IMG/VR virus record: IMGVR_UViG_3300045612_000538
Location: 1 to 54,507 of that record
Source of the DNA: a virus
Reading direction: 5' to 3' (one strand)
Length of the DNA stretch: 54,507 nucleotides
This document shows positions 1 to 54,507 of this stretch, in pieces. The translations under genes were made by a program, and so were the position numbers. The first letter of the stretch is position 1. Each line of letters opens with the position of its first letter. A model generated the notes under the pieces. The model was not told the DNA's origin and did not search any database. It saw only the letters and a list, made by a program, of their open reading frames with translations.

Positions 1-1626
1 CGGTAAAGGTTTGAAACCAGTACCGTCTTTTTCATTACTGTAAATTGATCCCGGATTAACGAAATATTTTATACCGTAATCTAGAGATCGTATTCTTAAA
101 GGTTTTTTATTTGAATCTAACTCTAATATTTCAAAATATTTTTCTGCTAATTCGTTTTCTAAAATTATTAAAGCCCATATTAAACCCATAACCCGGTCAT
201 CATGCAAATCTGCCCCGGGTTTAGCTGCCCACGTGCCATTGGGATAGCGCACAAAATCTCTTAACTCTTGTAATGTTTTTAGATCACGAATTTTTACAGA
301 ATTTAATTCATTAATCCAATAACGCATATTCATGACACCTTTGTATTTTGTATTTGTGTGAGCACTAATACCTACTTTCTTGAATTCAGATGTACCTGCT
401 TTCGTTCCGTACGATACAATATTTTCATATCCTAATGTGAACTTAAGTTGATCTACTACTTGTGCTCCACAATTATTTCTTTCGATCATGGCCAAAGGTG
501 ATCCCCAGTGTTTTAATACTTCATGAAGTTTAGAGGTAAAATTATAAGGTGAAGTATGCTTATCGTAATATACAGCTACCTGTTCTATGTTTTTTAAGTC
601 TGTTATATCGAAAATTTGTACTACGCTGGCAGCCTCTCCTACACCCTCACTAACATCAACTCCTGCTACATATATTAAATCCTGTTTAGGTTCTGACCAT
701 AGAAAATATTTACCTTCGTCGTAAACAAATTTTGGTTCTACACAATCAGTTTTTAGCTTATCGAATACAATATCATTAATTGAACTTTCACCTGATTGAA
801 AAAACACGTTACCATACTCTTGATCGAATGCCTCTTTACTGCCTATAGATCTTATAGTAAGCTCTTTCCATGATTCATCTCTGCCGGGAACTTCCCACCA
901 GTCTACTCGTTCAGGCTTCCAGCCGTTTTTCCCCTCCAAGGCTCCTGTATATATTTCGTGAAAAAGGTTTCCAGTACCGTTAGGCGTGCTTGCAATAAAA
1001 ATTTTTGATTTTTTAGAACTAGAAATTATAGGGTAAACTGATTTCCAGAATTCTTCTACTAAGTGATTATCAATAAAAGCTAGCTCATCAAGAATAACAC
1101 AATTTACGGATTCACCTCTACCAGCGTCGCTACTTGTAGTAGAAATACCAATGCTACTACCGTTGCCTAAAGTCATTGAAGTTTTACCATACTCAACTGT
1201 TCCAGGTTTTAAATAATTGGGAAGCTGTTCATATGCTATTCTAACTCTTTTAAAAATATTAATAGCTGTCTGTTCTTTATTTGCTACGATAAGCACTCTT
1301 TGATCTTCGTGAAAACAAGCCAACCAAAGAGCATATATGGTCATTAAAGTTGTTTTACCAATTTGACGAGATGCAAGTAAAATACAAAAACGGTTATCTC
1401 TTAAAGATCTAAGTACTCTTTTTTGACATGGAAATAGTTCTATCTTTATTTTACCTTGATCGAGATTTACTATATAAAAAAAGTTCTCTGCAAAATAAAG
1501 TATATTCTTTGTACATTTTCGTATATCCTTGATCCACTGAGGATTAGATGCATAATCAAACGTTGCGTCTGGTCGTGGTAAATTTGAATTTCCTAGATAA
1601 AATTGTTTTTCATTTTTTTGAAGCAT
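1..1626 (-). CDS. 17: Terminase large subunit gp17-like, 3' end cut by window
   Basis: This is the DNA-packaging motor ATPase and headful nuclease that docks on the portal. Reading the minus strand from an ATG at 1626 gives at least 542 residues. Walker A is SRQIGKTT with the lysine at residue 91, and Walker B is CVILDE (near 1080-1105). Further on, a nuclease-type acidic motif reads GVDVSEGVG, followed by MIERN and an HDD motif. T4 gp17 is 610 residues, so only a short C-terminal piece should be missing beyond base 1. It is divergent from the gene at 1645. I see no frameshift. The family call is firm; exact length is unknown. Confidence 0.95.
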   Translation of the reverse strand, partial: MLQKNEKQFYLGNSNLPRPDATFDYASNPQWIKDIRKCTKNILYFAENFFYIVNLDQGKIKIELFPCQKRVLRSLRDNRFCILLASRQIGKTTLMTIYALWLACFHEDQRVLIVANKEQTAINIFKRVRIAYEQLPNYLKPGTVEYGKTSMTLGNGSSIGISTTSSDAGRGESVNCVILDELAFIDNHLVEEFWKSVYPIISSSKKSKIFIASTPNGTGNLFHEIYTGALEGKNGWKPERVDWWEVPGRDESWKELTIRSIGSKEAFDQEYGNVFFQSGESSINDIVFDKLKTDCVEPKFVYDEGKYFLWSEPKQDLIYVAGVDVSEGVGEAASVVQIFDITDLKNIEQVAVYYDKHTSPYNFTSKLHEVLKHWGSPLAMIERNNCGAQVVDQLKFTLGYENIVSYGTKAGTSEFKKVGISAHTNTKYKGVMNMRYWINELNSVKIRDLKTLQELRDFVRYPNGTWAAKPGADLHDDRVMGLIWALIILENELAEKYFEILELDSNKKPLRIRSLDYGIKYFVNPGSIYSNEKDGTGFKPLP

Positions 1627-1631
1627 ATAGA

Positions 1632-1639
1632 TATAAATA
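1632..1639 (+). promoter_or_regulatory. T4-type late promoter box
   Basis: Exact TATAAATA, the T4 late (gp55) -10 element. Five bases separate it from the GTG at 1645. With T4 spacing the transcript would start on the G of that GTG, making a leaderless mRNA. Confidence 0.75.
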
Positions 1640-1644
1640 TTTAA

Positions 1645-2484
1645 GTGAATAACGCAAAGACACTAGTAGATATAGGGTTATTGTATGAAAAAACAGTATC
1701 TAAAAATAAGCTGTCTACATTTAAAAAGGCAGAAGATAAGAAATTAACCGATGCAAAAGCTGATCCTAAGGCTTTTATAAAAAATACGGGTCCGGAGAGT
1801 TCGCAGAATTTTGACAAAAATGCATTAGTAGACCCTGAGCATGATACTAAAGAAGATAATCACTTCGAGCCTAAAAAATATTCACAAAATTTAGAAAAAA
1901 CAGAAGTAAAAAGAATAAATAATTTTATGAATAATAAGTCTATTTTTGATAAGCTTTACGAGGAAGTTCTCGGCGGTGAGCCGACAGTTAAAGACGATAT
2001 GGCTGATGCGGAGGCATTAGATATAGATATTAATAAAGACGAAGAAGGCGGTGAAGTAAGCTTCACATTACCTCGCGATGTTGCTCAGCAACTTTGTGAT
2101 GTTCTTCATTCTGCTTTAGGTAGCGGAGAAGAAGATCATGGTGGTGAAGAAGATTTAGGCGGTGAATCAGAAGATCTCGGTGGTCTTAAGCCCAGCGAAG
2201 CAAATGAAGAAGCCGACGACGAGAAAGAAGAATGTGCTCATAAAGAAGCTACTGAAATGACAGAGCTTAAGCCTTCTGCTGGTGAATCGTTAACTAAGAA
2301 AGATAATAAAGTACATGGTACAGTTACTAACTTGGTTGCTAAAGGTCATGGTGATGGTAAGGTTACTGACAAAGTAGGTAATGACGGTAACTTGGCGGAT
2401 AGCAAAGGAAAATCGCTTACTGGTAAGAGCAATAAAGTTGCTGGTAAAGCATCCAATGTCGGGGCTTATATATATCAAAAGTAA
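1645..2484 (+). CDS. Acidic virion-type protein with CTS-like N-terminus
   Basis: 279 residues, function not recognised. The N-terminus (residues 1-20) is aliphatic/aromatic and ends in LLYEK, an LxE site like those cut by the T4 prohead protease. A second similar segment, IFDKLYEEVLGGE, follows near residue 100. Residues about 110-210 are very acidic with Gly-Gly repeats (DLGGE, DHGGE). The C-terminus carries repeated TKKDNKVHG/TGKSNKVAG-type units. The GTG start is chosen because it sits exactly at the +1 expected from the late box at 1632. The acidic middle and late promoter fit a prohead core or scaffold component, but this is inference only. A terminator follows at 2505. Confidence 0.75.
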   Translation: MNNAKTLVDIGLLYEKTVSKNKLSTFKKAEDKKLTDAKADPKAFIKNTGPESSQNFDKNALVDPEHDTKEDNHFEPKKYSQNLEKTEVKRINNFMNNKSIFDKLYEEVLGGEPTVKDDMADAEALDIDINKDEEGGEVSFTLPRDVAQQLCDVLHSALGSGEEDHGGEEDLGGESEDLGGLKPSEANEEADDEKEECAHKEATEMTELKPSAGESLTKKDNKVHGTVTNLVAKGHGDGKVTDKVGNDGNLADSKGKSLTGKSNKVAGKASNVGAYIYQK

Positions 2485-2504
2485 TATAATATAGATTATA
2501 AATG

Positions 2505-2536
2505 AAAGAGCCTGACGTAAGTTAGGCTCTTTTTTT
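2505..2536 (+). terminator. Rho-independent terminator
   Basis: Inverted repeat AAAGAGCCT/AGGCTCTTT around a short loop, running into a T tract. It lies 20 bases after the stop of the acidic virion gene, so it should end that transcript. Confidence 0.85.
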
Positions 2537-2550
2537 GCTTAAATATATTT

Positions 2551-2940
2551 GTGATGACTTTTCTTGAATTTATTAAAACTGGAGTAGAACATCGCCATAT
2601 GAAGGATGTTGTACCGGATCCTTCTTCTCATTCTCAATCTCCTGGAAAAACTGTTCCAGATTATGTTAGATCTAAAAAAACAAATTCTAAATTAGAAGCT
2701 ATTAAAAACATGGAAGTAGGCAGATCTGTTTATCTTACACCTTTAGATGTTAAAGAGATTGAAGGTTTGTTTCCTACAAAAGCAGATTTTGGAAAAGAAT
2801 ATTTTAGTAGTAATTTTAAATCAGAGATTAAAGATATAGGCAAGCCAAGTGAAAAAGACGGTACACGAATTATTCTTAGTTTCGATCAAACATCTAAAAG
2901 ATATAAATTAACAAAAATAAGGGGTGTTAAAAATGTCTAA
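2551..2940 (+). CDS. Small protein upstream of gp14, CTS-like N-terminus
   Basis: 129 residues, not recognised. The start is GTG at 2551 or ATG at 2554. The N-terminus MMTFLEFIKTGVEH matches the F-x-x-F/Y aromatic pattern of other putative head-packaged proteins in this window, and GVE could be the processing site. The remainder is mixed charged with no visible motif. An AT-rich late-like box (TTAAATAT) lies just upstream, directly after the terminator at 2505. Its stop overlaps the start of gp14, so the two are translationally coupled. Confidence 0.7.
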   Translation: MMTFLEFIKTGVEHRHMKDVVPDPSSHSQSPGKTVPDYVRSKKTNSKLEAIKNMEVGRSVYLTPLDVKEIEGLFPTKADFGKEYFSSNFKSEIKDIGKPSEKDGTRIILSFDQTSKRYKLTKIRGVKNV

Positions 2941-3652
2941 CGATTTTTATACAGGTATGAACGGTATACAGGTATACCCTGGTATAGATCCAGTTAATCA
3001 ATGTTTTAGTTTTACGGATAAAACACAAAACGAATGTGAAAGATTAATATATTCAAATTATTGGCAAGAGCAAATAAATTTATATGGGCAAAAAGTACTG
3101 TATTATGTTAATAGTTTTAATTTATCTGCTTCTGATAATTTATATGGAGAGCACCCTACACAAAAATACCAAGAACCTAAGTTTTTAAAAATAGCAGTTA
3201 ATTTAAATGAAAATGCTTTAATGCTTAGTAAATATGGCCTATTGTCAGAGGATGAAGTAACAGCATTTGTCCATATAACCTCTTTTTACACTGTGTTTGG
3301 CCGTTATTCAGAACCTAAATCAGGTGATTTATTCCAACTCTATGAATATGGATTAGATCGTCCAGGTGGTAGAAATGGGCGGTTTTATGAAATAACAGAG
3401 AGATTAGATCAAGATATTGCTCAAATTAATCCTCTTGCAGGTCACTATGTATGGTTGATAAAAGCTAAGAGATTTGAATATTCATTCGAACCAGGTCTAT
3501 CAGGAGGCGAGACAGTCAACGATCAGATTTTTGATGATACGAAAAATAATACGGTTTCAGGTGCTAATAAACCTTATGAATATAGTGATGATTCGCAAAA
3601 TATATTTGATTATTCAACAAAAAATTACGATAACGTTTACGGTGGGTACTAA
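2933..3652 (+). CDS. 14: Neck protein gp14-like
   Basis: Head-completion/neck protein that closes the filled head and receives the tail. 239 residues against 256 in T4. The visible family pattern is DNLYGEHPTQKY near residue 65, a KSGDLFQLYE segment in the middle, and FEITER-like (YEITER) then NPLAGHYVWLIKAKRFEYS toward the end. The ATG at 2933 is preferred over an upstream GTG at 2924 because AAGGGG lies about seven bases before it, a proper ribosome binding site that contrasts with the leaderless operon-first genes. It overlaps the preceding stop, and its 3' end overlaps the convergent gene by 4 bases. Confidence 0.8.
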   Translation: MSNDFYTGMNGIQVYPGIDPVNQCFSFTDKTQNECERLIYSNYWQEQINLYGQKVLYYVNSFNLSASDNLYGEHPTQKYQEPKFLKIAVNLNENALMLSKYGLLSEDEVTAFVHITSFYTVFGRYSEPKSGDLFQLYEYGLDRPGGRNGRFYEITERLDQDIAQINPLAGHYVWLIKAKRFEYSFEPGLSGGETVNDQIFDDTKNNTVSGANKPYEYSDDSQNIFDYSTKNYDNVYGGY

Positions 3653-3912
3653 GCTTGTATTAGTTCATTTCTAAAAGAAGCGATTAAAATATCTGCCTCT
3701 CGTGCACTGTTAAAGGACAGTTCTAATATTTTACCAGTATTTTCTCTTAACTTATAAACAAGTTTATCTTCTTCTTTTCTGATATTTATAATAACATAAT
3801 TACACCCTGCATTAAGTTGTCTTTCATAACGCGTACTAGAAGCGTTATTGCTGTCTAAAACAATATTTTTTTTTCTGCCTACTGTAAAATTGGTTCCGAC
3901 AATGTAGTGCAT
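3649..3912 (-). CDS. Hypothetical small protein
   Basis: 87 residues, not recognised. It appears to be mostly beta-strand with alternating hydrophobic residues (YVIINIRK, LVYKLREN) and a C-terminal helix. It is the last gene of a minus-strand run 5047-3649 whose members all overlap by 20-40 bases, suggesting one operon. Its end overlaps the convergent gp14 stop by 4 bases. Confidence 0.6.
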   Translation of the reverse strand: MHYIVGTNFTVGRKKNIVLDSNNASSTRYERQLNAGCNYVIINIRKEEDKLVYKLRENTGKILELSFNSAREADILIASFRNELIQA

Positions 3913-4205
3913 ATGTTATTACTTATTTCAACTGTAGGAAATGTCGCGGTATAAGTATTTTTTTCAAGATTCGATATCTCTTCAATCATAGTATCGAATC
4001 TTTCATCTATGTATTTTTGAAATGAAAGGGGTTTAATCCATTCACTAGTTTTTTCCATATCTTGTTTAAGTTGCTTAGCTTTCACTGTAATATGATCTAA
4101 AGCCTCTATAAGACATAACCATCGACTATACTCGTGTAAGGTTAAATTATATTCTTTATCGCTAGATTTAATTTGAATATATTTTTTTGAATGTTCCTGT
4201 TGCAT
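3879..4205 (-). CDS. Hypothetical helical protein
   Basis: 108 residues, not recognised. It is largely charged and helical, with a likely coiled-coil in the middle (ALDHITVKAKQLKQDMEKT) and no Cys/His cluster or catalytic motif. It overlaps both neighbours on the same strand (34 and 38 bases), which supports a translationally coupled cassette. Confidence 0.6.
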   Translation of the reverse strand: MQQEHSKKYIQIKSSDKEYNLTLHEYSRWLCLIEALDHITVKAKQLKQDMEKTSEWIKPLSFQKYIDERFDTMIEEISNLEKNTYTATFPTVEISNNICTTLSEPILQ

Positions 4206-4635
4206 ATCCTAATATTATAATAATAATTTCCTTAGGTTCAAGTATTACTTGTTTTTTTCCTAAAAAATCTAATAAATCACAAAAAACTTCTGATTGAGAA
4301 GAAAAAATTCTAAAATAATTCCTACAAAAATCGAGAATATCGTGTTTTTTTTCCTCTTCAATCGATGAATTTTTTACCTTATCTAAAATATAATCTAGTA
4401 AAAGGGATAAGGTATTTTTTATTAGATCTTTTGAATTTAAAATATCGCACTTGTAATAATAATAACTATTTTCTAAAAGCTTGTTAAGAACATTATCATT
4501 TAAATTTAGTCTTAAAAAATCGTAAATTTCTTTTGGATCTCTTTTTATTATTTCTGTAACCGGTACGAACGGGTCAGCTAATTTAGCGTCAATTAGAGAA
4601 TTTATTGAATTAGGCACGATCGCTTTCCGGAACAT
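4168..4635 (-). CDS. Hypothetical helical protein
   Basis: 155 residues, not recognised. It is rich in Leu/Ile/Asn/Lys and probably all-helical. Two hydrophobic stretches (LSLLLDYILDKV near residue 80 and EIIIIILGYATG near the C-terminus) are short and flanked by charge, so a membrane segment is possible but unclear. It is in a coupled run with the membrane protein at 4610-5047. Confidence 0.6.
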   Translation of the reverse strand: MFRKAIVPNSINSLIDAKLADPFVPVTEIIKRDPKEIYDFLRLNLNDNVLNKLLENSYYYYKCDILNSKDLIKNTLSLLLDYILDKVKNSSIEEEKKHDILDFCRNYFRIFSSQSEVFCDLLDFLGKKQVILEPKEIIIIILGYATGTFKKIYSN

Positions 4636-5047
4636 AACTATCTACTATAGTTTTTAATGCCTCTTTAGTATTATCTATAGGTTGTGTTGTAATAGCTGTA
4701 GACACATCTATGTAAACAGCTATTTCTTTTTTACACTCTTGACATAAGTATAAATTATCTGTGTTAAGACGAATGGGAACGAATGATTTAATTTTTTTAT
4801 AACAAGGGCATGTTACTTCTGAACCTTGATAAGAAAATTCCTTTATTCTTTCATTTTCTAGCTTTTTATTTTTAAGATTTACATAGATGGTCAGGATGTT
4901 GCTGTAGATATTAAAAATTAAAAACTGTAATGCTAGTCCCAAAAATAACCCTACCCAAAAATTAATACCAAGTTCATCACAAACAAATCCTGCTAGAACA
5001 GAAACAAAAATTAAAATAGTAGTCTGAATAAAAGGTCTCAAGTTCAC
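4610..5047 (-). CDS. Membrane protein with Cys2-Cys2 zinc ribbon
   Basis: 145 residues. Two hydrophobic segments at about residues 7-23 and 28-56 predict a membrane hairpin. They are followed by a charged linker, then CPC at about residue 80 and CQEC at about residue 102, spaced like a zinc ribbon. Topology would leave the ribbon on one face of the membrane. No known phage family is recognised. It heads the overlapping run of four minus-strand genes, so it may anchor its neighbours at the inner membrane; that is inference. Confidence 0.65.
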   Translation of the reverse strand: MNLRPFIQTTILIFVSVLAGFVCDELGINFWVGLFLGLALQFLIFNIYSNILTIYVNLKNKKLENERIKEFSYQGSEVTCPCYKKIKSFVPIRLNTDNLYLCQECKKEIAVYIDVSTAITTQPIDNTKEALKTIVDSYVPESDRA

Positions 5048-5071
5048 AATTATTTTATAAGAACAAAGAAA

Positions 5072-5446
5072 CTAATCAATAATTTTATCTAAGCCATTAC
5101 CAATATACTTAACTGTGTCTACTATAGCTCTCAGTTTTTGAATAGCATCTTGTACTTCATGCTTTGCTTTAGTATTTTCTGATACAAGAGGGAAATTTAA
5201 TGCAGTTTCAAAGAGCTGTAAAGCATTTGATGCATCTACATAAATTTGTCCTAAAGAATCTGTAACTGTTGTTAGTGGAAAAGGTAAATTCTTTCTTAAT
5301 TTAATTTGATTAGGAAATTGAGACATGGATTTGTTAAACAGGTCTTTAAGTGTAACTTGTTGTGCAGCAATTTCTCTTGCAGCCATACCTGTTGTCCATT
5401 TATTATAATATTCAATAGCATCCTCGAACATTAACTTTTTCTTCAC
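5072..5446 (-). CDS. Hypothetical protein from a late promoter
   Basis: 124 residues, not recognised, mostly helical. Its N-terminus, MFEDAIEYYNKW after a short KKKL leader, resembles the packaged-protein pattern. The start is GTG at 5446, two bases into the transcript expected from the late box at 5453-5460 on this strand. It is divergent from the gene at 5480, sharing a 33-base bidirectional late promoter region. Confidence 0.7.
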   Translation of the reverse strand: MKKKLMFEDAIEYYNKWTTGMAAREIAAQQVTLKDLFNKSMSQFPNQIKLRKNLPFPLTTVTDSLGQIYVDASNALQLFETALNFPLVSENTKAKHEVQDAIQKLRAIVDTVKYIGNGLDKIID

Positions 5447-5452
5447 TAAATA

Positions 5453-5460
5453 TATTTATT
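5453..5460 (-). promoter_or_regulatory. Late promoter box (minus strand)
   Basis: AATAAATA on the minus strand, six bases before the GTG at 5446. It is the minus half of a divergent late promoter pair with 5465-5472. Confidence 0.65.
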
Positions 5461-5464
5461 CGAG

Positions 5465-5472
5465 GATAAATA
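5465..5472 (+). promoter_or_regulatory. Late promoter box (plus strand)
   Basis: GATAAATA, seven bases before the ATG at 5480. Only four bases separate it from the opposing box, so two sigma gp55 holoenzymes could probably not occupy both sites at once. Confidence 0.65.
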
Positions 5473-5479
5473 ATAATGT

Positions 5480-5899
5480 ATGAGTAATATTTTTGAAAAA
5501 CGCTTTTTTAATATTCTAGAAGCAGACACTACAGTAATTCCTACTGATGTCGACAAAACACCAGAATCCGATAGAGAGGCTATGGCACAGACTTTAAAAT
5601 CAACAACTCCTGAGGATTTTGACGTAGAGGTACCACATGGTGGCGGTGAATTAGAAAGAGAAAAAGTACACCAAAAAGCTGAATTAACATCTTGGATAAG
5701 TGAAATAGATAAATTTATAGGTTATTTAAATGGTACAGATAATGGATCGGTTCAATCTAAACTACACGCTGCTAGATGTGATTCTGTATTTGAAGATGTA
5801 GCAAGAAGTGAAAAGAAAAAGATAGCTAGAATCGCTGCAGAGCTTAGTTCATTAAGCGAAGCATTTAAAGGTTATCTAATATCGATGACGTCTACTTAA
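5480..5899 (+). CDS. Virion-type protein with CTS-like N-terminus
   Basis: 139 residues, not recognised. The N-terminus MSNIFEKRFFNILEAD has the aromatic/amphipathic pattern and an ILE-A site suited to (L/I)xE cleavage. Residues 20-60 are acidic and probably disordered, and 65-139 look helical. The ATG at 5480 is used because an ATG four bases earlier hits a stop at once. A late box at 5465 drives it. It ends by overlapping the convergent primase stop by 8 bases. Confidence 0.75.
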   Translation: MSNIFEKRFFNILEADTTVIPTDVDKTPESDREAMAQTLKSTTPEDFDVEVPHGGGELEREKVHQKAELTSWISEIDKFIGYLNGTDNGSVQSKLHAARCDSVFEDVARSEKKKIARIAAELSSLSEAFKGYLISMTST

Positions 5900-6917
5900 T
5901 TTTAGTTAAAAGCAGCTTTGCTCTAATACCGCTCGCAATATTATCTAAAATAAATGGTGTATCTATTTCGTTTTTACCTAAATCAATACATAGTTCATTA
6001 ATATCTTTATAGTTTTTACCGTAATTTTCAGGCCATAAAAAAACCGTCTCATCATTTGAGATAAGCTTTTCAGTTTTCTTCCTACTAGCTTTATCAATCC
6101 ATTGACTATCTAAGACCCAAATTTTTTTCAACAAGTTAAACTCAAATAACTGTCTTTCTTGAAATAGTGAAAGGCTGGTTGACGAATCTTCTTGAATGCC
6201 AGCTACACCCACACCGTTTCTTATAAAAAAAGAATCAATAGGTCCTTCAAAAATAAATATATAATTTAAATCAACATCAATTTGATTTATATTAAACAAT
6301 GATTTTTCTCCCCTAACTTTACTCAAATATCTAGGTTTAAATTTTAAATCACTATCAAAAATAGCTCTAGACTGATAAAAAATTATATTGTTATTTTTAT
6401 CATAAAACGGAAGTATGATTCTATTTTTATGTACTTTATCGTTAAGAGAAATATAGAGTGCACCAGGACGGTTGATTGCTGTATCTAATCTACGATTCTT
6501 AATAATATCTAATGCTTTTCTAACTACTTTATTATCTTTAAAAAAGGAAATCTGCGACTTATCAAATAAGTTAATGCTGTCTGTAGGTAGAGATTCAACT
6601 TGCTTAATTGAAGGTTGTAATTCGTCTTTAATTTCAACAGGTATAATATCATAAGAAGAGGCCTCTTTTAAAATTTCTCCAATAGTTAAACCAGAAACTT
6701 CTTGTATCCATTTTACAGGAGAGCCATACCAACCACAATTATGACAACATATAATGTTTTTATTTAAAATATAATAGCAGCGACGTTTCTTTCCCCAAGA
6801 ATTACCTTCTCTGCACACAGGGCAACCAGCCTCATATGTTTGTAATAACTTTTTAAACCGCGGGTAACCAGCATACTGATAGTATTTTTGTACTATGTAC
6901 TCTTGAGGTATTTCCAC
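5892..6917 (-). CDS. 61: DNA primase gp61-like
   Basis: Makes RNA primers for lagging-strand synthesis with helicase gp41. 341 residues against 342 in T4. The N-terminal zinc-binding domain shows CPVC near residue 32 and CCHNCGWYG near residue 57. The TOPRIM core shows IFEGPIDSFF in the middle, followed by WVLDSQW as the metal-binding acidic motif. Both halves are intact, so it should be active. It lies far from gp41 (13120), unlike T4 where the two genes are close. Confidence 0.9.
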   Translation of the reverse strand: MEIPQEYIVQKYYQYAGYPRFKKLLQTYEAGCPVCREGNSWGKKRRCYYILNKNIICCHNCGWYGSPVKWIQEVSGLTIGEILKEASSYDIIPVEIKDELQPSIKQVESLPTDSINLFDKSQISFFKDNKVVRKALDIIKNRRLDTAINRPGALYISLNDKVHKNRIILPFYDKNNNIIFYQSRAIFDSDLKFKPRYLSKVRGEKSLFNINQIDVDLNYIFIFEGPIDSFFIRNGVGVAGIQEDSSTSLSLFQERQLFEFNLLKKIWVLDSQWIDKASRKKTEKLISNDETVFLWPENYGKNYKDINELCIDLGKNEIDTPFILDNIASGIRAKLLLTKIK

Positions 6918-6920
6918 AAT

Positions 6921-7187
6921 TTAAGGTTTTGGAATAGGTAAGGGTTCAGGTTCAGAAGAACCTGGCTTAGGGTCTGTGTCCGGTGTATGTATGTAGGGTT
7001 GATTATTAGTAGACTGTTTTATATCTTTTACAGACACTATACCTTTTCGAATAAAAGTACCGCTTGCAGGATCAATATACTCAGCTTCTACAACTTCTTT
7101 TCCGTTGCGAATATATGTTTTTAAACGAGGGGTAACCGGTTGACCTGATATGGGTGATGTAATTTTTCTAGGTTGTATAAAGTCCAT
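6921..7187 (-). CDS. Small beta-rich protein with Pro-rich tail
   Basis: 88 residues, not recognised. Residues 1-58 look like a compact beta domain (KTYIRNGKEVVEAEYIDP). The last 28 residues are a Pro/Glu/Ser-rich tail (PDTDPKPGSSEPEPLPIP) that is probably disordered. Its ATG is exactly at the +1 expected from TATAAATA at 7193-7200, so the mRNA should be leaderless. A late structural or packaged role is plausible but unproven. Confidence 0.7.
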   Translation of the reverse strand: MDFIQPRKITSPISGQPVTPRLKTYIRNGKEVVEAEYIDPASGTFIRKGIVSVKDIKQSTNNQPYIHTPDTDPKPGSSEPEPLPIPKP

Positions 7188-7192
7188 AAAAA

Positions 7193-7200
7193 TATTTATA
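7193..7200 (-). promoter_or_regulatory. Late promoter box, leaderless start
   Basis: TATAAATA on the minus strand, five bases before the ATG at 7187, so +1 equals the A of the ATG. The surrounding TATTTATAAATA is palindromic and also gives a plus-strand box at 7197-7204 with no gene behind it. Confidence 0.75.
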
Positions 7201-7213
7201 AATAAACTTTAAA

Positions 7214-7510
7214 TTACAATCCATTCTTTTTATATTGACGGAGGCAAATATCATATACTGATCTAGGCAATTTTTGTACAACATCAACTATACCGTTTTC
7301 GACACCAAAATAAAACTTTTCTTTAGGTATGTGTCTATTAATCATTTTTGGCATTGATAAAAACCCTGCGCTTTCTTTTAAATCTTTGCAATAAACCAGC
7401 AACTCTCCAAGATAAGTTCCTTTAATTACCGCATAAATGTATCTTGGTCTTGGGTGTATCTTAGAAAAGCTGCTCTTTAAGCGCTGTAATACATTTTTCA
7501 GATGAGTCAT
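7214..7510 (-). CDS. Hypothetical protein
   Basis: 98 residues, not recognised. It is basic at the N-terminus, then has alternating strands and helices (YIYAVIKGTYLGELLVYCKD) that suggest a small alpha/beta fold. It overlaps the end of the sugar reductase gene by 50 bases and is presumably co-transcribed with it. Confidence 0.55.
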   Translation of the reverse strand: MTHLKNVLQRLKSSFSKIHPRPRYIYAVIKGTYLGELLVYCKDLKESAGFLSMPKMINRHIPKEKFYFGVENGIVDVVQKLPRSVYDICLRQYKKNGL

Positions 7511-8336
7511 AAATGTCTGGTAACTCTAGTCCTATTTTAGATATTTTATCTGTTGATAGCAAGCAATTTGATCGATTTACCTTAAAATTTAATTCACTGT
7601 AATCTTTAAACTGCCATTTCAAATTTTGCATGCTATTTCTTTTTAAAATATCTACAACCGTTGACGCTTTGATACCACCCTTATTGGTGACATTGTAGAT
7701 ACCAGGCCTTATATATTGATAATTCAAAGATATAAATTTATAAATAAAAACACAAAGGTCCTCGACGCATGTACAGCTATTAGGCATGTCAATGAGTGTA
7801 TCGTAATTTAAGATTTTTATAAAATAATTTTTTCTGTTTATCTCACTCGTGAAGGGTATGCGAATTCGTAAAATGCTTGTGTTTACAAAGTTTGTTATTA
7901 ATTCAGCTGCATGTTTTGTTTTAGAATAAAAACTACTCTCAGTATCAAACAATCCAAAATTAGGTGTATCTGTCTCGCTATATTCTTTAAGATATCCGGT
8001 ATATATGCAACCGCTAGAAATGGTGATTAATGCAAAGTTGTGTTGAATACAAAAATAATTTAGCAGAGATTGTAGTTTAACGTTATATTCGAAACATATC
8101 TCTTTATTATCCTCACAGCTCTCTACGTTTGGATTACCGGTATAACCTGAGCAATTAATAATAGTAACGTGATTATTTTTTACTGTTGTATTGATGTATT
8201 CTTCTAATTTTTCTAAATTAAAATAGTCACATTCTTTCCTGGAAATATGGTAAACATCTAAATTTTCGTTGTGCAAAAACGAAAAAAGCTTGTTACCAAT
8301 AAATCCTTTACCTAGGATTATAATAGAGTCGCGCAC
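7461..8336 (-). CDS. RmlD-like NAD(P)-dependent sugar reductase/epimerase
   Basis: 291 residues, extended SDR fold. The Rossmann glycine motif is LGKGFIGNKL at residues 8-17. The active-site Ser/Thr region reads ISSGCIY and the catalytic pair is YSKTK (Y-x-x-x-K). C-terminal substrate-binding residues follow the dTDP-4-dehydrorhamnose reductase (RmlD) style. It likely makes or reduces a nucleotide sugar for glycans or virion decoration. Its sugar cannot be read from sequence. It is alone here, over 30 kb from the main glycan operon (40598-48006). Confidence 0.75.
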   Translation of the reverse strand: MRDSIIILGKGFIGNKLFSFLHNENLDVYHISRKECDYFNLEKLEEYINTTVKNNHVTIINCSGYTGNPNVESCEDNKEICFEYNVKLQSLLNYFCIQHNFALITISSGCIYTGYLKEYSETDTPNFGLFDTESSFYSKTKHAAELITNFVNTSILRIRIPFTSEINRKNYFIKILNYDTLIDMPNSCTCVEDLCVFIYKFISLNYQYIRPGIYNVTNKGGIKASTVVDILKRNSMQNLKWQFKDYSELNFKVNRSNCLLSTDKISKIGLELPDIYDSSEKCITALKEQLF

Positions 8337-8353
8337 AATAAAACTTATTAAAA

Positions 8354-8683
8354 TTATTCTATATCTCCAGGACCGCCCCGGACATTTTTCATGAAAAATT
8401 TATTAAGTAATGTAGCAAGAGAATCTGCTTCTTGTTGATTGTGAGCAAATATAAAATTAACGGGCTCGCCATCCATTGTGTAACCTAAGATTATAAAAGA
8501 ATTTAAAAATTCTTGAACTGTATTAACTAACGCTTCGGTGTTTTTCCGGGCAGAGTTGTCTTCTTTTAGCTGATTTTGAATAAAAGCAGCAAAGGCTTTT
8601 CTAGCTAAATCTTTAGTTTCGCTATTATTTGGGTCAAAGTCGTTATTATCCTTTGACTCGTTCTGGTTTGCCTTCTTCATCAT
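8354..8683 (-). CDS. Hypothetical protein
   Basis: 109 residues, not recognised. The N-terminal 25 residues are Asn/Asp-rich and disordered; the rest appears helical with one hydrophobic strand pair (SFIILGYTMDGEPVNFIFAH). It overlaps the preceding gene by 38 bases. It sits downstream of the clamp on the same strand. Confidence 0.55.
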   Translation of the reverse strand: MMKKANQNESKDNNDFDPNNSETKDLARKAFAAFIQNQLKEDNSARKNTEALVNTVQEFLNSFIILGYTMDGEPVNFIFAHNQQEADSLATLLNKFFMKNVRGGPGDIE

Positions 8684-9032
8684 TATTATTTATTCTCTTT
8701 GATACAAATCTACAGCGACCAGGATAATCCTTGTTACATGACGCACCGTATTTTAACAAATAATCAACTACGGTTTCAATGCTTTCTGTTTTAAGTGTTA
8801 AATTTCTAGGAAATCTATTACCACCATCATTAAATTCAAAGCAAGTAGCGTTATTGTCGCTGCCATCGTTAAAGCATGTGATATAAACAGACACCTCACT
8901 TGGGTTTACAAGAACAGTCCATCTTCTAGGATCAGCTTTATTGTAAATAGAAAAAACTTTAAGAACAATAAAGCCGTTATCTTTAAGACGCTTTATAAAG
9001 TAACCCGGTGTTCTAATTTTATTTTTGCTCAT
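8646..9032 (-). CDS. Conserved T4-like hypothetical next to clamp
   Basis: 128 residues. The pattern PGYFIKRLKDNGF, DPRRWTVLVNP and FEFNDGGNRFPRNLTLKTES looks like a protein I associate with marine T4-like phages, without known function. It looks like a compact alpha/beta fold with no catalytic motif. It abuts the sliding clamp gene, so a replication accessory role is possible by context only. The C-terminus is charged. Confidence 0.6.
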   Translation of the reverse strand: MSKNKIRTPGYFIKRLKDNGFIVLKVFSIYNKADPRRWTVLVNPSEVSVYITCFNDGSDNNATCFEFNDGGNRFPRNLTLKTESIETVVDYLLKYGASCNKDYPGRCRFVSKRINNNDEEGKPERVKG

Positions 9033-9767
9033 TTAATTTGCCAGGGCAGATATTACAATTTTATGAGTAGCAAAATTATCAGATATTTCAAGTAAGACTA
9101 TACTCATTTTAGAGTGAATTTTAACATTAAAGGTCTTAGCCCTTATGGAAGAGATTATTCTAAAAATTTCAAAATTCAAGGGCATACTATTTATTACTGG
9201 TGAACCTACATAATCTTCCGTGAGTTTTAAATCAAAAGAGTCAATATTTGGCTTACTTTTATCTGTTAATTCACCGAATACACTATTATTTTTAAAAGTT
9301 AGATAAAGCTTACTAGAATCTATGTTAATAGAACTGGCCTTAATTAAATTAATCAATATAGGTTGAGATATAGAAAAACTACCATCAAATTTTAAATCAT
9401 TTAATTTATCTATGTTTAATTTAGGTGTTGAAATAATACCGTCATCAAACAAATGATATTTAAAACGAATATCGTCAGAGCTATAACTTATATTATTTGT
9501 ATTAATTGTAATCTCAAAATCTTTAGATCCGATACATGAAAATAATCTATGTAATTTTTTTAAATCGGGAATATTTAGAGTATGGCTACCTTTAATTTTA
9601 TCATCAGAATAAAGAGAATGTACAATTACAGTACTATCACTAGTAGAAAGCAAGGAAGATATATTTTTATCTGCTACAGTTAGAACGGCATTCTCAGAAA
9701 CTTTACTAATAAAACCTAAGAAGCTGTCTAAAAAACAATCTTTATTAGAAATCGTAACCGTCATCAA
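9033..9767 (-). CDS. 45: Sliding clamp gp45-like
   Basis: Trimeric ring that tethers gp43 polymerase to DNA and also activates late transcription by contacting gp55. 244 residues against 228 in T4. The sequence shows the alternating strand pattern of the clamp fold, with a KYHLFDDGIIS segment at about residue 105 matching the domain linker region, and repeated domain halves. Identity is low, so the call rests on pattern, length and replication context (next to gp32). Start ATG ATG at 9767; it directly follows the 127-residue gene upstream. Confidence 0.75.
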   Translation of the reverse strand: MMTVTISNKDCFLDSFLGFISKVSENAVLTVADKNISSLLSTSDSTVIVHSLYSDDKIKGSHTLNIPDLKKLHRLFSCIGSKDFEITINTNNISYSSDDIRFKYHLFDDGIISTPKLNIDKLNDLKFDGSFSISQPILINLIKASSINIDSSKLYLTFKNNSVFGELTDKSKPNIDSFDLKLTEDYVGSPVINSMPLNFEIFRIISSIRAKTFNVKIHSKMSIVLLEISDNFATHKIVISALAN

Positions 9768-10151
9768 TTAATTAGGCTCTTTTTTAAGATAAAAAAGGGC
9801 GTCTTTTAAAAGTTGTTCAATTTTTTCCAACGTCGCGGCTATTTTATATAAACTATCAACTATTTTACCAGAATCATCAGAACCAACTCTAGGAGCTACC
9901 ATAATTTGAGGTTGAGTTCGTATATTTGGTGCAGACGCACCAACAGAATTATGCTGAGGTATTCCTCGACTTTGACCTTGAGGCAAATTACGAATAATTT
10001 CTTCCGCTTTTAAATTGAGTCCCTGAAGAGTGGGGTTTTTATTAACAATGTGGCTATCTAATTGTTTTAAATCGCCTAAATTTTGCCCCATAAACTGAAG
10101 CGTAGCCAAACGTATCTCTTCTGGTGTAGATTCTCTAAAAGCGTCGCTCAT
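9768..10151 (-). CDS. Hypothetical protein between gp32 and gp45
   Basis: 127 residues, not recognised. The N-terminus (RESTPEEIRLATLQFMGQNL) and C-terminus (SLYKIAATLEKIEQLLKDAL) are helical, the latter a likely coiled-coil. The middle is Pro/Gln-rich linker. Its ATG shares a base with the gp32 stop, so it should be co-translated with SSB. A bridging role between replisome parts is conceivable but unsupported. Confidence 0.65.
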   Translation of the reverse strand: MSDAFRESTPEEIRLATLQFMGQNLGDLKQLDSHIVNKNPTLQGLNLKAEEIIRNLPQGQSRGIPQHNSVGASAPNIRTQPQIMVAPRVGSDDSGKIVDSLYKIAATLEKIEQLLKDALFYLKKEPN

Positions 10152-11023
10152 TACTCATCGAGTTCTTTAAGAAGATTATTAATAGAATCATCTGTCAAGT
10201 CATCTTCTTGCTGCTTTTTAGAAGCCTTGGGTTCTGGTGCAGAAGACCTTTTAACAGATTTGACTTCTGTAACAATTTGAGGAACCTCAACGGCAGCAGT
10301 TACTTCTTCTATCGCATCTTCTTTACAATAGTAATGTTGGTTAAATAAAGTCTTAAGCTCGTCGTATGTTTTAGCACTCACGTAAGACTCTAAATCAAAT
10401 ACTCCTTTATAAATTTTATCATAATCAGCTTCATCCAGTCCTTCAATTTCCTTAGGAGATTGAAACTTAGAAGAAACATAAGTAGGATAGTCTCCTTGCT
10501 TTTCTACTTTAATTTTTAAGCTGCAACCTTTAGAAGACAAGTCAAAAATGCGCGGGCCAAATTCTTCTGCATCTTCTCCCTCTATAGCATCCATGATAAT
10601 TTTATGGAGTTGTTTACCAAACCGAATTAACTTAGTTTTACCGTTGTTATCAGAGTTAACAGGGTCGTTAATAACATAAGTATTAACTAACCAGTTTTCT
10701 CTTCTCAAAATAACGGACATCTTTTTCTTTTCCTCATCACTACCATTGCGCAAAACACGGTAGCGCTCTTCACCAATCGGATCACGTTGACCCCAGGTAG
10801 AAGGGCTTACAAATGTTACTAACTGGCCGGTGCTATAGCTATTCCATCCATAAGAATAATAGTGAAAAAACGTCTTTGAGGGGTCCTTTATATTAGGCAA
10901 TAAACGAACTGTGTATATATTGCCCACCTCTGTCCTTAGGAAGTCTCTAGTACGAGAAGCTGTTGTTTCTTTAGTTAAAGCAGACTTAATGCTTTCAAAC
11001 ATTGAATTGGTAAATGTACTCAT
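10151..11023 (-). CDS. 32: ssDNA-binding protein gp32
   Basis: Coats single-stranded DNA in replication and recombination. 290 residues against 301 in T4. The basic N-terminus is followed by an OB-fold core with aromatic and basic residues (FFHYYSYGWNSYSTG near residue 52, LRRENWLVNTYV). The C-terminus is acidic (DDLTDDSINNLLKELDE), the usual protein-interaction tail. Only two cysteines are visible (KGCSL, YYCKE), so the T4 His-Cys3 zinc site is not conserved. A TATAAAAT box lies about seven bases before the ATG. Confidence 0.9.
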   Translation of the reverse strand: MSTFTNSMFESIKSALTKETTASRTRDFLRTEVGNIYTVRLLPNIKDPSKTFFHYYSYGWNSYSTGQLVTFVSPSTWGQRDPIGEERYRVLRNGSDEEKKKMSVILRRENWLVNTYVINDPVNSDNNGKTKLIRFGKQLHKIIMDAIEGEDAEEFGPRIFDLSSKGCSLKIKVEKQGDYPTYVSSKFQSPKEIEGLDEADYDKIYKGVFDLESYVSAKTYDELKTLFNQHYYCKEDAIEEVTAAVEVPQIVTEVKSVKRSSAPEPKASKKQQEDDLTDDSINNLLKELDE

Positions 11024-11053
11024 ATTAAAATTTTATAATGAGCAACACCTAAT

Positions 11054-11704
11054 TCAAGCGTTATTTTTAATTTTTTTATAGGCATAAGAACAGAGTAATT
11101 TGGCTTTTCTCGAGACAATATATTTTGTTCTAAAAATTTCTATTTTTGAATAAAAATCTTTACCTAGCATAAACTCTAAAACCTCGGGCCCCACCAATCT
11201 TATGTTGCGAATTGTGTCTTTGAATTCTAATAAAGAATAAAAATTGATTTTATGCTCTTGTAAATGAAGTAAAAAAGAAAACATGTTGTTTGTTCTATGG
11301 TTTACATAGCTGTCTACATTAATATTTTGCTCGCTGCAAAACTGTTTAATAAACTTAAATGATTTTAAAATATTTTTAAGTTGTTGTTTTTCGTCTGGAT
11401 CCAAGAGCTCGTTTTTCTTCAAAAGTGTAGTATAGGCGTTAATCGCTTTAAGACTGATATAATAATCCAATCCAAAATAATTTTCATCTTGGTAAAGTTC
11501 ATAAGGTGCTTTAAAAAAGCTTTGAACGTCAATGTGTTTAAAACGATTGAAAAAATTTGACAGTTTTTTTAAATAAACATATTCTTTTTTATCTAATAAC
11601 TCCGCAAAATTTTTTCTATTTTTGTAAGGTTTGCCGTTACGAGAGACCCTTAAAAAAGTATTGTAAATATACTTTTCAAAATCAGAAAATTCTAGTACCG
11701 CCAT
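11054..11704 (-). CDS. Unknown at the gp59 position, upstream of gp32
   Basis: 216 residues, helical, Lys/Phe/Tyr-rich. In T4 the helicase loader gp59 (217 residues) lies directly upstream of gp32, exactly this position and length. The segment KKEYVYLKKLSNFF at about residue 38 vaguely resembles the gp59 KRRDKYFFQKLSEKY region. The rest (FFKAPYELYQDENYFGLDYY) I cannot match. It is therefore a candidate gp59 analogue by synteny, not by proven homology. It overlaps the bS21-like gene by 13 bases. Confidence 0.6.
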   Translation of the reverse strand: MAVLEFSDFEKYIYNTFLRVSRNGKPYKNRKNFAELLDKKEYVYLKKLSNFFNRFKHIDVQSFFKAPYELYQDENYFGLDYYISLKAINAYTTLLKKNELLDPDEKQQLKNILKSFKFIKQFCSEQNINVDSYVNHRTNNMFSFLLHLQEHKINFYSLLEFKDTIRNIRLVGPEVLEFMLGKDFYSKIEIFRTKYIVSRKAKLLCSYAYKKIKNNA

Positions 11705-11895
11705 TTGTAACGAGCGAATTCTTTTTTGACACGCTTTTTAACACTTGGCTTGTATCCATATTTAAAAAACCGAATTGTTTCTAATACTAAAGACTTTTGA
11801 ACCTCACGAGCAAACTTGTTGTATTTTCTTGCAAAATAATCCTTATCTAGGGATTTCTTTCTATCTAGCGTTATTTCTGCGTTTACGTTAATCAT
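11692..11895 (-). CDS. Ribosomal protein bS21 homologue
   Basis: 67 residues. Residues 25-66 (KYNKFAREVQKSLVLETIRF, then YGYKPSVKKRVKKEFARYKW) follow the bS21 pattern: FKREVEK-x-x-x-L-x-E, aromatic/basic, then KPSVKRKRK and a basic tail. bS21 sits at the platform of the 30S subunit beside the anti-Shine-Dalgarno end of 16S rRNA. Length matches cellular bS21 (about 65-71). Viral bS21 genes are known from marine and freshwater phages. It starts with a 4-base overlap after the 93-residue gene and sits in the gp32 operon. Confidence 0.75.
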   Translation of the reverse strand: MINVNAEITLDRKKSLDKDYFARKYNKFAREVQKSLVLETIRFFKYGYKPSVKKRVKKEFARYKWRY

Positions 11896-12173
11896 AGTAG
11901 TGCTTTTTTGTTTGCGTTAAGATATTTCATTATATATTTACTCTTATATAATCCAGTATCAAATTGTAAAAAGCTTTTTACGGCAAGATAATCATTTTCA
12001 AAATCACAATATTCTTTAAACAAAATTCTTACGTTTGAATTCTGTAAAAGAAGTAAAAATATGTTTGCTAGATTCATTTTTTTAGTTTGTAGTAAACTTA
12101 TTAAAGTACAAAAAGAGTAAAACAAATGATTAAACTCATATGCTGTGATTGAATAGGAGGGGTCTACTTTCAT
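11892..12173 (-). CDS. Hypothetical protein
   Basis: 93 residues, not recognised. It is helical, Phe/Leu/Tyr-rich, and has a hydrophobic middle (NLANIFLLLLQNSNVRILF) that is more likely a buried helix than a membrane span. It is coupled by 4-base overlaps to the DHH gene upstream and the bS21 gene downstream. Confidence 0.6.
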   Translation of the reverse strand: MKVDPSYSITAYEFNHLFYSFCTLISLLQTKKMNLANIFLLLLQNSNVRILFKEYCDFENDYLAVKSFLQFDTGLYKSKYIMKYLNANKKALL

Positions 12174-13084
12174 TTACAGGCCTCCAGCTTTTTACTAAAA
12201 GTTAAAAATTCTTCATTGATAAATCCACCGCCTATATTTTTAGTTCCACCGCCTTTGAAATTCGTTTTTGTAAAGTTACCAATATGAAGATTATCGTTTT
12301 TGTTTTTATCTTTTCTTAAGCTTATATATTTTGTATTTAAATTTACTACAATAGCTATATCGCCATTGTGTTTTTCTAAAATATAGTGGGCAACTTCACT
12401 GGGAGCCGTATTCGTAAATGTACTAACTACTTTGTAGTTTAAATTTTTATATTCAGTATTTGTTTTGAATACTGTTAAACCTTCTAATACTTTATTTAAA
12501 TTTTCTTTGTAAAACTTAATTAAATTTTTATGCTGCTGGGTAAACACTGTAAAGCCATTTTTAAAATCATTGTAAAATTTTTCTATTCTATCACCCTGAT
12601 AGCTCCAAAATAAAAAATTAAGATCTTTTGACAGGGGATGTTTTAAATTGTAGCTGTCGTAGTCGTTAACAAGAGATATTAAAAGTTTTTGTTGTTCGGT
12701 AAGAATGTCTCCGTATTTATCTTTTAATCTTTTATAAAGCATTAAAGCACAGCTTGAGCTATTTTCGGTTATAATTTTAGCATTTTTAAATTTTTTTATA
12801 TCATCAGGGTCATCTTCACCGTGGTTAATGTATGTTAAATTAGGAAGATCGGCAATATCTTCATTTTTATTTAAAATAGATAAATCAAAAATATAAATTT
12901 TTTTAAAACTTTCCGCTTTATTATTTTTTAAAAAATTTTCAAAATCTTTTCTAAATGTTTTTTCCGTACAAGATTTATATGGGCATATAAGCTTTGTATA
13001 CCATCTAAATACAGAGTAGCAGCATGCACCGTCGAGATCTGCATCTGTAAAAATAAAGATATTGTCAATAGGCTTTTCTGCCAT
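12170..13084 (-). CDS. Divergent DHH-family phosphoesterase
   Basis: 304 residues. Motif I reads FTDADLDGACCY at residue 12, the Asp-rich metal site of DHH/RecJ/NrnA enzymes. The position of the DHH signature reads INHGEDDPDD (about residue 86). A C-terminal GGGTKNIGGGF matches the DHHA1 GGGH-x-x-A-x-G loop with the His replaced. Such enzymes are 5'-3' exonucleases or nanoRNases that recycle short oligonucleotides. Placement upstream of gp32 and downstream of gp41 fits replication or repair. The altered motifs leave the activity uncertain. Confidence 0.65.
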   Translation of the reverse strand: MAEKPIDNIFIFTDADLDGACCYSVFRWYTKLICPYKSCTEKTFRKDFENFLKNNKAESFKKIYIFDLSILNKNEDIADLPNLTYINHGEDDPDDIKKFKNAKIITENSSSCALMLYKRLKDKYGDILTEQQKLLISLVNDYDSYNLKHPLSKDLNFLFWSYQGDRIEKFYNDFKNGFTVFTQQHKNLIKFYKENLNKVLEGLTVFKTNTEYKNLNYKVVSTFTNTAPSEVAHYILEKHNGDIAIVVNLNTKYISLRKDKNKNDNLHIGNFTKTNFKGGGTKNIGGGFINEEFLTFSKKLEACK

Positions 13085-13119
13085 AAATTTATTTAGTTTT
13101 TAACTTATAAAAATCAATT

Positions 13120-14445
13120 CTAATTATTTGAAAGTGAAGCAAGTGTATTGATAGTTGATGCACTTGCTTCCGTATCATTAACATGTTCATCTTCTGAAAT
13201 AGTTAAAGTACTGTAATCTATACGCATAATACAATGACCGAAATTTGCTCCAAATCTATTCTTCATTATGCCGAGTTTTATAACACCTAGCTCTCTGTCT
13301 GTATCTTCTTGCCAAATACTCATTATAACATCAGCTGTAGCTGCTAGACCCATGCTTTCGGAAATTGTATTAAGACCGGGATCTGTAGTATTATAACCTT
13401 CACGGTTTAATTGAGTGGCGCTAACTATAGGGCAATTAAAGACGTAGCTTAATGCTCTTAGTTGCTCTGTACAGTATTTTATACGTTCATAGGTATTGTT
13501 ACCGAGCGTAGTATGTAAAAGATTAATGTAATCGAGTATAATTGCATCAATTTTCAATCCTTTGCTTGTAAGTTTTTTAATAAATGCTTTAAGATGATTT
13601 GTGGTAACTGTAGATGGTGGAAACTCTTTTATAAGAATTTTTGCGCCTGGTTTTTCTACTGTATAGCCTTCAATAGTATTTTTTAAAGTTATACATTCTG
13701 GTTTTAAGTGATTGAAGGGTATTTTAGTAATATTTGTAAAGAGACGTTTTGCATATACCATTTCAGGCATTTCAAGAGTTATGAGTAATACTGTTTTATT
13801 TTGACTTGCAATATTCACCGCAGCGTTACCAAGAAAAATACTTTTACCGATATTTGTTTCACCTGCAAATACATAGATCGATCTGCCAGATTCTAAAAAA
13901 CCTCCACCGAGCCTGTCATCAAGCCATTTCCATTTACTAGAAATATAATTGTCCTCCTTATTAAGATCATCAATAACCTTATCAACATCAGGAAAGAGAT
14001 CTAATCCGGTATCTGTTGCAAGGCTTATATTACATGCTTTTTCAAACTTACTTAGAACGGCTGATGTATCCACACTGTTTTTTCCAATATCATCCACCAC
14101 ATCCATCATTGTATGATAAACTGCTTTTTCTTTTAAAAATGTTTCGGTGTTACTGTATAGTTCATCAACATTAAATTTTTTGTCTAAATCTAAAAAACTA
14201 TTAGCAACGTTTTTAAAAGATTTTTTTAAATTATCGGTATCTAGATAAGTTTTTATTTCTGTTAATGTCGGTTTTGTTCCGCGCTTCGTATAAAAATCTT
14301 TTATAATAGAATAGATGTTTTTATTATCTGTATTTTTAAGGTACTTTAAATTAATATAATCAATAACAGAAGAAAGATATAATTCATCCGTTAAGCATTT
14401 ATAAACAATAACCGTTTCAAAAAAATCTAGGTCTAGTTTTGCCAT
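13120..14445 (-). CDS. 41: Replicative helicase gp41-like (DnaB family)
   Basis: Hexameric 5'-3' helicase that drives the fork with gp61 primase. From the ATG at 14445 it has 441 residues, against 475 in T4. Walker A is GETNIGKS with lysine near residue 201; Walker B-like hydrophobic strand AIILDYINLL and the DnaB-type ATQLNREG segment follow. A TTG at 14466 would add seven residues and overlap the upstream stop; ATG is preferred. The N-terminal half is the helical domain. The C-terminus is Ser/Thr-rich. Confidence 0.93.
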   Translation of the reverse strand: MAKLDLDFFETVIVYKCLTDELYLSSVIDYINLKYLKNTDNKNIYSIIKDFYTKRGTKPTLTEIKTYLDTDNLKKSFKNVANSFLDLDKKFNVDELYSNTETFLKEKAVYHTMMDVVDDIGKNSVDTSAVLSKFEKACNISLATDTGLDLFPDVDKVIDDLNKEDNYISSKWKWLDDRLGGGFLESGRSIYVFAGETNIGKSIFLGNAAVNIASQNKTVLLITLEMPEMVYAKRLFTNITKIPFNHLKPECITLKNTIEGYTVEKPGAKILIKEFPPSTVTTNHLKAFIKKLTSKGLKIDAIILDYINLLHTTLGNNTYERIKYCTEQLRALSYVFNCPIVSATQLNREGYNTTDPGLNTISESMGLAATADVIMSIWQEDTDRELGVIKLGIMKNRFGANFGHCIMRIDYSTLTISEDEHVNDTEASASTINTLASLSNN

Positions 14446-14462
14446 GTTACGTAAATAGTTAT

Positions 14463-15149
14463 TCAAGAGTATTCTTGAATAAACTTTTCCTGGCTCTGCA
14501 AAAATGAACTGTCGCCCGGATTTAAAAGACCGGGTGAACTATGTACCGCCCAAATAGGTGTTACACCGAGTTTTAATTTTTTGTTATTTGCATCTATGCT
14601 ACTTGCTATATCATAATGATGAAATTTATAGTTTTCGTTGAATTTCCAGTTTGTTTCAATAACTCGCTTACAATTTATACTTAAAAATAGGCCGTCTAAA
14701 ATAGTAACGCGAGCGGGAGTTGGTCCAAAGCATGTCATAAGAATTTGATTATCTTGATGCAGTAAAGATGCTGGGTGGGCAACTGCTCCTCTTAAATTCC
14801 CACTACCAAAACCACCGCACATTAGATGCCATAAAGCTGGTTTTGCAACAACTGGATTAATACCACCGGCGAGTCCAACGATATCGTAATCTTTGTGGGC
14901 TTGTATTAGTTTTTCACAAATGTTTGCATCATCAACTATCAAGTCATCATGTAAGAAAATAATATAATCAAATTCGTTTTTGTAATTTTTTAGAATTTGA
15001 TTATAGTTTTCGCTTAACCCTTTTTCATTATTAAAATCATAAAAAAGCTTAAATTTAAAAAGAGCTTTTTTAAAAATCTTATTTAAAGATTGATAGGTTA
15101 AAGTATCTTCAGCTTTTTTACGAGTACAAAAATAGAAAGCAAATTTCAT
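14463..15149 (-). CDS. GT-A glycosyltransferase, family 2-like
   Basis: 228 residues. The nucleotide-sugar-binding strand YIIFLHDDLIV near residue 80 gives an HDD (DxD-like) metal site; VGLAGGINPV and a later LDGLFLSINCKRV match the StrF-type glycosyltransferase domain. The donor and acceptor are unknown. It overlaps the glutamine amidotransferase upstream by 4 bases, so the two are probably co-expressed. It lies between a sugar-type operon and gp41. Confidence 0.7.
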   Translation of the reverse strand: MKFAFYFCTRKKAEDTLTYQSLNKIFKKALFKFKLFYDFNNEKGLSENYNQILKNYKNEFDYIIFLHDDLIVDDANICEKLIQAHKDYDIVGLAGGINPVVAKPALWHLMCGGFGSGNLRGAVAHPASLLHQDNQILMTCFGPTPARVTILDGLFLSINCKRVIETNWKFNENYKFHHYDIASSIDANNKKLKLGVTPIWAVHSSPGLLNPGDSSFLQSQEKFIQEYS

Positions 15150-15832
15150 GTATAGAAAGGCGAGTTTGATTTAAACTCACCGACTTCAGTAATACCTTCC
15201 GGTGTTAACAAATATAAAACACCTTCTTCAATAGCTTTAAAGCCTTTTTCAGATAATGAAGAAAAGCTATTATTTAAAAAATCTGCATAAAGAGTAGCAC
15301 CCGAGCGTGCAATATAAACGTTTTGAGATCTAGAGTTATATATCCAAAGACCGAAATTACCTTGTAGTAGCCCTAAAATAGATGAAATAAGGCTAGCTTC
15401 ATCTTTTTTAGGAAATTTTTTGCGCTGTAAATGTAGCAGAGCAGGTATAATGGAAGAGTCAACTTCGTTAAACAATTTTTTATTTTTAATATTTTTCTTT
15501 AATTCAAGATGGTTTGTTAGTACACCATTATGGGCAATAACCCAATCCTCTACATTAAAGGGATGTGATGTTTTATGATCATATTTTCTAATAGATGATG
15601 TCGGAGCTTGAGTATGACCGAGAAAATACTCAAAATCGTCTATTTTCCTTTTAAATTTTGAATATTTAATAACTAGATTTTTTGATAAGGTTATTTTACC
15701 TGGCGACCTGAGGGTTGCGTAAATATTTGCAGTAACAAAGATACCGCCAAACGCAAAAGTACCGCGTTTTTTGTTTTTATTGTAAAGACTTGTATATGTT
15801 TTAAAGTTTTTAGAACCAAAGATTCCACACAT
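15146..15832 (-). CDS. Stand-alone class II glutamine amidotransferase
   Basis: 228 residues starting MCGIFG, so Cys2 becomes the N-terminal nucleophile after Met removal. The other family landmarks are GHTQAPTSS (near residue 72), HPFNVEDWVIAHNGVLTN and VDSSII. It releases ammonia from glutamine, but there is no fused synthetase or sugar isomerase domain, so the acceptor enzyme must be separate. The coupled glycosyltransferase downstream suggests an amino-sugar or amidated glycan. The ATG is preceded by TTAAAATA five bases away, giving another possible leaderless start. Confidence 0.85.
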   Translation of the reverse strand: MCGIFGSKNFKTYTSLYNKNKKRGTFAFGGIFVTANIYATLRSPGKITLSKNLVIKYSKFKRKIDDFEYFLGHTQAPTSSIRKYDHKTSHPFNVEDWVIAHNGVLTNHLELKKNIKNKKLFNEVDSSIIPALLHLQRKKFPKKDEASLISSILGLLQGNFGLWIYNSRSQNVYIARSGATLYADFLNNSFSSLSEKGFKAIEEGVLYLLTPEGITEVGEFKSNSPFYT

Positions 15833-15852
15833 AAAATTATTTTAATTGAGAG

Positions 15853-15860
15853 AATAAATA
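15853..15860 (+). promoter_or_regulatory. Late promoter box
   Basis: AATAAATA, seven bases before the ATG at 15868. Expected transcript starts two bases before that ATG. Confidence 0.65.
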
Positions 15861-15867
15861 TTTCAAG

Positions 15868-16740
15868 ATGAATAGAGATATACATTTAATATATGAGAAT
15901 TATGTTAGATCTCGTAATCCAAACCTGTTAAATGAGTTGTCTCCAGTAGAAATGGAGGGCGGTATTGATGTAGGCCCTGTTGTAAACAAGACTTTGCCGG
16001 GGCAAGGAAAGCAATATGGCGCAGGGGCAATAAAGAAAGTAGCTGAAATACAGGGTAAATCAGAGAATGAAGTTGCTGAAGACATGGCTAAAACTATTAT
16101 AGCAAAAACTGGCGATAAAAAAGAAGTTAATGGCAAAATGGTGCATTATTTTTCTGGAGAACCGGATGCATTTATCAATAGCTTAGTACCAGAATTTAAA
16201 CAAAAATATGGTATAAGCCCTACTATGGCAAAATATACAATTAATTATATTTTAATATATATTCTTCATGCTAAAAAAACTTTGGGAGGGTTAGTCAAAC
16301 TAAATACTAAAAATATATCGAACCCTGAAACATTACCAGACCAGCCTGTTGTGGTCGATAAAAAATTTCCTACTGAAGAAGAAGGATACGAAAGCGGATT
16401 TATTTATTACAAAAATAATGAAGCTGTTCTAGAAGGAAAATTAAATGAAATTTTTAAGGGAATGAGCGATGAAATAGACGGCGATGATATGTCTACTTCT
16501 ATTAAGAAAAACATGATTATAGCTGGAGTAGATAGACGCCAGTTTTGGGATGTTGTTACAGGTTTATTAAAAAATAAGGCTTTTTTTGAAAGAAAAAAAG
16601 ATACTAGAATGCTTGATGATGTGGACGGGTTAGCTATCGGTCCAATACCTACATCTGATAGAGATATAGAGGATGCAATTAGGGAGCTACCTTCATATAA
16701 AGAAATGCTAAGACAGAAGTCAAGAGAAGCTATATATTAA
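15868..16740 (+). CDS. Virion-type protein with CTS-like N-terminus
   Basis: 290 residues, not recognised. The N-terminus MNRDIHLIYENYVRSR and following NLLNEL resemble a capsid-targeting segment with an LxE cleavage site near residue 23. The body is mixed charged, with one aromatic-rich helix (YTINYILIYILHAKK near residue 125). It is a lone plus-strand gene inside a long minus-strand block and has its own late box, consistent with late expression. It ends with an 11-base overlap against convergent queC. Confidence 0.75.
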   Translation: MNRDIHLIYENYVRSRNPNLLNELSPVEMEGGIDVGPVVNKTLPGQGKQYGAGAIKKVAEIQGKSENEVAEDMAKTIIAKTGDKKEVNGKMVHYFSGEPDAFINSLVPEFKQKYGISPTMAKYTINYILIYILHAKKTLGGLVKLNTKNISNPETLPDQPVVVDKKFPTEEEGYESGFIYYKNNEAVLEGKLNEIFKGMSDEIDGDDMSTSIKKNMIIAGVDRRQFWDVVTGLLKNKAFFERKKDTRMLDDVDGLAIGPIPTSDRDIEDAIRELPSYKEMLRQKSREAIY

Positions 16741-17467
16741 TTTTTTTACAGTTATTTTTCTCCCAAGGTATTTCAATTTTATATGGTAAAGGATCAATAT
16801 ATCCAGCATCTAGAAATCCCTTTATCCTAAGCGAACAAGCCGTACATTTACCGCATGCAATATTTTTACCTTCATAGCATGTCCAGGTTTTACTAAAATC
16901 GACACCTAAGCTAATACCCGTTTTAACAATATCTGCTTTTGATTTAGTTAGAAGAGGTGCAATAACTTCTATTTTAGTCCGTCGATTTAAAGAGGATAAT
17001 TCGTTTATTTTGTCTAAAAATTCCGGGCTTCCATCCCAGTATCCAGCGACACTATCAGCTTGCGCCGCTCCATGAATAATTTTTGCAGCATTATTACTCT
17101 CTGCATATGCAAGACAAATACTTAAAAGCATTATGTTTCTAAACGGTACATAATTAACTGTTTGAGGATCACCCATAACATTCTTAGCATAGGCTACTTT
17201 AATTTTTTTATTCGTTAAAGCACTAGTGCGGGCTATATCCTTAAAAAATGAAATTGGAACAATAGTATGATTTGTTTTTTTAGTACCATATTTTTCCCTA
17301 ACAGAATCAATTTGAAGTTTTGCACACTTCAACTCTTTTTTATGTTTTTGATCATAATTAAATGATATAGCATCTGTATGACTATAGATTTTGACTGCGT
17401 AATGCAGCAATACAGAACTATCCATTCCTCCGCTGACAGGAACTACAACTCTACTCAACCGGCTCAT
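16730..17467 (-). CDS. queC: 7-cyano-7-deazaguanine (preQ0) synthase QueC
   Basis: Converts 7-carboxy-7-deazaguanine to preQ0 with ATP and ammonia. 245 residues. The PP-loop is VSGGMDSSVLL at residue 12, and the C-terminal zinc site is CYEG...ACGKCTAC (residues about 198-215). YVPFRNIMLLS and GAAQADSVAGYWD are also typical. It overlaps the end of uvsX by 17 bases, so it is expressed with recombination genes. Its pathway partners FolE, QueD and QueE lie 17-21 kb away. Confidence 0.95.
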   Translation of the reverse strand: MSRLSRVVVPVSGGMDSSVLLHYAVKIYSHTDAISFNYDQKHKKELKCAKLQIDSVREKYGTKKTNHTIVPISFFKDIARTSALTNKKIKVAYAKNVMGDPQTVNYVPFRNIMLLSICLAYAESNNAAKIIHGAAQADSVAGYWDGSPEFLDKINELSSLNRRTKIEVIAPLLTKSKADIVKTGISLGVDFSKTWTCYEGKNIACGKCTACSLRIKGFLDAGYIDPLPYKIEIPWEKNNCKKINI

Positions 17468-18557
17468 CTACAGATGTATTAGAATGGTATGAGTATTCGT
17501 TTTGAAGTATCTTGTCAAGCTCAGGAATAATAAACCCGTCATAAAAAGCTGCATCTTTAGCAAAGTTTTTTGCATAACCAAGTTTATCACCTTTTTTATA
17601 TTTACCACAATCAATACCAACAGTAAAAGTAGGCCCGCTCTGAACAACAATATTACGAGCTGATGCCATAGCGAGCAAACCGCTGTACTTGTTAAGACCT
17701 GTTTTAAAAGATAAGTACATTTCAGCTTCTAGAAATGGCGGTAAAAACCTATTTTTAACTGTAAGAGCTCGAATAGTAGTACCGGTATATTTGTTCGCTT
17801 CTGCTAACTTAACATCATCCAGTAAACTATCTCCTTCGCCTTCTTTTTCGTTTCGTTTGGCTAGTTGAACTAAAATACTAGACATGTAGAGAGGACCGGA
17901 TCCGCCGGCTTGGTTTTTAACTAAGCTTGGATACATTGAAGCTGGGTCGTCATATGTATGGTTGGTAAATAAAATTGTAACTCCTGCTTTAGCAGCCTTA
18001 AAAGTTAGTACTCGAAACATACTTTTAAGAGACTTAGCTCTCAGACCCATATCTGCTGCAGATTTATCTTTCACTACATCATCAAGTTCTTTTTGAGATG
18101 CAAGATTACCTAAACTATCAATACTAATAATAAATTTACCTTTAGCATTATTTTCTATAACACTATCTAAAAAAGTAGAAATTTGATTACGACATTGATC
18201 AATAGTATCTACCGGGACATACTTTGTGCCTTCCGCATTAAGACCGACACCTTTCGTACTATTTTCATCAATAGCAATTTCAGTATCAAAAATAACAGGG
18301 TACAAGCCTTGTTTTTGTGCATTTGCTAAAATTTTATTTACTATAAACGTTTTACCTGTTTGACTTGGACCAGAAAAACCAACTATACGGCCTTTAGGTA
18401 CTCCGCCCTTAATACAACTGCCACCCAAAATTGCATTTAGAGCATAGCAACCAGTATCATACCAAGTATCAACTTTGCTTAAAGCATTTTCATTTAAAAA
18501 CGAAGCCTCACTATTGAGACTGTCCAAAGACGCGAATATCTTATTAAGATCTTTCAT
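17451..18557 (-). CDS. uvsX: Recombinase UvsX (RecA family)
   Basis: Forms filaments on gp32-coated ssDNA for strand exchange and recombination-dependent replication. 368 residues against 391 in T4. Walker A is GPSQTGKT at residues 63-70, preceded by PKGRIVGFS; Walker B-like FIISIDSLGNL and the RecA L2-type VKNQAGGSGPLYMS follow. It is downstream of a terminator and upstream of queC. UvsY, UvsW and gp32 are also in the window, so the recombination set is complete. Confidence 0.95.
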   Translation of the reverse strand: MKDLNKIFASLDSLNSEASFLNENALSKVDTWYDTGCYALNAILGGSCIKGGVPKGRIVGFSGPSQTGKTFIVNKILANAQKQGLYPVIFDTEIAIDENSTKGVGLNAEGTKYVPVDTIDQCRNQISTFLDSVIENNAKGKFIISIDSLGNLASQKELDDVVKDKSAADMGLRAKSLKSMFRVLTFKAAKAGVTILFTNHTYDDPASMYPSLVKNQAGGSGPLYMSSILVQLAKRNEKEGEGDSLLDDVKLAEANKYTGTTIRALTVKNRFLPPFLEAEMYLSFKTGLNKYSGLLAMASARNIVVQSGPTFTVGIDCGKYKKGDKLGYAKNFAKDAAFYDGFIIPELDKILQNEYSYHSNTSVDEPVE

Positions 18558-18594
18558 TATTCTATTTTAATATATTTTTTAAAAAATCAATAAA

Positions 18595-18626
18595 AACGCC
18601 CTACATATTTTATTATGTAGGGCGTT
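18595..18626 (-). terminator. Rho-independent terminator (minus strand)
   Basis: Perfect 13-base inverted repeat AACGCCCTACATA/TATGTAGGGCGTT around a six-base loop. On the minus strand it is followed by TTTTATTG, so it should end the transcript of the 125-residue gene at 18641-19018 before uvsX. Confidence 0.88.
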
Positions 18627-18640
18627 AATACAAGCTTAAC

Positions 18641-19018
18641 TTATTCGTCAAATAACTTTATAACACGCTCGTCTTTTTGTTCGGCTTGTTTTGGAGCTTC
18701 TCCAGGAGCATTTGAAAAAAGCCTCTCATACTGAGTAATAAGCCTTTCATCATTTCGTACATCGGTTCCCATTACTACGCTGGCATAGTTAAACTTCCAT
18801 ACGGTACCAGCTTCACGAGATTTCTCACCTAAAAACTCTCTAAAGTACATAGGAATAGTTTGTACATTCAGCTGACCTGTTTGGGTCGGCTGAACGTGAA
18901 TAATGGCAGGGTTTCTAACTAAAAAAGCAGCTCCCTTATCAATGTCCCCTTCAGAAGTACCGATAATAGTTCTGCCAATATGATCTACGAATGTGACAAT
19001 ATTATTTGTTTTGCTCAT
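18641..19018 (-). CDS. Hypothetical protein between polymerase and uvsX
   Basis: 125 residues, not recognised. Residues 1-90 are beta-rich (IVTFVDHIGRTIIGTSEGD, AAFLVRNPAIIHVQPTQTG), which suggests a small barrel. The C-terminal third is charged and ends in an acidic tail (RVIKLFDE) like those of replisome-interacting proteins. It is single-gene sized between polymerase and a strong terminator, so it may be highly transcribed. Confidence 0.65.
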   Translation of the reverse strand: MSKTNNIVTFVDHIGRTIIGTSEGDIDKGAAFLVRNPAIIHVQPTQTGQLNVQTIPMYFREFLGEKSREAGTVWKFNYASVVMGTDVRNDERLITQYERLFSNAPGEAPKQAEQKDERVIKLFDE

Positions 19019-19058
19019 ATATCTTATGTTATGAGATAGGTTTTAAAAATCAACGCTT

Positions 19059-21641
19059 TTATTTTAGTAATTCAAATAAATCTGTCTTAACTTGATTACC
19101 GGGAGATTTCAGCTTCCAATTCACAGCAGAATAAAAACGGTCAATTACACTGTAAATAATTTTCTGAAACATAAGCTCATGATCAGGCTTAAAATTATCC
19201 TTGAATTCTTTTGGATAGTAATATTTGTATCCTAACACAGAAATCCCAAATTTATTTGGTTGTTGGGTGTAAAAAAACCTTACTTTATCTCCGGATGCAA
19301 GTTTTTCGTATTTTTTATCTATTCCAAATTTTTCTAAAAGTTTGTTATGATAATATGCAGATTTAACATGGATAGGCATGTGCTTAGCTGTTTTAAAGCC
19401 GTCACATTGAGATCCATATTTTTCAAAGCCTTTTATTCCCATGGTAAAAGCTATATCTTCAACTGGCAGCTGTTTAAATATTTCATAAGTTTCATTAAAA
19501 ATTTTATTCGTTTCATGTAAATCTTTTGTTAAAAGCATGGTTTCAATAATCTTTTTTACTTTAGGTTTAATTGGAGTAGGCATTGTTGTACGTACAACTT
19601 CAACACCTGTATACTTAAACTTATTACATGGTATACCTTCTTCATCTAAAATATGAATAACATATCTTTTCTTTTGTAAAAACAGCCCAACATCGGCAAT
19701 AGCTTCTCGTTTAAAATTTAATCTACAATCTGTTGATCGTAGTGCTGCTATTCCCCATTTTTTTATTTCTACATTTAAAAAATCCTCAATTTCTTGAACT
19801 AATTTATAATATTCCGGTGTTATCCTACCCTTAGAATCTAACATCTTAATGTCAAGTTTTTCTACTAATAGTTTTATAGAGATATAAGAACTATCTGTAT
19901 CGTTATAAATGATCGGTGTATTTTCATTTACATCTTTTTCTGTTAGATTGGCTTTAGCTTTTATATATTCAGAAAGTAATTTATTTGATTGTTTAATTAC
20001 AGATTGTCCTGTTAACGTGATTGATTCTGCAAGTTGATCATCACCAAGAGGGCTATGTTTATTACCAAAATACCCATAAATGGTATTAATTAAAATTTTA
20101 ATAGTGTGTTGCTTAATATTTACATTAAAAATTTCCTGTTGAGTGCTTTTATATTCAGAAGAGCCCTTTTCTAAAGTAATTAATTTACGCTTTAAATGTT
20201 TTAATTGTTTTTTAAGCTCTACTCTTTTTTCGTAGTAATAATCTACTGTTATAGGTATAATTCCTTTTTCTTTTTGAGAAAATAAAACTTTAGCTTTTGA
20301 TATAGCTATTTTTTCTTTAGATATAAAATTTACAAAATTTTCATGGGAAAGCTTGAATGTCTGTCCGTTTACGTGATCAATTGTAATTTCTTTATCTGTC
20401 TTTTCTGTAATAACCCCTACTTTTGTTTCGGGAGATAAATTAAGAGTAATCATCACATTTGGGTAGAGACTATTTGCATCAAAAGATACAATATACTCCT
20501 GAAAACCTTGTTTAGGTTCACTTACATATGCACCCTCATTTTTTCCGTCTTCTTCAACACCCTTATTAAAAGTTGGTATTCTTTGGTTGCGTTGACGAGC
20601 TTTAATAGCACATAAGCCTGTAATAACAGAAAGGGAACCTAATGCACCTTCAAATGTAGTTAGCCCTGCATAAGCTATCATTCGCAATAATGACAAATAT
20701 TGAAGCTTTTCTTCCAATCGTACTAACAAATTAACGTCTTGAACGTTATATTCAACAAACATATCCCAATTTGTATCTGCAAGTCCCGATAAATTAGTAT
20801 CTCCATAATCTACTTTACTTTCACCTAATTCTGTACTTCCAATATTATCCAACTTATATGATTCTCTTAGTGTCGGACAAAATCTCTTATATATATCTAA
20901 ATAATCAACACAGGATATTCCTTCTATATGCCACTTTATCTGTTCCTTGCCAAACTTACCAACAAAAGTCCGAGCACGAATTGTGTTAATAGGGGAAAGT
21001 CTTTTTGCTTCATCTTCACCGAGAATTTTTACAATACGATTTACTATGTAAGGTATATCAAAAAATTCGCTATTCCACCCGGATAATATATCTGGATAAT
21101 CAGACTGTAAAAAATTTAAAAACCTTGTAAAAAGTTCTTTTTCAGTCTTACAGTGTATATAGGTAAAATTATCTTTCTTTTTAGAATATGATTTGAGCCC
21201 CCAAGTATAGAAATGTTTTCTTAACGAATCGTAAATCGTAATAATATTAACTGGATGTTGTGGGCTTTCAGGTACAGGAAATTCATCTGGGCTGTAAGTT
21301 TCAATATCTATAAAATAAACTTTCAATTCGTGTTTAGTAAATTCATCTGTTTCGTTTTTCTGCCAGAAAGTATCGATAAGAAACTGCTGTTGAACGTTAA
21401 AATTTTCAAACAACCGTTCTACTTTATTATCTTTTAAATATTTGTATCTTTCAGCCTGATTGCGGAATGTTTTCTTTTTTAATTTAGTATTAAAAATGCT
21501 TGTACAATCAGAATGATTATTCGTTTCTAGATATATGTAAGGATTGTAGCTAGTGTCATATTGAGTACGTTTTCCTTCACTATCCCAGGAAAACAATCGC
21601 ATGACCTGCTGATTTGGAATATAAGCACAGTTTCTATACAC
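19059..21641 (-). CDS. 43: DNA polymerase gp43 (family B)
   Basis: Replicative polymerase with proofreading. 860 residues against 898 in T4. The 3'-5' exonuclease motifs read FIDIETYS (about residue 110), SGWNSEFFDIPYIVNR and EYNVQDVNLL. Polymerase motif A is SFDANSLYPNV, motif C is YNDTDS at residues 579-584, and the KxxxNxxYG region reads KILINTIYGYFG. The C-terminus carries the usual clamp-binding end. The start is GTG at 21641, preceded by an AT-rich box. No split, intein or intron is seen. Confidence 0.97.
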   Translation of the reverse strand: MYRNCAYIPNQQVMRLFSWDSEGKRTQYDTSYNPYIYLETNNHSDCTSIFNTKLKKKTFRNQAERYKYLKDNKVERLFENFNVQQQFLIDTFWQKNETDEFTKHELKVYFIDIETYSPDEFPVPESPQHPVNIITIYDSLRKHFYTWGLKSYSKKKDNFTYIHCKTEKELFTRFLNFLQSDYPDILSGWNSEFFDIPYIVNRIVKILGEDEAKRLSPINTIRARTFVGKFGKEQIKWHIEGISCVDYLDIYKRFCPTLRESYKLDNIGSTELGESKVDYGDTNLSGLADTNWDMFVEYNVQDVNLLVRLEEKLQYLSLLRMIAYAGLTTFEGALGSLSVITGLCAIKARQRNQRIPTFNKGVEEDGKNEGAYVSEPKQGFQEYIVSFDANSLYPNVMITLNLSPETKVGVITEKTDKEITIDHVNGQTFKLSHENFVNFISKEKIAISKAKVLFSQKEKGIIPITVDYYYEKRVELKKQLKHLKRKLITLEKGSSEYKSTQQEIFNVNIKQHTIKILINTIYGYFGNKHSPLGDDQLAESITLTGQSVIKQSNKLLSEYIKAKANLTEKDVNENTPIIYNDTDSSYISIKLLVEKLDIKMLDSKGRITPEYYKLVQEIEDFLNVEIKKWGIAALRSTDCRLNFKREAIADVGLFLQKKRYVIHILDEEGIPCNKFKYTGVEVVRTTMPTPIKPKVKKIIETMLLTKDLHETNKIFNETYEIFKQLPVEDIAFTMGIKGFEKYGSQCDGFKTAKHMPIHVKSAYYHNKLLEKFGIDKKYEKLASGDKVRFFYTQQPNKFGISVLGYKYYYPKEFKDNFKPDHELMFQKIIYSVIDRFYSAVNWKLKSPGNQVKTDLFELLK

Positions 21642-21671
21642 AATTAAATTTTAAGAGATACAACATTTTAA

Positions 21672-22889
21672 TCAAGAAAGACCATTACAGGCATTTAAGA
21701 GGCGTCTTTCCGGGTGACCATAAGGTAAGGTATAAAGCTCTAAATATTTGTTAATATTATCTTCGTTTTCTAGCCAGCGATCCCCGGCGACTTTACGAGC
21801 TTTAGCACACATATTCATGTATTTGCCTTTCTTTTCTAAGGTTTGATCTATAGCCTCAATCATATCATCACCGGTTTTAAACTTAATAGGAGCATCAGCA
21901 TATGTACACAAATCTTGACATGCAATTGGCAAACCAAAGCAACTGGACTCTATGTATTTTAAATCACTTTTAGCTTTATTAAAAGTGTTGTCTTGTAAAG
22001 GTGCTACAAGCATATTAACACGGAGACTAAAGATTTTTTCAGGATAATTATATAGTGATTCCCAGGTGTGAAATTCAAATTGTTTAGCTTGAACTAAAGG
22101 ATGAAACCTCATCGGATAAGCCCCGAGAAATACCCATTGATATTTGTGCATAGTACCTAAAATTGCTTCTAAGACATGTTCAAAATCATCTTTTTGACCT
22201 ACTCGATTATCTACATCAAAATGAGCTCCCGAACCAGCATATAGAATACGCGGTCGCTCTTTATACAAGTCATAATTTTCTGAAATACGTTTCTCATCAT
22301 AATAATGGCCCATCCACCATTTAGGGGGATAATTTGGTATTTTAGTTACATTTTTATTATTTGTTTTAGATTTATAATATTCTCTCATGAAATCGCATGT
22401 AACGGTTATTTCATCACAAAGTTCCATAATTTGTTGAGAGGTACTTCTAATTTCATCAGCTATAAAAGCGGGTTTAAATTTATTGTATTCAGGTATATCT
22501 TCACGGAACACCAAATCATCAATTTCATATATAATTCTAAAGCTTATTTGTTTTTGAACTTCTTTTAAAAACTGAACAAACTTTAATTGAGCTGGTGTAG
22601 CCTGTCTTTGAATCCGAACAGCTTTGGCACCTATAAAATAACGGGGATCAAAGCACATGACCGTGCTACCATGTACGGTCATTTTTTGATGTGCGTTGAG
22701 TAAGTGCTCTGGCCATATTAACCGCCAAAAACCACAACCGCTGTAATCTGCATAATAATTTAATGCGCGGGGTAAATGGATCTCTGGAGGCACCGGATTC
22801 GTTTCTGGTGGTGGACCAGCCATAAAAGGATGCGGAGCAACAAATGGAGAAGATCCAAACGGTGAGGCAAAAGGCGATGGGCCGAACAT
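21672..22889 (-). CDS. GT4-like glycosyltransferase
   Basis: 405 residues. After a Pro/Phe/Gly-rich N-terminal 40 residues (PSPFASPFGSSPF and so on) comes a GT-B fold: IIYEIDDLVFRED near residue 140, then ILYAGSGAHFD, VFLGAYPMRFHP, and a C-terminal KSDLKYIESSCFGLPIAC with the family's E-x-x-x-G-x-P donor-site pattern. Donor and acceptor cannot be read. It sits among DNA replication genes rather than in the glycan operon, as if it were part of the core T4-like block. A role in DNA-base glucosylation is possible but not shown. Confidence 0.75.
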   Translation of the reverse strand: MFGPSPFASPFGSSPFVAPHPFMAGPPPETNPVPPEIHLPRALNYYADYSGCGFWRLIWPEHLLNAHQKMTVHGSTVMCFDPRYFIGAKAVRIQRQATPAQLKFVQFLKEVQKQISFRIIYEIDDLVFREDIPEYNKFKPAFIADEIRSTSQQIMELCDEITVTCDFMREYYKSKTNNKNVTKIPNYPPKWWMGHYYDEKRISENYDLYKERPRILYAGSGAHFDVDNRVGQKDDFEHVLEAILGTMHKYQWVFLGAYPMRFHPLVQAKQFEFHTWESLYNYPEKIFSLRVNMLVAPLQDNTFNKAKSDLKYIESSCFGLPIACQDLCTYADAPIKFKTGDDMIEAIDQTLEKKGKYMNMCAKARKVAGDRWLENEDNINKYLELYTLPYGHPERRLLNACNGLS

Positions 22890-22903
22890 CTTAGTAATTA
22901 TTG

Positions 22904-24709
22904 TTAGTTAGGTAGATAATCAACTTTTCTTGTGATTCCATTACGTTTTTCTAAAAATATGATATCACCGGAAGCAGACTTAACACTTTCTTTTCTATGA
23001 CTTATAATCATGACCGATTCATTAAAATTTTGTACACGTTCTCTTAATATATTAATAACTAAATCAACACCTTTCTCGTCAAGACTCGAATCAAACAATT
23101 CATCATATATACTAAAATTATATGTCACGTCACCCTGTAATCTACGTATATCCATAAAAGCAAACAAACATGCTAAGTCTATATTCTTTCTTTCTGCACC
23201 ACTAAAATTGAAATAAGAACATAGCTTGCCTTTATCATCTATTATCTCTTCTTCAAAATATTCATTAAATGTACAGTGACAATTAGCATCCATCTTTTTT
23301 AAATAAAAAATGAGTTTCGAATTAAACAATTGTAAAATCTTTTTAACAATATATGCTTTTACACCTTCTTCTGAAACAACGAATTTAGCAGTTTCTTGAA
23401 GCTTGATAGCTTTTTTTAGTTCATCTATTTTTTTATTAATCACTTTTAGTTTTTTATTTTGATCATCAATAAGACTATCATAATTTTTTACATTATTTTT
23501 TATATCTTTTAAATCTTGATCTAATTCAATCTGCCAGGCTTCCAGTTGTTTTTTTCTACTTAATGTATTGTCATAATCCTTTTTTTCTAAGTTAAAATTA
23601 TTAATTTTAGTTTGAAATGTTTTAATTTTTTCATCTAATTTCTTTTCTAAAGATAGCAATGTTTCTACATCCTTTTCATTTTTTTCTATTTCTTCATCAT
23701 ACTCGTCAATTTGCTTGTTAATTTTTTCTTTTTCTTTTTCTATATGCTTTTTATCAATATCTACTATATTTCGTAAGCACATCGGGCATTTTCCTTTTAA
23801 TGTGTCTATAGTAGAGAATTGCTTATTGAGCTGCTTAATAAAAGTTTGTTTTTCAGAAATGTTATGGCGAATTTTTATAAGTTTAGAGTCTACTTTTTCA
23901 ATATTATTTCTTTGTTCATCAATCTGCTTTTCAATTTCTGAAACATCATGCTTTACAAAAGCTTTAAGCTTTTTCTCTATAGAAATTAACTCATCTGCAT
24001 TATTCTTTTTTCTATTTTCGTATTTTGCTTTGCGCGCTTTTTGTTCAGCCTCTGTGCTTACTTTTTGTTTTTCTAAGACTGTAATATTTCGCTCTATTTC
24101 ATCAAATTTAGTAGATTCAATATCAAATTCACGTTTAGTATCAATTATATCTTCTTTTAATCTAGAAAGCATATCACTAAACACGCTTAAATTAAAAATA
24201 TCTTCAATAAATTTTCTTTTATCTTGTTTCTTCTTTGCCATAAACGGAATAGTATTATTCACTGTCATAATAACACAGTTTTGAAACACATCTTCGGTAC
24301 AATTTAGAAGCTGTAAAATATACTCGTTGGTATTAGTGATACTATCTCGGGTAACGTCTTTGCCATTTATTTTTAAATAACACCGAGACGGTTCTAATGA
24401 TCTCGTAATTTGTATATCATCTTTTTTGCCTAAATTTTCTATTTCAATATCCAAAACAACTTCACAATTTGTTTTATTAATATTATTAACTATAAGTTCT
24501 TTTTTAAGATCACGTAGCGTGTTACCAAACACCCCGAAATGTATAGCATCTGCAACAGTAGATTTACCTACACCGTTTCTGCGGTCCTCTTTATCGCGAT
24601 TAACACCGGTTATAATATGAAGACCGGATTTAAACTCTACTTCTACAGGTTCTTTTCCTACGGATAAAAAGTTTTTAAGAGATACTTTTTTAAATGCAAT
24701 ATTTTTCAT
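22904..24709 (-). CDS. 46: Recombination nuclease ATPase gp46 (Rad50/SbcC-like)
   Basis: ABC-type ATPase partner of gp47; resects DNA ends and helps degrade host DNA. 601 residues against 560 in T4. Walker A GVNRDKEDRRNGVGKST lies at residues 35-51. The long coiled-coil arms flank a zinc hook CPMC at 309-312. The C-terminal ABC signature reads SGAERKNIDLA and Walker B/D-loop is SIYDELFDSSLDEKG. The start overlaps the gp47 stop by 4 bases. Confidence 0.96.
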   Translation of the reverse strand: MKNIAFKKVSLKNFLSVGKEPVEVEFKSGLHIITGVNRDKEDRRNGVGKSTVADAIHFGVFGNTLRDLKKELIVNNINKTNCEVVLDIEIENLGKKDDIQITRSLEPSRCYLKINGKDVTRDSITNTNEYILQLLNCTEDVFQNCVIMTVNNTIPFMAKKKQDKRKFIEDIFNLSVFSDMLSRLKEDIIDTKREFDIESTKFDEIERNITVLEKQKVSTEAEQKARKAKYENRKKNNADELISIEKKLKAFVKHDVSEIEKQIDEQRNNIEKVDSKLIKIRHNISEKQTFIKQLNKQFSTIDTLKGKCPMCLRNIVDIDKKHIEKEKEKINKQIDEYDEEIEKNEKDVETLLSLEKKLDEKIKTFQTKINNFNLEKKDYDNTLSRKKQLEAWQIELDQDLKDIKNNVKNYDSLIDDQNKKLKVINKKIDELKKAIKLQETAKFVVSEEGVKAYIVKKILQLFNSKLIFYLKKMDANCHCTFNEYFEEEIIDDKGKLCSYFNFSGAERKNIDLACLFAFMDIRRLQGDVTYNFSIYDELFDSSLDEKGVDLVINILRERVQNFNESVMIISHRKESVKSASGDIIFLEKRNGITRKVDYLPN

Positions 24710-25767
24710 TTACATTTTTGGTATAAATCAATACAATACTTAGCTACTTCATCCTTATCTTCGATTTCAAGCAGGTTTACAAATTCATTAATAGCCTGAG
24801 TAATATCCACACCGCCCAAGTCATATCTATTTTCTTCAGGTACGCTTAACCGGTCCACAGCAAGAGAATAATCTACAGAAAGAGACTGTGGTTTATGAAG
24901 AGATACCTTTTTTAATAAACTATCAATATTTTCGCTAGATATTTTTTTATCAATAACAAATTTTACTATGTTCTTTGAAAACATAGCTTCAACTTCTTTA
25001 CCTTCTAACGATTCTTGATTTAAAATTTCTGAAAGAAGTACTTTACGGTGTTTCGGTGAAACATTATTCTCAAAAAACTCATAGCTAATATCATTTAAAT
25101 CTAGAATATAATAACCTTTTGAAGAACCAACGTCACCAAAATCCATCTCAAACGGATTACCTAAGTATATAATTTTACCTTCATCGTACTCTCTTTCATC
25201 TCTTAAATGAAAATGACCAGAAAAAATATACCGAGCATGATCTAGTAAGTCTTTTGATTTAAAACCTTCTTCACAGAGCTTAAATGAATTCATTTTGAAG
25301 CTTTCTATTTCTAAATGACCAAAAATAATATCGCCTTTATCTAGATTTGATAAATCAGAGTTCCAAGGTAAGAAAATACATTTTTTACCGTAAAGAACTG
25401 TAGTACAAGTTTGACTTATAACATTAATATTGTCCCATCCATGTAGAATAGATAGAGAATTAACATCAGTACGATCTTTATAAAAAGAATCGTGATTACC
25501 AACTAAGATATTTATATTAAAATCTTTCCAGATTTTTAATATTTCATTAACTACATGAATCGTGTTTACAGCTATTTCATCTCTGTAATGATAAAGATCT
25601 CCAAGCAGTAAAATATCTTGAATATTTTTTTCTTCTAACTCGTTCTTTAACCATATAGCCCACTTGAGAGCGGTATCGTGCCAAAAGCTACTATTTTGAT
25701 GTACTCCAATATGTAAATCGGATATACAGCAAACTTTGCTGTTTCGTAAAGTTACGTCTTTTTGCAT
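24706..25767 (-). CDS. 47: Recombination nuclease gp47 (Mre11/SbcD-like)
   Basis: Metallophosphoesterase subunit of the gp46/gp47 nuclease. 353 residues against 339 in T4. All metal motifs are present: ISDLHIGVH (residue 16), LLLGDLYHYRDE, LVGNHDSF, FGHLEIE and FSGHFHLR. It is joined to gp46 downstream by an ATGA overlap and to gp55 upstream by a one-base overlap. Confidence 0.96.
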   Translation of the reverse strand: MQKDVTLRNSKVCCISDLHIGVHQNSSFWHDTALKWAIWLKNELEEKNIQDILLLGDLYHYRDEIAVNTIHVVNEILKIWKDFNINILVGNHDSFYKDRTDVNSLSILHGWDNINVISQTCTTVLYGKKCIFLPWNSDLSNLDKGDIIFGHLEIESFKMNSFKLCEEGFKSKDLLDHARYIFSGHFHLRDEREYDEGKIIYLGNPFEMDFGDVGSSKGYYILDLNDISYEFFENNVSPKHRKVLLSEILNQESLEGKEVEAMFSKNIVKFVIDKKISSENIDSLLKKVSLHKPQSLSVDYSLAVDRLSVPEENRYDLGGVDITQAINEFVNLLEIEDKDEVAKYCIDLYQKCK

Positions 25768-26360
25768 TAGTCTTGTGCGTTATAATTATCATCATCTGGC
25801 TCTATGTAGATGTGAACATTTCCAAATTCATCTGTCTTAGCCATTGTTTCAGTATAAACTTTTTGTTTATACTCATCTAAAACTTCATGATGTTTCTTCT
25901 CTTTTTTAATCCGATTGATAAAAGCATGAAATGCAATTGTTGTAAAATATGAAAAAGGACTAAATCCTGAATCTAATCTAAACTTTTTGTTCTTTAATGC
26001 CGAAAACATTTTTACAACAGCATCGCCAATCATCTCATCTTTGTAAGAATAGTTAATAAAGTTAGTAGCATAAGACAACCCGTTAGCTATCTTTATAATA
26101 CTATCTCCAAGTTTTTCACTAATGCGCTCTGACTGATAAAACTTACGTATCTCTTCCTCAAATTCTCTACTATTTACATAATGAAGTTTATCTTTTGGTT
26201 TAAGCTTTTTTGCTTCTTGAACTTTCTTAGCTAATATTTGAAAGTCAGGATCATTTAAATCTAGATCATCTTCTATAGCTAGATCTTCAGCAATATTCTT
26301 GCCTTTTTTCTTAAGCTTCTTGGATTGTTTTTGTATTGGTTTGGATGTTTTCTTTTTCAT
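25767..26360 (-). CDS. 55: Late sigma factor gp55
   Basis: Directs host RNA polymerase to TATAAATA late promoters, with the gp45 clamp as activator. 197 residues against 185 in T4. A Lys-rich N-terminal 25 residues precedes the core. The key region is INYSYKDEMIGDAVVKMF, then FSPFSYFTTIAFHAFINRIKKEKKH, which closely tracks T4 gp55. The presence of this gene supports the late boxes annotated in this window. The start region overlaps the uvsW end by 50 bases. Confidence 0.93.
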   Translation of the reverse strand: MKKKTSKPIQKQSKKLKKKGKNIAEDLAIEDDLDLNDPDFQILAKKVQEAKKLKPKDKLHYVNSREFEEEIRKFYQSERISEKLGDSIIKIANGLSYATNFINYSYKDEMIGDAVVKMFSALKNKKFRLDSGFSPFSYFTTIAFHAFINRIKKEKKHHEVLDEYKQKVYTETMAKTDEFGNVHIYIEPDDDNYNAQD

Positions 26361-27753
26361 AAAGTTTTAAACGCTTCTCCATATGCTGTTTACCGTAAAA
26401 AAGTTGATCTGCTATGTCAAAAATAACTAGCTTTTCCTTATTTTGATGTAAGCGAAGACCACGGCCTATTGATTGTATAATCTTCACCTTTGCTTTTCCA
26501 CCTCCGGCGAAAATTATAAAATGTAAATTTCTTATATTTATTCCGGTCGAGAATATTTTTGATATGGCAACAACACAAATATTATCTTTTTTCTCCATTA
26601 AATTTTTAATTTTGTCTCTTTCTTCAACTTCAACTTCTCCGCGTATAAAATATACGTCTTTTGTTTTACAGTGTTCTTTCAATAACGATGTTATGGTTTC
26701 ACCGTGCTCAATAAAGTCTATTAAGATAAGAACATTATTCTTTAGACCGGTTACTAATTTACTAATAATTTTATTTCTAAAGTCACTCTTAATTATAAAT
26801 TTTTGTTCAGCTCTGAATCTATCTGATATTCCTACAAAATTTTCCTTTTCTTGTATTTTTTTATAAAAAAGTTGTAATATTTGAATCGTTACATTACTTA
26901 CATAATTTTCTAACCGAAGCTCGTAGCTATTTTTCTCGTAAAGAATAGGTCCAATTTTTCCTATAATGTTCCATTGGTCTAATTCGTTTTCTGGTAGTGT
27001 ACCGGTGAACCCAAATTTAAACGGGGTATTAATTTTTTTAATAATTTTGTTAATTTCGTTACCTCTTCTTATCTTATGAACTTCGTCAACTACAAGAAAG
27101 TTAATTTGAGTGAGCCAATCTAAGTTTGTGTTCTTGCTTTGAAGTATTCCCAGATTAGCAATAACCACGCTTGTTGTTAAATCGAGCGGATTACTACCTG
27201 TAAATTTTGAAGTACTGTAAGAAACTTTGTAACTTTTAAAATCACTAGATGTTTGGTTTACAAGACCAAGATCTGGAACTATAATCAAAGCTTTAGCTTT
27301 TGGTGTCTCACGAAACGCGTTAGCTAATACCGATGCTATAACTAAGGTTTTACCGCCTGCTGTAGCTAGAACAACAGTTCCCCTTCCAATTTTATAACAC
27401 TTTTCAACTATTTCTTTTTGATAATCTCTAAGATCTAATTTAAGTTTTTCTATTTCTTTATCTTGTTTCCAAAGACTCTTAGCGGGTAGTAATTGCTCTA
27501 AGATTTGAGTATCTGTCTTAATCTCATCTACATACTGTAGAAATGTGATAAACTTTCTTATCTCAAAGTATAAACCTAAATCAAACCTACCGTTAGGGGT
27601 GATAGCATAAGTTCTTTGCGGTACGAATCTTTTATAATTTCGTATAAATGCTGCAGATTCGTTTTTTACAGAAAACTTTTCTCGTATTTCATTAAACAGG
27701 TCACCACTAACGATGCCCTGCTTTTTAGCAGAGTCATATTCAAATGATATCAT
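26311..27753 (-). CDS. uvsW: UvsW helicase (superfamily 2)
   Basis: Branch-migration and R-loop unwinding helicase that shifts the phage from origin-dependent to recombination-dependent replication. 480 residues against 503 in T4. It shows RDYQKEIVEK (Q-motif region), Walker A ATAGGKTLV near residue 133, VVDEVHK (DEVH box), FTGTLPE (motif III) and QSIGRGLRLH (motif VI). It starts by overlapping the UvsY stop and runs into gp55. Confidence 0.95.
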   Translation of the reverse strand: MISFEYDSAKKQGIVSGDLFNEIREKFSVKNESAAFIRNYKRFVPQRTYAITPNGRFDLGLYFEIRKFITFLQYVDEIKTDTQILEQLLPAKSLWKQDKEIEKLKLDLRDYQKEIVEKCYKIGRGTVVLATAGGKTLVIASVLANAFRETPKAKALIIVPDLGLVNQTSSDFKSYKVSYSTSKFTGSNPLDLTTSVVIANLGILQSKNTNLDWLTQINFLVVDEVHKIRRGNEINKIIKKINTPFKFGFTGTLPENELDQWNIIGKIGPILYEKNSYELRLENYVSNVTIQILQLFYKKIQEKENFVGISDRFRAEQKFIIKSDFRNKIISKLVTGLKNNVLILIDFIEHGETITSLLKEHCKTKDVYFIRGEVEVEERDKIKNLMEKKDNICVVAISKIFSTGINIRNLHFIIFAGGGKAKVKIIQSIGRGLRLHQNKEKLVIFDIADQLFYGKQHMEKRLKLYEKENIQTNTKTIQEA

Positions 27754-28139
27754 GTGGTCTCAAGTTTTATGATATCTATTAAATTCTTCAAATCATAAGA
27801 TGTACTGCTTAGAGTCTTTTCTGCTTTCTCTAAAAGTTCTACTACAAGATTCAGTTCGTTTATTTTTTTGTCTATCTCTTTTAATTCGCTATGTTTTTCA
27901 GCGGTTTTTTCTATGATAGGTAATGCTAATTTGACAGGACTCGTCTCTTGGATTTGATCTACTAATTTTCGTTTTATTTCCTCTCTTTTACCTCGACATT
28001 CAAAAAGCTCATGTTTATGTCGAATATAGCGCCCAGCCCATTTATGCTTGATTCCGGGTAATTTCAACTGGTATTCTTTTAAATTTAGCTCGTCAATCTT
28101 TAAATCGCTTTCTAATTCCTTAATATAATCTTCGATCAT
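27750..28139 (-). CDS. uvsY: Recombination mediator UvsY
   Basis: Loads UvsX onto gp32-coated ssDNA. 129 residues against 137 in T4. It is all-helical with the UvsY layout: DYIKELESDLKID at the N-terminus, LPGIKHKWAGRYIRHKHEL (the helix before the ssDNA-binding region), and a C-terminal helix LLEKAEKTLSSTSYDLKNLI. Identity to T4 is low; order next to uvsW, as in T4, strengthens the call. Confidence 0.78.
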   Translation of the reverse strand: MIEDYIKELESDLKIDELNLKEYQLKLPGIKHKWAGRYIRHKHELFECRGKREEIKRKLVDQIQETSPVKLALPIIEKTAEKHSELKEIDKKINELNLVVELLEKAEKTLSSTSYDLKNLIDIIKLETT

Positions 28140-28173
28140 TAGCTAAATAATAATATATACAAACGTAAAATCC

Positions 28174-28464
28174 ATGAACAGATTTGAAAAAGTATTTAAT
28201 GAAGTTTTAGCTGAAAACAACTCCTCTGGAGGAGAAAGTAGCGTTTTTGGTAGTAACAATGGTCAGGATATTGGCTCTCATGGAAATCAGTTTGCCTCTC
28301 AAAATAGTAATGCCTATGCGAAAGGCGACAATCGAAAATTATCTCCTTACGGTCCTGCAGGAGCTGTATTAGGCGCTAAAGTTTCAAAGAAAAAAAAGAA
28401 ACGCAAAAGTTCTAACGTTACGGTTAAATTTCCGATACAGCGTAGAACATTTTCAGGTTATTGA
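28174..28464 (+). CDS. Small basic virion-type protein with CTS-like N-terminus
   Basis: 96 residues, not recognised. MNRFEKVFNEVLAENN is a clear example of the aromatic/amphipathic N-terminus with an LAE-N cleavage site. The middle is Ser/Asn/Gly-rich and disordered, and residues about 72-80 are a run of lysines (KVSKKKKKRKSS), suggesting DNA binding inside the head. It is followed after one base by a GIY-YIG nuclease gene, suggesting joint late expression. Confidence 0.75.
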   Translation: MNRFEKVFNEVLAENNSSGGESSVFGSNNGQDIGSHGNQFASQNSNAYAKGDNRKLSPYGPAGAVLGAKVSKKKKKRKSSNVTVKFPIQRRTFSGY

Positions 28465-28465
28465 T

Positions 28466-28879
28466 ATGGATTTAGGGCATTGGATAGTGGCAGAGGGTGT
28501 GGAATTTTCTGAAGAAAACTACGGTTTTATATATGAAATAACTAATAAAGTTAATAATAGAATTTACATTGGAAAAAAGCAATGTAAGCATAGAAGAAAA
28601 AGAAAACCGCTTAAGGGTAGGACTAAAAATAGAATTCAAATTCAAGAATCAGACTGGAAAACTTATACAAGTTCTTCAAATGATCTTAATTATGACATAC
28701 AAAAATATGGAAAGGAAAAATTTGTGTTTAAAATTATCCGTGCATGTAATTCAAAGTGGGAGCTAGCTTATTTTGAAATTAAAGAACAAATTGAAAGGGA
28801 AGCAATTTTATCCGAGCAATATTATAATGGAATAATAAACGTAAGAATTGGGCGTCCACCAAAAGATTTGAAGTTATAA
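28466..28879 (+). CDS. GIY-YIG-type endonuclease
   Basis: 137 residues. The GIY-YIG signature reads YGFIYEITN (residue 18) then RIYIGKKQ (residue 31), with DWKTYTSSS and a later IEREAILSEQYYNGI carrying the conserved Glu. It is close to the small phage-encoded GIY-YIG/Seg-like nucleases. It is short and has no visible DNA-binding module, so it need not be a homing enzyme. It begins one base after the packaged-type basic protein at 28174. Confidence 0.75.
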   Translation: MDLGHWIVAEGVEFSEENYGFIYEITNKVNNRIYIGKKQCKHRRKRKPLKGRTKNRIQIQESDWKTYTSSSNDLNYDIQKYGKEKFVFKIIRACNSKWELAYFEIKEQIEREAILSEQYYNGIINVRIGRPPKDLKL

Positions 28880-28900
28880 AAATATACTTTAAAATACAAT

Positions 28901-29455
28901 GTGAGTGATATTTTAAGTCGTTATAACATTCATTTAACAGATTTAGTTAATATTTACAAAAATAAAATTGATGTACCGCTTGTTAACGACTTGCATAAAT
29001 TTAGTATATTAGGTCAAATAGATAAATCATTTAGAAAACTATTTTTGCATAACGTAATTTTTTATGTTTGTCAAGAAATAGTAGAAACAAGATGTAAAGA
29101 GAAAATAATTTTATACTATTGTGAAAAAGAATTTTTACAGCAAAAACTTAATATTTTTGAACATTACAACAAGCATGCAATAAATTATGAGCTTTCTAAT
29201 GTATTTAAAATAATAAGAAATAAAATACCTATTCGCTATTTTAGCTCAGACACACCTATGTTAGAATTAAAGTCTTTATTAAAGGATAAAAACGGTAAAG
29301 CAGTAGATGTAGTAAACAAAATTCGTCATCTTTCTGACAAAAAAGTTTCTTATAGCTTTTTAAAAGCAAAATCATTTTGTAATAAGAATGGACTAGTGTT
29401 TTTAGTCAAAGAGTATTTTGAAAAGCTTAAGACAAAACATCTTTTTATATCATAG
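28901..29455 (+). CDS. Hypothetical helical protein
   Basis: 184 residues, not recognised. It is Lys/Phe/Ile-rich with several cysteines (YVCQEI, ETRCKEK, YYCEKE) but no regular zinc motif. The GTG at 28901 lies about four bases after TTAAAATA, again with no leader and no Shine-Dalgarno. It stands between the nuclease gene and the packaged-type gene at 29474. Confidence 0.65.
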   Translation: MSDILSRYNIHLTDLVNIYKNKIDVPLVNDLHKFSILGQIDKSFRKLFLHNVIFYVCQEIVETRCKEKIILYYCEKEFLQQKLNIFEHYNKHAINYELSNVFKIIRNKIPIRYFSSDTPMLELKSLLKDKNGKAVDVVNKIRHLSDKKVSYSFLKAKSFCNKNGLVFLVKEYFEKLKTKHLFIS

Positions 29456-29460
29456 TTTTT

Positions 29461-29468
29461 AATAAATA
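29461..29468 (+). promoter_or_regulatory. Late promoter box, leaderless start
   Basis: AATAAATA, five bases before the GTG at 29474; the predicted +1 is the first base of that GTG. Confidence 0.72.
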
Positions 29469-29473
29469 TATGT

Positions 29474-29815
29474 GTGAAGTTTAATGATTCATTAAAAAAC
29501 GCATATTTGTTGTTTGAGCAAGAGCCGCCTGAAAGCGCATTGCCAGATGCTGCAATGCCTCAGAAGGATGCATTACCAGAAGCGCCACCGGGCCCGGATT
29601 TAGAAACAAAAACCGATAAACTTACCCCTGAGGGCGAAGTAATGTTGATAAGATTACTATTAAAAGCGTTTGTATTGTCACCTGAACCGGAAGATGCATC
29701 TGAAATATCTAAAATTCAAAATGTTAATGCTAATAATGCTAAAGAAGTTCTAAAGAAAATTATTGGACTAGTAAGAAAATATACTAACGTTGATGTCGAT
29801 ATTCCGGAAGTTTAA
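29474..29815 (+). CDS. Virion-type protein with CTS-like N-terminus
   Basis: 113 residues, not recognised. MKFNDSLKNAYLLFEQE holds the aromatic pattern and an LFE-Q cleavage site. Residues 18-50 are Pro/Ala/Asp-rich and disordered; 50-110 form a small helical domain. The GTG start is set by the late box at 29461. It probably heads an operon with the two nucleotidyltransferase genes that follow. Confidence 0.75.
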   Translation: MKFNDSLKNAYLLFEQEPPESALPDAAMPQKDALPEAPPGPDLETKTDKLTPEGEVMLIRLLLKAFVLSPEPEDASEISKIQNVNANNAKEVLKKIIGLVRKYTNVDVDIPEV

Positions 29816-29832
29816 AACGGTGTCAAAAGGTT

Positions 29833-31017
29833 ATGAGGCTTTTTGATGAATACTATTTTTTAGTAAACGAAAAAGCTAGTCTTCTTCATCCTTATTCATT
29901 ACCAAATATTACAACTGGTAATGATCTTGTACGTTTTTTTCAAGAATCTATATCATCAATTGAGAATGGCAAAGCTACCTTAAAGTTTGATGGTGTTAAC
30001 TGTTCATTAAGATTTCAAAATAATCAATTTGTTTTAGATCGTTTTTCCTTGAAAGACGAGGAAGGTATAACAGCAGATAAGTTATCTTCAAGATTTAAAG
30101 AAGGACATGGTCTTATTGATGCGGGTCAAACAATATTAAAAATCTTTAATAATTCTATTCCTAATATACAACAAGAGCTTCATGAGTTAAGAATGTTAGA
30201 AAAAAGTAATATTGTTTTAAATATAGAATTTATTCAAGGTACAACAAACGTTATAAATTATAAACACAATTATTTTGTTATACATAATGTATTAGAAATT
30301 TATGAAGCTTTTAGTCCGGTAAGAAAATCTAGAAGCAGAAAAGTTAGAGCTATAGATTATGATAAAAATTCTTTAGAAAGATTAGTAAAAAAAATAAATT
30401 TAGAAGCTAATAAATTCAATTTTAATGTGGTACATAGAGAAATAGTGCGTTTTTCTACTAAACCAGATTTAAATAAAATTTTAAATTCTAAATTAGACAT
30501 AAAAATAAATGAAGAAAATATTCAATCTGATACTTTAAAAAATCTGCTAGAAAAAGCAAAAAATACAAGCAACGTTATAGTAAAACTTTTTGATAAAAGC
30601 TCAGTTCGAGCTCTAAGCAGAAAGATATACCTTTTATTCGCAGGTGGTTACAGTATCGAGCAAATTTTACTAGATTTAAATAAAGTCCAAGCCGTTGTAG
30701 ATGGTATTGTCTTTTATCATACTACTATGTTCTTAGGACAAGAAATTTTAAACTGCTTGGTTTCTAATTTAGGGCCTGTAAATGAACAAGAAGGTATTGT
30801 TATTAATGATATAACTTTATCACACGTACCTTTTAAAATTACCGGCACATTTATGACAAGGAATTATTTTGAGAGTAAATTTAGAAATGAAGAAGAGGAA
30901 TATGGATTTAAAGGTTTTTATAATAATGTACAAAAAACTTTAGGAGTTCCTTTTACAGAACCCGAATACGGTAAGCAAAGTCCGCAATTAAGATTAACAC
31001 CGGGAATGGTTATATGA
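29833..31017 (+). CDS. KxDG (ligase-like) nucleotidyltransferase, probably packaged
   Basis: 394 residues. The core motifs of the covalent nucleotidyltransferase/ligase superfamily appear in order: motif I LKFDGVN with Lys51, motif III LNIEFIQG with Glu132, motif IV EGIVI at residues 320-324, and motif V PFKITG with Lys335. It would form a lysyl-AMP intermediate, as DNA or RNA ligases do. A long insert (about 140-310) separates III and IV. The N-terminus MRLFDEYYFLVNEKA looks like a capsid-targeting segment. AAAAGG before the ATG is a close ribosome site. Substrate unknown. Confidence 0.7.
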   Translation: MRLFDEYYFLVNEKASLLHPYSLPNITTGNDLVRFFQESISSIENGKATLKFDGVNCSLRFQNNQFVLDRFSLKDEEGITADKLSSRFKEGHGLIDAGQTILKIFNNSIPNIQQELHELRMLEKSNIVLNIEFIQGTTNVINYKHNYFVIHNVLEIYEAFSPVRKSRSRKVRAIDYDKNSLERLVKKINLEANKFNFNVVHREIVRFSTKPDLNKILNSKLDIKINEENIQSDTLKNLLEKAKNTSNVIVKLFDKSSVRALSRKIYLLFAGGYSIEQILLDLNKVQAVVDGIVFYHTTMFLGQEILNCLVSNLGPVNEQEGIVINDITLSHVPFKITGTFMTRNYFESKFRNEEEEYGFKGFYNNVQKTLGVPFTEPEYGKQSPQLRLTPGMVI

Positions 31018-31679
31018 ATACCTTTCAAGATTTTTATAATAAATCTCTTAAAAATAACTTAGTAGTTATATTTCCAGGTAGATTCCAGCCTTTTCATCCG
31101 GGGCATAAAAAACTTTATGATTATGCAAAAGAGCAGTTTCCTGCTGCAGATTTTAAAATAGCTACTAGCAATGTGAATAGAACCACAACATATGAAGATC
31201 CTCGATATAAAATAGATCCTGAAAGATACCCTTTTACGTTTGAAGAAAAGAAAAAAATAATTCAAGCGTACGGTATACACGAATCTGAAATACAGCTAAC
31301 AGCTAATCCGTATAAAGCTGTAGAAATTTTAAAAGATTATAAACCGGAATTTACCAAAGTTATCTTTATTGGTGGAAAAAAGAATGAAAGTGAATCTGAA
31401 GGTAAGCCTAGATTTAGCTACTCTGAAACGTCTTATTTTCAGCCATTTAAAAAATTAGAAGATCTACAGCCATTTGATCCAAATCATAATGGTCATGCAT
31501 ATATTTATGAACCCTTAACGCTTACGTTTAAATTAGGAGAACAAATAGTACAAGACGCAAGTCAACTAAGAAAAATGTATAAAGAAGCTGACGAACAAAC
31601 AAAAAGAAATTATATAAGAGAATTGTTAGGAGAGTTTAATAAAGAGATTTATGATTTATTTTCTTCTAAATTAAGTTGA
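31014..31679 (+). CDS. NMNAT/cytidylyltransferase-like protein, probably packaged
   Basis: 221 residues. The HxGH superfamily signature is FPGRFQPFHPGHKKLYDYAK at about residues 20-39, and a C-terminal IVQDASQLRKMY supplies the (S/T)xxR-type motif. Members transfer AMP or CMP to NMN, phosphopantetheine or sugar/lipid phosphates; NAD-type chemistry is most likely but not certain. The first residues MNTFQDFYNKSLKN resemble the packaging N-terminus. It overlaps the ligase-like gene by 4 bases, so the two should act together. Confidence 0.75.
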   Translation: MNTFQDFYNKSLKNNLVVIFPGRFQPFHPGHKKLYDYAKEQFPAADFKIATSNVNRTTTYEDPRYKIDPERYPFTFEEKKKIIQAYGIHESEIQLTANPYKAVEILKDYKPEFTKVIFIGGKKNESESEGKPRFSYSETSYFQPFKKLEDLQPFDPNHNGHAYIYEPLTLTFKLGEQIVQDASQLRKMYKEADEQTKRNYIRELLGEFNKEIYDLFSSKLS

Positions 31680-31882
31680 GAAGATTTAAATGTAGCTGTT
31701 GTATCAGTTGAAAGCTTAGCTAATTCAAAAGCAAACTCATGAGAAGGTACAAGAGAGCGAAAGCGATTTAATACATCTTGGTAATACTTACTTTCTTTAT
31801 GTGCAGCTAGATTCTTTAAAATTCGGCCGCAATCATCAAAGGATAAGTGATTAACTTTCTTGTTTTTTTGCTTTTTACTCAT
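31649..31882 (-). CDS. Hypothetical small protein
   Basis: 77 residues, not recognised. It is basic at the N-terminus (SKKQKNKKVNHLSFDD), then helical. It overlaps the convergent NMNAT-like gene by 31 bases and follows the Cys-rich gene on its strand. Confidence 0.5.
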   Translation of the reverse strand: MSKKQKNKKVNHLSFDDCGRILKNLAAHKESKYYQDVLNRFRSLVPSHEFAFELAKLSTDTTATFKSSQLNLEENKS

Positions 31883-31896
31883 ACGCTTTAAAAAGC

Positions 31897-32511
31897 TTAG
31901 AGCTTTTTCTGTTCTATGACCTTGATAGTCTCAAAGAGTATTTTTTCTAAATTTTCTAAAGATTCTTTTTTTAATGAATTTTTCAAACTACTGATAACTT
32001 TCTCACTACCTTTATCAATAGCTGCGTAGAGTGATTCTTCATTATTCTCTTCAAGACTATTCATATCCATATTAAATTTCTGTCGGTATTTTTCGTAATC
32101 TTTATAAGCAAAAATTGAAGCTAAATTTTCTTGAGCTGTTGTGATTTTAGAAAATACCCAAGGTTCTAAATTTTCTTCATCTTTCAACAAATCATGAAGC
32201 ATAGCAGAAATTTTATGTATTCTAAAGAGCTCTTGTTTTGCCATAAAGGCACCAGTATCTTCCGAACCTCCTTCAAACCCTGATTCCGGTTCTATGCTTG
32301 TACCACATCTACATTCTTCACAATTTTCATCTTCACAAGTACATCCCTCTTCCCCTTCGCAAGCACATTTCTTTTTAGGGAGATTAATAACTGTAGGTTG
32401 TCTAGACCCTAACCCCACTTCGCTCTCAGCATTAGGACCTAAGCCAACGTTTTCCTTTACTACTTTTTGAGTATATAGCTCATTTAATAGTACAATGTCT
32501 TTCTCGAACAT
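31897..32511 (-). CDS. Cys-rich virion-type protein with CTS-like N-terminus
   Basis: 204 residues, not recognised. MFEKDIVLLNELYTQ has the packaging-type N-terminus with an LNE-L site. Residues 49-69 hold seven cysteines as CxC, CxC, CxxC and CxC among acidic residues (KKCACEGEEGCTCED then CEECRCG), a metallothionein-like metal site. The C-terminal half is helical. The ATG lies exactly at the expected +1 of the late box at 32517, so it should be leaderless. It is divergent from the 43-residue gene at 32549. Confidence 0.75.
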   Translation of the reverse strand: MFEKDIVLLNELYTQKVVKENVGLGPNAESEVGLGSRQPTVINLPKKKCACEGEEGCTCEDENCEECRCGTSIEPESGFEGGSEDTGAFMAKQELFRIHKISAMLHDLLKDEENLEPWVFSKITTAQENLASIFAYKDYEKYRQKFNMDMNSLEENNEESLYAAIDKGSEKVISSLKNSLKKESLENLEKILFETIKVIEQKKL

Positions 32512-32516
32512 ATAAA

Positions 32517-32524
32517 TATTTATG
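32517..32524 (-). promoter_or_regulatory. Late promoter box, leaderless start
   Basis: CATAAATA on the minus strand, five bases before the ATG at 32511. Confidence 0.7.
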
Positions 32525-32531
32525 CAAAATA

Positions 32532-32539
32532 CATAAATA
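32532..32539 (+). promoter_or_regulatory. Late promoter box
   Basis: CATAAATA, nine bases before the ATG at 32549, giving a four-base leader. Forms a divergent pair with 32517-32524. Confidence 0.65.
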
Positions 32540-32548
32540 ATTCTAACT

Positions 32549-32680
32549 ATGAAATCATTTAAAACGTTTTTTACAGAAAAAAAGAAAGCTCCGCGTGGTG
32601 TATGTTGGAAGGGTTATAAAATGGTCGGCCATAAAAAGAAAGGTGGCAAAACGGTTCCTAATTGTGTACCAAATAAGTGA
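32549..32680 (+). CDS. 43-residue basic peptide, packaged-type
   Basis: 43 residues: an aromatic N-terminus (MKSFKTFFTEKKK) with FTE-K as a possible cleavage site, then a basic body RGVCWKGYKMVGHKKKGGK and an end TVPNCVPNK. The WKGYKMVG and VPNCVP motifs resemble a short module I recall from T4-like marine phage proteins, of unknown function. Two cysteines are 21 residues apart. A late box precedes it and its TGA overlaps the GTG of the protease-like gene, so the two are coupled. Confidence 0.75.
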   Translation: MKSFKTFFTEKKKAPRGVCWKGYKMVGHKKKGGKTVPNCVPNK

Positions 32681-33324
32681 AAAATTTTCAGGATTTTTTT
32701 AATAGACCTGTACTTGGTGTCAATGAATTAATTGACATACAGGGTATTGGCAAAGTCAAGGCTAAAGTAGATAGCGGTAATGAAGGTTACAATGTTTTGC
32801 ATGGTATAGATATAAAGACAAGTAACGGTAAAATCACATTTACAACTGTAGATAACAAAACAGTAACATTACCTTTAAACGGGGATATGCAAATTCATAT
32901 TGGTAGTGGTGTAAAAGAAGACCGTCCTATGGTGAAGCTTTCATTCAGCTTGCTGGGTAAGACGTTTACCGAGCCATTTACAATTGCAGACCGTTCGGAA
33001 AATGAAGACCCGGTTTTAATTGGAGAACCATTTTTAAAAAAAATTAGAGGTTTAGTTGATGTTTCTAAAGAAATAAACGAATCTTTACAATACAAAGTAA
33101 TTGCAAAAAGAAATGATGAATTATCTAAAGCTTGGAATAAAAAAAAATATACAGAAAAAGAAATTAGAAAAATTGCTAACCGTCAGAAAGTTTTAATTAC
33201 AGATATAAAAGGTTCTCCGAAATTTAAAGGTAAAAATAAATTAAAAATAGTTAACCCATTAAATAAAAAATCATTTATTAAATTTAAAAAAGTTATCAAT
33301 AGCGACACCACAGAAACCGATTGA
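32677..33324 (+). CDS. Retropepsin-like protease (DUF785/RimB type), probably packaged
   Basis: 215 residues. Residues 17-135 match the retropepsin-like family once called ATP-dependent zinc protease (PF05618): ELIDIQGIGKVKAKVDSG with Asp32-Ser-Gly as the catalytic triad, RPMVKLSFSLLGKTF, and IADRSENEDPVLIGEPFL near residue 103. The first residues MKNFQDFFNRPV look like a packaging signal. The C-terminal 70 residues are very Lys-rich, perhaps for DNA or RNA contact. The GTG start overlaps the upstream TGA. It would be an aspartic protease; the substrate is unknown. Confidence 0.75.
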   Translation: MKNFQDFFNRPVLGVNELIDIQGIGKVKAKVDSGNEGYNVLHGIDIKTSNGKITFTTVDNKTVTLPLNGDMQIHIGSGVKEDRPMVKLSFSLLGKTFTEPFTIADRSENEDPVLIGEPFLKKIRGLVDVSKEINESLQYKVIAKRNDELSKAWNKKKYTEKEIRKIANRQKVLITDIKGSPKFKGKNKLKIVNPLNKKSFIKFKKVINSDTTETD

Positions 33325-33624
33325 TTGTAAAATTTGAAAAATATTGTATTGATTAATGGCTTTCGTAACAAACACAGTGGGCGCATAATGCACATCTGTA
33401 TCAATTCTATCCCCTATTTCTTCACCTGTTAGTAAAATATCATCTATAAAGTCCATAGCTCCTCTTAATTTTAAAAATTTGTAGTAAAAATCTTTATTAT
33501 CTGAACATTCTAACAACACTTCGCGGTGAAGGTATTCGTGGGCAAAAAAAGTAAGCTCTCTAATGCTAGATACCGACGATGGTGGGTTCACTAGGTCCCC
33601 ATGAATTATGAGGTTTGTAGCCAC
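33271..33624 (-). CDS. Hypothetical protein from a late promoter
   Basis: 117 residues, not recognised. It contains a helix with FFAHEYLHREVL and a DDILLTGEEIGDRID segment but no complete HExxH motif. The GTG start is six bases after a palindromic late box. Its last 54 bases overlap the convergent protease-like gene, the longest convergent overlap in the window, so this frame deserves care; promoter position favours it being real. Confidence 0.55.
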   Translation of the reverse strand: MATNLIIHGDLVNPPSSVSSIRELTFFAHEYLHREVLLECSDNKDFYYKFLKLRGAMDFIDDILLTGEEIGDRIDTDVHYAPTVFVTKAINQYNIFQILQSIGFCGVAIDNFFKFNK

Positions 33625-33630
33625 AATAAA

Positions 33631-33638
33631 TATTTATT
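33631..33638 (-). promoter_or_regulatory. Late promoter box (palindromic)
   Basis: AATAAATA on the minus strand within the palindrome AATAAATATTTATT, six bases before the GTG at 33624. Confidence 0.62.
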
Positions 33639-33643
33639 GTCAT

Positions 33644-34297
33644 TTAGATTAATTTTCTGTTCTGCGCAAACTCAATAAACTTATAAAACTCATTTCTCGA
33701 GTTATCATTATTATCTAGAAAGGCTCCGGACATCCGAGCAGTTCGCATAGTAGAATCATGACGAATACCACGGTTAGAACAGCATGTATGATTAGCTTCA
33801 ATCATGACTGCAACACCATTATTTTTCTCACAAACATTATTAATATAATCATGAATTTGCATTGTAAGATTTTCTTGAACTTGTGGGCGGCGAGAAAACC
33901 AATCTACAATTCGATTTAATTTACTCAATCCAATTACTTTTCCGTTCTTTGCAGGTATGTAAGCCACGTGTGCAAATCCCATAAAAGGAGCATGGTGATG
34001 TGAGCAAAGCGAAGTTAATTTAATATTTGTTTGTGCTACAATTCCATCATACTTGTCAATATTATCAAATGCTGTAACTTTGGGAGGCTCACTATAACAA
34101 CCCCAGGCAAAATCTTCCACAAAAGCTTTAGCAACCCGGTGCGGTGTATTTGAACTATTAGGATCATTTCTCCAGTCATATCCAAGCGCATCCATATATG
34201 CTTCATATGCTTTAGCTGCTTTATCTATAATTTCGTGCTTTTCTTGTTCGTTTACCGGGTGATTGTGGTTTGCAAAAGCTAATTTTTTTCTACTCAT
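33644..34297 (-). CDS. folE: GTP cyclohydrolase I
   Basis: First step from GTP (to dihydroneopterin triphosphate) for preQ0 or folate. From the ATG at 34297 it has 217 residues. Zinc ligands are visible in SLCSHHHAPFMG and in HTCCSNRG. NTPHRVAKAF, GLSKLNRIVDWFSRRPQVQE and the C-terminal RTARMSGAF are family landmarks. The open frame continues 52 codons upstream into unrelated sequence, so the internal ATG giving MSRKKLAF is the proper start. Confidence 0.95.
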   Translation of the reverse strand: MSRKKLAFANHNHPVNEQEKHEIIDKAAKAYEAYMDALGYDWRNDPNSSNTPHRVAKAFVEDFAWGCYSEPPKVTAFDNIDKYDGIVAQTNIKLTSLCSHHHAPFMGFAHVAYIPAKNGKVIGLSKLNRIVDWFSRRPQVQENLTMQIHDYINNVCEKNNGVAVMIEANHTCCSNRGIRHDSTMRTARMSGAFLDNNDNSRNEFYKFIEFAQNRKLI

Positions 34298-34332
34298 CTT
34301 TAATTTTTTAATATAATAGTACTGTTTTTCAA

Positions 34333-34340
34333 GATAAATA
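34333..34340 (+). promoter_or_regulatory. Late promoter box deciding the start at 34347
   Basis: GATAAATA. An ATG touches its end at 34341 and a second in-frame ATG lies at 34347, six bases after the box. Expected transcription starts at 34346, so only the second ATG would be in the mRNA. Confidence 0.65.
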
Positions 34341-34346
34341 ATGTTA

Positions 34347-34778
34347 ATGAAAGGTGATTCCTGTCTGACAAAATTGTTAGAATCTAGTTCTCTTAAGAAA
34401 ATTAGAATAAAAGTAGATCCTAAAGAAATTTCTAAAGCTACAGATTTTAGCAAGTGTAACGGATATGAAGGTTATATTTTAAGAGAAAAATTAGGTAAAA
34501 CAAAGATTATAGTTTTATCCCCGGATTTTCCAGTATTTGATGATATCCCGGTTGAATTTTTAGAAACCATTTTAAACGATCAGAACGTAGATATTGTAGA
34601 TGAATTTAAGTGCTTCGTACACGGTAAGCTGGAGATCAAGGACGGGGACCCTTTAATACAGTGTCTATCTAAAGCTGAAACAATTGAAGACATAGAAGCC
34701 GGTCTCCGTCAAAAAGGATTGGAACCACAGGCTATTTGTGAGCTTTACAGAGATTTTATTTCTAATGAGCAAGTTTAA
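34347..34778 (+). CDS. Hypothetical protein
   Basis: 143 residues, not recognised. It looks alpha/beta with a hydrophobic strand KTKIIVLSPDFPVFDDIP near residue 55 and a helical, acidic C-terminus (ETIEDIEAGLRQKG). The start is ATG 34347 rather than 34341 because of the late box. It overlaps the next gene by 14 bases and is presumably its operon partner. Confidence 0.65.
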   Translation: MKGDSCLTKLLESSSLKKIRIKVDPKEISKATDFSKCNGYEGYILREKLGKTKIIVLSPDFPVFDDIPVEFLETILNDQNVDIVDEFKCFVHGKLEIKDGDPLIQCLSKAETIEDIEAGLRQKGLEPQAICELYRDFISNEQV

Positions 34779-35637
34779 TAAACGAGTAAGCGAGCTTTTA
34801 AATGAAGCAGGCTATACTTCTGCAGCTCTTAAATCTGGAGCAAAATCTTTTGGTAAAAAAGCTTTAAAAGCTTTAAATCCACTTACTCTAGCTAGCAAAG
34901 GAATAGGTGCTTTAGGAACAGCGGTAAAAGGTGCACAAGCAGTTGCAACAGCACCGCAAAAATTTGGTCAAGCATTAAAAGGAGCAGTTGTAGATAATGA
35001 TTATTCCCCTCTTTCAAATTCGTTGGGAAATATATCCCAAAAATTAGGAACAGCAGGAGAGAAGATCAATCAAGGTATATCTGGTGGAATTCAAGCAGTT
35101 AAAACACAAAGAGATCAAGATATACAAAAAAGAGAAAATAAAATTTATCAAGGTTTAATAGGTACAAATAATCCTCCACGCCCTGGAAACAAAATATCTT
35201 TTTATAACGTACCGGGTATGGTAGAAAACGGAATATCTGTAGGTTCTATAAAAGAAGTAAGACCTTACAAAAATGGATATGTATATACTGTAAGAGTTAA
35301 TTCCGGTAAACCAGATGGCCCGGATACGGCTAATATTGTCTATTCAAAAGATAGCTCTTCCGTAGAAGTTTTTTATTCTAAGAAAAATGTTCCAATGCCT
35401 AACTTGACGATGAATACAGTATTGACACCTTCGGGTAAAGGATCGTGGTCAATCTCGCAGCCCGAATACTTAAAACCAGATAGGTCTTCATCTATTAACG
35501 CTACGGACGTCACTAGCGGTACCCTTGAAGTGGGGAAAGATATCGTTTATCGTCAACCAGATGGTAGTTTAGCAAAGGGAGTATACCTCGGCTATAGTGA
35601 CATGACTGGTAAAAAGCTTCGAGTAATAAGAAAATAA
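34765..35637 (+). CDS. Virion-type protein with CTS-like N-terminus and Ala/Gly helices
   Basis: 290 residues, not recognised. MSKFNKRVSELLNEAGY is one of the clearest packaging-type N-termini, with an LNE-A cleavage site. Residues 20-110 are Ala/Gly/Lys-rich amphipathic segments (GAKSFGKKALKALNP, KGIGALGTAVKGAQAVATA), as in membrane-active or DNA-binding peptides. The C-terminal half is beta-rich with repeated Lys-Gly turns. The ATG at 34765 is chosen over an in-frame start 27 bases upstream because it gives the motif-bearing N-terminus. Confidence 0.72.
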   Translation: MSKFNKRVSELLNEAGYTSAALKSGAKSFGKKALKALNPLTLASKGIGALGTAVKGAQAVATAPQKFGQALKGAVVDNDYSPLSNSLGNISQKLGTAGEKINQGISGGIQAVKTQRDQDIQKRENKIYQGLIGTNNPPRPGNKISFYNVPGMVENGISVGSIKEVRPYKNGYVYTVRVNSGKPDGPDTANIVYSKDSSSVEVFYSKKNVPMPNLTMNTVLTPSGKGSWSISQPEYLKPDRSSSINATDVTSGTLEVGKDIVYRQPDGSLAKGVYLGYSDMTGKKLRVIRK

Positions 35638-35745
35638 CTCCCAGAGTTGATTTTTAATCACTTTTTCTTATAATAATATAGGTATAGAAAAGACTGCGTT
35701 TTTTTTTAAGAAGTTGATTGTTTTAGAAATTCTATAATTAATTTT

Positions 35746-36378
35746 ATGAAATATCAGAGTACAAAAATAATTGAACTTGGTAGTTGTGCATTCCGTCAAT
35801 GGAGAGCTGAAAGTCATTGTAAATTTATACACGGATATCGGCTTACAGCAAAGTTTTGGTTTTTTTGTAATGAATTAGACGATAAAGGTTGGGTTGTAGA
35901 TTTCGGTGCATTAGATAACTTGAAAAGCGAGCTACAAAAAATGTTTGATCATACAACTTGTATTGCTTTAGATGATCCATATCTTAAAGAATTTGAAAAT
36001 TTAGCTAAGCTTGGTATTGTTGATTTAAGAGTCTTTCCTTACGGCGTTGGTATTGAAAAGTTTACACGAGAAGCATTTAATATTGCAAACAAAAATGTTA
36101 AAGCAATGACAAATGATCGTTGTTGGGTAACGAGAGTAGAAATGTGGGAGCATGAAAAAAATTCAGCTATATATGAAGAAGCAACAGCCATTACATCTAT
36201 TTCAGTTGGCTCACCAGTACCTGCGATGGTATCTAACTCTGCAGCAGGAGATACATTACAGGAACAACCTCAAGTCAATAACCCGGTAGCTGATAACCCC
36301 CGGGCAGCTCCTTTATATACAAAAAAGAGTTCTGGATATAGTAATTTATTTGGTGGTACTAGTTGGGGAAATAAATGA
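35746..36378 (+). CDS. queD: Divergent QueD (6-carboxytetrahydropterin synthase) with C-terminal extension
   Basis: Second step of preQ0 synthesis. 210 residues; the PTPS/QueD core is residues 1-150. It reads SCAFRQWRAESHCKFIHGYRL where typical QueD has AAH...C...LHGH. The catalytic Cys and one His are kept, but the first Zn His is replaced by FRQW and the last by Tyr. DDKGWVVDFG and FDHTTCIALDDP are conserved. Residues 150-210 are an extra Ser/Asn/Pro-rich tail. TATAATTA lies five bases before the ATG, so it too looks leaderless. Confidence 0.85.
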   Translation: MKYQSTKIIELGSCAFRQWRAESHCKFIHGYRLTAKFWFFCNELDDKGWVVDFGALDNLKSELQKMFDHTTCIALDDPYLKEFENLAKLGIVDLRVFPYGVGIEKFTREAFNIANKNVKAMTNDRCWVTRVEMWEHEKNSAIYEEATAITSISVGSPVPAMVSNSAAGDTLQEQPQVNNPVADNPRAAPLYTKKSSGYSNLFGGTSWGNK

Positions 36379-36575
36379 GTCAAGATAAAAAGCCGATCGA
36401 TGCAGAGATTAAGCAGCAGCTTTACGGTGGGGAAATAACCGATCATTATCCTAAACTTCAAGATAAACTACCTTATAAAAACGATAATGAAGCATTAGAA
36501 GATATCTATTCAAAAATTCAACAAAAACAAAAAAACATTTTAAAAAATAAAAACGTTATGATAAAGAAAAAATAA
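36375..36575 (+). CDS. Hypothetical small protein after queD
   Basis: 66 residues, not recognised. It is charged and helical, with an N-terminal KPIDAEIKQQLYGGEITDHY and a Lys-rich end. Its ATG overlaps the queD stop (ATGA), so it is translated with queD. It may be an accessory of that enzyme, by context only. Confidence 0.6.
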   Translation: MSQDKKPIDAEIKQQLYGGEITDHYPKLQDKLPYKNDNEALEDIYSKIQQKQKNILKNKNVMIKKK

Positions 36576-36615
36576 TTGAGTATATTTCTGGGTAAACCCT
36601 AGCTGTCTCACCTAA

Positions 36616-37362
36616 CTATTTATTTTTTATAGTAGCTATAATTTTTACAATAAATTTTAATAGTTTACTTCTTGTTATATCGTCTTCTGTAAAATGAAAT
36701 GAATGTATTCCTTGTGCACGACTTTCATCAAAATCGAATGCTTTCATTATTTTTTCGAATCCAGATTTACTAATATCAGACTGTAAAGAATCTCCTATTA
36801 CGAATAACTTACAATTTTTCCCGTAGCGTGTCAAAATAGTAACAAGTTCGCTTTGTTCTAAATTTTGAGCTTCATCTACTATTACGACACTGTTCATAAA
36901 AGTTGAGCCTCTTAAAAAATTTACCGGAATACTTTTAACATAATCATTCTCAAACAAAACGTTTGTTAGTTGTTTACCTATTAATTCATCGCATTTTTCT
37001 ATTAATGGCAAACTCCAAGGTTTAAATTTTTCATCAACCTCTCCTGGTAGACTTCCTAATTTCCTTGTAGCAGATTCTACTATACTTCTTATGTAAATTA
37101 TTTCGTCTATCTTCTTTTCTTTTAACATTGTTAGCGCAACATATACCGCACAATAAGTTTTAGATGATCCTGCTGGCCCGTCACAAAAAATAATATGTGA
37201 TGAATCGTCAAAAGCCTTTTCAACAAAAGCTTTATGGCGGTCGTTAAAATGAAATTTTTGATCAATTCTAAAATTTAAAAAAATATCAGGTTTAATTATA
37301 CTGTTTTCTTCGCGAACGTGTTTTTTGGCAGCTTTTTTAAGCTGTCTGTCCTTCTTTGACAT
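36616..37362 (-). CDS. phoH: PhoH-like ATPase
   Basis: 248 residues. Walker A is DGPAGSSKT at residues 61-69, followed by IIYIRSIVESATRKLGSLPGEVDEKF, the hallmark PhoH segment, Walker B VVIVDEAQNL and the C-terminal LFVIGDSLQSD. PhoH proteins are widespread in marine T4-like phages; proposed roles involve RNA metabolism or phosphate stress, but the function is not settled. It is a single minus-strand gene between queD and queE. Confidence 0.93.
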   Translation of the reverse strand: MSKKDRQLKKAAKKHVREENSIIKPDIFLNFRIDQKFHFNDRHKAFVEKAFDDSSHIIFCDGPAGSSKTYCAVYVALTMLKEKKIDEIIYIRSIVESATRKLGSLPGEVDEKFKPWSLPLIEKCDELIGKQLTNVLFENDYVKSIPVNFLRGSTFMNSVVIVDEAQNLEQSELVTILTRYGKNCKLFVIGDSLQSDISKSGFEKIMKAFDFDESRAQGIHSFHFTEDDITRSKLLKFIVKIIATIKNK

Positions 37363-37409
37363 CTGTTAATATTTAATGTTTTTTTGTAGTTTATTTTTTG
37401 CTTCTTGCA

Positions 37410-37417
37410 TATAAATT
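37410..37417 (+). promoter_or_regulatory. Probable late-like promoter box before queE
   Basis: TATAAATT, six bases before the ATG at 37424; one mismatch to the late consensus, same spacing as the exact boxes. Confidence 0.45.
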
Positions 37418-37423
37418 TTATAG

Positions 37424-38167
37424 ATGAATGAAAATTCTTACATTTTTTTAAGTGATGATAGAATTTTTTATACTATTGAAGGGGAGGGTGAGTATGTAGG
37501 GAGACCTTCTGTTTTTATGCGATTATCTATGTGTAATCTTACATGTAGAGGGTTTGCATCATCAGATTCACCTCATGGTTGCGATAGCTTTATTAGCTGG
37601 TCTGTAAAAAATCGTATGACTTTTGATGAAATTTTTGATTACATGTCACAAAATAGTTATAACTGTAATTTAAAAGACGGTGCTATATGGAAGATAACTG
37701 GGGGTGAACCTCTTATTCAACAAAAAAATCTATTAGGATTAGTACAAGCCTTTAAAGATCGATATGGCTTTACACCTCATATCGACTTTGAAACAAATGC
37801 TACTATTATGCCCGATTCAGAATGGAAAGATAAATGGGGTGCAACGTTTACAACATCTCCAAAGCTTTCTAACAACGGTGATCCTGTAGAGAAACGCTAT
37901 AAGCCTGAAGTATTAAAATGGCATGCTAAAAATAATTCTGGTTTTAAATTTGTAGTTAGCGGTGAAGATGAAGTAAAAGAAATATTAGAAAAATACGTAT
38001 ATGAGTGTATTGTACCGGTAAATCGAATATGGCTTATGCCTTGTTGTGGAAGCCGCGAAGAACATACACAACAAAGTTCGATTGTTGCAGATTTATGTAA
38101 GAAATATAATTTTAAGTTTAGTCCGAGGTTGCAGTTAGTTATTTGGAATAAAGCACTTAAGGTTTAA
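37424..38167 (+). CDS. queE: 7-carboxy-7-deazaguanine synthase QueE
   Basis: Radical SAM enzyme, third step of preQ0 synthesis. 247 residues. It shows FYTIEGEGEYVGRPSVFMRL, the typical QueE opening, then cysteines as C-x3-C-x11-C (CNLTCRGFASSDSPHGCD), a stretched version of the usual CxxxCxxC. ITGGEPLIQ is the SAM-binding GGEP motif and IDFETNAT follows. The stretch between the last cysteines occurs in known QueE variants. The 3' end overlaps the convergent methyltransferase by 11 bases. Confidence 0.93.
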   Translation: MNENSYIFLSDDRIFYTIEGEGEYVGRPSVFMRLSMCNLTCRGFASSDSPHGCDSFISWSVKNRMTFDEIFDYMSQNSYNCNLKDGAIWKITGGEPLIQQKNLLGLVQAFKDRYGFTPHIDFETNATIMPDSEWKDKWGATFTTSPKLSNNGDPVEKRYKPEVLKWHAKNNSGFKFVVSGEDEVKEILEKYVYECIVPVNRIWLMPCCGSREEHTQQSSIVADLCKKYNFKFSPRLQLVIWNKALKV

Positions 38168-38852
38168 TAAATCTACCAAACCACGTTCCCCACATAAATA
38201 CTCCAAACGGTTCTAATTTTTTTTCCTGCACTAGCTTATCAACAGATTGTCTGACTAATTTACTTTTTTCATCCGAACTAACATAGTCATCTATTACAAC
38301 TATACACTTATTTACCATTAGTTCTGAAAATTGATTAATATCTCTCTCAATGTGACCGTCAGAATCAATTAAAATTAAATCTATTTCCTGTAATAATGAG
38401 TTAATTTTTTTAACACTATTTTCATCATATGATTTACTTAGTACTAAAGATATTTTTTTATCCACACCCCATTCAACAATATTATTAATAAAGTCATCTA
38501 TAATACTGTTAGAAGGTAAAAAGGGGTGGTTTAATTCGCTGCCACCAGACTCAACAGCAACTACTGGTACACAAGCTTCAAGAGACATTGCTATAGTTCC
38601 ACCGCCCACATAAGCTCCTAAATCTAATATACCCTTTTTAGATAGTTTACCAAAAAGTTTAAGTAGAAATAAAGTATCATTATGAAGCATAGAAATAGCT
38701 TTTAACTGTTTAATTATTTTTAATTTTTCTAAATTATTAGAAACACTAAAAACATATTCATATAAATTATCAATTATTATGTCAGGGTAACTTTTTTCTA
38801 TTTTTTTTTCTAGTGAAATTACATCTAATGACTCGAAATTATTCACATACAT
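38157..38852 (-). CDS. SAM-dependent methyltransferase
   Basis: 231 residues from the ATG at 38852; a TTG at 38879 could add nine. SAM-binding motif I is ILDLGAYVGGGTIAMS near residue 75, an acidic strand VVAVESGG follows, and DLILIDSDGHIERDINQF marks motif IV as in O-methyltransferases of the Methyltransf_24 type. GDxG-type family residues suggest a small-molecule or sugar substrate. It is isolated from the glycan operon by 2 kb. Confidence 0.75.
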   Translation of the reverse strand: MYVNNFESLDVISLEKKIEKSYPDIIIDNLYEYVFSVSNNLEKLKIIKQLKAISMLHNDTLFLLKLFGKLSKKGILDLGAYVGGGTIAMSLEACVPVVAVESGGSELNHPFLPSNSIIDDFINNIVEWGVDKKISLVLSKSYDENSVKKINSLLQEIDLILIDSDGHIERDINQFSELMVNKCIVVIDDYVSSDEKSKLVRQSVDKLVQEKKLEPFGVFMWGTWFGRFIKP

Positions 38853-38892
38853 ATTTACTAGAAATCTTAATCTTATCAAATAAAATATAGAA

Positions 38893-39648
38893 ATGCGAAT
38901 TGCAATTTGTGGATCTGCTTGCCAGGGTAAATCGACTTTAATAAATGATATTATTAATAATTGGCCAATGTATAAAAAATCAGACGAATCTTATAGGCAA
39001 GTTATAAAAGAGGAAAAGCTTAAAATAAACAAAGGAGTAAATCAGGAAGGTCAATGGAAAATTTTAAATTGTCTTATAAATGATGTTCAAAAAACTAGTA
39101 AAGGTGAAAAAATACTTTTTGATCGCTGTCCGTTAGATAATTTAGTTTATTCTCTTTGGAGTAATGGAAAAGGTAGTTCTGATATAGATGATGAATTTAT
39201 AAAAAAATGTATCCCTCTAGTTAAAGAAAGCATGAAATTCATAGATATAATTTTCTTTATTCCAATTACTAAGGCAGCACCTGTAAAGCTTGAGAAAAAA
39301 GCTACTCGAGAAATTGATCGGCTTTTTATTGAAGAAATAGATAACATCTTTAAAGCAATTTCATATCAGGCTAATCAAAATAAATCTCCTTTTTTTGATC
39401 CAGCAGATAGGCCTCCAATTATTGAAATATTTGGTAAACCAGAAGAGCGTATTCAAATGATTAAGTTTTATCTCGGTCAAGATGGTGATTTAATTGATTC
39501 TGATGAAAGTGTATTAAGTTTTGAAAATCTTAGTGAAATGCAGTCTTTACTTGAAACTCAACAGAATATTAGTAATGAAGAAAAACAAGAAAAGAAAATT
39601 AAGGAGCAGATCATGGTAAACAATAAATATTTACGTGACAAAATTTAA
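38893..39648 (+). CDS. P-loop kinase/ATPase, NadR-like
   Basis: 251 residues. The P-loop is GSACQGKST at residues 7-15, followed by a kinase-like lid region and ILFDRCPLDNLVYSLW, the DRxxxD pattern shared by deoxynucleoside and nicotinamide-riboside kinases (AAA_28/NadR type). The C-terminal 50 residues are helical and acidic. A role in nucleotide or NAD salvage is plausible, particularly with the NMNAT-like gene at 31014, but the substrate is not readable. AATAAAAT lies six bases before the ATG. Confidence 0.65.
   Translation: MRIAICGSACQGKSTLINDIINNWPMYKKSDESYRQVIKEEKLKINKGVNQEGQWKILNCLINDVQKTSKGEKILFDRCPLDNLVYSLWSNGKGSSDIDDEFIKKCIPLVKESMKFIDIIFFIPITKAAPVKLEKKATREIDRLFIEEIDNIFKAISYQANQNKSPFFDPADRPPIIEIFGKPEERIQMIKFYLGQDGDLIDSDESVLSFENLSEMQSLLETQQNISNEEKQEKKIKEQIMVNNKYLRDKI
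39622..39629 (+). promoter_or_regulatory. Late promoter box inside the upstream gene
   Basis: AATAAATA, five bases before the GTG at 39635, lying within the end of the P-loop kinase gene. The predicted +1 is the G of the GTG. Confidence 0.7.
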
Positions 39649-39853
39649 TGACAAGTTTGAACAATTATTGGAAAGCTACCCTACTTCCGTAAGAATAGTG
39701 AAAAGGGAGTTTTATCCTAAAAATTTTAAGCTTTCAGAAAACTTTATTAAAGCTTTTAGAGACGAATACAAAAGACTTGTAGATGAAGGGCACGATAAAA
39801 GAAATGCTTTAAGAAAAATTAATAAAGCATTATTTTTTCACACCAGAGCTTAA
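39635..39853 (+). CDS. Small virion-type protein with CTS-like N-terminus
   Basis: 72 residues, not recognised. MTKFNDKFEQLLESYP has the packaging pattern with an LLE-S site; the remaining 56 residues are basic and helical (RNALRKINKALFFHTRA), typical of an internal head protein. It starts within the upstream gene's coding end, driven by its own late box. It overlaps the convergent structural gene by 4 bases. Confidence 0.75.
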   Translation: MTKFNDKFEQLLESYPTSVRIVKREFYPKNFKLSENFIKAFRDEYKRLVDEGHDKRNALRKINKALFFHTRA

Positions 39854-40563
39854 AAGAATTTTGTAACTTTGTATTTAAATCCAAGATTAAAATTCAATCT
39901 ATGAGCCTGGGTGTGATATACATCGAATGAAAAGCAGTTGTTTGCCGCGGGTAAAATATTAGTAACGTATAGTGTACCAGAAAGTAGGGGCATTACTGAA
40001 GTATAAGCAGGATTTAAAACTAAATTAATATCAGCTTCAAGAACATCTGTATAAGCTAAATTTGCAGGTAAAGGATTAGAAACTGTTACTGTTTGATATT
40101 GATTGTTAGATTGTATTATACCAGTTCCATAAGCAACATAAACGCTAGTAAAAATATTATCTAAATAAGAAGTAACGGCCGGAACAAAATTAGTTTTTAT
40201 ATCATTGTATTCAGGTGAACCAACAATATAATCTGCACTCATACAAATACCACCTGTGTATATAAACTTATTATAATAGCTGTTTACCAAAGATGCACCT
40301 GTTCGTCCATTTGAACAAAAATTATTTGCTGAAATATTAGCTGCTAAAGTAATTGAGTTTGCAAAAATATCTTGCGCACAAGTAGTGCCCATTATAGTGG
40401 CATTTTTACCTGTATCTGTCTTTACAACATTTAAATTCTCAAACGTTATTGTGTTGGTACCTTGTTCTGTCTGTACTATAAGTAAGTCCCCCTCCACCAA
40501 TTCGGGAACTGCAGGGAGTTGAGAAATATTAACAAAATTACTATTTGACGCGTTGATTGCCAT
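39850..40563 (-). CDS. Putative structural (fibre-like) protein
   Basis: 237 residues. The N-terminal pattern NFVNISQLPAVPELVEGDLL then IVQTEQGTNTITFENL is typical of phage structural fibre or decoration proteins I have seen annotated. The rest is Asn/Thr/Ser/Val-rich with beta-strand alternation and repeated AAN elements. Cysteines are few and scattered. Its ATG is seven bases downstream of TATAAATA, as expected for a late structural gene. The exact role in the virion is unknown. Confidence 0.65.
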   Translation of the reverse strand: MAINASNSNFVNISQLPAVPELVEGDLLIVQTEQGTNTITFENLNVVKTDTGKNATIMGTTCAQDIFANSITLAANISANNFCSNGRTGASLVNSYYNKFIYTGGICMSADYIVGSPEYNDIKTNFVPAVTSYLDNIFTSVYVAYGTGIIQSNNQYQTVTVSNPLPANLAYTDVLEADINLVLNPAYTSVMPLLSGTLYVTNILPAANNCFSFDVYHTQAHRLNFNLGFKYKVTKFF

Positions 40564-40569
40564 CTATAG

Positions 40570-40577
40570 TATTTATA
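40570..40577 (-). promoter_or_regulatory. Late promoter box
   Basis: Exact TATAAATA (followed by CTATAG) on the minus strand, six bases before the ATG at 40563. Confidence 0.75.
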
Positions 40578-40597
40578 TTAAAATATTAAAAGCCCAT

Positions 40598-41416
40598 ATG
40601 AATAAAATCGGTGTAGGTATAGTTACATGTAATCGGCCTACATTCTTTCTTAAAAGTTTAATGAGTATACCCGATTCAATTACAGATATTGTCGTGGTTA
40701 ATGATGGTGATGACTTCGCTGATATTGACAAATTATATAAAAAGAAAAGTTTTATGTATCTTCATAACAGTACAAATTTAGGTGTAGGTAAATCAAAAAA
40801 TAAGTTAATGCGTTATTTATTGAGTAATAATTGTGATCATATTTTTATTATAGAAGACGATATTGTTGTTAAAGATCCTGAAGTGTTTAATGCATATACT
40901 AAAGCTAGAAATAAGACTGGTATTCAACATTTTAATTTCGGCTATCACGGTCCTGCTAATAAAGCAGGTATTTCTGGAGGCAAGCCAGTTCCAAGATTTA
41001 TAGTAGATTATGGGGATATCAAAATCGCAATTAACATGCATAGTGTAGGTGCTTTTTGTTATTATACAAAAGAAGTGTTAAATAAAGTTGGTTTAATTGA
41101 TGAAGATTATACTAATGCTTTTGAGCATGTAGATCATGATTACAGAATTGCAAAAGCTGGCTTTGGTACACCTTATTGGAATTTTGCTGATATAGCAAAT
41201 AGCTGTGATTATCTAGAAGAAATAGAGTGCTCAGAACACAGTAGTGCTATACGCCCTAGAAAAGATTGGCAGAAAAATATTCAAGAAGGTGCATTAATAT
41301 TTCAAAAGAAACATGGATATTTACCCTCATGGCAGAACGCTGTACCCGATACACCACAAGATACGGTCAAAGAAATTTTAAAAGTCATTTATAAGAAACA
41401 TGCAATCCGAACTTGA
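40598..41416 (+). CDS. GT2-type glycosyltransferase
   Basis: 272 residues. GVGIVTCNRPTFFLKSL opens a GT-A family 2 fold, with TDIVVVNDGDD, NLGVGKSKN and IIEDDIVV as the DxD-like metal site. VDHDYRIAKAGFGTPYW is the acceptor-side motif. It is the first gene of the eight-gene glycan operon. The ATG at 40598 gives MNKIG; longer frames upstream run through the late box of the divergent gene and are rejected. Confidence 0.8.
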   Translation: MNKIGVGIVTCNRPTFFLKSLMSIPDSITDIVVVNDGDDFADIDKLYKKKSFMYLHNSTNLGVGKSKNKLMRYLLSNNCDHIFIIEDDIVVKDPEVFNAYTKARNKTGIQHFNFGYHGPANKAGISGGKPVPRFIVDYGDIKIAINMHSVGAFCYYTKEVLNKVGLIDEDYTNAFEHVDHDYRIAKAGFGTPYWNFADIANSCDYLEEIECSEHSSAIRPRKDWQKNIQEGALIFQKKHGYLPSWQNAVPDTPQDTVKEILKVIYKKHAIRT

Positions 41417-42149
41417 TATTTTAATTCCTGTTTCAATTGATCACGAGGATAGACTGAGAAACTTGTCTATAGTTTTAAACTATTTAACCAAAGCTAGGTT
41501 TAAAAATGTATATGTTCGAGAATATTATAAAGAAGAACCTAAGGCTAAAAATTTACTACAACAATATACTCAATATAAATACACTTCTTTTAAAAATGAA
41601 AAGGATTATTTTAATAAGATGAAATGTATTAATGAATTGTTTGATTTTACTAGCAATCAAATTGCTTGTTGGTATGACGTCGACGTATTAGTAAATAAAA
41701 AAAGTCTTATTGATTCAATAATATTGATTAAGGAAGGTAAATATGATATTGTTTACCCTTATGATGGTAAATTTTATGATATATCTGCAGAAACCGTTAA
41801 AAAACTAGTAACTGATTTAAATACACCTATAGAACTTAAGGAATGTATTTTATTCAATAAAAGTTCTTGGGGAGGATGTGCCGTATTTTCTAGCAATGCT
41901 TTCTTAAGAGGCGGTAAATGTAATCCTAATTTTAAAAATGTTGGTTATGACGATGATGAATTTTTAATGCGGTTCAGACGTCTTGGATTTAACATTGGTA
42001 GAACTGATGGTGTATTATTACACCTAAATCACTTTAGAGGTAACACATCGTTTAATTATAATGACTATACGCAAGATAATATTAATGAAGTTACAAAAGT
42101 TACACATATACCTCTTGAAGAATTAAAACAGTATATTAAGAAATGGTAA
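41400..42149 (+). CDS. GT-A glycosyltransferase, GT7-like C-terminus
   Basis: 249 residues. DILIPVSIDHEDRLRNL at the start and IACWYDVDVLV near residue 95 give the donor-binding DxD. WGGCAVFSSNAFLRGGKCNP then YDDDEFLMRFRRLGFNIGR match the galactosyltransferase 7 C-terminal motif, which favours a galactose or hexosamine donor. It overlaps the upstream gene by 17 bases. Confidence 0.72.
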   Translation: MQSELDILIPVSIDHEDRLRNLSIVLNYLTKARFKNVYVREYYKEEPKAKNLLQQYTQYKYTSFKNEKDYFNKMKCINELFDFTSNQIACWYDVDVLVNKKSLIDSIILIKEGKYDIVYPYDGKFYDISAETVKKLVTDLNTPIELKECILFNKSSWGGCAVFSSNAFLRGGKCNPNFKNVGYDDDEFLMRFRRLGFNIGRTDGVLLHLNHFRGNTSFNYNDYTQDNINEVTKVTHIPLEELKQYIKKW

Positions 42150-42994
42150 TGATTACAGCTCGATTAAAAGGCGGATTAGGTAATCAAATGTTTCAAATAG
42201 GAACAGTATTAGCGCTTGCTAAAAAATTTAAAGATAATTATGGTATTGATTATAACATAAAACATTATTCCGGTCAGGGTTTTCCACATCTTAAATATAA
42301 AGACAATATTTTTAAAAACATTCCTATTATAGATTTCAAAGTAACCGATTTTAAAGTATATAATGAGCCAAAGTTTAATTATGTAGAAATACCGAAAACA
42401 AAGGAAAACCTTATAATTGATGGATACTTTCAAACACAAAAATATTTTTTAGATTTTAAAGAAGATGTAAAAAATATGTTTTATTTTGACCCGTCTTTAA
42501 AAGAGGCTGTAGATAGAAAAGTAAGATCTATAAAAAATGTAGCTGAAAAAAATAAAGTTACAGTTATGCACGTGCGTAGAGGAGAATATACTCTTCTTCC
42601 TAAAATACACCCCGTACAGCCTTTAGAGTTTTTTAATAAAGCTTATGAAATTTGTAATGACGGAGATACTTGTTTCATCATCATAACCGACACACCGGAT
42701 TGGTGTAGGTATAATTTTAAACAAAAAAATGTCTTTTTCTTTCAATCAGGATTTAACTTTTTTCATGACCATAAAGGCGGGGGTCTAAGCGAGTTATATG
42801 ATCTGTATATAGCATCTTCTGCAGATAAAAATATTATTTCTAATAGTTCGTTTGGCTGGTGGGGTGCATATCTTGGCAAACCAAAAGAAAACGTTATTTG
42901 CCCTCGTCATTGGTTTGGAGAGAGTGTATGGTTTAAACCTACCAATTGGAAGGATTGGGAAGATATATTTGTTGATGGTTGGGAGATATTATGA
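42143..42994 (+). CDS. GT11 alpha-1,2-fucosyltransferase-like
   Basis: 283 residues. Family GT11 landmarks: ARLKGGLGNQMFQIG at the N-terminus, HVRRGEYTL (donor GDP-binding His-x-Arg-Arg) near residue 144, and SNSSFGWWGAYLG near residue 232. It should move L-fucose, or a related GDP-L-sugar, to a 2-hydroxyl. The start is ATG 42143 or 42149. Coupled to the preceding gene by overlap. Confidence 0.88.
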   Translation: MVMITARLKGGLGNQMFQIGTVLALAKKFKDNYGIDYNIKHYSGQGFPHLKYKDNIFKNIPIIDFKVTDFKVYNEPKFNYVEIPKTKENLIIDGYFQTQKYFLDFKEDVKNMFYFDPSLKEAVDRKVRSIKNVAEKNKVTVMHVRRGEYTLLPKIHPVQPLEFFNKAYEICNDGDTCFIIITDTPDWCRYNFKQKNVFFFQSGFNFFHDHKGGGLSELYDLYIASSADKNIISNSSFGWWGAYLGKPKENVICPRHWFGESVWFKPTNWKDWEDIFVDGWEIL

Positions 42995-43830
42995 AAAATA
43001 TTTTAATTTTAGGATCTGAAGGACAAATTGGTAAGCCGCTAGAGGAATATCTAAACACAAAAGGATATAGAGTTGTTGGGCTCGATATAACAAAATCTGC
43101 TTATCATGATTTGAGAGAGTATGATAATTCTATTATTAGTGGTTATATAAAAAATACTGACTTTGTTTATTTTTTAGCGTTTGATGTAGGGGGGTCAAGA
43201 TACTTAAAAGAATATCAATATACGTATGATTTTATTGATAATAATACGCGTATAATTGCAAACACATTTCATTTTTTGAGATTATATAATAAACCATTTA
43301 TTTTTGCTTCTAGTCAAATGTCTAATATGAGTTACTCTCCTTACGGCGTTACTAAAGCTTTAGGAGAATATTACGCAAAGAATTTAAACGGGAGAATCGT
43401 TAAATTTTGGAATGTTTACGGCATAGAAAATGATATGGCCAAAGCGCATGTAATAACGGATTTTATTTTAAAAGCAAAGCACAATAATATTATCGATATG
43501 ATGACAGATGGCCAAGAAGAGAGACAGCTTTTATACAGCGAGGATTGTTGTAAGTGCTTAGAAATTGTTGCTAATAACTTTGATAAAATTTCAAAAGACA
43601 AAGAATTACATATAACTAATTTTGAGTGGTTTAAAATTATTGATGTTGCTTACAAAATAGCGAATCTGTTTCCTGGCACAACAGTTATACCTTCGACTAA
43701 TAAAGACACGGTACAGTTAAATAAAAAAAATGAACCTGATCCTTACATTTTAAATTTTTGGAAGCCAGAAGTAACTATTAATGAAGGTTTAGCCAAAATT
43801 TCCTCCTTTTATAAGAATAGTAATTTTTAA
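42991..43830 (+). CDS. NAD-dependent sugar epimerase/dehydratase
   Basis: 279 residues from the ATG at 42991, chosen because GGGAG lies just upstream. The Rossmann motif is ILGSEGQIGKPL, and the SDR catalytic Tyr/Lys are in YSPYGVTKALGE after IFASSQMSN. The C-terminus (NFWKPEVTINEGLAK) is of the nucleotide-sugar epimerase type. The sugar is not readable; in an operon with GDP-sugar enzymes, a GDP-hexose substrate is likely. Confidence 0.8.
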   Translation: MKNILILGSEGQIGKPLEEYLNTKGYRVVGLDITKSAYHDLREYDNSIISGYIKNTDFVYFLAFDVGGSRYLKEYQYTYDFIDNNTRIIANTFHFLRLYNKPFIFASSQMSNMSYSPYGVTKALGEYYAKNLNGRIVKFWNVYGIENDMAKAHVITDFILKAKHNNIIDMMTDGQEERQLLYSEDCCKCLEIVANNFDKISKDKELHITNFEWFKIIDVAYKIANLFPGTTVIPSTNKDTVQLNKKNEPDPYILNFWKPEVTINEGLAKISSFYKNSNF

Positions 43831-43868
43831 GCTATTGAAGTTTATATTTTTTTAGTAATATATATAAC

Positions 43869-44615
43869 ATGGATAATCTAATTCTTGGTCAGCAGTGGGG
43901 CGGGTTAGGAGATAACCTTCAATTTTCGACATTGCCTGAGCTTTATAGTAAGGTAAACAAAGAAGTATATATATCCTCAAGCAACGTAGTAAGAAATACC
44001 GAAATAAAAGAAATAGTATGGGATAAAAACCCTTTTATAAAAGGAACTTTAAATTTATCTCAGAATATTGGCGGTCATTTATTTTACTCTATTCCTAAAA
44101 GTGCATGGGAAAAAAAATGTAACATAATAAAAAAATGGGAGCTTGTTCACGGCTTTAATTCTGATGATGATTTTCCTTTACCTAAAATTTATTACAAACC
44201 TAATTTATTAGAAGCTTATTCTAATAAAATTGTAGCGGATTTTACTGCTACCACTTTAAATGAGCATTATAGTAGTGATTTATCTGTAATTAAAAATTAT
44301 ACTTTAAAAAACTATAATAAAAACGATTTCTTTATTTTACGACCATCTTCTAAAAATATTCAAAAACAATCATTAGCTAAATCTAATTTTGAACATCAAG
44401 TTGTTGAGTATAGTAATATTTTTGAATATGCAGATATTATTTTTTCTGCTAAAAGATTTGTATGTTTCTACAGTGGTGGTATGGTTTTAGGATCTGCCCT
44501 AAGAAAAAGTGATATAGACTGTATATTTCCGCCTCACCCGGATTATTACATAGAACATGAAATGCCTTATTATTATTTTCCAAATGTAAAATATATAGAA
44601 ACACTTAAAAAATGA
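43869..44615 (+). CDS. Putative glycosyltransferase, GT-B-like
   Basis: 248 residues. ILGQQWGGLGDNLQFSTLPE at the start resembles the Gly-rich opening of GT9/GT-B enzymes, and RFVCFYSGGMVLGSALR near residue 195 resembles their donor-site loop. It lacks a classical signature, so the class is tentative. A short AT-rich region precedes it, then overlaps couple all following genes. Confidence 0.55.
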   Translation: MDNLILGQQWGGLGDNLQFSTLPELYSKVNKEVYISSSNVVRNTEIKEIVWDKNPFIKGTLNLSQNIGGHLFYSIPKSAWEKKCNIIKKWELVHGFNSDDDFPLPKIYYKPNLLEAYSNKIVADFTATTLNEHYSSDLSVIKNYTLKNYNKNDFFILRPSSKNIQKQSLAKSNFEHQVVEYSNIFEYADIIFSAKRFVCFYSGGMVLGSALRKSDIDCIFPPHPDYYIEHEMPYYYFPNVKYIETLKK

Positions 44616-45235
44616 TAGAAAACTATGAATTAATGCCTACCGGTGCTATAAAGCAAGTAAATATAAAACCGTTTAAATATGATTATGAGTATATAGAAAA
44701 GTCTTTTAATAAAATAGATAATAATTCTATGTCTTGCTTAAGGATTGGAAATATTTTAGGTACTATAGGCTATATACCTCAATCCTTACTTGATGTGGGT
44801 TATGGCAATGGCAATTTTTTAGAGTGGTGCTCGAAGATTATTCCTAACTGTTATGGTAACGATATTGAGCCAGCTTATCCATTACCGGAGCACATAAAAT
44901 TTGTTAATAATATTACTGATCAGTTTTATGAAGTAATTACTTTTTTTGATTGTTTAGAACATTTTGCTTCTATTGATTTTTTTAATGATTTAAAGTGTAG
45001 ATGGTTGGTGATAAGCTTACCATGGTGTCATTATTTTTCTGATGATTGGTTTAGATCATGGAAACATAGAAAAGTCGATGAACACATTTGGTATTTTAAT
45101 GATGATTCGTTAAGACAGACGTTAGAGCAATATAATTTTACATTAGTAAGATCAAACAATATTGAAGATACTATAAGAAAGCACGAAGCTTATCCTAATA
45201 TCTTGACACAAATATTTTTAAAAAATGAAACTTAA
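44612..45235 (+). CDS. SAM-dependent methyltransferase (Methyltransf_23-like)
   Basis: 207 residues. SAM motif I is SLLDVGYGNGNFLEW near residue 59, followed by GNDIEPAYP and ITFFDCLEHF (motif IV with DCLEH, as in sugar methyltransferases of this class). SLPWCHYFSDDWF follows. It likely methylates a sugar of the glycan made by the operon. It overlaps both neighbours by 4 and 11 bases. Confidence 0.8.
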   Translation: MIENYELMPTGAIKQVNIKPFKYDYEYIEKSFNKIDNNSMSCLRIGNILGTIGYIPQSLLDVGYGNGNFLEWCSKIIPNCYGNDIEPAYPLPEHIKFVNNITDQFYEVITFFDCLEHFASIDFFNDLKCRWLVISLPWCHYFSDDWFRSWKHRKVDEHIWYFNDDSLRQTLEQYNFTLVRSNNIEDTIRKHEAYPNILTQIFLKNET

Positions 45236-46088
45236 AATTGTTCAAGATAATTCTGCTTGTGGCCTTGGTTCTACAATTTTAAGAGTTATTCATAATTTAC
45301 AGTATATTCAAAACGACGATCTTTTATATTTTGAAATGAGAAACCTTTTATATTCAAGCAAAGGAAATACTTGGAATAAATTTTTTCACCAGCCTTTTGA
45401 AGATAAAAAAAATGAAATAGAATATTTATTTAACAAGGGAGAATACGAAATTATAACACGTTGGTATAAATGTGGTAATTTTGTTTTAGATTATGCTAAA
45501 GATCAAAATAAAGACCAATTTTTAGATCGCGAATTTGTTGATTCGATACGTAAAATCACAAGAAAATATTTAAAAATTAAAAAAGAAATATCTGGTATAG
45601 GTAATTTTTTTGTCAAAAACAACTATGGTATGCAAAATGTTTTATCTATTCACAAAAGAGGTACAGACCATTTTGTTACAGGGGGACATGCAGCAGGACA
45701 AAAATATTTAATGGATTATAAAGCTGTGATTAAACCAGCTATAGAAAAAGCTTTAAAAGAAAATAAATGCGACAAGATATTTTTAGCTACAGACGAGCAA
45801 GAAACATATGATAATGTAAAAAATGATTTTGGCAGTATAGTTTTAAAATATAACACAGAGCTTATGCCTACAGGTTCAGACGGTGGTCTTCATTATTCTA
45901 ATGCTTATAGTGATGACGCTAAAAAATATAAATTAGGTGTAGATATGCTCACGGATGTTATTATAATGGCTTCTTGCAAATACAGTCTGTGTATGAGAAG
46001 TAATGTTTCTTTTTTAAATATTCTACTTCGGGATAATTACAATTATGAATTTATTGACAACCATATTGATTATGGAAGATGGTATTGA
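45225..46088 (+). CDS. Fucosyltransferase-like (GT23/NodZ or O-FucT type)
   Basis: 287 residues. The strand LSIHKRGTDH near residue 140 carries the His-x-Arg-x-x-Asp GDP-fucose-binding motif, and KIFLATDEQETYDNVKNDFG near residue 184 matches the ATDD-type motif of NodZ/FUT8/O-fucosyltransferases. ADVLTDV-like MLTDVIIMASCKYSLCMRSN resembles the conserved Ser/Asn end. Donor is likely a GDP-L-sugar; acceptor unknown. Confidence 0.72.
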   Translation: MKLKIVQDNSACGLGSTILRVIHNLQYIQNDDLLYFEMRNLLYSSKGNTWNKFFHQPFEDKKNEIEYLFNKGEYEIITRWYKCGNFVLDYAKDQNKDQFLDREFVDSIRKITRKYLKIKKEISGIGNFFVKNNYGMQNVLSIHKRGTDHFVTGGHAAGQKYLMDYKAVIKPAIEKALKENKCDKIFLATDEQETYDNVKNDFGSIVLKYNTELMPTGSDGGLHYSNAYSDDAKKYKLGVDMLTDVIIMASCKYSLCMRSNVSFLNILLRDNYNYEFIDNHIDYGRWY

Positions 46089-46106
46089 TTATGGAAAGGT
46101 TAGATA

Positions 46107-46949
46107 ATGATAAAAGTAAACTTATTTGATGGTACGTTCGGACATTCTTTAAATGAGAATGGGTTTCTAACTTCTACAAAAGATAGAAAACCTACGTTAA
46201 TTTCATATAAAGAAAAATTAATGTCTTATGATGGTATAACTGTTTTTAGTGATGAATATATGTACAGTGATTTTCCCGAACAGGTCAAAACAAAAACTAA
46301 GGTTGGATGGTGTATTGAATCGCCTGGTGTTAAACCTCAAGTTACGCAAAATTTAGAAAAAATAGATAACCGGTTCGATTATATCATCACCTTTAGAAGA
46401 GATTTAATTGAAAAAAATCCAAAAAAATATCTACCGGCTATTGTTGGTGGTACTTGGATAAACGAAAATGATCATGGGTTATATAAAGATGAAAAATCTA
46501 AAAATTGTTCTATTATACTTTCAGGTAAATCCTTTTTACCCGGACAGCAATTAAGACATGCAATTTATCGTCAAGTACAGGGTATAGATGCATTTGGCGG
46601 TGGTACTAAAACCGGACACATATTCGATAAATTAGATTCTTTAAAGAACTATAAGTTTACTTTTGTTATCGAAAACTGTCAATACTATAATTATTTTACA
46701 GAAAAACTTATAGATGCTTTTGTAACAGGCTGTATACCTATATATTGGGGCTGTCCTAATATAGGTGATTTTTTTGATTTAAAAGGATTAATTTTGTTTA
46801 ATAGTTTAACTGATATTAAAAAGCTAAAACTATCTAATAATTATTTTATTGAAAGGTCAGTTAATATTAAAAATAACTTTAAAAAAGCACAAGAGTACCT
46901 CTCTTCGGATGATTCTTTAGCTAAAACAATAAAAAAATATATTTTATGA
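46107..46949 (+). CDS. GT10-like alpha-1,3-fucosyltransferase
   Basis: 280 residues. The GT10 C-terminal motif is clear: FTFVIENCQYYNYFTEKLID then AFVTGCIPIYWGCPNIGD, near residue 190-222. The N-terminal half is variable as usual. It should transfer L-fucose or an L-fucose-like sugar. GGAAAGG lies about ten bases upstream as a ribosome site, in contrast with the leaderless operon-first genes. Confidence 0.85.
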   Translation: MIKVNLFDGTFGHSLNENGFLTSTKDRKPTLISYKEKLMSYDGITVFSDEYMYSDFPEQVKTKTKVGWCIESPGVKPQVTQNLEKIDNRFDYIITFRRDLIEKNPKKYLPAIVGGTWINENDHGLYKDEKSKNCSIILSGKSFLPGQQLRHAIYRQVQGIDAFGGGTKTGHIFDKLDSLKNYKFTFVIENCQYYNYFTEKLIDAFVTGCIPIYWGCPNIGDFFDLKGLILFNSLTDIKKLKLSNNYFIERSVNIKNNFKKAQEYLSSDDSLAKTIKKYIL

Positions 46950-47938
46950 AATATGCATTAGTATGTGGCGCAGGTGGTTTTATTGGAAACCATTTAGTAA
47001 ATAAATTAAAAGATCTTGGTTACTGGGTAAGAGGAGTAGATTTAAAATCTCCAGAATTTAGCAGTACAAATGCAGATGATTTTATTGTAGGTGATTTACG
47101 AGACAGACAAATAGTAAAAGATAGTTTATATGTATTGAAAGATAGCAATACAAACAGTAAAGAAATTTATGTAGATGAAATATATCAATTAGCTGCTGAT
47201 ATGGGCGGAGCAGGATATATTTTTACTGGTGATCATGATGCCGATGTAATGCATAATTCTGCATCGATTAATTTAAATGTTGTTGATCTGGCTACTAAAT
47301 TTAAAGTTAAAAAATTATTTTACAGTAGTAGTGCATGCATGTATCCGGAGCATAATCAATTGGACCCTGATAACCCAAATTGTGAAGAAAGCTCTGCATA
47401 CCCAGCTAATCCAGACAGCGAATACGGTTGGGAGAAATTATTTAGTGAACGTTTATATTTAGCTTATAAGCGAAATTATGGGTTAAACGTAAAGATTGCT
47501 CGTTTTCATAATATTTTTGGCCCGCTCGGCTCATGGAATAACGGAAAAGAGAAAGCTCCCGCTGCTATTTGTAGAAAAGTGGCCCAAGCAGTTGACGGGG
47601 GCGAAATTGAGATTTGGGGAGACGGTAATCAAACGAGAAGCTTTTTGTATGTTGATGAATGTTTAGATGGGATTATTAAATTAATGGAATCTAATTTTGA
47701 AGGCCCTGTAAATATAGGATCTGAAGAAAAAGTTTCTATTAATCAATTAGTAAATATTGTTTCTAAAATAGCAGGTAAAACTTTAATTAAAAAGCATATT
47801 AAAGGGCCTACAGGAGTAAGAGGTAGAAATTCAGATAATAAACTGATTAAAGAAAAAGTTGGATGGGCACCATCTCAACCTCTAGAAGTAGGCCTTAGTA
47901 AAACGTATGCTTGGATCAATAAAATGATATATGTATGA
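46946..47938 (+). CDS. GDP-mannose 3,5-epimerase
   Basis: Converts GDP-D-mannose to GDP-L-galactose (and GDP-L-gulose). 330 residues. NAD-binding GAGGFIG lies at 8-14; QLAADMGGAGYIFTGDHDAD, SSSACMYPE with Cys131, YGWEK with Tyr160/Lys164, ARFHNIFGPLGSW and KEKAPAAICRK with Lys203 match the plant enzyme, whose catalytic Cys and Lys are the equivalents. TRSFLYVDECLDGI closes the domain. It overlaps the fucosyltransferase by 4 bases, so GDP-L-galactose may feed the operon's transferases. Confidence 0.9.
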   Translation: MKYALVCGAGGFIGNHLVNKLKDLGYWVRGVDLKSPEFSSTNADDFIVGDLRDRQIVKDSLYVLKDSNTNSKEIYVDEIYQLAADMGGAGYIFTGDHDADVMHNSASINLNVVDLATKFKVKKLFYSSSACMYPEHNQLDPDNPNCEESSAYPANPDSEYGWEKLFSERLYLAYKRNYGLNVKIARFHNIFGPLGSWNNGKEKAPAAICRKVAQAVDGGEIEIWGDGNQTRSFLYVDECLDGIIKLMESNFEGPVNIGSEEKVSINQLVNIVSKIAGKTLIKKHIKGPTGVRGRNSDNKLIKEKVGWAPSQPLEVGLSKTYAWINKMIYV

Positions 47939-48006
47939 CTATTATTGAACTTATTTTTTTTATTGCAGTTCTTGCTTACCTTATTAAAATAATTGGAGAA
48001 CATTAA
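47935..48006 (+). CDS. 23-residue membrane microprotein
   Basis: MTIIELIFFIAVLAYLIKII then GEH: 23 residues, of which about 18 are hydrophobic, forming one membrane helix. Its ATG overlaps the upstream stop (ATGA), and its stop lies just before the GTG of the DUF366 gene, with GGAG of the latter's ribosome site inside it. Coupled translation supports it, but size alone does not. Confidence 0.5.
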   Translation: MTIIELIFFIAVLAYLIKIIGEH

Positions 48007-48007
48007 T

Positions 48008-48595
48008 GTGATTTCTGAAGACATTAAAATTTATGACGGTAGTTTAATTCACAGTCGCTTTGCTTATAAATTCTTCAAAGAACGTACATTACCTATTGGA
48101 AATATTCTAGCGTTTCGTGCGCCTATGAAAGTTGAAGCAGAAGGAATGATTGATACTGAGGACGTTTTAAATAATGATTTTATTTATAGTGAAGATGCTA
48201 TTAATTTTGTTTGGGAAATACCATATTTAGATCCTTTTGGCGCGGTTGCCTGGCAAAGACTGTTTAATACGCAGGTAGCAAATATTTTAAGTACTTCTTA
48301 CCTTAAGGCCCCTATTACTGTAGACGGAGACGATATGATCGTTCAGAAAGAGCATACTCAAGGCGGTGTCACCCAAACTAGTGGTAAATGCAGTGTGAGT
48401 ATAACTTATGTAAAGAACGGAACTGCGCTAGGTCATACAGGTATTAATATTAAAGCCGGTAAAAAAGCTCCTGCATTTGCTTTTTCTACTAATTTAGATG
48501 ATACCCAGGCTATCGGGCTTATGCAGGATGCAATAAAGCTTTTTTATACTTTAAACGATGATATTTTTATCGCTACTACTAAAGTTATCACTTGA
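48008..48595 (+). CDS. DUF366-family protein
   Basis: 195 residues from the GTG at 48008, preceded by GGAGAA. The pattern matches PF04017/DUF366: IYDGSLIHSRFAYKFF, ILAFRAPMKVEAEGMIDTED, WQRLFNTQVANIL and GKCSVSITYV then GHTGINI. DUF366 is known mainly from archaea and bacteria with unknown function. It precedes a gp62-like gene with a TTGA start-stop overlap, so it belongs to the replication-type operon rather than the glycan one. Confidence 0.65.
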   Translation: MISEDIKIYDGSLIHSRFAYKFFKERTLPIGNILAFRAPMKVEAEGMIDTEDVLNNDFIYSEDAINFVWEIPYLDPFGAVAWQRLFNTQVANILSTSYLKAPITVDGDDMIVQKEHTQGGVTQTSGKCSVSITYVKNGTALGHTGINIKAGKKAPAFAFSTNLDDTQAIGLMQDAIKLFYTLNDDIFIATTKVIT

Positions 48596-48960
48596 GTACA
48601 ATTTTTGATTTTTTAAGCGATATTTTATTTACAAAAAATAAGACTGCATATAAGTCTATTGATGATAGTAAATCATTCTCACCATACCTCATAAATCGAT
48701 GGATTAGTATGTATTCTCCAGATTGTGCTTTAATGGTAAATAGCATTGGAAAATATATATCAACATTTGAAAACAAACTCGACTTTTACAATCTTTTAGT
48801 AGCTGTAATACCAAAAAAAGTTAGAAAAAATATAAGCTATGTAAAGAAAATTAAAGACGAGACAAAACCTAAAGAGGATAGTATTGATTTAGTTGGGCTT
48901 CTTAGTAAAAAACACGAAATTTCTAAAAGAGAAGTAAAGGAATATCTATCGATTGAATAA
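48592..48960 (+). CDS. Probable clamp-loader small subunit gp62-like
   Basis: 122 residues against 187 in T4. YLINRWISMYSPDCALMVNS then a spaced LDFYNLLVAVIPKKVRKNIS follow the gp62 layout (NR-x-LS-x-F near the start, then QYDFL-x-x-x-V-x-KKKR). It would work with a gp44 ATPase, which is not in this window. The TTG start overlaps the DUF366 stop. Other T4-like proteins of this size are possible. Confidence 0.5.
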   Translation: MSTIFDFLSDILFTKNKTAYKSIDDSKSFSPYLINRWISMYSPDCALMVNSIGKYISTFENKLDFYNLLVAVIPKKVRKNISYVKKIKDETKPKEDSIDLVGLLSKKHEISKREVKEYLSIE

Positions 48961-48963
48961 ATA
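48956..48963 (+). promoter_or_regulatory. Possible late promoter box with longer leader
   Basis: AATAAATA spanning the stop of the gp62-like gene, 23 bases before the ATG at 48987. Unlike the other boxes it would give a leader of about 18 bases. Confidence 0.35.
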
Positions 48964-48986
48964 AAGCGCTCGCATAAGTCATTTTA

Positions 48987-49433
48987 ATGAGCGCGAATAT
49001 AGACTTATTATCTGTCAAAAAGTCATTAATTGACTTATCGGAGACACCTAAAAATTCATTTAATTCAGTTTTTACAGGTTATAATTTAAAAAAACTTTTA
49101 GATGATATTTTATTAGTAAAGTTTGTTGATGAAGCTGAGGACGGGGCTTCTATTATTAGAAACGGTATAGTTGTTCCTCTTAATACAGATACCCGTGCAT
49201 GGAGAATAGGAGAAGTTATACTTGCGGGCCCCAATATTAAATATACCCAGATTGGCGATTACGTATGCTTTCCTAACAATCTTGGAATACCGATAGCTAA
49301 TTTAGATGTAGATAATTATGGTACATTAAAAAAAGGAGTATTCCTAAATGAACAGAGAATTTTTGGTATTTGTTCATTAAGGAAAGATAATGAAAGTGTC
49401 GCTTCCCACATTAAAAAACGTTCTTCTAAGTAA
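48987..49433 (+). CDS. GroES-like co-chaperonin (gp31 analogue), probable
   Basis: 148 residues. Residues 37-105 follow a GroES-type barrel: DDILLVKFVDEAEDG, IRNGIVVPLN, WRIGEVILAGPNIKYTQIGD then YVCFPNNLGIPI, with the usual IL-x-x-GPN...GD-x-V order. T4 gp31 replaces GroES for head-protein folding. The N-terminal 35 residues and a basic C-terminus are extra. The mobile loop cannot be placed with certainty. A short inverted repeat covers the start region. Confidence 0.55.
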   Translation: MSANIDLLSVKKSLIDLSETPKNSFNSVFTGYNLKKLLDDILLVKFVDEAEDGASIIRNGIVVPLNTDTRAWRIGEVILAGPNIKYTQIGDYVCFPNNLGIPIANLDVDNYGTLKKGVFLNEQRIFGICSLRKDNESVASHIKKRSSK

Positions 49434-49767
49434 TGTGGGGGAAATAAAATTTATTCGTAGGAGACCAAAGCTTGGTTCTCCTCCTACTAGACGTATGCTT
49501 TGTACAAATAGTTTAAAGCTTTTAAATAGTACAGAAGGTAGACTTGCTTTAAATTATAGGCCTGCTATGCGTACTCCTCGTTTTAATCCTACAGAAAAAA
49601 ATCTTTTAATAACCTGGGACATCTTTATGCAGGATTATCGTTGTGTTAATATGTCAGCCTGCGAGCTTATTACATTTATACCTGCAGGTCAAGAGTTTTG
49701 GAAATACTTTAATGAAGTATTAGCCGGTATGTCTCAAAAACAAAAAATAGATTTTATGAACGCATGA
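49390..49767 (+). CDS. SH3-like barrel protein (WYL_2/DUF2693-type), tentative
   Basis: 125 residues. EIKFIRRRPK and RRMLCTNSLKLLNS resemble the basic strand pair of DUF2693/WYL_2, and LLITWDIFMQDYRCVNMSAC the second half; the following FWKYFNEVLAGMSQKQKIDF is helical. Such proteins occur in T4-like phages without a proven function. It starts after AAGGAAAG at ATG 49390, overlapping the co-chaperonin end by 44 bases. Confidence 0.5.
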   Translation: MKVSLPTLKNVLLSNVGEIKFIRRRPKLGSPPTRRMLCTNSLKLLNSTEGRLALNYRPAMRTPRFNPTEKNLLITWDIFMQDYRCVNMSACELITFIPAGQEFWKYFNEVLAGMSQKQKIDFMNA

Positions 49768-50111
49768 CATCTGTTGAACAAATAGAAAAAAGTGTAAATA
49801 ACTTTCTTCAAAAGAAAGTCAAATTTTTACTTGATACTAAGACTTTAAAAGAGGGTAAGATACTATTATTTTGTTTAAAAGATTTTTACTGTATTTTTAC
49901 GCTTATATCTGAGGTAAAAAATAATAAAAAAATATTATATGAGATCCCCTACCCTTTTAATATAGAAGTTTTTGATGAAAAAATAGTTTTTGATTATACG
50001 GTTGATACTTTTTGTAGAGGAGATAAGAATTTAAAAGATATTATTAATAGAATTAAGACAAAGAAACCTTTTAAACTTTTTAATAAAAAACTTACAATTT
50101 TATCTGTATAA
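49764..50111 (+). CDS. Hypothetical protein
   Basis: 115 residues, not recognised. Strand-helix mix, Lys-rich, with a hydrophobic ILLFCLKDFYCIFTLISEV near residue 33 that seems a beta pair rather than a membrane span. Coupled by ATGA to the preceding gene. Confidence 0.6.
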   Translation: MTSVEQIEKSVNNFLQKKVKFLLDTKTLKEGKILLFCLKDFYCIFTLISEVKNNKKILYEIPYPFNIEVFDEKIVFDYTVDTFCRGDKNLKDIINRIKTKKPFKLFNKKLTILSV

Positions 50112-50140
50112 TTTGAATTATAATAAGATATAATATTAAT

Positions 50141-51772
50141 GTGCTGAGTAGATATTTAGGTCACTTCCCAAAAGAATACAACCCTAGTTCCCAGCAAGTA
50201 AAATTAATTAAAGGTGTTGAGAGAGCGTTTAATAATAGTAAAAAATTTGTTGTTTGTAGTGCTCCAACGGGGTCGGGTAAAAGTTTTTTAGCTAAAACAT
50301 TATCCGGATTAAGTCAAAAACCTTCTACAGAATTTAAAAATTTAATTACTTCATATAAGGCTTATAAGCAAGATTACGTGGGTAATTATAATCATGAAGT
50401 AGAATGCTTATCGGAACCCCCATTCGGGACATTTGCTTTAACTATAACGAAATCACTTCAAGATCAGTATTTAAAATTATTTCCTGATACCGACTTATTA
50501 AAAGGCAAAACTAACTATGCCTGCAATGTAGATACAAGATTCGATGTTGAAACCGCCCCTTGTGTGTTTTTACCAAAGCTGAGGGACGATTGTTGGGAGA
50601 AAAACTTTTGTGCTTACTATACACAAAGAAACAAATCATTACTTTCCCAATTTTCAGTTTTAAACTATAAAATGTTTTTAAGTCTACCAAACCATGTGAA
50701 GCGGAAAAACTTTATTATTTGTGACGAAGCATCGGAATTAGAAGATGAGCTTGTTAAGAGATTTTCTGCAGAAATTATATATGATAAATTAAGAAATTAT
50801 GGTATAGAGTATAAGCCTATTATATCAGAAAACCGTGAAAGAGCGTTTAGCTGGACTAACGATTTAATTTTAACATTAAGCGAAAAAATAAATACACTCA
50901 TAGTAAAAGCATCTAAGAAAGAAGGAGCTTTATCACAGCCTGATCGCATAAAGCTTTTATATTTAAAAAATATTCACCGCTCGTTACTCACCGTAAATGC
51001 AAATTGGAGAGAAAGCGAATACATTGTCGATTTTGATGCAAAAAAAGTTTCATTTTTACCATTACGCGTAAATAGACTTTCCAAACATATCTTCGATTAT
51101 GCTGATAATATTTTGCTTATGTCTGCTACTATTATTGATCATAAAAATTTTGCACGGAGTCTAGGAATAGAAGATTATACGTATGTTGAGGTTGATAGTG
51201 ATTTTGATTCGCAAAAATCTCCTATATATGTAACATCAAAAAATAAGCTTAACTATAAAAATATAAAAAATGTTTTACCTGTTATTTGTGATCAAATAAA
51301 GTCTATTGTCAATCATCATATCACAGAAAAAGGAATTATACATACCCATTCTAATGAAATTACCGAAACATTAAAAACAAAACTTAAAGATAATTGCCGG
51401 TTTTTATTTCGCGATGATCTTACCAATAATGAAGAAATTTTAAAAGAGCATTTTGAATCGCATTTACCAACAATTTTAGTAAGCCCTTCTTTAGCATATG
51501 GTATAGATTTAAAAGACGACTTAGCGCGGTTTCAAATTATAGTAAAATTACCATATCCACCTTTATCATCTAAAAGAATTAAAAAACTTTTTGATTTAGA
51601 TAAAGATTGGTATGAAAATAAAATGCTAAATGCACTAGTACAGGCTTGCGGGCGTGCAACAAGAAGTAAGCAAGATTTTTCAACTACATACATACTGGAT
51701 GGTAATATTTTTAATACACTTAAACGCGTAAAAGTCAAACTTCCGAAATATTTTATAGATAGAATTTGTTAA
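50141..51772 (+). CDS. XPD/DinG-type Fe-S superfamily 2 helicase
   Basis: 543 residues. Walker A is SAPTGSGKS at residues 40-48. Four cysteines C128, C141, C151 and C157 sit between motif I and the DEAH-like IICDEASELED, as in the Fe-S domain of XPD/DinG helicases. LLMSATI (motif III) and VQACGRATRSKQD (motif VI) complete it. It may unwind 5'-3' DNA, perhaps filling a Dda-like role. The GTG at 50141 lies six bases after a TATAAT, once more with no leader. Confidence 0.85.
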   Translation: MLSRYLGHFPKEYNPSSQQVKLIKGVERAFNNSKKFVVCSAPTGSGKSFLAKTLSGLSQKPSTEFKNLITSYKAYKQDYVGNYNHEVECLSEPPFGTFALTITKSLQDQYLKLFPDTDLLKGKTNYACNVDTRFDVETAPCVFLPKLRDDCWEKNFCAYYTQRNKSLLSQFSVLNYKMFLSLPNHVKRKNFIICDEASELEDELVKRFSAEIIYDKLRNYGIEYKPIISENRERAFSWTNDLILTLSEKINTLIVKASKKEGALSQPDRIKLLYLKNIHRSLLTVNANWRESEYIVDFDAKKVSFLPLRVNRLSKHIFDYADNILLMSATIIDHKNFARSLGIEDYTYVEVDSDFDSQKSPIYVTSKNKLNYKNIKNVLPVICDQIKSIVNHHITEKGIIHTHSNEITETLKTKLKDNCRFLFRDDLTNNEEILKEHFESHLPTILVSPSLAYGIDLKDDLARFQIIVKLPYPPLSSKRIKKLFDLDKDWYENKMLNALVQACGRATRSKQDFSTTYILDGNIFNTLKRVKVKLPKYFIDRIC

Positions 51773-51780
51773 ATAATAAA

Positions 51781-52554
51781 GTGAGGAACCGTACATTTAA
51801 TTTCGAGGTAAAGGACCTTGTTACTCAGTTCGTTGCGGCTTTTGACGATATTATTATCAAAAGATACGACAAGAATAGGGTAGCCCAAAGTTTACTTCAA
51901 GTCAGATATGTTTATTCCCCAAAACAAAGAGTAATGTACGATTTGGTCAACAAGGCGCAGAACATAACGGTACCAGTTGTTGCTATAAGCATTTCAAACG
52001 TTGCAAGAGACGAAACTCGTGTTTTTAATAAATTGGCTGGTTTTAATTTCCCTGGGTCAAATTTAAATGTTAAGTCTAATTTTTTAGCTAGCCCAATACC
52101 TATTAACATAACTGTCAATATGTCTATCCTTTCAAAGTTTCAATCTGATATGGATCAGATTATTTCAAACTTTGTACCTTACAACAACCCCTATATAATA
52201 ATATCTTGGAAAATACCATCTGATTTACTAAGTCAAAAACAAGAGATTAGAAGTGAAATATTGTGGAGCGGTAGTATTAATCTTACTTACCCTACTGATA
52301 TAAATGCATCAGAAAAATATAAGATTGTTGGTGATACTTCATTTACAATAAAAGGTTGGATGTTTCAAGTTAAACAGCAAGATGTGGGCAATATCTATCA
52401 AATTGATACTCACTTCCACGCTCAAAGAAATGTTCCACTTTATGATGATGTTACTACATTAATGATGGGTACAAGTACATTGTCTGAAACCGAATCATTT
52501 AGTCTATCTGGTAGCCCTCTTATTACAGATGTTATATACTCATACCCGGGGTGA
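51781..52554 (+). CDS. 15: Tail sheath stabiliser/completion protein gp15-like
   Basis: 257 residues against 272 in T4. FNFEVKDLVTQFVAAFDDII then RVAQSLLQVRYVYSPKQRVM corresponds to the gp15 N-terminal IKR...VPITYASK region; NITVNMSILSKFQSDMDQII and FTIKGWMFQVKQ match its SPIKMIYELSIF...DDM and EVNGWMYP parts. It connects the tail end to the neck. The GTG at 51781 is preferred over the TTG at 51766, which lies inside the helicase end. It precedes portal gp20. Confidence 0.65.
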   Translation: MRNRTFNFEVKDLVTQFVAAFDDIIIKRYDKNRVAQSLLQVRYVYSPKQRVMYDLVNKAQNITVPVVAISISNVARDETRVFNKLAGFNFPGSNLNVKSNFLASPIPINITVNMSILSKFQSDMDQIISNFVPYNNPYIIISWKIPSDLLSQKQEIRSEILWSGSINLTYPTDINASEKYKIVGDTSFTIKGWMFQVKQQDVGNIYQIDTHFHAQRNVPLYDDVTTLMMGTSTLSETESFSLSGSPLITDVIYSYPG

Positions 52555-52583
52555 TGTTTATACCTTTATGTTTGAATACTTTT

Positions 52584-52591
52584 AATAAATA
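52584..52591 (+). promoter_or_regulatory. Late promoter box, leaderless portal start
   Basis: AATAAATA, five bases before the ATG at 52597; the predicted +1 is the A of that ATG. Confidence 0.72.
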
Positions 52592-52596
52592 ATATT

Positions 52597-54390
52597 ATGG
52601 CTGATTCCAATAGGGAAAGTACGTTTGGTCGGGACTTAATGAAGTTTATTTCGAATAAGCTTCCTTACAAAGAACTCTCTCTTGCTGATAAAATTAACGA
52701 TCTTAATCCCAAGTACAATCTATTTTTTGATAAAGGTACAAAGAAAAGCGAAGCTTTAGCAAGACAAAGTGTTTCATCATCTGTCTTATATACAGATGAC
52801 CTTGTAGCCAATGTCTTACAAAATAAAGATTATCACGAATTCATGTATGCAAACATACAACCGGATAAATCTCGCCGGTTAATGGATTATCGCGTTATGG
52901 CAGCTTTTTCAGAAGTTGCTAACGCTTTGGATGAAATATGTGATGAATTTATTAATAAGGATGATAATGGAGAAATAGTAAAGTTAAAATTTCGTGATGT
53001 AAATTTATCAGAAGACGTAAAGCAAGAAATTAAAAAAGAGTTTCAAAAATATATAGGTTATTTTGATTTAGAACATAACGGTTGGGAGTATGTAAGACAA
53101 ATGCTCGTAGATGCAGAGATATATTTTGAACATATTATTCATAAAAAATTTCCCGAAGAAGGTGTTCTTGGCGTAATACAAATACCCTCCGATCTAATTG
53201 ATCCTATTTTTGGTAACGTACAAAACATGTTGATTAAGGGTTATCTTTTAAAGAAGCCTGTTTTTGATTTAAAGAATCCAACTAAGATTATTAAAACTGA
53301 ATTTGTACCTATGGACGTTAATCAAGTAACGTACATTAATTCAGGCATATGGAATGAAAGCAAAACTGTTCGTCTTCCTTTTATAGAAAATGCGCGCCGA
53401 GCATATCGCCAGCTTAGCCTTATAGAAGATTCTATCGTTATTTATAGACTTGTCAGGGCTCCGGAGCGGTTAGTTTTTAATGTTGATGTAGGTAATATGC
53501 CCCCTCCAAAAGCAGAAGCTTACTTAAGAAAGCTTATGCAACAATATTGGAGTAAAAAAACTTTTGATGCTGATCAAGCAGCCACCGTTCAAAAATTTAA
53601 CCCTCAATCAATGTTAGATAGTTTTTGGTTTGCTAAAAGAGCGGGCAGTGAAGGCACTACAGTTACGCCTTTACCTGGTGGCCAGAACCTTGGTGAACTT
53701 ACAGATTTGATGTATTTTGTTCAAAAATTATACAAAGCTTTAAAAGTACCGGTTACGAGAATTAACCCAGAAGACACATACAAAGATGGCGCTGATATTC
53801 TTAGAGAAGAGTTAAAATTTGCTCGATTTATTATAAGGCTACAACAAACTTTTACATCAGGTTTCAAAAACGGCTTTATTACTCATTTAAAGCTTAAAAA
53901 ACTTTGGGAAAAACATGAATTAAAAGAAACACATTTAGATTTATATTTTAATGTTCCAACTAACTTTTATGAGTTAAGGGAAAACCAAAAATTTCAATTA
54001 AAAGCTGAAAACTTTAATGCTATCACTCAGAGTGAATTAGTATCTAAAACTTATGCTCAAAAGAAATACCTTGGTTGGTCTGAAACAGACATTATGGCAA
54101 ATAGAGAATTTTTACGCAAAGATAGAGAATTGCTTTGGGAGTTAGATCAGATTACACAAGGCGGTCCGGATTGGAGAGAGGGTGGGGTAGCTGCCGCGGG
54201 TGGTGGTCAACCATCTGAAGGTGGCGGTGCGTTAGGCGGCCCTAGCGGGTTACCACCGGCCCCTCCTGAATTTGGACCTGGCCCGGGACCTGAAGCTGGT
54301 GGCGCGCCTCCTGCAGGCGGTGCACCGACCCCTGGCGGAGCAGCTCCTGCCGGGGGGGCTGGAGGAGCAGGAGGGCCTACACCGGCTTAA
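52597..54390 (+). CDS. 20: Portal vertex protein gp20
   Basis: Dodecameric portal for DNA entry and tail joining. 597 residues against 524 in T4. RRLMDYRVMAAFSEVANALDEICDEF near residue 95, DLIDPIFGNVQN, YRLVRAPERLVFNVDVGNMP and FWFAKRAGSEGTTVTPLPGGQ are portal landmarks. Residues about 525-597 are an extra Gly/Pro/Ala-rich tail. Its ATG is at the predicted transcription start. The gp14/gp15/gp17/gp20 set is present but gene order differs from T4. Confidence 0.95.
   Translation: MADSNRESTFGRDLMKFISNKLPYKELSLADKINDLNPKYNLFFDKGTKKSEALARQSVSSSVLYTDDLVANVLQNKDYHEFMYANIQPDKSRRLMDYRVMAAFSEVANALDEICDEFINKDDNGEIVKLKFRDVNLSEDVKQEIKKEFQKYIGYFDLEHNGWEYVRQMLVDAEIYFEHIIHKKFPEEGVLGVIQIPSDLIDPIFGNVQNMLIKGYLLKKPVFDLKNPTKIIKTEFVPMDVNQVTYINSGIWNESKTVRLPFIENARRAYRQLSLIEDSIVIYRLVRAPERLVFNVDVGNMPPPKAEAYLRKLMQQYWSKKTFDADQAATVQKFNPQSMLDSFWFAKRAGSEGTTVTPLPGGQNLGELTDLMYFVQKLYKALKVPVTRINPEDTYKDGADILREELKFARFIIRLQQTFTSGFKNGFITHLKLKKLWEKHELKETHLDLYFNVPTNFYELRENQKFQLKAENFNAITQSELVSKTYAQKKYLGWSETDIMANREFLRKDRELLWELDQITQGGPDWREGGVAAAGGGQPSEGGGALGGPSGLPPAPPEFGPGPGPEAGGAPPAGGAPTPGGAAPAGGAGGAGGPTPA
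54164..54390 (+). repeat. GC-rich Gly/Pro/Ala low-complexity tail of gp20
   Basis: About 75 codons encoding imperfect GGAPPAGGAPTPGG-type units, with base composition markedly richer in G and C than the rest of the window. It extends the portal beyond the T4 length. Confidence 0.8.
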
Positions 54391-54394
54391 TTAA

Positions 54395-54507
54395 ATGGAT
54401 TGCTCCTCTGTAACACCTATTTCAGCTTTTCAAAGTACAAATCTTAATAGTAAGATTGATTCATTTTCCCGTCTAGGTAATCGTATTAGCCGGTCTATGG
54501 GCGCTCC
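54395..54507 (+). CDS. Start of an unidentified late gene, cut by window end
   Basis: 37 codons are visible: MDCSSVTPISAFQSTNLNSK then IDSFSRLGNRISRSMGAP. The ATG follows the portal stop by four bases, so it is in the same late operon. Too short to identify; a baseplate or head gene is likely from position. Confidence 0.5.
   Translation, partial: MDCSSVTPISAFQSTNLNSKIDSFSRLGNRISRSMGA

Follow-up and report, generated by a model that had tools for sequence, protein, structure and literature searches.

We describe a pair of overlapping phage genes, ORF 1 and ORF 2, that probably form a two-enzyme unit, in which an adenylyl-transferring enzyme of ligase fold would be joined by a partner supplying its nucleotide donor. 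The pairing of a ligase-like with an NMNAT-like gene is real, conserved and under-annotated, and both genes are already present in databases. In this analysis the proposal is based on fold ranking, motifs, homology to a fused family and conserved pairing, to which reports on relatives add the presence of an NMNAT-like protein in virions.

The gene pair and its surroundings

The window, the whole 54.5-kb stretch of DNA analyzed, contains a T4-type portal, PhoH, QueC and GTP cyclohydrolase I, as identified by Pfam matches. Judged from this gene content, it comes from a T4-like phage, of whose larger genome it is probably a fragment. Its portal protein shares only about 33% identity with the best-matching phage records. 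The two ORFs and the features within them lie on the + strand. ORF 1 (P0003; 29833..31017) encodes 394 amino acids and ORF 2 (P0004; 31014..31679) encodes 221; from their coordinates they overlap by 4 bases, ATGA (31014..31017), so that both frames and their overlap are as the sequence-only reading had described them. The T4 late promoter TATAAATA was considered as a sign of late expression and rejected, with 11 sites in the window versus 16.6 expected by chance. Four genes elsewhere in the window (16730-17467, 33644-34453, 35746-36378 and 37424-38167) comprise QueC and GTP cyclohydrolase I, from Pfam, and QueD-like and QueE-like genes recognized by eye. This set suggests a deazaguanine pathway, possibly used for DNA modification.

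A predicted ligase-like fold in ORF 1

Four motifs of the ligase superfamily had been proposed for ORF 1, and all four are borne out in ligase order (K-x-D-G, E, EGxV, then a motif V-like lysine). Motif I is K51-F-D-G (29983..29994), with K51 as the predicted adenylylated lysine. The motif III-like E132 lies within NIEF (30226..30228), motif IV is E320-G-I-V (residues 320-323; 30790..30801) and the motif V-like lysine is K335 in FKITG (30835..30837). Between motifs III and IV, the NVINY(139-143)...H151 signature (30247..30285) is common to a family of fused relatives described below. In the alignment of ORF 1 with its relatives, K51, D53, G54, R70, E132, N139, Y143 and H151 are invariant; H19-P20 (29887..29892), 5' of motif I, is likewise invariant across all aligned members. 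The motif order combined with the NxIxY...H signature was reproduced by none of 200,000 shuffles of the ORF 1 protein, and its sole match among 217 control ORFs was the orthologue of ORF 1 itself.

The insert of about 170 residues expected between motifs III and IV (30286..30789) is also present, and is mainly helical in the AlphaFold model. It is shorter than the insert that precedes EGxV in the relatives, which in turn miss the C-terminal tail of ORF 1. Because of this shorter insert, the full-length alignment of ORF 1 and its relatives puts motif IV in the wrong place, and therefore the N-terminal part of the relatives alone entered the model of ORF 1. Motifs IV and V were compared by eye with EGIVF and YKFTG of the relatives, and motif V also with IKCK of T4 Rnl2. 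Motif V of ORF 1 has a single lysine, the second one of the usual KxK being absent. Such a reduced motif V, together with the low fold scores given below, would fit a structural or scaffold protein keeping an inactive ligase fold. We consider this highly improbable, given that even distant members keep the K, D, G, R and E of motifs I, Ia and III unchanged, a conservation that argues for an active adenylyl-transfer centre in ORF 1.

For ORF 1, searches of Pfam, PHROGs, NCBIfam and the PDB sequences yielded nothing meaningful, and tblastn against phages gave no match; the profile of its ligase-like family gave chance matches only in the PDB. An orthologue with 73% identity and the same gene order is found in the closest relative (L003). 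The NMNAT-like protein, used as a query, retrieved long fused proteins from Mel-JY01 (639 aa), LR756508 (915 aa) and an IMG/VR contig (1973 aa), to whose C-terminal domain ORF 1 is homologous. By BLASTP, ORF 1 matched the Mel-JY01 protein at E 2e-7 and the 1973-aa protein at E 2e-5; the fused-family HMM matched ORF 1 at E 6e-9, and hhalign aligned residues 16-193 with the fused-family profile at E 5e-6.

The AlphaFold model of ORF 1 was poor (pLDDT 58) and that of the domain of a relative was good (pLDDT 82, pTM 0.78). When both were compared by Foldseek with 350,542 PDB chains, ranks 1-26 for ORF 1 were all RNA or DNA ligases, and ranks 1-8 for the relative were all RNA ligases, the next match being at E 1.5. 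These ligase matches are weak (E 0.006-0.2) and none in the PDB reaches E 0.001; therefore the fold assignment rests on a consistent ranking and not on one strong score. Searched against BFVD, the model of the relative retrieved members of its own family, followed by the S-PM2 cytidyltransferase-like protein (E 4.5e-4); the named matches after these were mainly RNA ligases. The fused family aligned weakly with T4 Rnl2 by hhalign (p 0.018), with EKTDGQNL...ARN placed on EKIHGTNF...AKR, so that motifs I and Ia are in register; ORF 1 alone found nothing in Rnl2. The Pfam RNA_ligase model (PF09414) had no match in the window and touched the Mel-JY01 domain at motif I, below its cut-off (E 0.015). 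Taken together, the motifs, the fused-family homology and the ligase ranking of two models support the proposed ligase/nucleotidyltransferase reading, and ORF 1 probably adopts a divergent covalent nucleotidyltransferase (ligase/capping) fold. Its family would be a previously unrecognised distant cousin of the RNA ligases. T4 Rnl2 and Rnl1 are among the top fold matches, but ORF 1 differs from them in its long helical insert, in the missing motif V lysine and in having no significant sequence match to them.

Since both models come nearest in fold to Rnl1, Rnl2 and archaeal RNA ligases, ORF 1 could simply be an ATP-dependent RNA ligase that rejoins tRNAs cleaved by host defences, with an NMNAT-like partner loosely related to it through general nucleotide supply. 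RNA repair is common in phages (PMC7824862), and T4 Rnl2 adjoins head gene 24. However, two of the relatives (LR756508 and LR756500) already have ordinary RNA_ligase genes at another site, neither a polynucleotide kinase nor a phosphatase was recognised next to the pair, and the repeated fusion to an NMNAT-like domain is left without explanation. We regard plain RNA repair as rather unlikely.

ORF 2 and its association with ligase-like genes

ORF 2 carries the GRFQPFHPGH nucleotide-binding motif (residues 22-31; 31077..31106), and the NMNAT-like reading proposed for it holds: it passes the Pfam CTP_transf_like model PF01467 (E 5e-10, 40 bits versus a cut-off of 21) and is above the cut-off of TIGR00125. 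The profile of its family is nearest to the structures of MJ0541 and NadM, which are NMN adenylyltransferases. ORF 2 shares with these the GRFQPFHxGH motif but has no Nudix domain, and its SGTxxR motif is degenerate (DASQLR, 181-186; 31554..31571), with the arginine invariant in the family alignment. It also falls far below the cut-off of every NCBIfam NMNAT model, and NMN is therefore only a candidate substrate. By sequence comparison, ORF 2 would be a HIGH-family nucleotidyltransferase closest to the archaeal-type/NadM NMN adenylyltransferases.

This proximity raises the alternative that ORF 2 restores NAD+ after the action of a host NADase defence, ORF 1 being a nucleotide-forming accessory and not a nucleic-acid enzyme. 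NAD+ rebuilding has been described in phages (PMC9503650, PMC12774641). In a published survey, phage NadM is accompanied by NadV (PMC9503650), and a NadV-type phosphoribosyltransferase (PF04095) is present in LR756500 but absent from Mel-JY01 and LR756508. Plain NAD+ salvage is weakened by this absence from two of the three large relatives, and ORF 1 is most like nucleic-acid ligases; we find it unlikely.

The association of the two genes goes well beyond the window. A scan with the Mel-JY01 protein yielded 304 IMG/VR stretches, and of the 93 ORFs whose ligase-like domain scored highly, 51 have the NMNAT motif within the same ORF; many of the remaining ones are cut by contig ends. The order NMNAT-to-ligase is found as a fusion in Mel-JY01, LR756508, L010 (the 1973-aa protein) and many IMG/VR loci, and the gene order ligase-to-NMNAT in the window, L003 and LR756500. 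The Mel-JY01 fused protein (WWT39297.1, from a Microcystis phage) and its IMG/VR relatives show clear homology in both domains, but as a single polypeptide with the opposite domain order to the window. In L003, a 256-aa gene (7234-8001), with a sub-threshold DUF570 match only, lies between the ligase-like and NMNAT-like genes. In LR756500, a stand-alone ligase-like gene precedes a gene (L013 7220-9187) whose product has an NMNAT-like domain at its C-terminus. The N-terminal part of this product contains an ENLDGSTVYV stretch, which from its sequence is possibly another ligase-like domain in altered form.

Overall, the pairing is well supported, and the fusions and the conserved adjacency in distant phages strongly support the view that ORF 1 and ORF 2 are one functional unit. 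Because many related phages fuse the two halves, the data suggest a joint task for them, and the occurrence of the fusion in either order would point to a shared substrate. The fused relatives resemble polyvalent proteins (PMC5512222), which are long phage proteins of several domains, encoded close to virion genes and presumed to be injected, but the searched passages of that source hold no ligase-plus-NMNAT combination.

A counterpart of the pair exists in cyanophages. S-PM2d138 consists of DUF6267 (PF19782, E 1.6e-111) fused to CTP_transf_like, with the domains ordered as in the window; it is matched by 547 phage records, in 201 of which a single place accounts for 80% or more of the protein. 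In S-SZBM1 and P-HM1 the DUF6267 and cytidylyltransferase genes are adjacent and overlapping, DUF6267 coming first in the cyanophage order. DUF6267 is listed as of unknown function, and its conserved residues follow an order similar to that of ORF 1 (KWDG, D/E, N-x-I/L-x-Y...H, EG-x-V, K). The pair corresponds to T4-GC71 and T4-GC190, annotated 'hypothetical' and 'cytitidyltransferase', respectively, and T4-GC190 is reported in the cyanophage core gene set. The likeness thus extends to motif order, gene order, the fusion in S-PM2 and the fold match to the S-PM2 protein. On the other hand, the Asp in QGDL and the HLEHLED N-terminus are features of DUF6267, and there is no significant sequence link to the window: the PF19782 model has no match in it at E up to 1, and hhalign of DUF6267 against the window family gave no significant match. 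ORF 1 is therefore treated as a family separate from DUF6267, with which it probably shares ancestry. The pair is not always adjacent, since in IMGVR_UViG_3300027668_000008 (the record behind L005) the NMNAT-like gene lies at about 72 kb and the DUF6267 gene at about 164 kb. In S-CREM2, the NMNAT-like gene has no annotated DUF6267-like neighbour.

Packaging in virions and proposed mechanism

T4 capsid-targeting peptides are short N-terminal peptides ending in L/I-X-E (PMC9026906). The N-terminal segment of ORF 1, MRLFDEYYFLVNE (29833..29871), is a possible, weak capsid-targeting/cleavage segment: its FLVNE and the LINE of the L003 orthologue are close to the T4 gp21 L/I-X-E site. The sequence-only reading had ascribed such N-termini to both proteins, but the first 30 residues of ORF 2 contain no L/I-X-E-type site, and ORF 1 has FLVNE only, with no clear excess window-wide. 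Indeed, [LIV]xE occurs at residues 6-26 in 21 of the 54 window proteins (39%) versus 30% of internal windows, and the motif alone is therefore no signal. A shared N-terminus between ORF 2 (MNTFQDFYN) and the protein at 32677 (MKNFQDFFN) was the best pair in the window and was rejected, as about 0.2 such pairs are expected counting all pairs. The 32677 protein is unrelated to ORF 2 and matches PF05618 (putative zinc protease) just below threshold.

In the fused family, 55 of 58 distinct cases, which are related and not independent, have an [LIV]xE ahead of the ligase-like domain, versus 13% of control windows; a T4-type prohead protease is present in 8 of 13 relatives. Two of the long proteins (L010 7980-13898, 1973 aa, and L099 3320-5254) have repeated ESVNE stretches between their modules, SVNE occurring 4 times in the former versus 0.02 expected and twice in the latter. 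By their sequence, these repeats look like prohead-protease sites of a polyprotein.

Published virion proteomes contain an NMNAT/cytidylyltransferase-like protein in S-SM1, where it is T4-GC190 (PMC3037559), S-SCSM1 (PMC9602691), S-SZBM1 (PMC9146016) and S-CREM2 (PMC10665884), and S-CBWM1 is cited for another in PMC10665884; the authors of the S-CREM2 (PMC10665884) and S-SCSM1 (PMC9602691) studies caution that such virion proteins may be carried over. S-SZBM1 is the only proteome for which the adjacent ligase-like (DUF6267) gene could be recognised. Its virion table lists genes 139 and 140 (the cytidylyltransferase) but not 141 (PMC9146016), which aligns with DUF6267 of S-PM2. S-SZBM1_140 starts with MRFRQFIIEA and fits the T4 L/I-X-E peptide pattern, whereas 141 does not. 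The idea that both proteins are packaged is thus backed by these proteomes for the relatives of ORF 2, but not for the ligase-like neighbour in S-SZBM1. By analogy, ORF 2 may well be packaged in the virion.

Packaging bears on a further alternative, in which ORF 1 would AMPylate or in another way nucleotidylate a host protein or small molecule as an injected takeover enzyme with a role like that of T4 Alt. A ligase fold could pass AMP to acceptors of other kinds, ORF 1 starts with a segment resembling T4 capsid-targeting peptides, and relatives lie within long proteins of several modules, one of which has the SVNE repeats. The missing DUF6267 counterpart in the S-SZBM1 virion list counts against it, and no direct hint of a protein acceptor was found; we consider such AMPylation very unlikely.

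For the two-enzyme unit that we favour, we infer adenylyl transfer by ORF 1, a nucleic-acid substrate, donor recycling and early action. ORF 1 would take an adenylyl group onto K51 and transfer it to a phosphorylated end, most probably that of an RNA or DNA, and ORF 2 would make or regenerate the nucleotide donor. In the specific version that we prefer, which would chemically join both enzymes, ORF 1 would use NAD+ and release NMN, and ORF 2 would turn NMN and ATP back into NAD+. The unit would be separately encoded in the window and fused elsewhere, and at least its NMNAT-like half would probably travel in the virion and act at the start of infection. A fuller scheme, in which a virion-delivered, self-sufficient NAD+-dependent ligase/capping system spends NAD+ in adenylylating nucleic-acid ends and recycles NMN, the prohead protease of the fused relatives releasing the enzymes from a polyprotein, seems quite unlikely.

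The pair had been thought to belong to no named system. In the literature searched, no paper gives the pair a name as a system or ascribes a ligase-like nature to the ORF 1 family or to DUF6267, but the pair itself had already been seen as cyanophage T4-GC71 and T4-GC190. If the proposal is true, it would give a testable biochemical role, through K51 adenylylation and NMN recycling, to a gene pair in hundreds of T4-like phages, and may account for the recurrence of an NMNAT-like enzyme in cyanophage particles.

What the first reader, a model, noticed from the sequence alone, without database searches (positions are those of the whole stretch)
32677..33324. Head-packaged retropepsin-like aspartic protease
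A DUF785/RimB-type core (KVDSG at residues 30-34, ADRSENEDPVLIGEPFL) sits behind a packaging-type N-terminus and before a Lys-rich tail, just after a 43-residue packaged-type peptide gene. RimB acts on glutamylated ribosomal protein S6, so a protease injected at infection could target host ribosomal or other proteins, or process virion parts.
Basis: partly seen in the sequence, partly recalled or inferred. Interest (0 to 1): 0.78.

Follow-up and report, generated by a model that had tools for sequence, protein, structure and literature searches.

The report
Phage retropepsin-like protease, probably head-packaged
A T4-like virus of bacteria carries a small protease with the fold and active site of bacterial enzymes that cut poly-glutamate tails (such as those on a ribosomal protein), joined to a short front end like the tags that load T4 proteins into the virus head, so it may be injected to strip this modification from host proteins at the start of infection.

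Summary
32677-33324 (+) is a real gene (GTG start, 4-base overlap with a real 43-codon gene; 84% ortholog, strong purifying selection). It encodes a retropepsin-like protein: PF05618 E 7.6e-6 (26.3 bits, just under the 27-bit cut-off); a profile of 32 relatives finds RloA structures at E 2e-15; the AF2 model matches DUF785/RloA structures at Z 16-17. Catalytic D32 is invariant in 35 distinct phage relatives, and so, nearly, are the three basic residues that hold poly-glutamate in RloA (K30 34/35, R83 and R106 35/35).

Relatives occur in three forms: alone; fused to a RimK-like ATP-grasp ligase; and NTase-RimK-retropepsin. The alone form, which includes the window, is one clade apparently nested among fusions, and its records lack RimK (0/17). 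The N-terminus resembles T4 IPI/IPIII capsid-targeting sequences; one fused relative is annotated as a structural protein of phage YerA41.

Best reading: a head-packaged, injected poly-glutamate endopeptidase, an 'eraser' kept without its 'writer'. Packaging, activity and target (S6 or other) are inferred. Virion maturation is less likely: sister phages carry a T4-type S77 prohead protease. RimK-DUF785 phage fusions were reported in 2008; I found no report of the writer-less form.

The parts
32677..33324 (+). Retropepsin-like (PF05618/DUF785) protein, 215 aa, GTG start
32677..32706 (+). N-terminus MKNFQDFFNR, T4 capsid-targeting-like; short helix (residues 4-8) in the model
   Evidence: T4 IPIII MKTYQEFIAEA, IPI MKTFKEFTST; family enrichment; helix
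32764..32778 (+). Active-site motif K30-V-D32-S-G34
   Evidence: D and G invariant in 35/35, K in 34/35 phage relatives
32923..32925 (+). R83, equivalent of RloA R114 (poly-Glu contact)
   Evidence: invariant 35/35; aligned to PDB 9g58 R94; role from PMC12239564
32992..32994 (+). R106, equivalent of RloA R137 (poly-Glu contact)
   Evidence: invariant 35/35; aligned to PDB 9g58 R117; role from PMC12239564
33073..33321 (+). Basic C-terminal region (23 K+R against 9 D+E in 83 residues), conserved only in a subclade
   Evidence: predicted ordered, pLDDT mostly 76-94
32549..32680 (+). 43-codon gene MKSFKTFFTEKKKAPRGVCWKGYKMVGHKKKGGKTVPNCVPNK, overlapping the protease start by 4 bases
   Evidence: 13 synonymous, 0 non-synonymous differences to L002; C-terminal module found inside larger PHROGs
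31014..31679 (+). NTase (CTP_transf_like, PF01467) with CTS-like N-terminus MNTFQDFY; the same superfamily is fused to RimK-retropepsin in L097, L104, L108-L110
29833..31017 (+). Covalent nucleotidyltransferase, RNA-ligase-like; relatives begin MITFKQFLLEGG
   Evidence: invariant K51/D53/G54, E320-G321, K335; weak Foldseek match to T4 RNA ligase 1
31897..32511 (-). Cys- and Glu-rich protein, divergent neighbour conserved beside the protease; function unknown

Best explanation
The gene encodes a homodimeric retropepsin-like aspartic endopeptidase of the RimB/RloA (DUF785) kind, specific for poly-glutamate chains. Its ~10-residue N-terminus acts as a capsid-targeting sequence that co-assembles it into the prohead core; it is then ejected with the DNA. 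In the host cytoplasm the dimer trims glutamate chains added after translation by host RimK-type ligases, most likely on ribosomal protein S6 or another polyglutamylated protein, shifting the ribosome or target to an unmodified state at the start of infection. Shown: the gene, family, active-site residues, predicted fold, poly-Glu-contact residues, domain shuffling with RimK, absence of RimK from the sampled stand-alone records. Inferred: dimerisation, packaging, injection, poly-Glu cleavage, identity of the target.
For: PF05618 E 7.6e-6; profile to RloA/Lpg0085 chains E 2e-15 to 9e-14; AF2 pLDDT 89, best matches 2pma/9g59/9g58 at Z 17.2/16.9/16.1 over 117-124 residues, HIV-type proteases 9-10. 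K30/D32/R83/R106 conserved at the positions of RloA K46/D48/R114/R137, which bind poly-Glu (PMC12239564). RimB and the RimBK hybrid cleave poly-Glu (PMC11957791). The same domain is fused to RimK ATP-grasp in Pelagibacter phage Mosig and many contigs. N-terminus like T4 IPI/IPIII, in 19/26 family members against 51/309 other ORFs and 26/870 internal windows. The YerA41 fused relative is annotated 'structural protein'; that phage's virions were analysed by LC-MS/MS (PMC7354516). No encoded Glu run above 4 in the window's ORFs, consistent with a post-translational substrate.
Against: No virion proteome for this phage; no obvious T4-type L/I-x-E cleavage site in MKNFQDFFNR; the motif is not exclusive (16.5% of other ORFs). 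The NTase-RimK-retropepsin fusions did not match the motif (0/5), nor did YerA41. YerA41 virion preparations also held polymerases and other enzymes, so some may be carried over, and the table naming this protein could not be read. After D-[ST]-G most of the phage clade has Asn where all sampled cellular members and RloA have Ala. Host, S6 tail and host RimK status are unknown.
Confidence: 0.5

Rival explanations
1. A poly-Glu retropepsin made after infection and acting in the cytoplasm, not packaged; the N-terminal helix is a protein-interaction or assembly element common to this phage's proteins.
For: The motif occurs in 16.5% of other ORFs; no cleavage site; only ~10 residues precede the domain.
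Against: Strong resemblance to T4 IPI/IPIII; motif present on stand-alone and RimK-fused forms, i.e. attached to different following domains; YerA41 relative annotated as structural.
Confidence: 0.25
2. A virion-maturation protease that processes head proteins.
For: Retropepsins mature retroviral virions (general knowledge); possible head location.
Against: Five sister stand-alone records carry a T4-type S77 prohead protease; the domain is otherwise linked to RimK ligases, not head genes; a poly-Glu-type binding site.
Confidence: 0.07
3. The domain keeps RimB's second role: it binds and stimulates a RimK-type ligase (here the host's) to make free poly-glutamate or alter S6 modification, rather than mainly acting as a protease.
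For: RimB stimulates RimK ATPase and poly-Glu synthesis (PMC11957791); covalent fusions to RimK in sister phages.
Against: Catalytic Asp and poly-Glu contacts are retained although RimK is missing from the sampled records.
Confidence: 0.1
4. A retropepsin with a changed, non-poly-Glu specificity (DxGN site, shorter flap region) against another host or phage protein.
For: D[ST]GN instead of DTGA in the whole T4-like phage clade; 51 rather than 66 residues between the catalytic Asp and the first Arg compared with RloA.
Against: All three poly-Glu contact residues conserved, with identical 23-residue spacing of the two arginines.
Confidence: 0.15

Closest known systems
RimB (Pseudomonas fluorescens), retropepsin-like poly-Glu endopeptidase
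   Same: DUF785/PF05618 family, catalytic Asp (D31 there), conserved poly-Glu contact residues, predicted retropepsin fold
   Different: Phage-encoded, N-terminal capsid-targeting-like extension, DSGN site, no RimK partner in its records, basic C-terminal region
RloA / RloA2 (PDB 9g58, 9g59) and Lpg0085 (2pma)
   Same: Closest solved folds (Z 16-17); K/D/R/R set conserved
   Different: RloA proteins are periplasmic with a disulfide and a longer flap; this has no Cys and no evident signal peptide
Marine phage RimK-DUF785 fusions (GOS contigs, Monier 2008, PMC2530865; Pelagibacter phage Mosig Mosig_00005)
   Same: Same D[ST]GN retropepsin clade; similar N-terminal motif
   Different: Fused to an ATP-grasp ligase; the window form stands alone and its records lack RimK
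YerA41_066 (Yersinia phage, annotated structural protein)
   Same: RimK-retropepsin relative; annotated as a structural protein of a phage whose virions were analysed by LC-MS/MS
   Different: Fused, very divergent (long branch), K30 equivalent is Leu, N-terminus does not fit the motif
T4 internal proteins IPI and IPIII
   Same: N-terminal MKT[FY][KQ]EF-type sequence; IPI is injected
   Different: Unrelated bodies; not proteases; the IPIII-type cleavage site is not evident here

Membership tests
PF05618 (DUF785, retropepsin-like) | Score at or above Pfam gathering cut-off | tested here: inconclusive
   26.3 bits against 27 for the window protein; relatives L004 and L005 at 50.8 and 70.7 bits; profile E 2e-15 to RloA
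PF05618 (DUF785, retropepsin-like) | Catalytic Asp in D-[ST]-G | tested here: met
   35/35 relatives
PF05618 (DUF785, retropepsin-like) | Retropepsin fold | tested here: met
   AF2 model pLDDT 89; Z 16-17 to DUF785/RloA structures, 9-10 to retroviral proteases
PF05618 (DUF785, retropepsin-like) | Active homodimer | not testable with these tools
   only a monomer was modelled
RimB | Poly-Glu contact residues (RloA K46, R114, R137 equivalents) | tested here: met
   K30, R83, R106
RimB | Partner RimK gene or domain | tested here: not met
   0 of 17 stand-alone records have PF08443, including 139.6 and 107.7 kb ones; fused controls 4 of 4; records are fragments
RimB | Ala after DTG, as reported for RloA and found in the sampled cellular DUF785 relatives | tested here: not met
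   Asn in 27/35 phage domains, the window included; Ala in cellular ones; RimB's own residue was not read
RimB | Cleaves poly-Glu tail of S6 (RpsF) | not testable with these tools
   needs an enzyme assay
T4-type capsid-targeted internal protein | N-terminal CTS-like sequence | tested here: met
   MKNFQDFF against MKTYQEFI and MKTFKEF; enrichment
T4-type capsid-targeted internal protein | Prohead-protease cleavage site (L/I-x-E) after the CTS | tested here: inconclusive
   no L/I-x-E in MKNFQDFFNRP; this phage's own protease consensus is unknown
T4-type capsid-targeted internal protein | Present in the virion | not testable with these tools
   only a fused relative in YerA41 is annotated as structural
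Prohead maturation protease (S77) | Match to PF03420 | tested here: not met
   the Pfam scan of the protein lists only PF05618 and a chance hit; S77 sits elsewhere in five sister records

The most novel reading that the evidence does not exclude
T4-like phages deliver with their DNA a protein deglutamylase that erases RimK-type poly-glutamylation from host proteins within minutes of infection; different phages carry only the writer (cyanophage RimK), writer and eraser fused (Pelagibacter phages), or only the eraser (this lineage), making poly-glutamylation of the ribosome or another host protein a contested point in infection.
Probability: 0.35. Interest if true: 0.8.

Novelty: new variant of a known kind. 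Interest (0 to 1): 0.56.

Why it matters
What S6 poly-glutamylation does for the cell is still poorly understood. A phage lineage that kept the eraser, apparently lost the writer and seems to load the eraser into its head would make the question directly testable: one small enzyme, one known class of substrate, and a defined moment (injection). It would also add a new enzymatic activity to the set of injected T4-type internal proteins.

Tried and rejected
PHROGs gave no useful family for the protease. The first scan of viral contigs with the single protein found only two near relatives; alignments were needed. Two earlier versions of the N-terminal motif gave 18/26 family members against 36/355 and 26/355 other ORFs, and missed the window itself because of an Arg at the last position; the version was made to fit the T4 internal proteins, so its p value (2.8e-9) is indicative only and ignores relatedness. 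A direct split of an NTase-RimK-retropepsin protein into the window's two genes was considered: the NTases are only distantly alike (window NTase 20-27% identical to the fused ones), and stand-alone retropepsins form one clade (93/89) apparently nested among fusions, but a tree with all fusions as one clade is not rejected (AU p 0.099). A genome-encoded poly-Glu substrate in the window was looked for and not found (longest Glu run 4). Virion maturation as the role was considered and disfavoured. The YerA41 mass-spectrometry table could not be read (supplements not available). Three literature calls failed on a too-short search term and were repeated in another form.

Full report
Identity of the window. 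It is a 54.5-kb viral record of the T4 superfamily: T4-type portal (PF07230), gp32-like protein and a DNA polymerase about 30% identical to those of cyanophages, Pelagibacter phage Mosig and others.

The gene. 32677-33324 (+) encodes 215 aa from a GTG that overlaps the stop of a 43-codon gene by four bases. The ortholog in L002 is 84% identical, with differences at codon positions 27/16/91; the 43-codon gene differs at 13 third positions and nowhere else. Both are real, constrained genes.

The family. PF05618 matches at E 7.6e-6, 26.3 bits, just below its 27-bit cut-off. A profile of 32 viral relatives finds the three solved DUF785 proteins, RloA (9g58), RloA2 (9g59) and Lpg0085 (2pma), at E 2e-15 to 9e-14. 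The AF2 model (pLDDT 89) matches the same three at Z 16-17 over 117-124 residues, well above retroviral proteases at 9-10. The core is therefore retropepsin-like.

Active site and specificity. In 35 phage domains distinct at 80% identity, D32, G34, R83, R106 and L114 are invariant and K30 is present in 34; YerA41 has Leu. Published work on RloA places poly-Glu contacts at K46, R114 and R137 around catalytic D48, and RloA cuts reporters with 8 or more Glu (PMC12239564). From the printed alignment to 9g58 these map to K30, R83 and R106; the 23-residue spacing of the two arginines is the same in both proteins, while the stretch between the Asp and the first Arg is 51 residues here against 66 there. 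RimB removes Glu tails from ribosomal protein S6, needs D31, and also stimulates RimK; a RimBK hybrid from a bacterium cleaves too (PMC11957791). A poly-Glu endopeptidase is thus the best-supported activity. It is inferred, not shown.

Architectures. Scans of viral contigs gave three forms: stand-alone (window, L089-L096, L100-L103, L105-L107, L165-L168); RimK ATP-grasp plus retropepsin (Mosig and many others; RimK E 1.2e-37 in Mosig); and NTase plus RimK plus retropepsin of about 680-735 aa (L097-L099, L104, L108-L110). Cyanophages have RimK-type proteins matching only the ligase part. Marine phage RimK with a C-terminal DUF785 was already reported from GOS data in 2008 (PMC2530865). I found no report of the stand-alone form or of the triple fusion; the literature search covered open-access papers only.

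Evolution. With cellular DUF785 proteins as outgroup the T4-like phage clade with D[ST]GN is one group (99/95; 100/99); all sampled cellular members in which the motif could be read have DTGA or DSGA. Stand-alones form one clade (93/89) placed inside the fusions, next to the triple fusion L097; the alternative that fusions form a clade is not rejected (AU p 0.099). RimK (PF08443) is missing from all 17 stand-alone records tested, including ones of 139.6 and 107.7 kb, and present in the four fused controls. The simplest account is that this lineage lost the ligase and kept the protease. Records are fragments, so absence is not proven for any one genome.

Packaging. The N-terminus MKNFQDFF resembles T4 IPIII (MKTYQEFIAEA) and IPI (MKTFKEFTST), read here from the T4 record. 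IPI is injected, and a CTS carries foreign proteins into T4 heads (PMC9958956). A motif fitted to these two occurs in 19 of 26 distinct retropepsin proteins (10/11 stand-alone, 9/10 RimK fusions, 0/5 in the remaining group, which is the triple fusions with YerA41 counted among the RimK fusions) against 51 of 309 other ORFs of the same loci and 26 of 870 internal windows. The NTase, ligase-like and Cys-rich neighbours, or their relatives, show similar N-termini. The motif appears before different domains, which favours a targeting role. The fused relative YerA41_066 is annotated 'structural protein', and 63 virion-associated proteins of YerA41 were identified by LC-MS/MS (PMC7354516); the table with this entry could not be read and the preparation also contained replication and transcription enzymes. 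Packaging is probable, not shown.

Against a role in head maturation: five sister stand-alone records carry a T4-type S77 prohead protease.

Neighbourhood. In most close relatives the order is conserved: RNA-ligase-like protein (29833-31017; invariant KxDG, EG and K motifs; weak fold match to T4 RNA ligase 1), NTase (31014-31679), Cys/Glu-rich protein on the other strand (31897-32511), retropepsin, GTP cyclohydrolase I. The basic C-terminal region (33073-33321) is conserved in a subclade only.

Confidence. Retropepsin-like protease: about 0.97. Poly-Glu specificity: about 0.65. Packaged and injected: about 0.65. S6 as the main target: about 0.3. The combined reading: about 0.5.

Noticed in passing
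window 32549-32680 (+): 43-codon gene whose CWKGYKMVGHKKKGGKTVPNCVP module also occurs inside many larger phage proteins (phrog_4359, 9737, 28131, 22379, 727); here it is almost a bare module behind a CTS-like start.
   Followed up: partly
window 29833-31017 (+): RNA-ligase-like covalent nucleotidyltransferase with no Pfam match; relatives begin with MITFKQFLLEGG, so it may be another packaged enzyme.
   Followed up: partly
window 31897-32511 (-): Cys/Glu-rich protein kept beside the protease; in L095, L096 and L100 a relative lies on the same strand directly upstream of the protease.
   Followed up: partly
L097, L104, L108, L109, L110: Triple fusion of an NTase, a RimK-type ATP-grasp ligase and a retropepsin, about 680-735 aa, in phage contigs.
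   Followed up: partly
window 16730-17467, 33644-34453, 35746-36378, 37424-38167: QueC, GTP cyclohydrolase I, a QueD-type PTPS gene and a 4Fe-4S QueE-like gene: a 7-deazaguanine (preQ0) pathway set, suggesting modified DNA or queuosine supply.
   Followed up: no
window 40553-47938 (+): Run of predicted sugar genes including a GT11 glycosyltransferase and a nucleotide-sugar epimerase/dehydratase in a T4-like phage.
   Followed up: no
L004/L131/L133 and L005/L149/L154/L157: Separate stand-alone DUF785 proteins with DTGA or DSGA, some in huge phages, without the CTS-like start, grouping with cellular members in the tree.
   Followed up: partly
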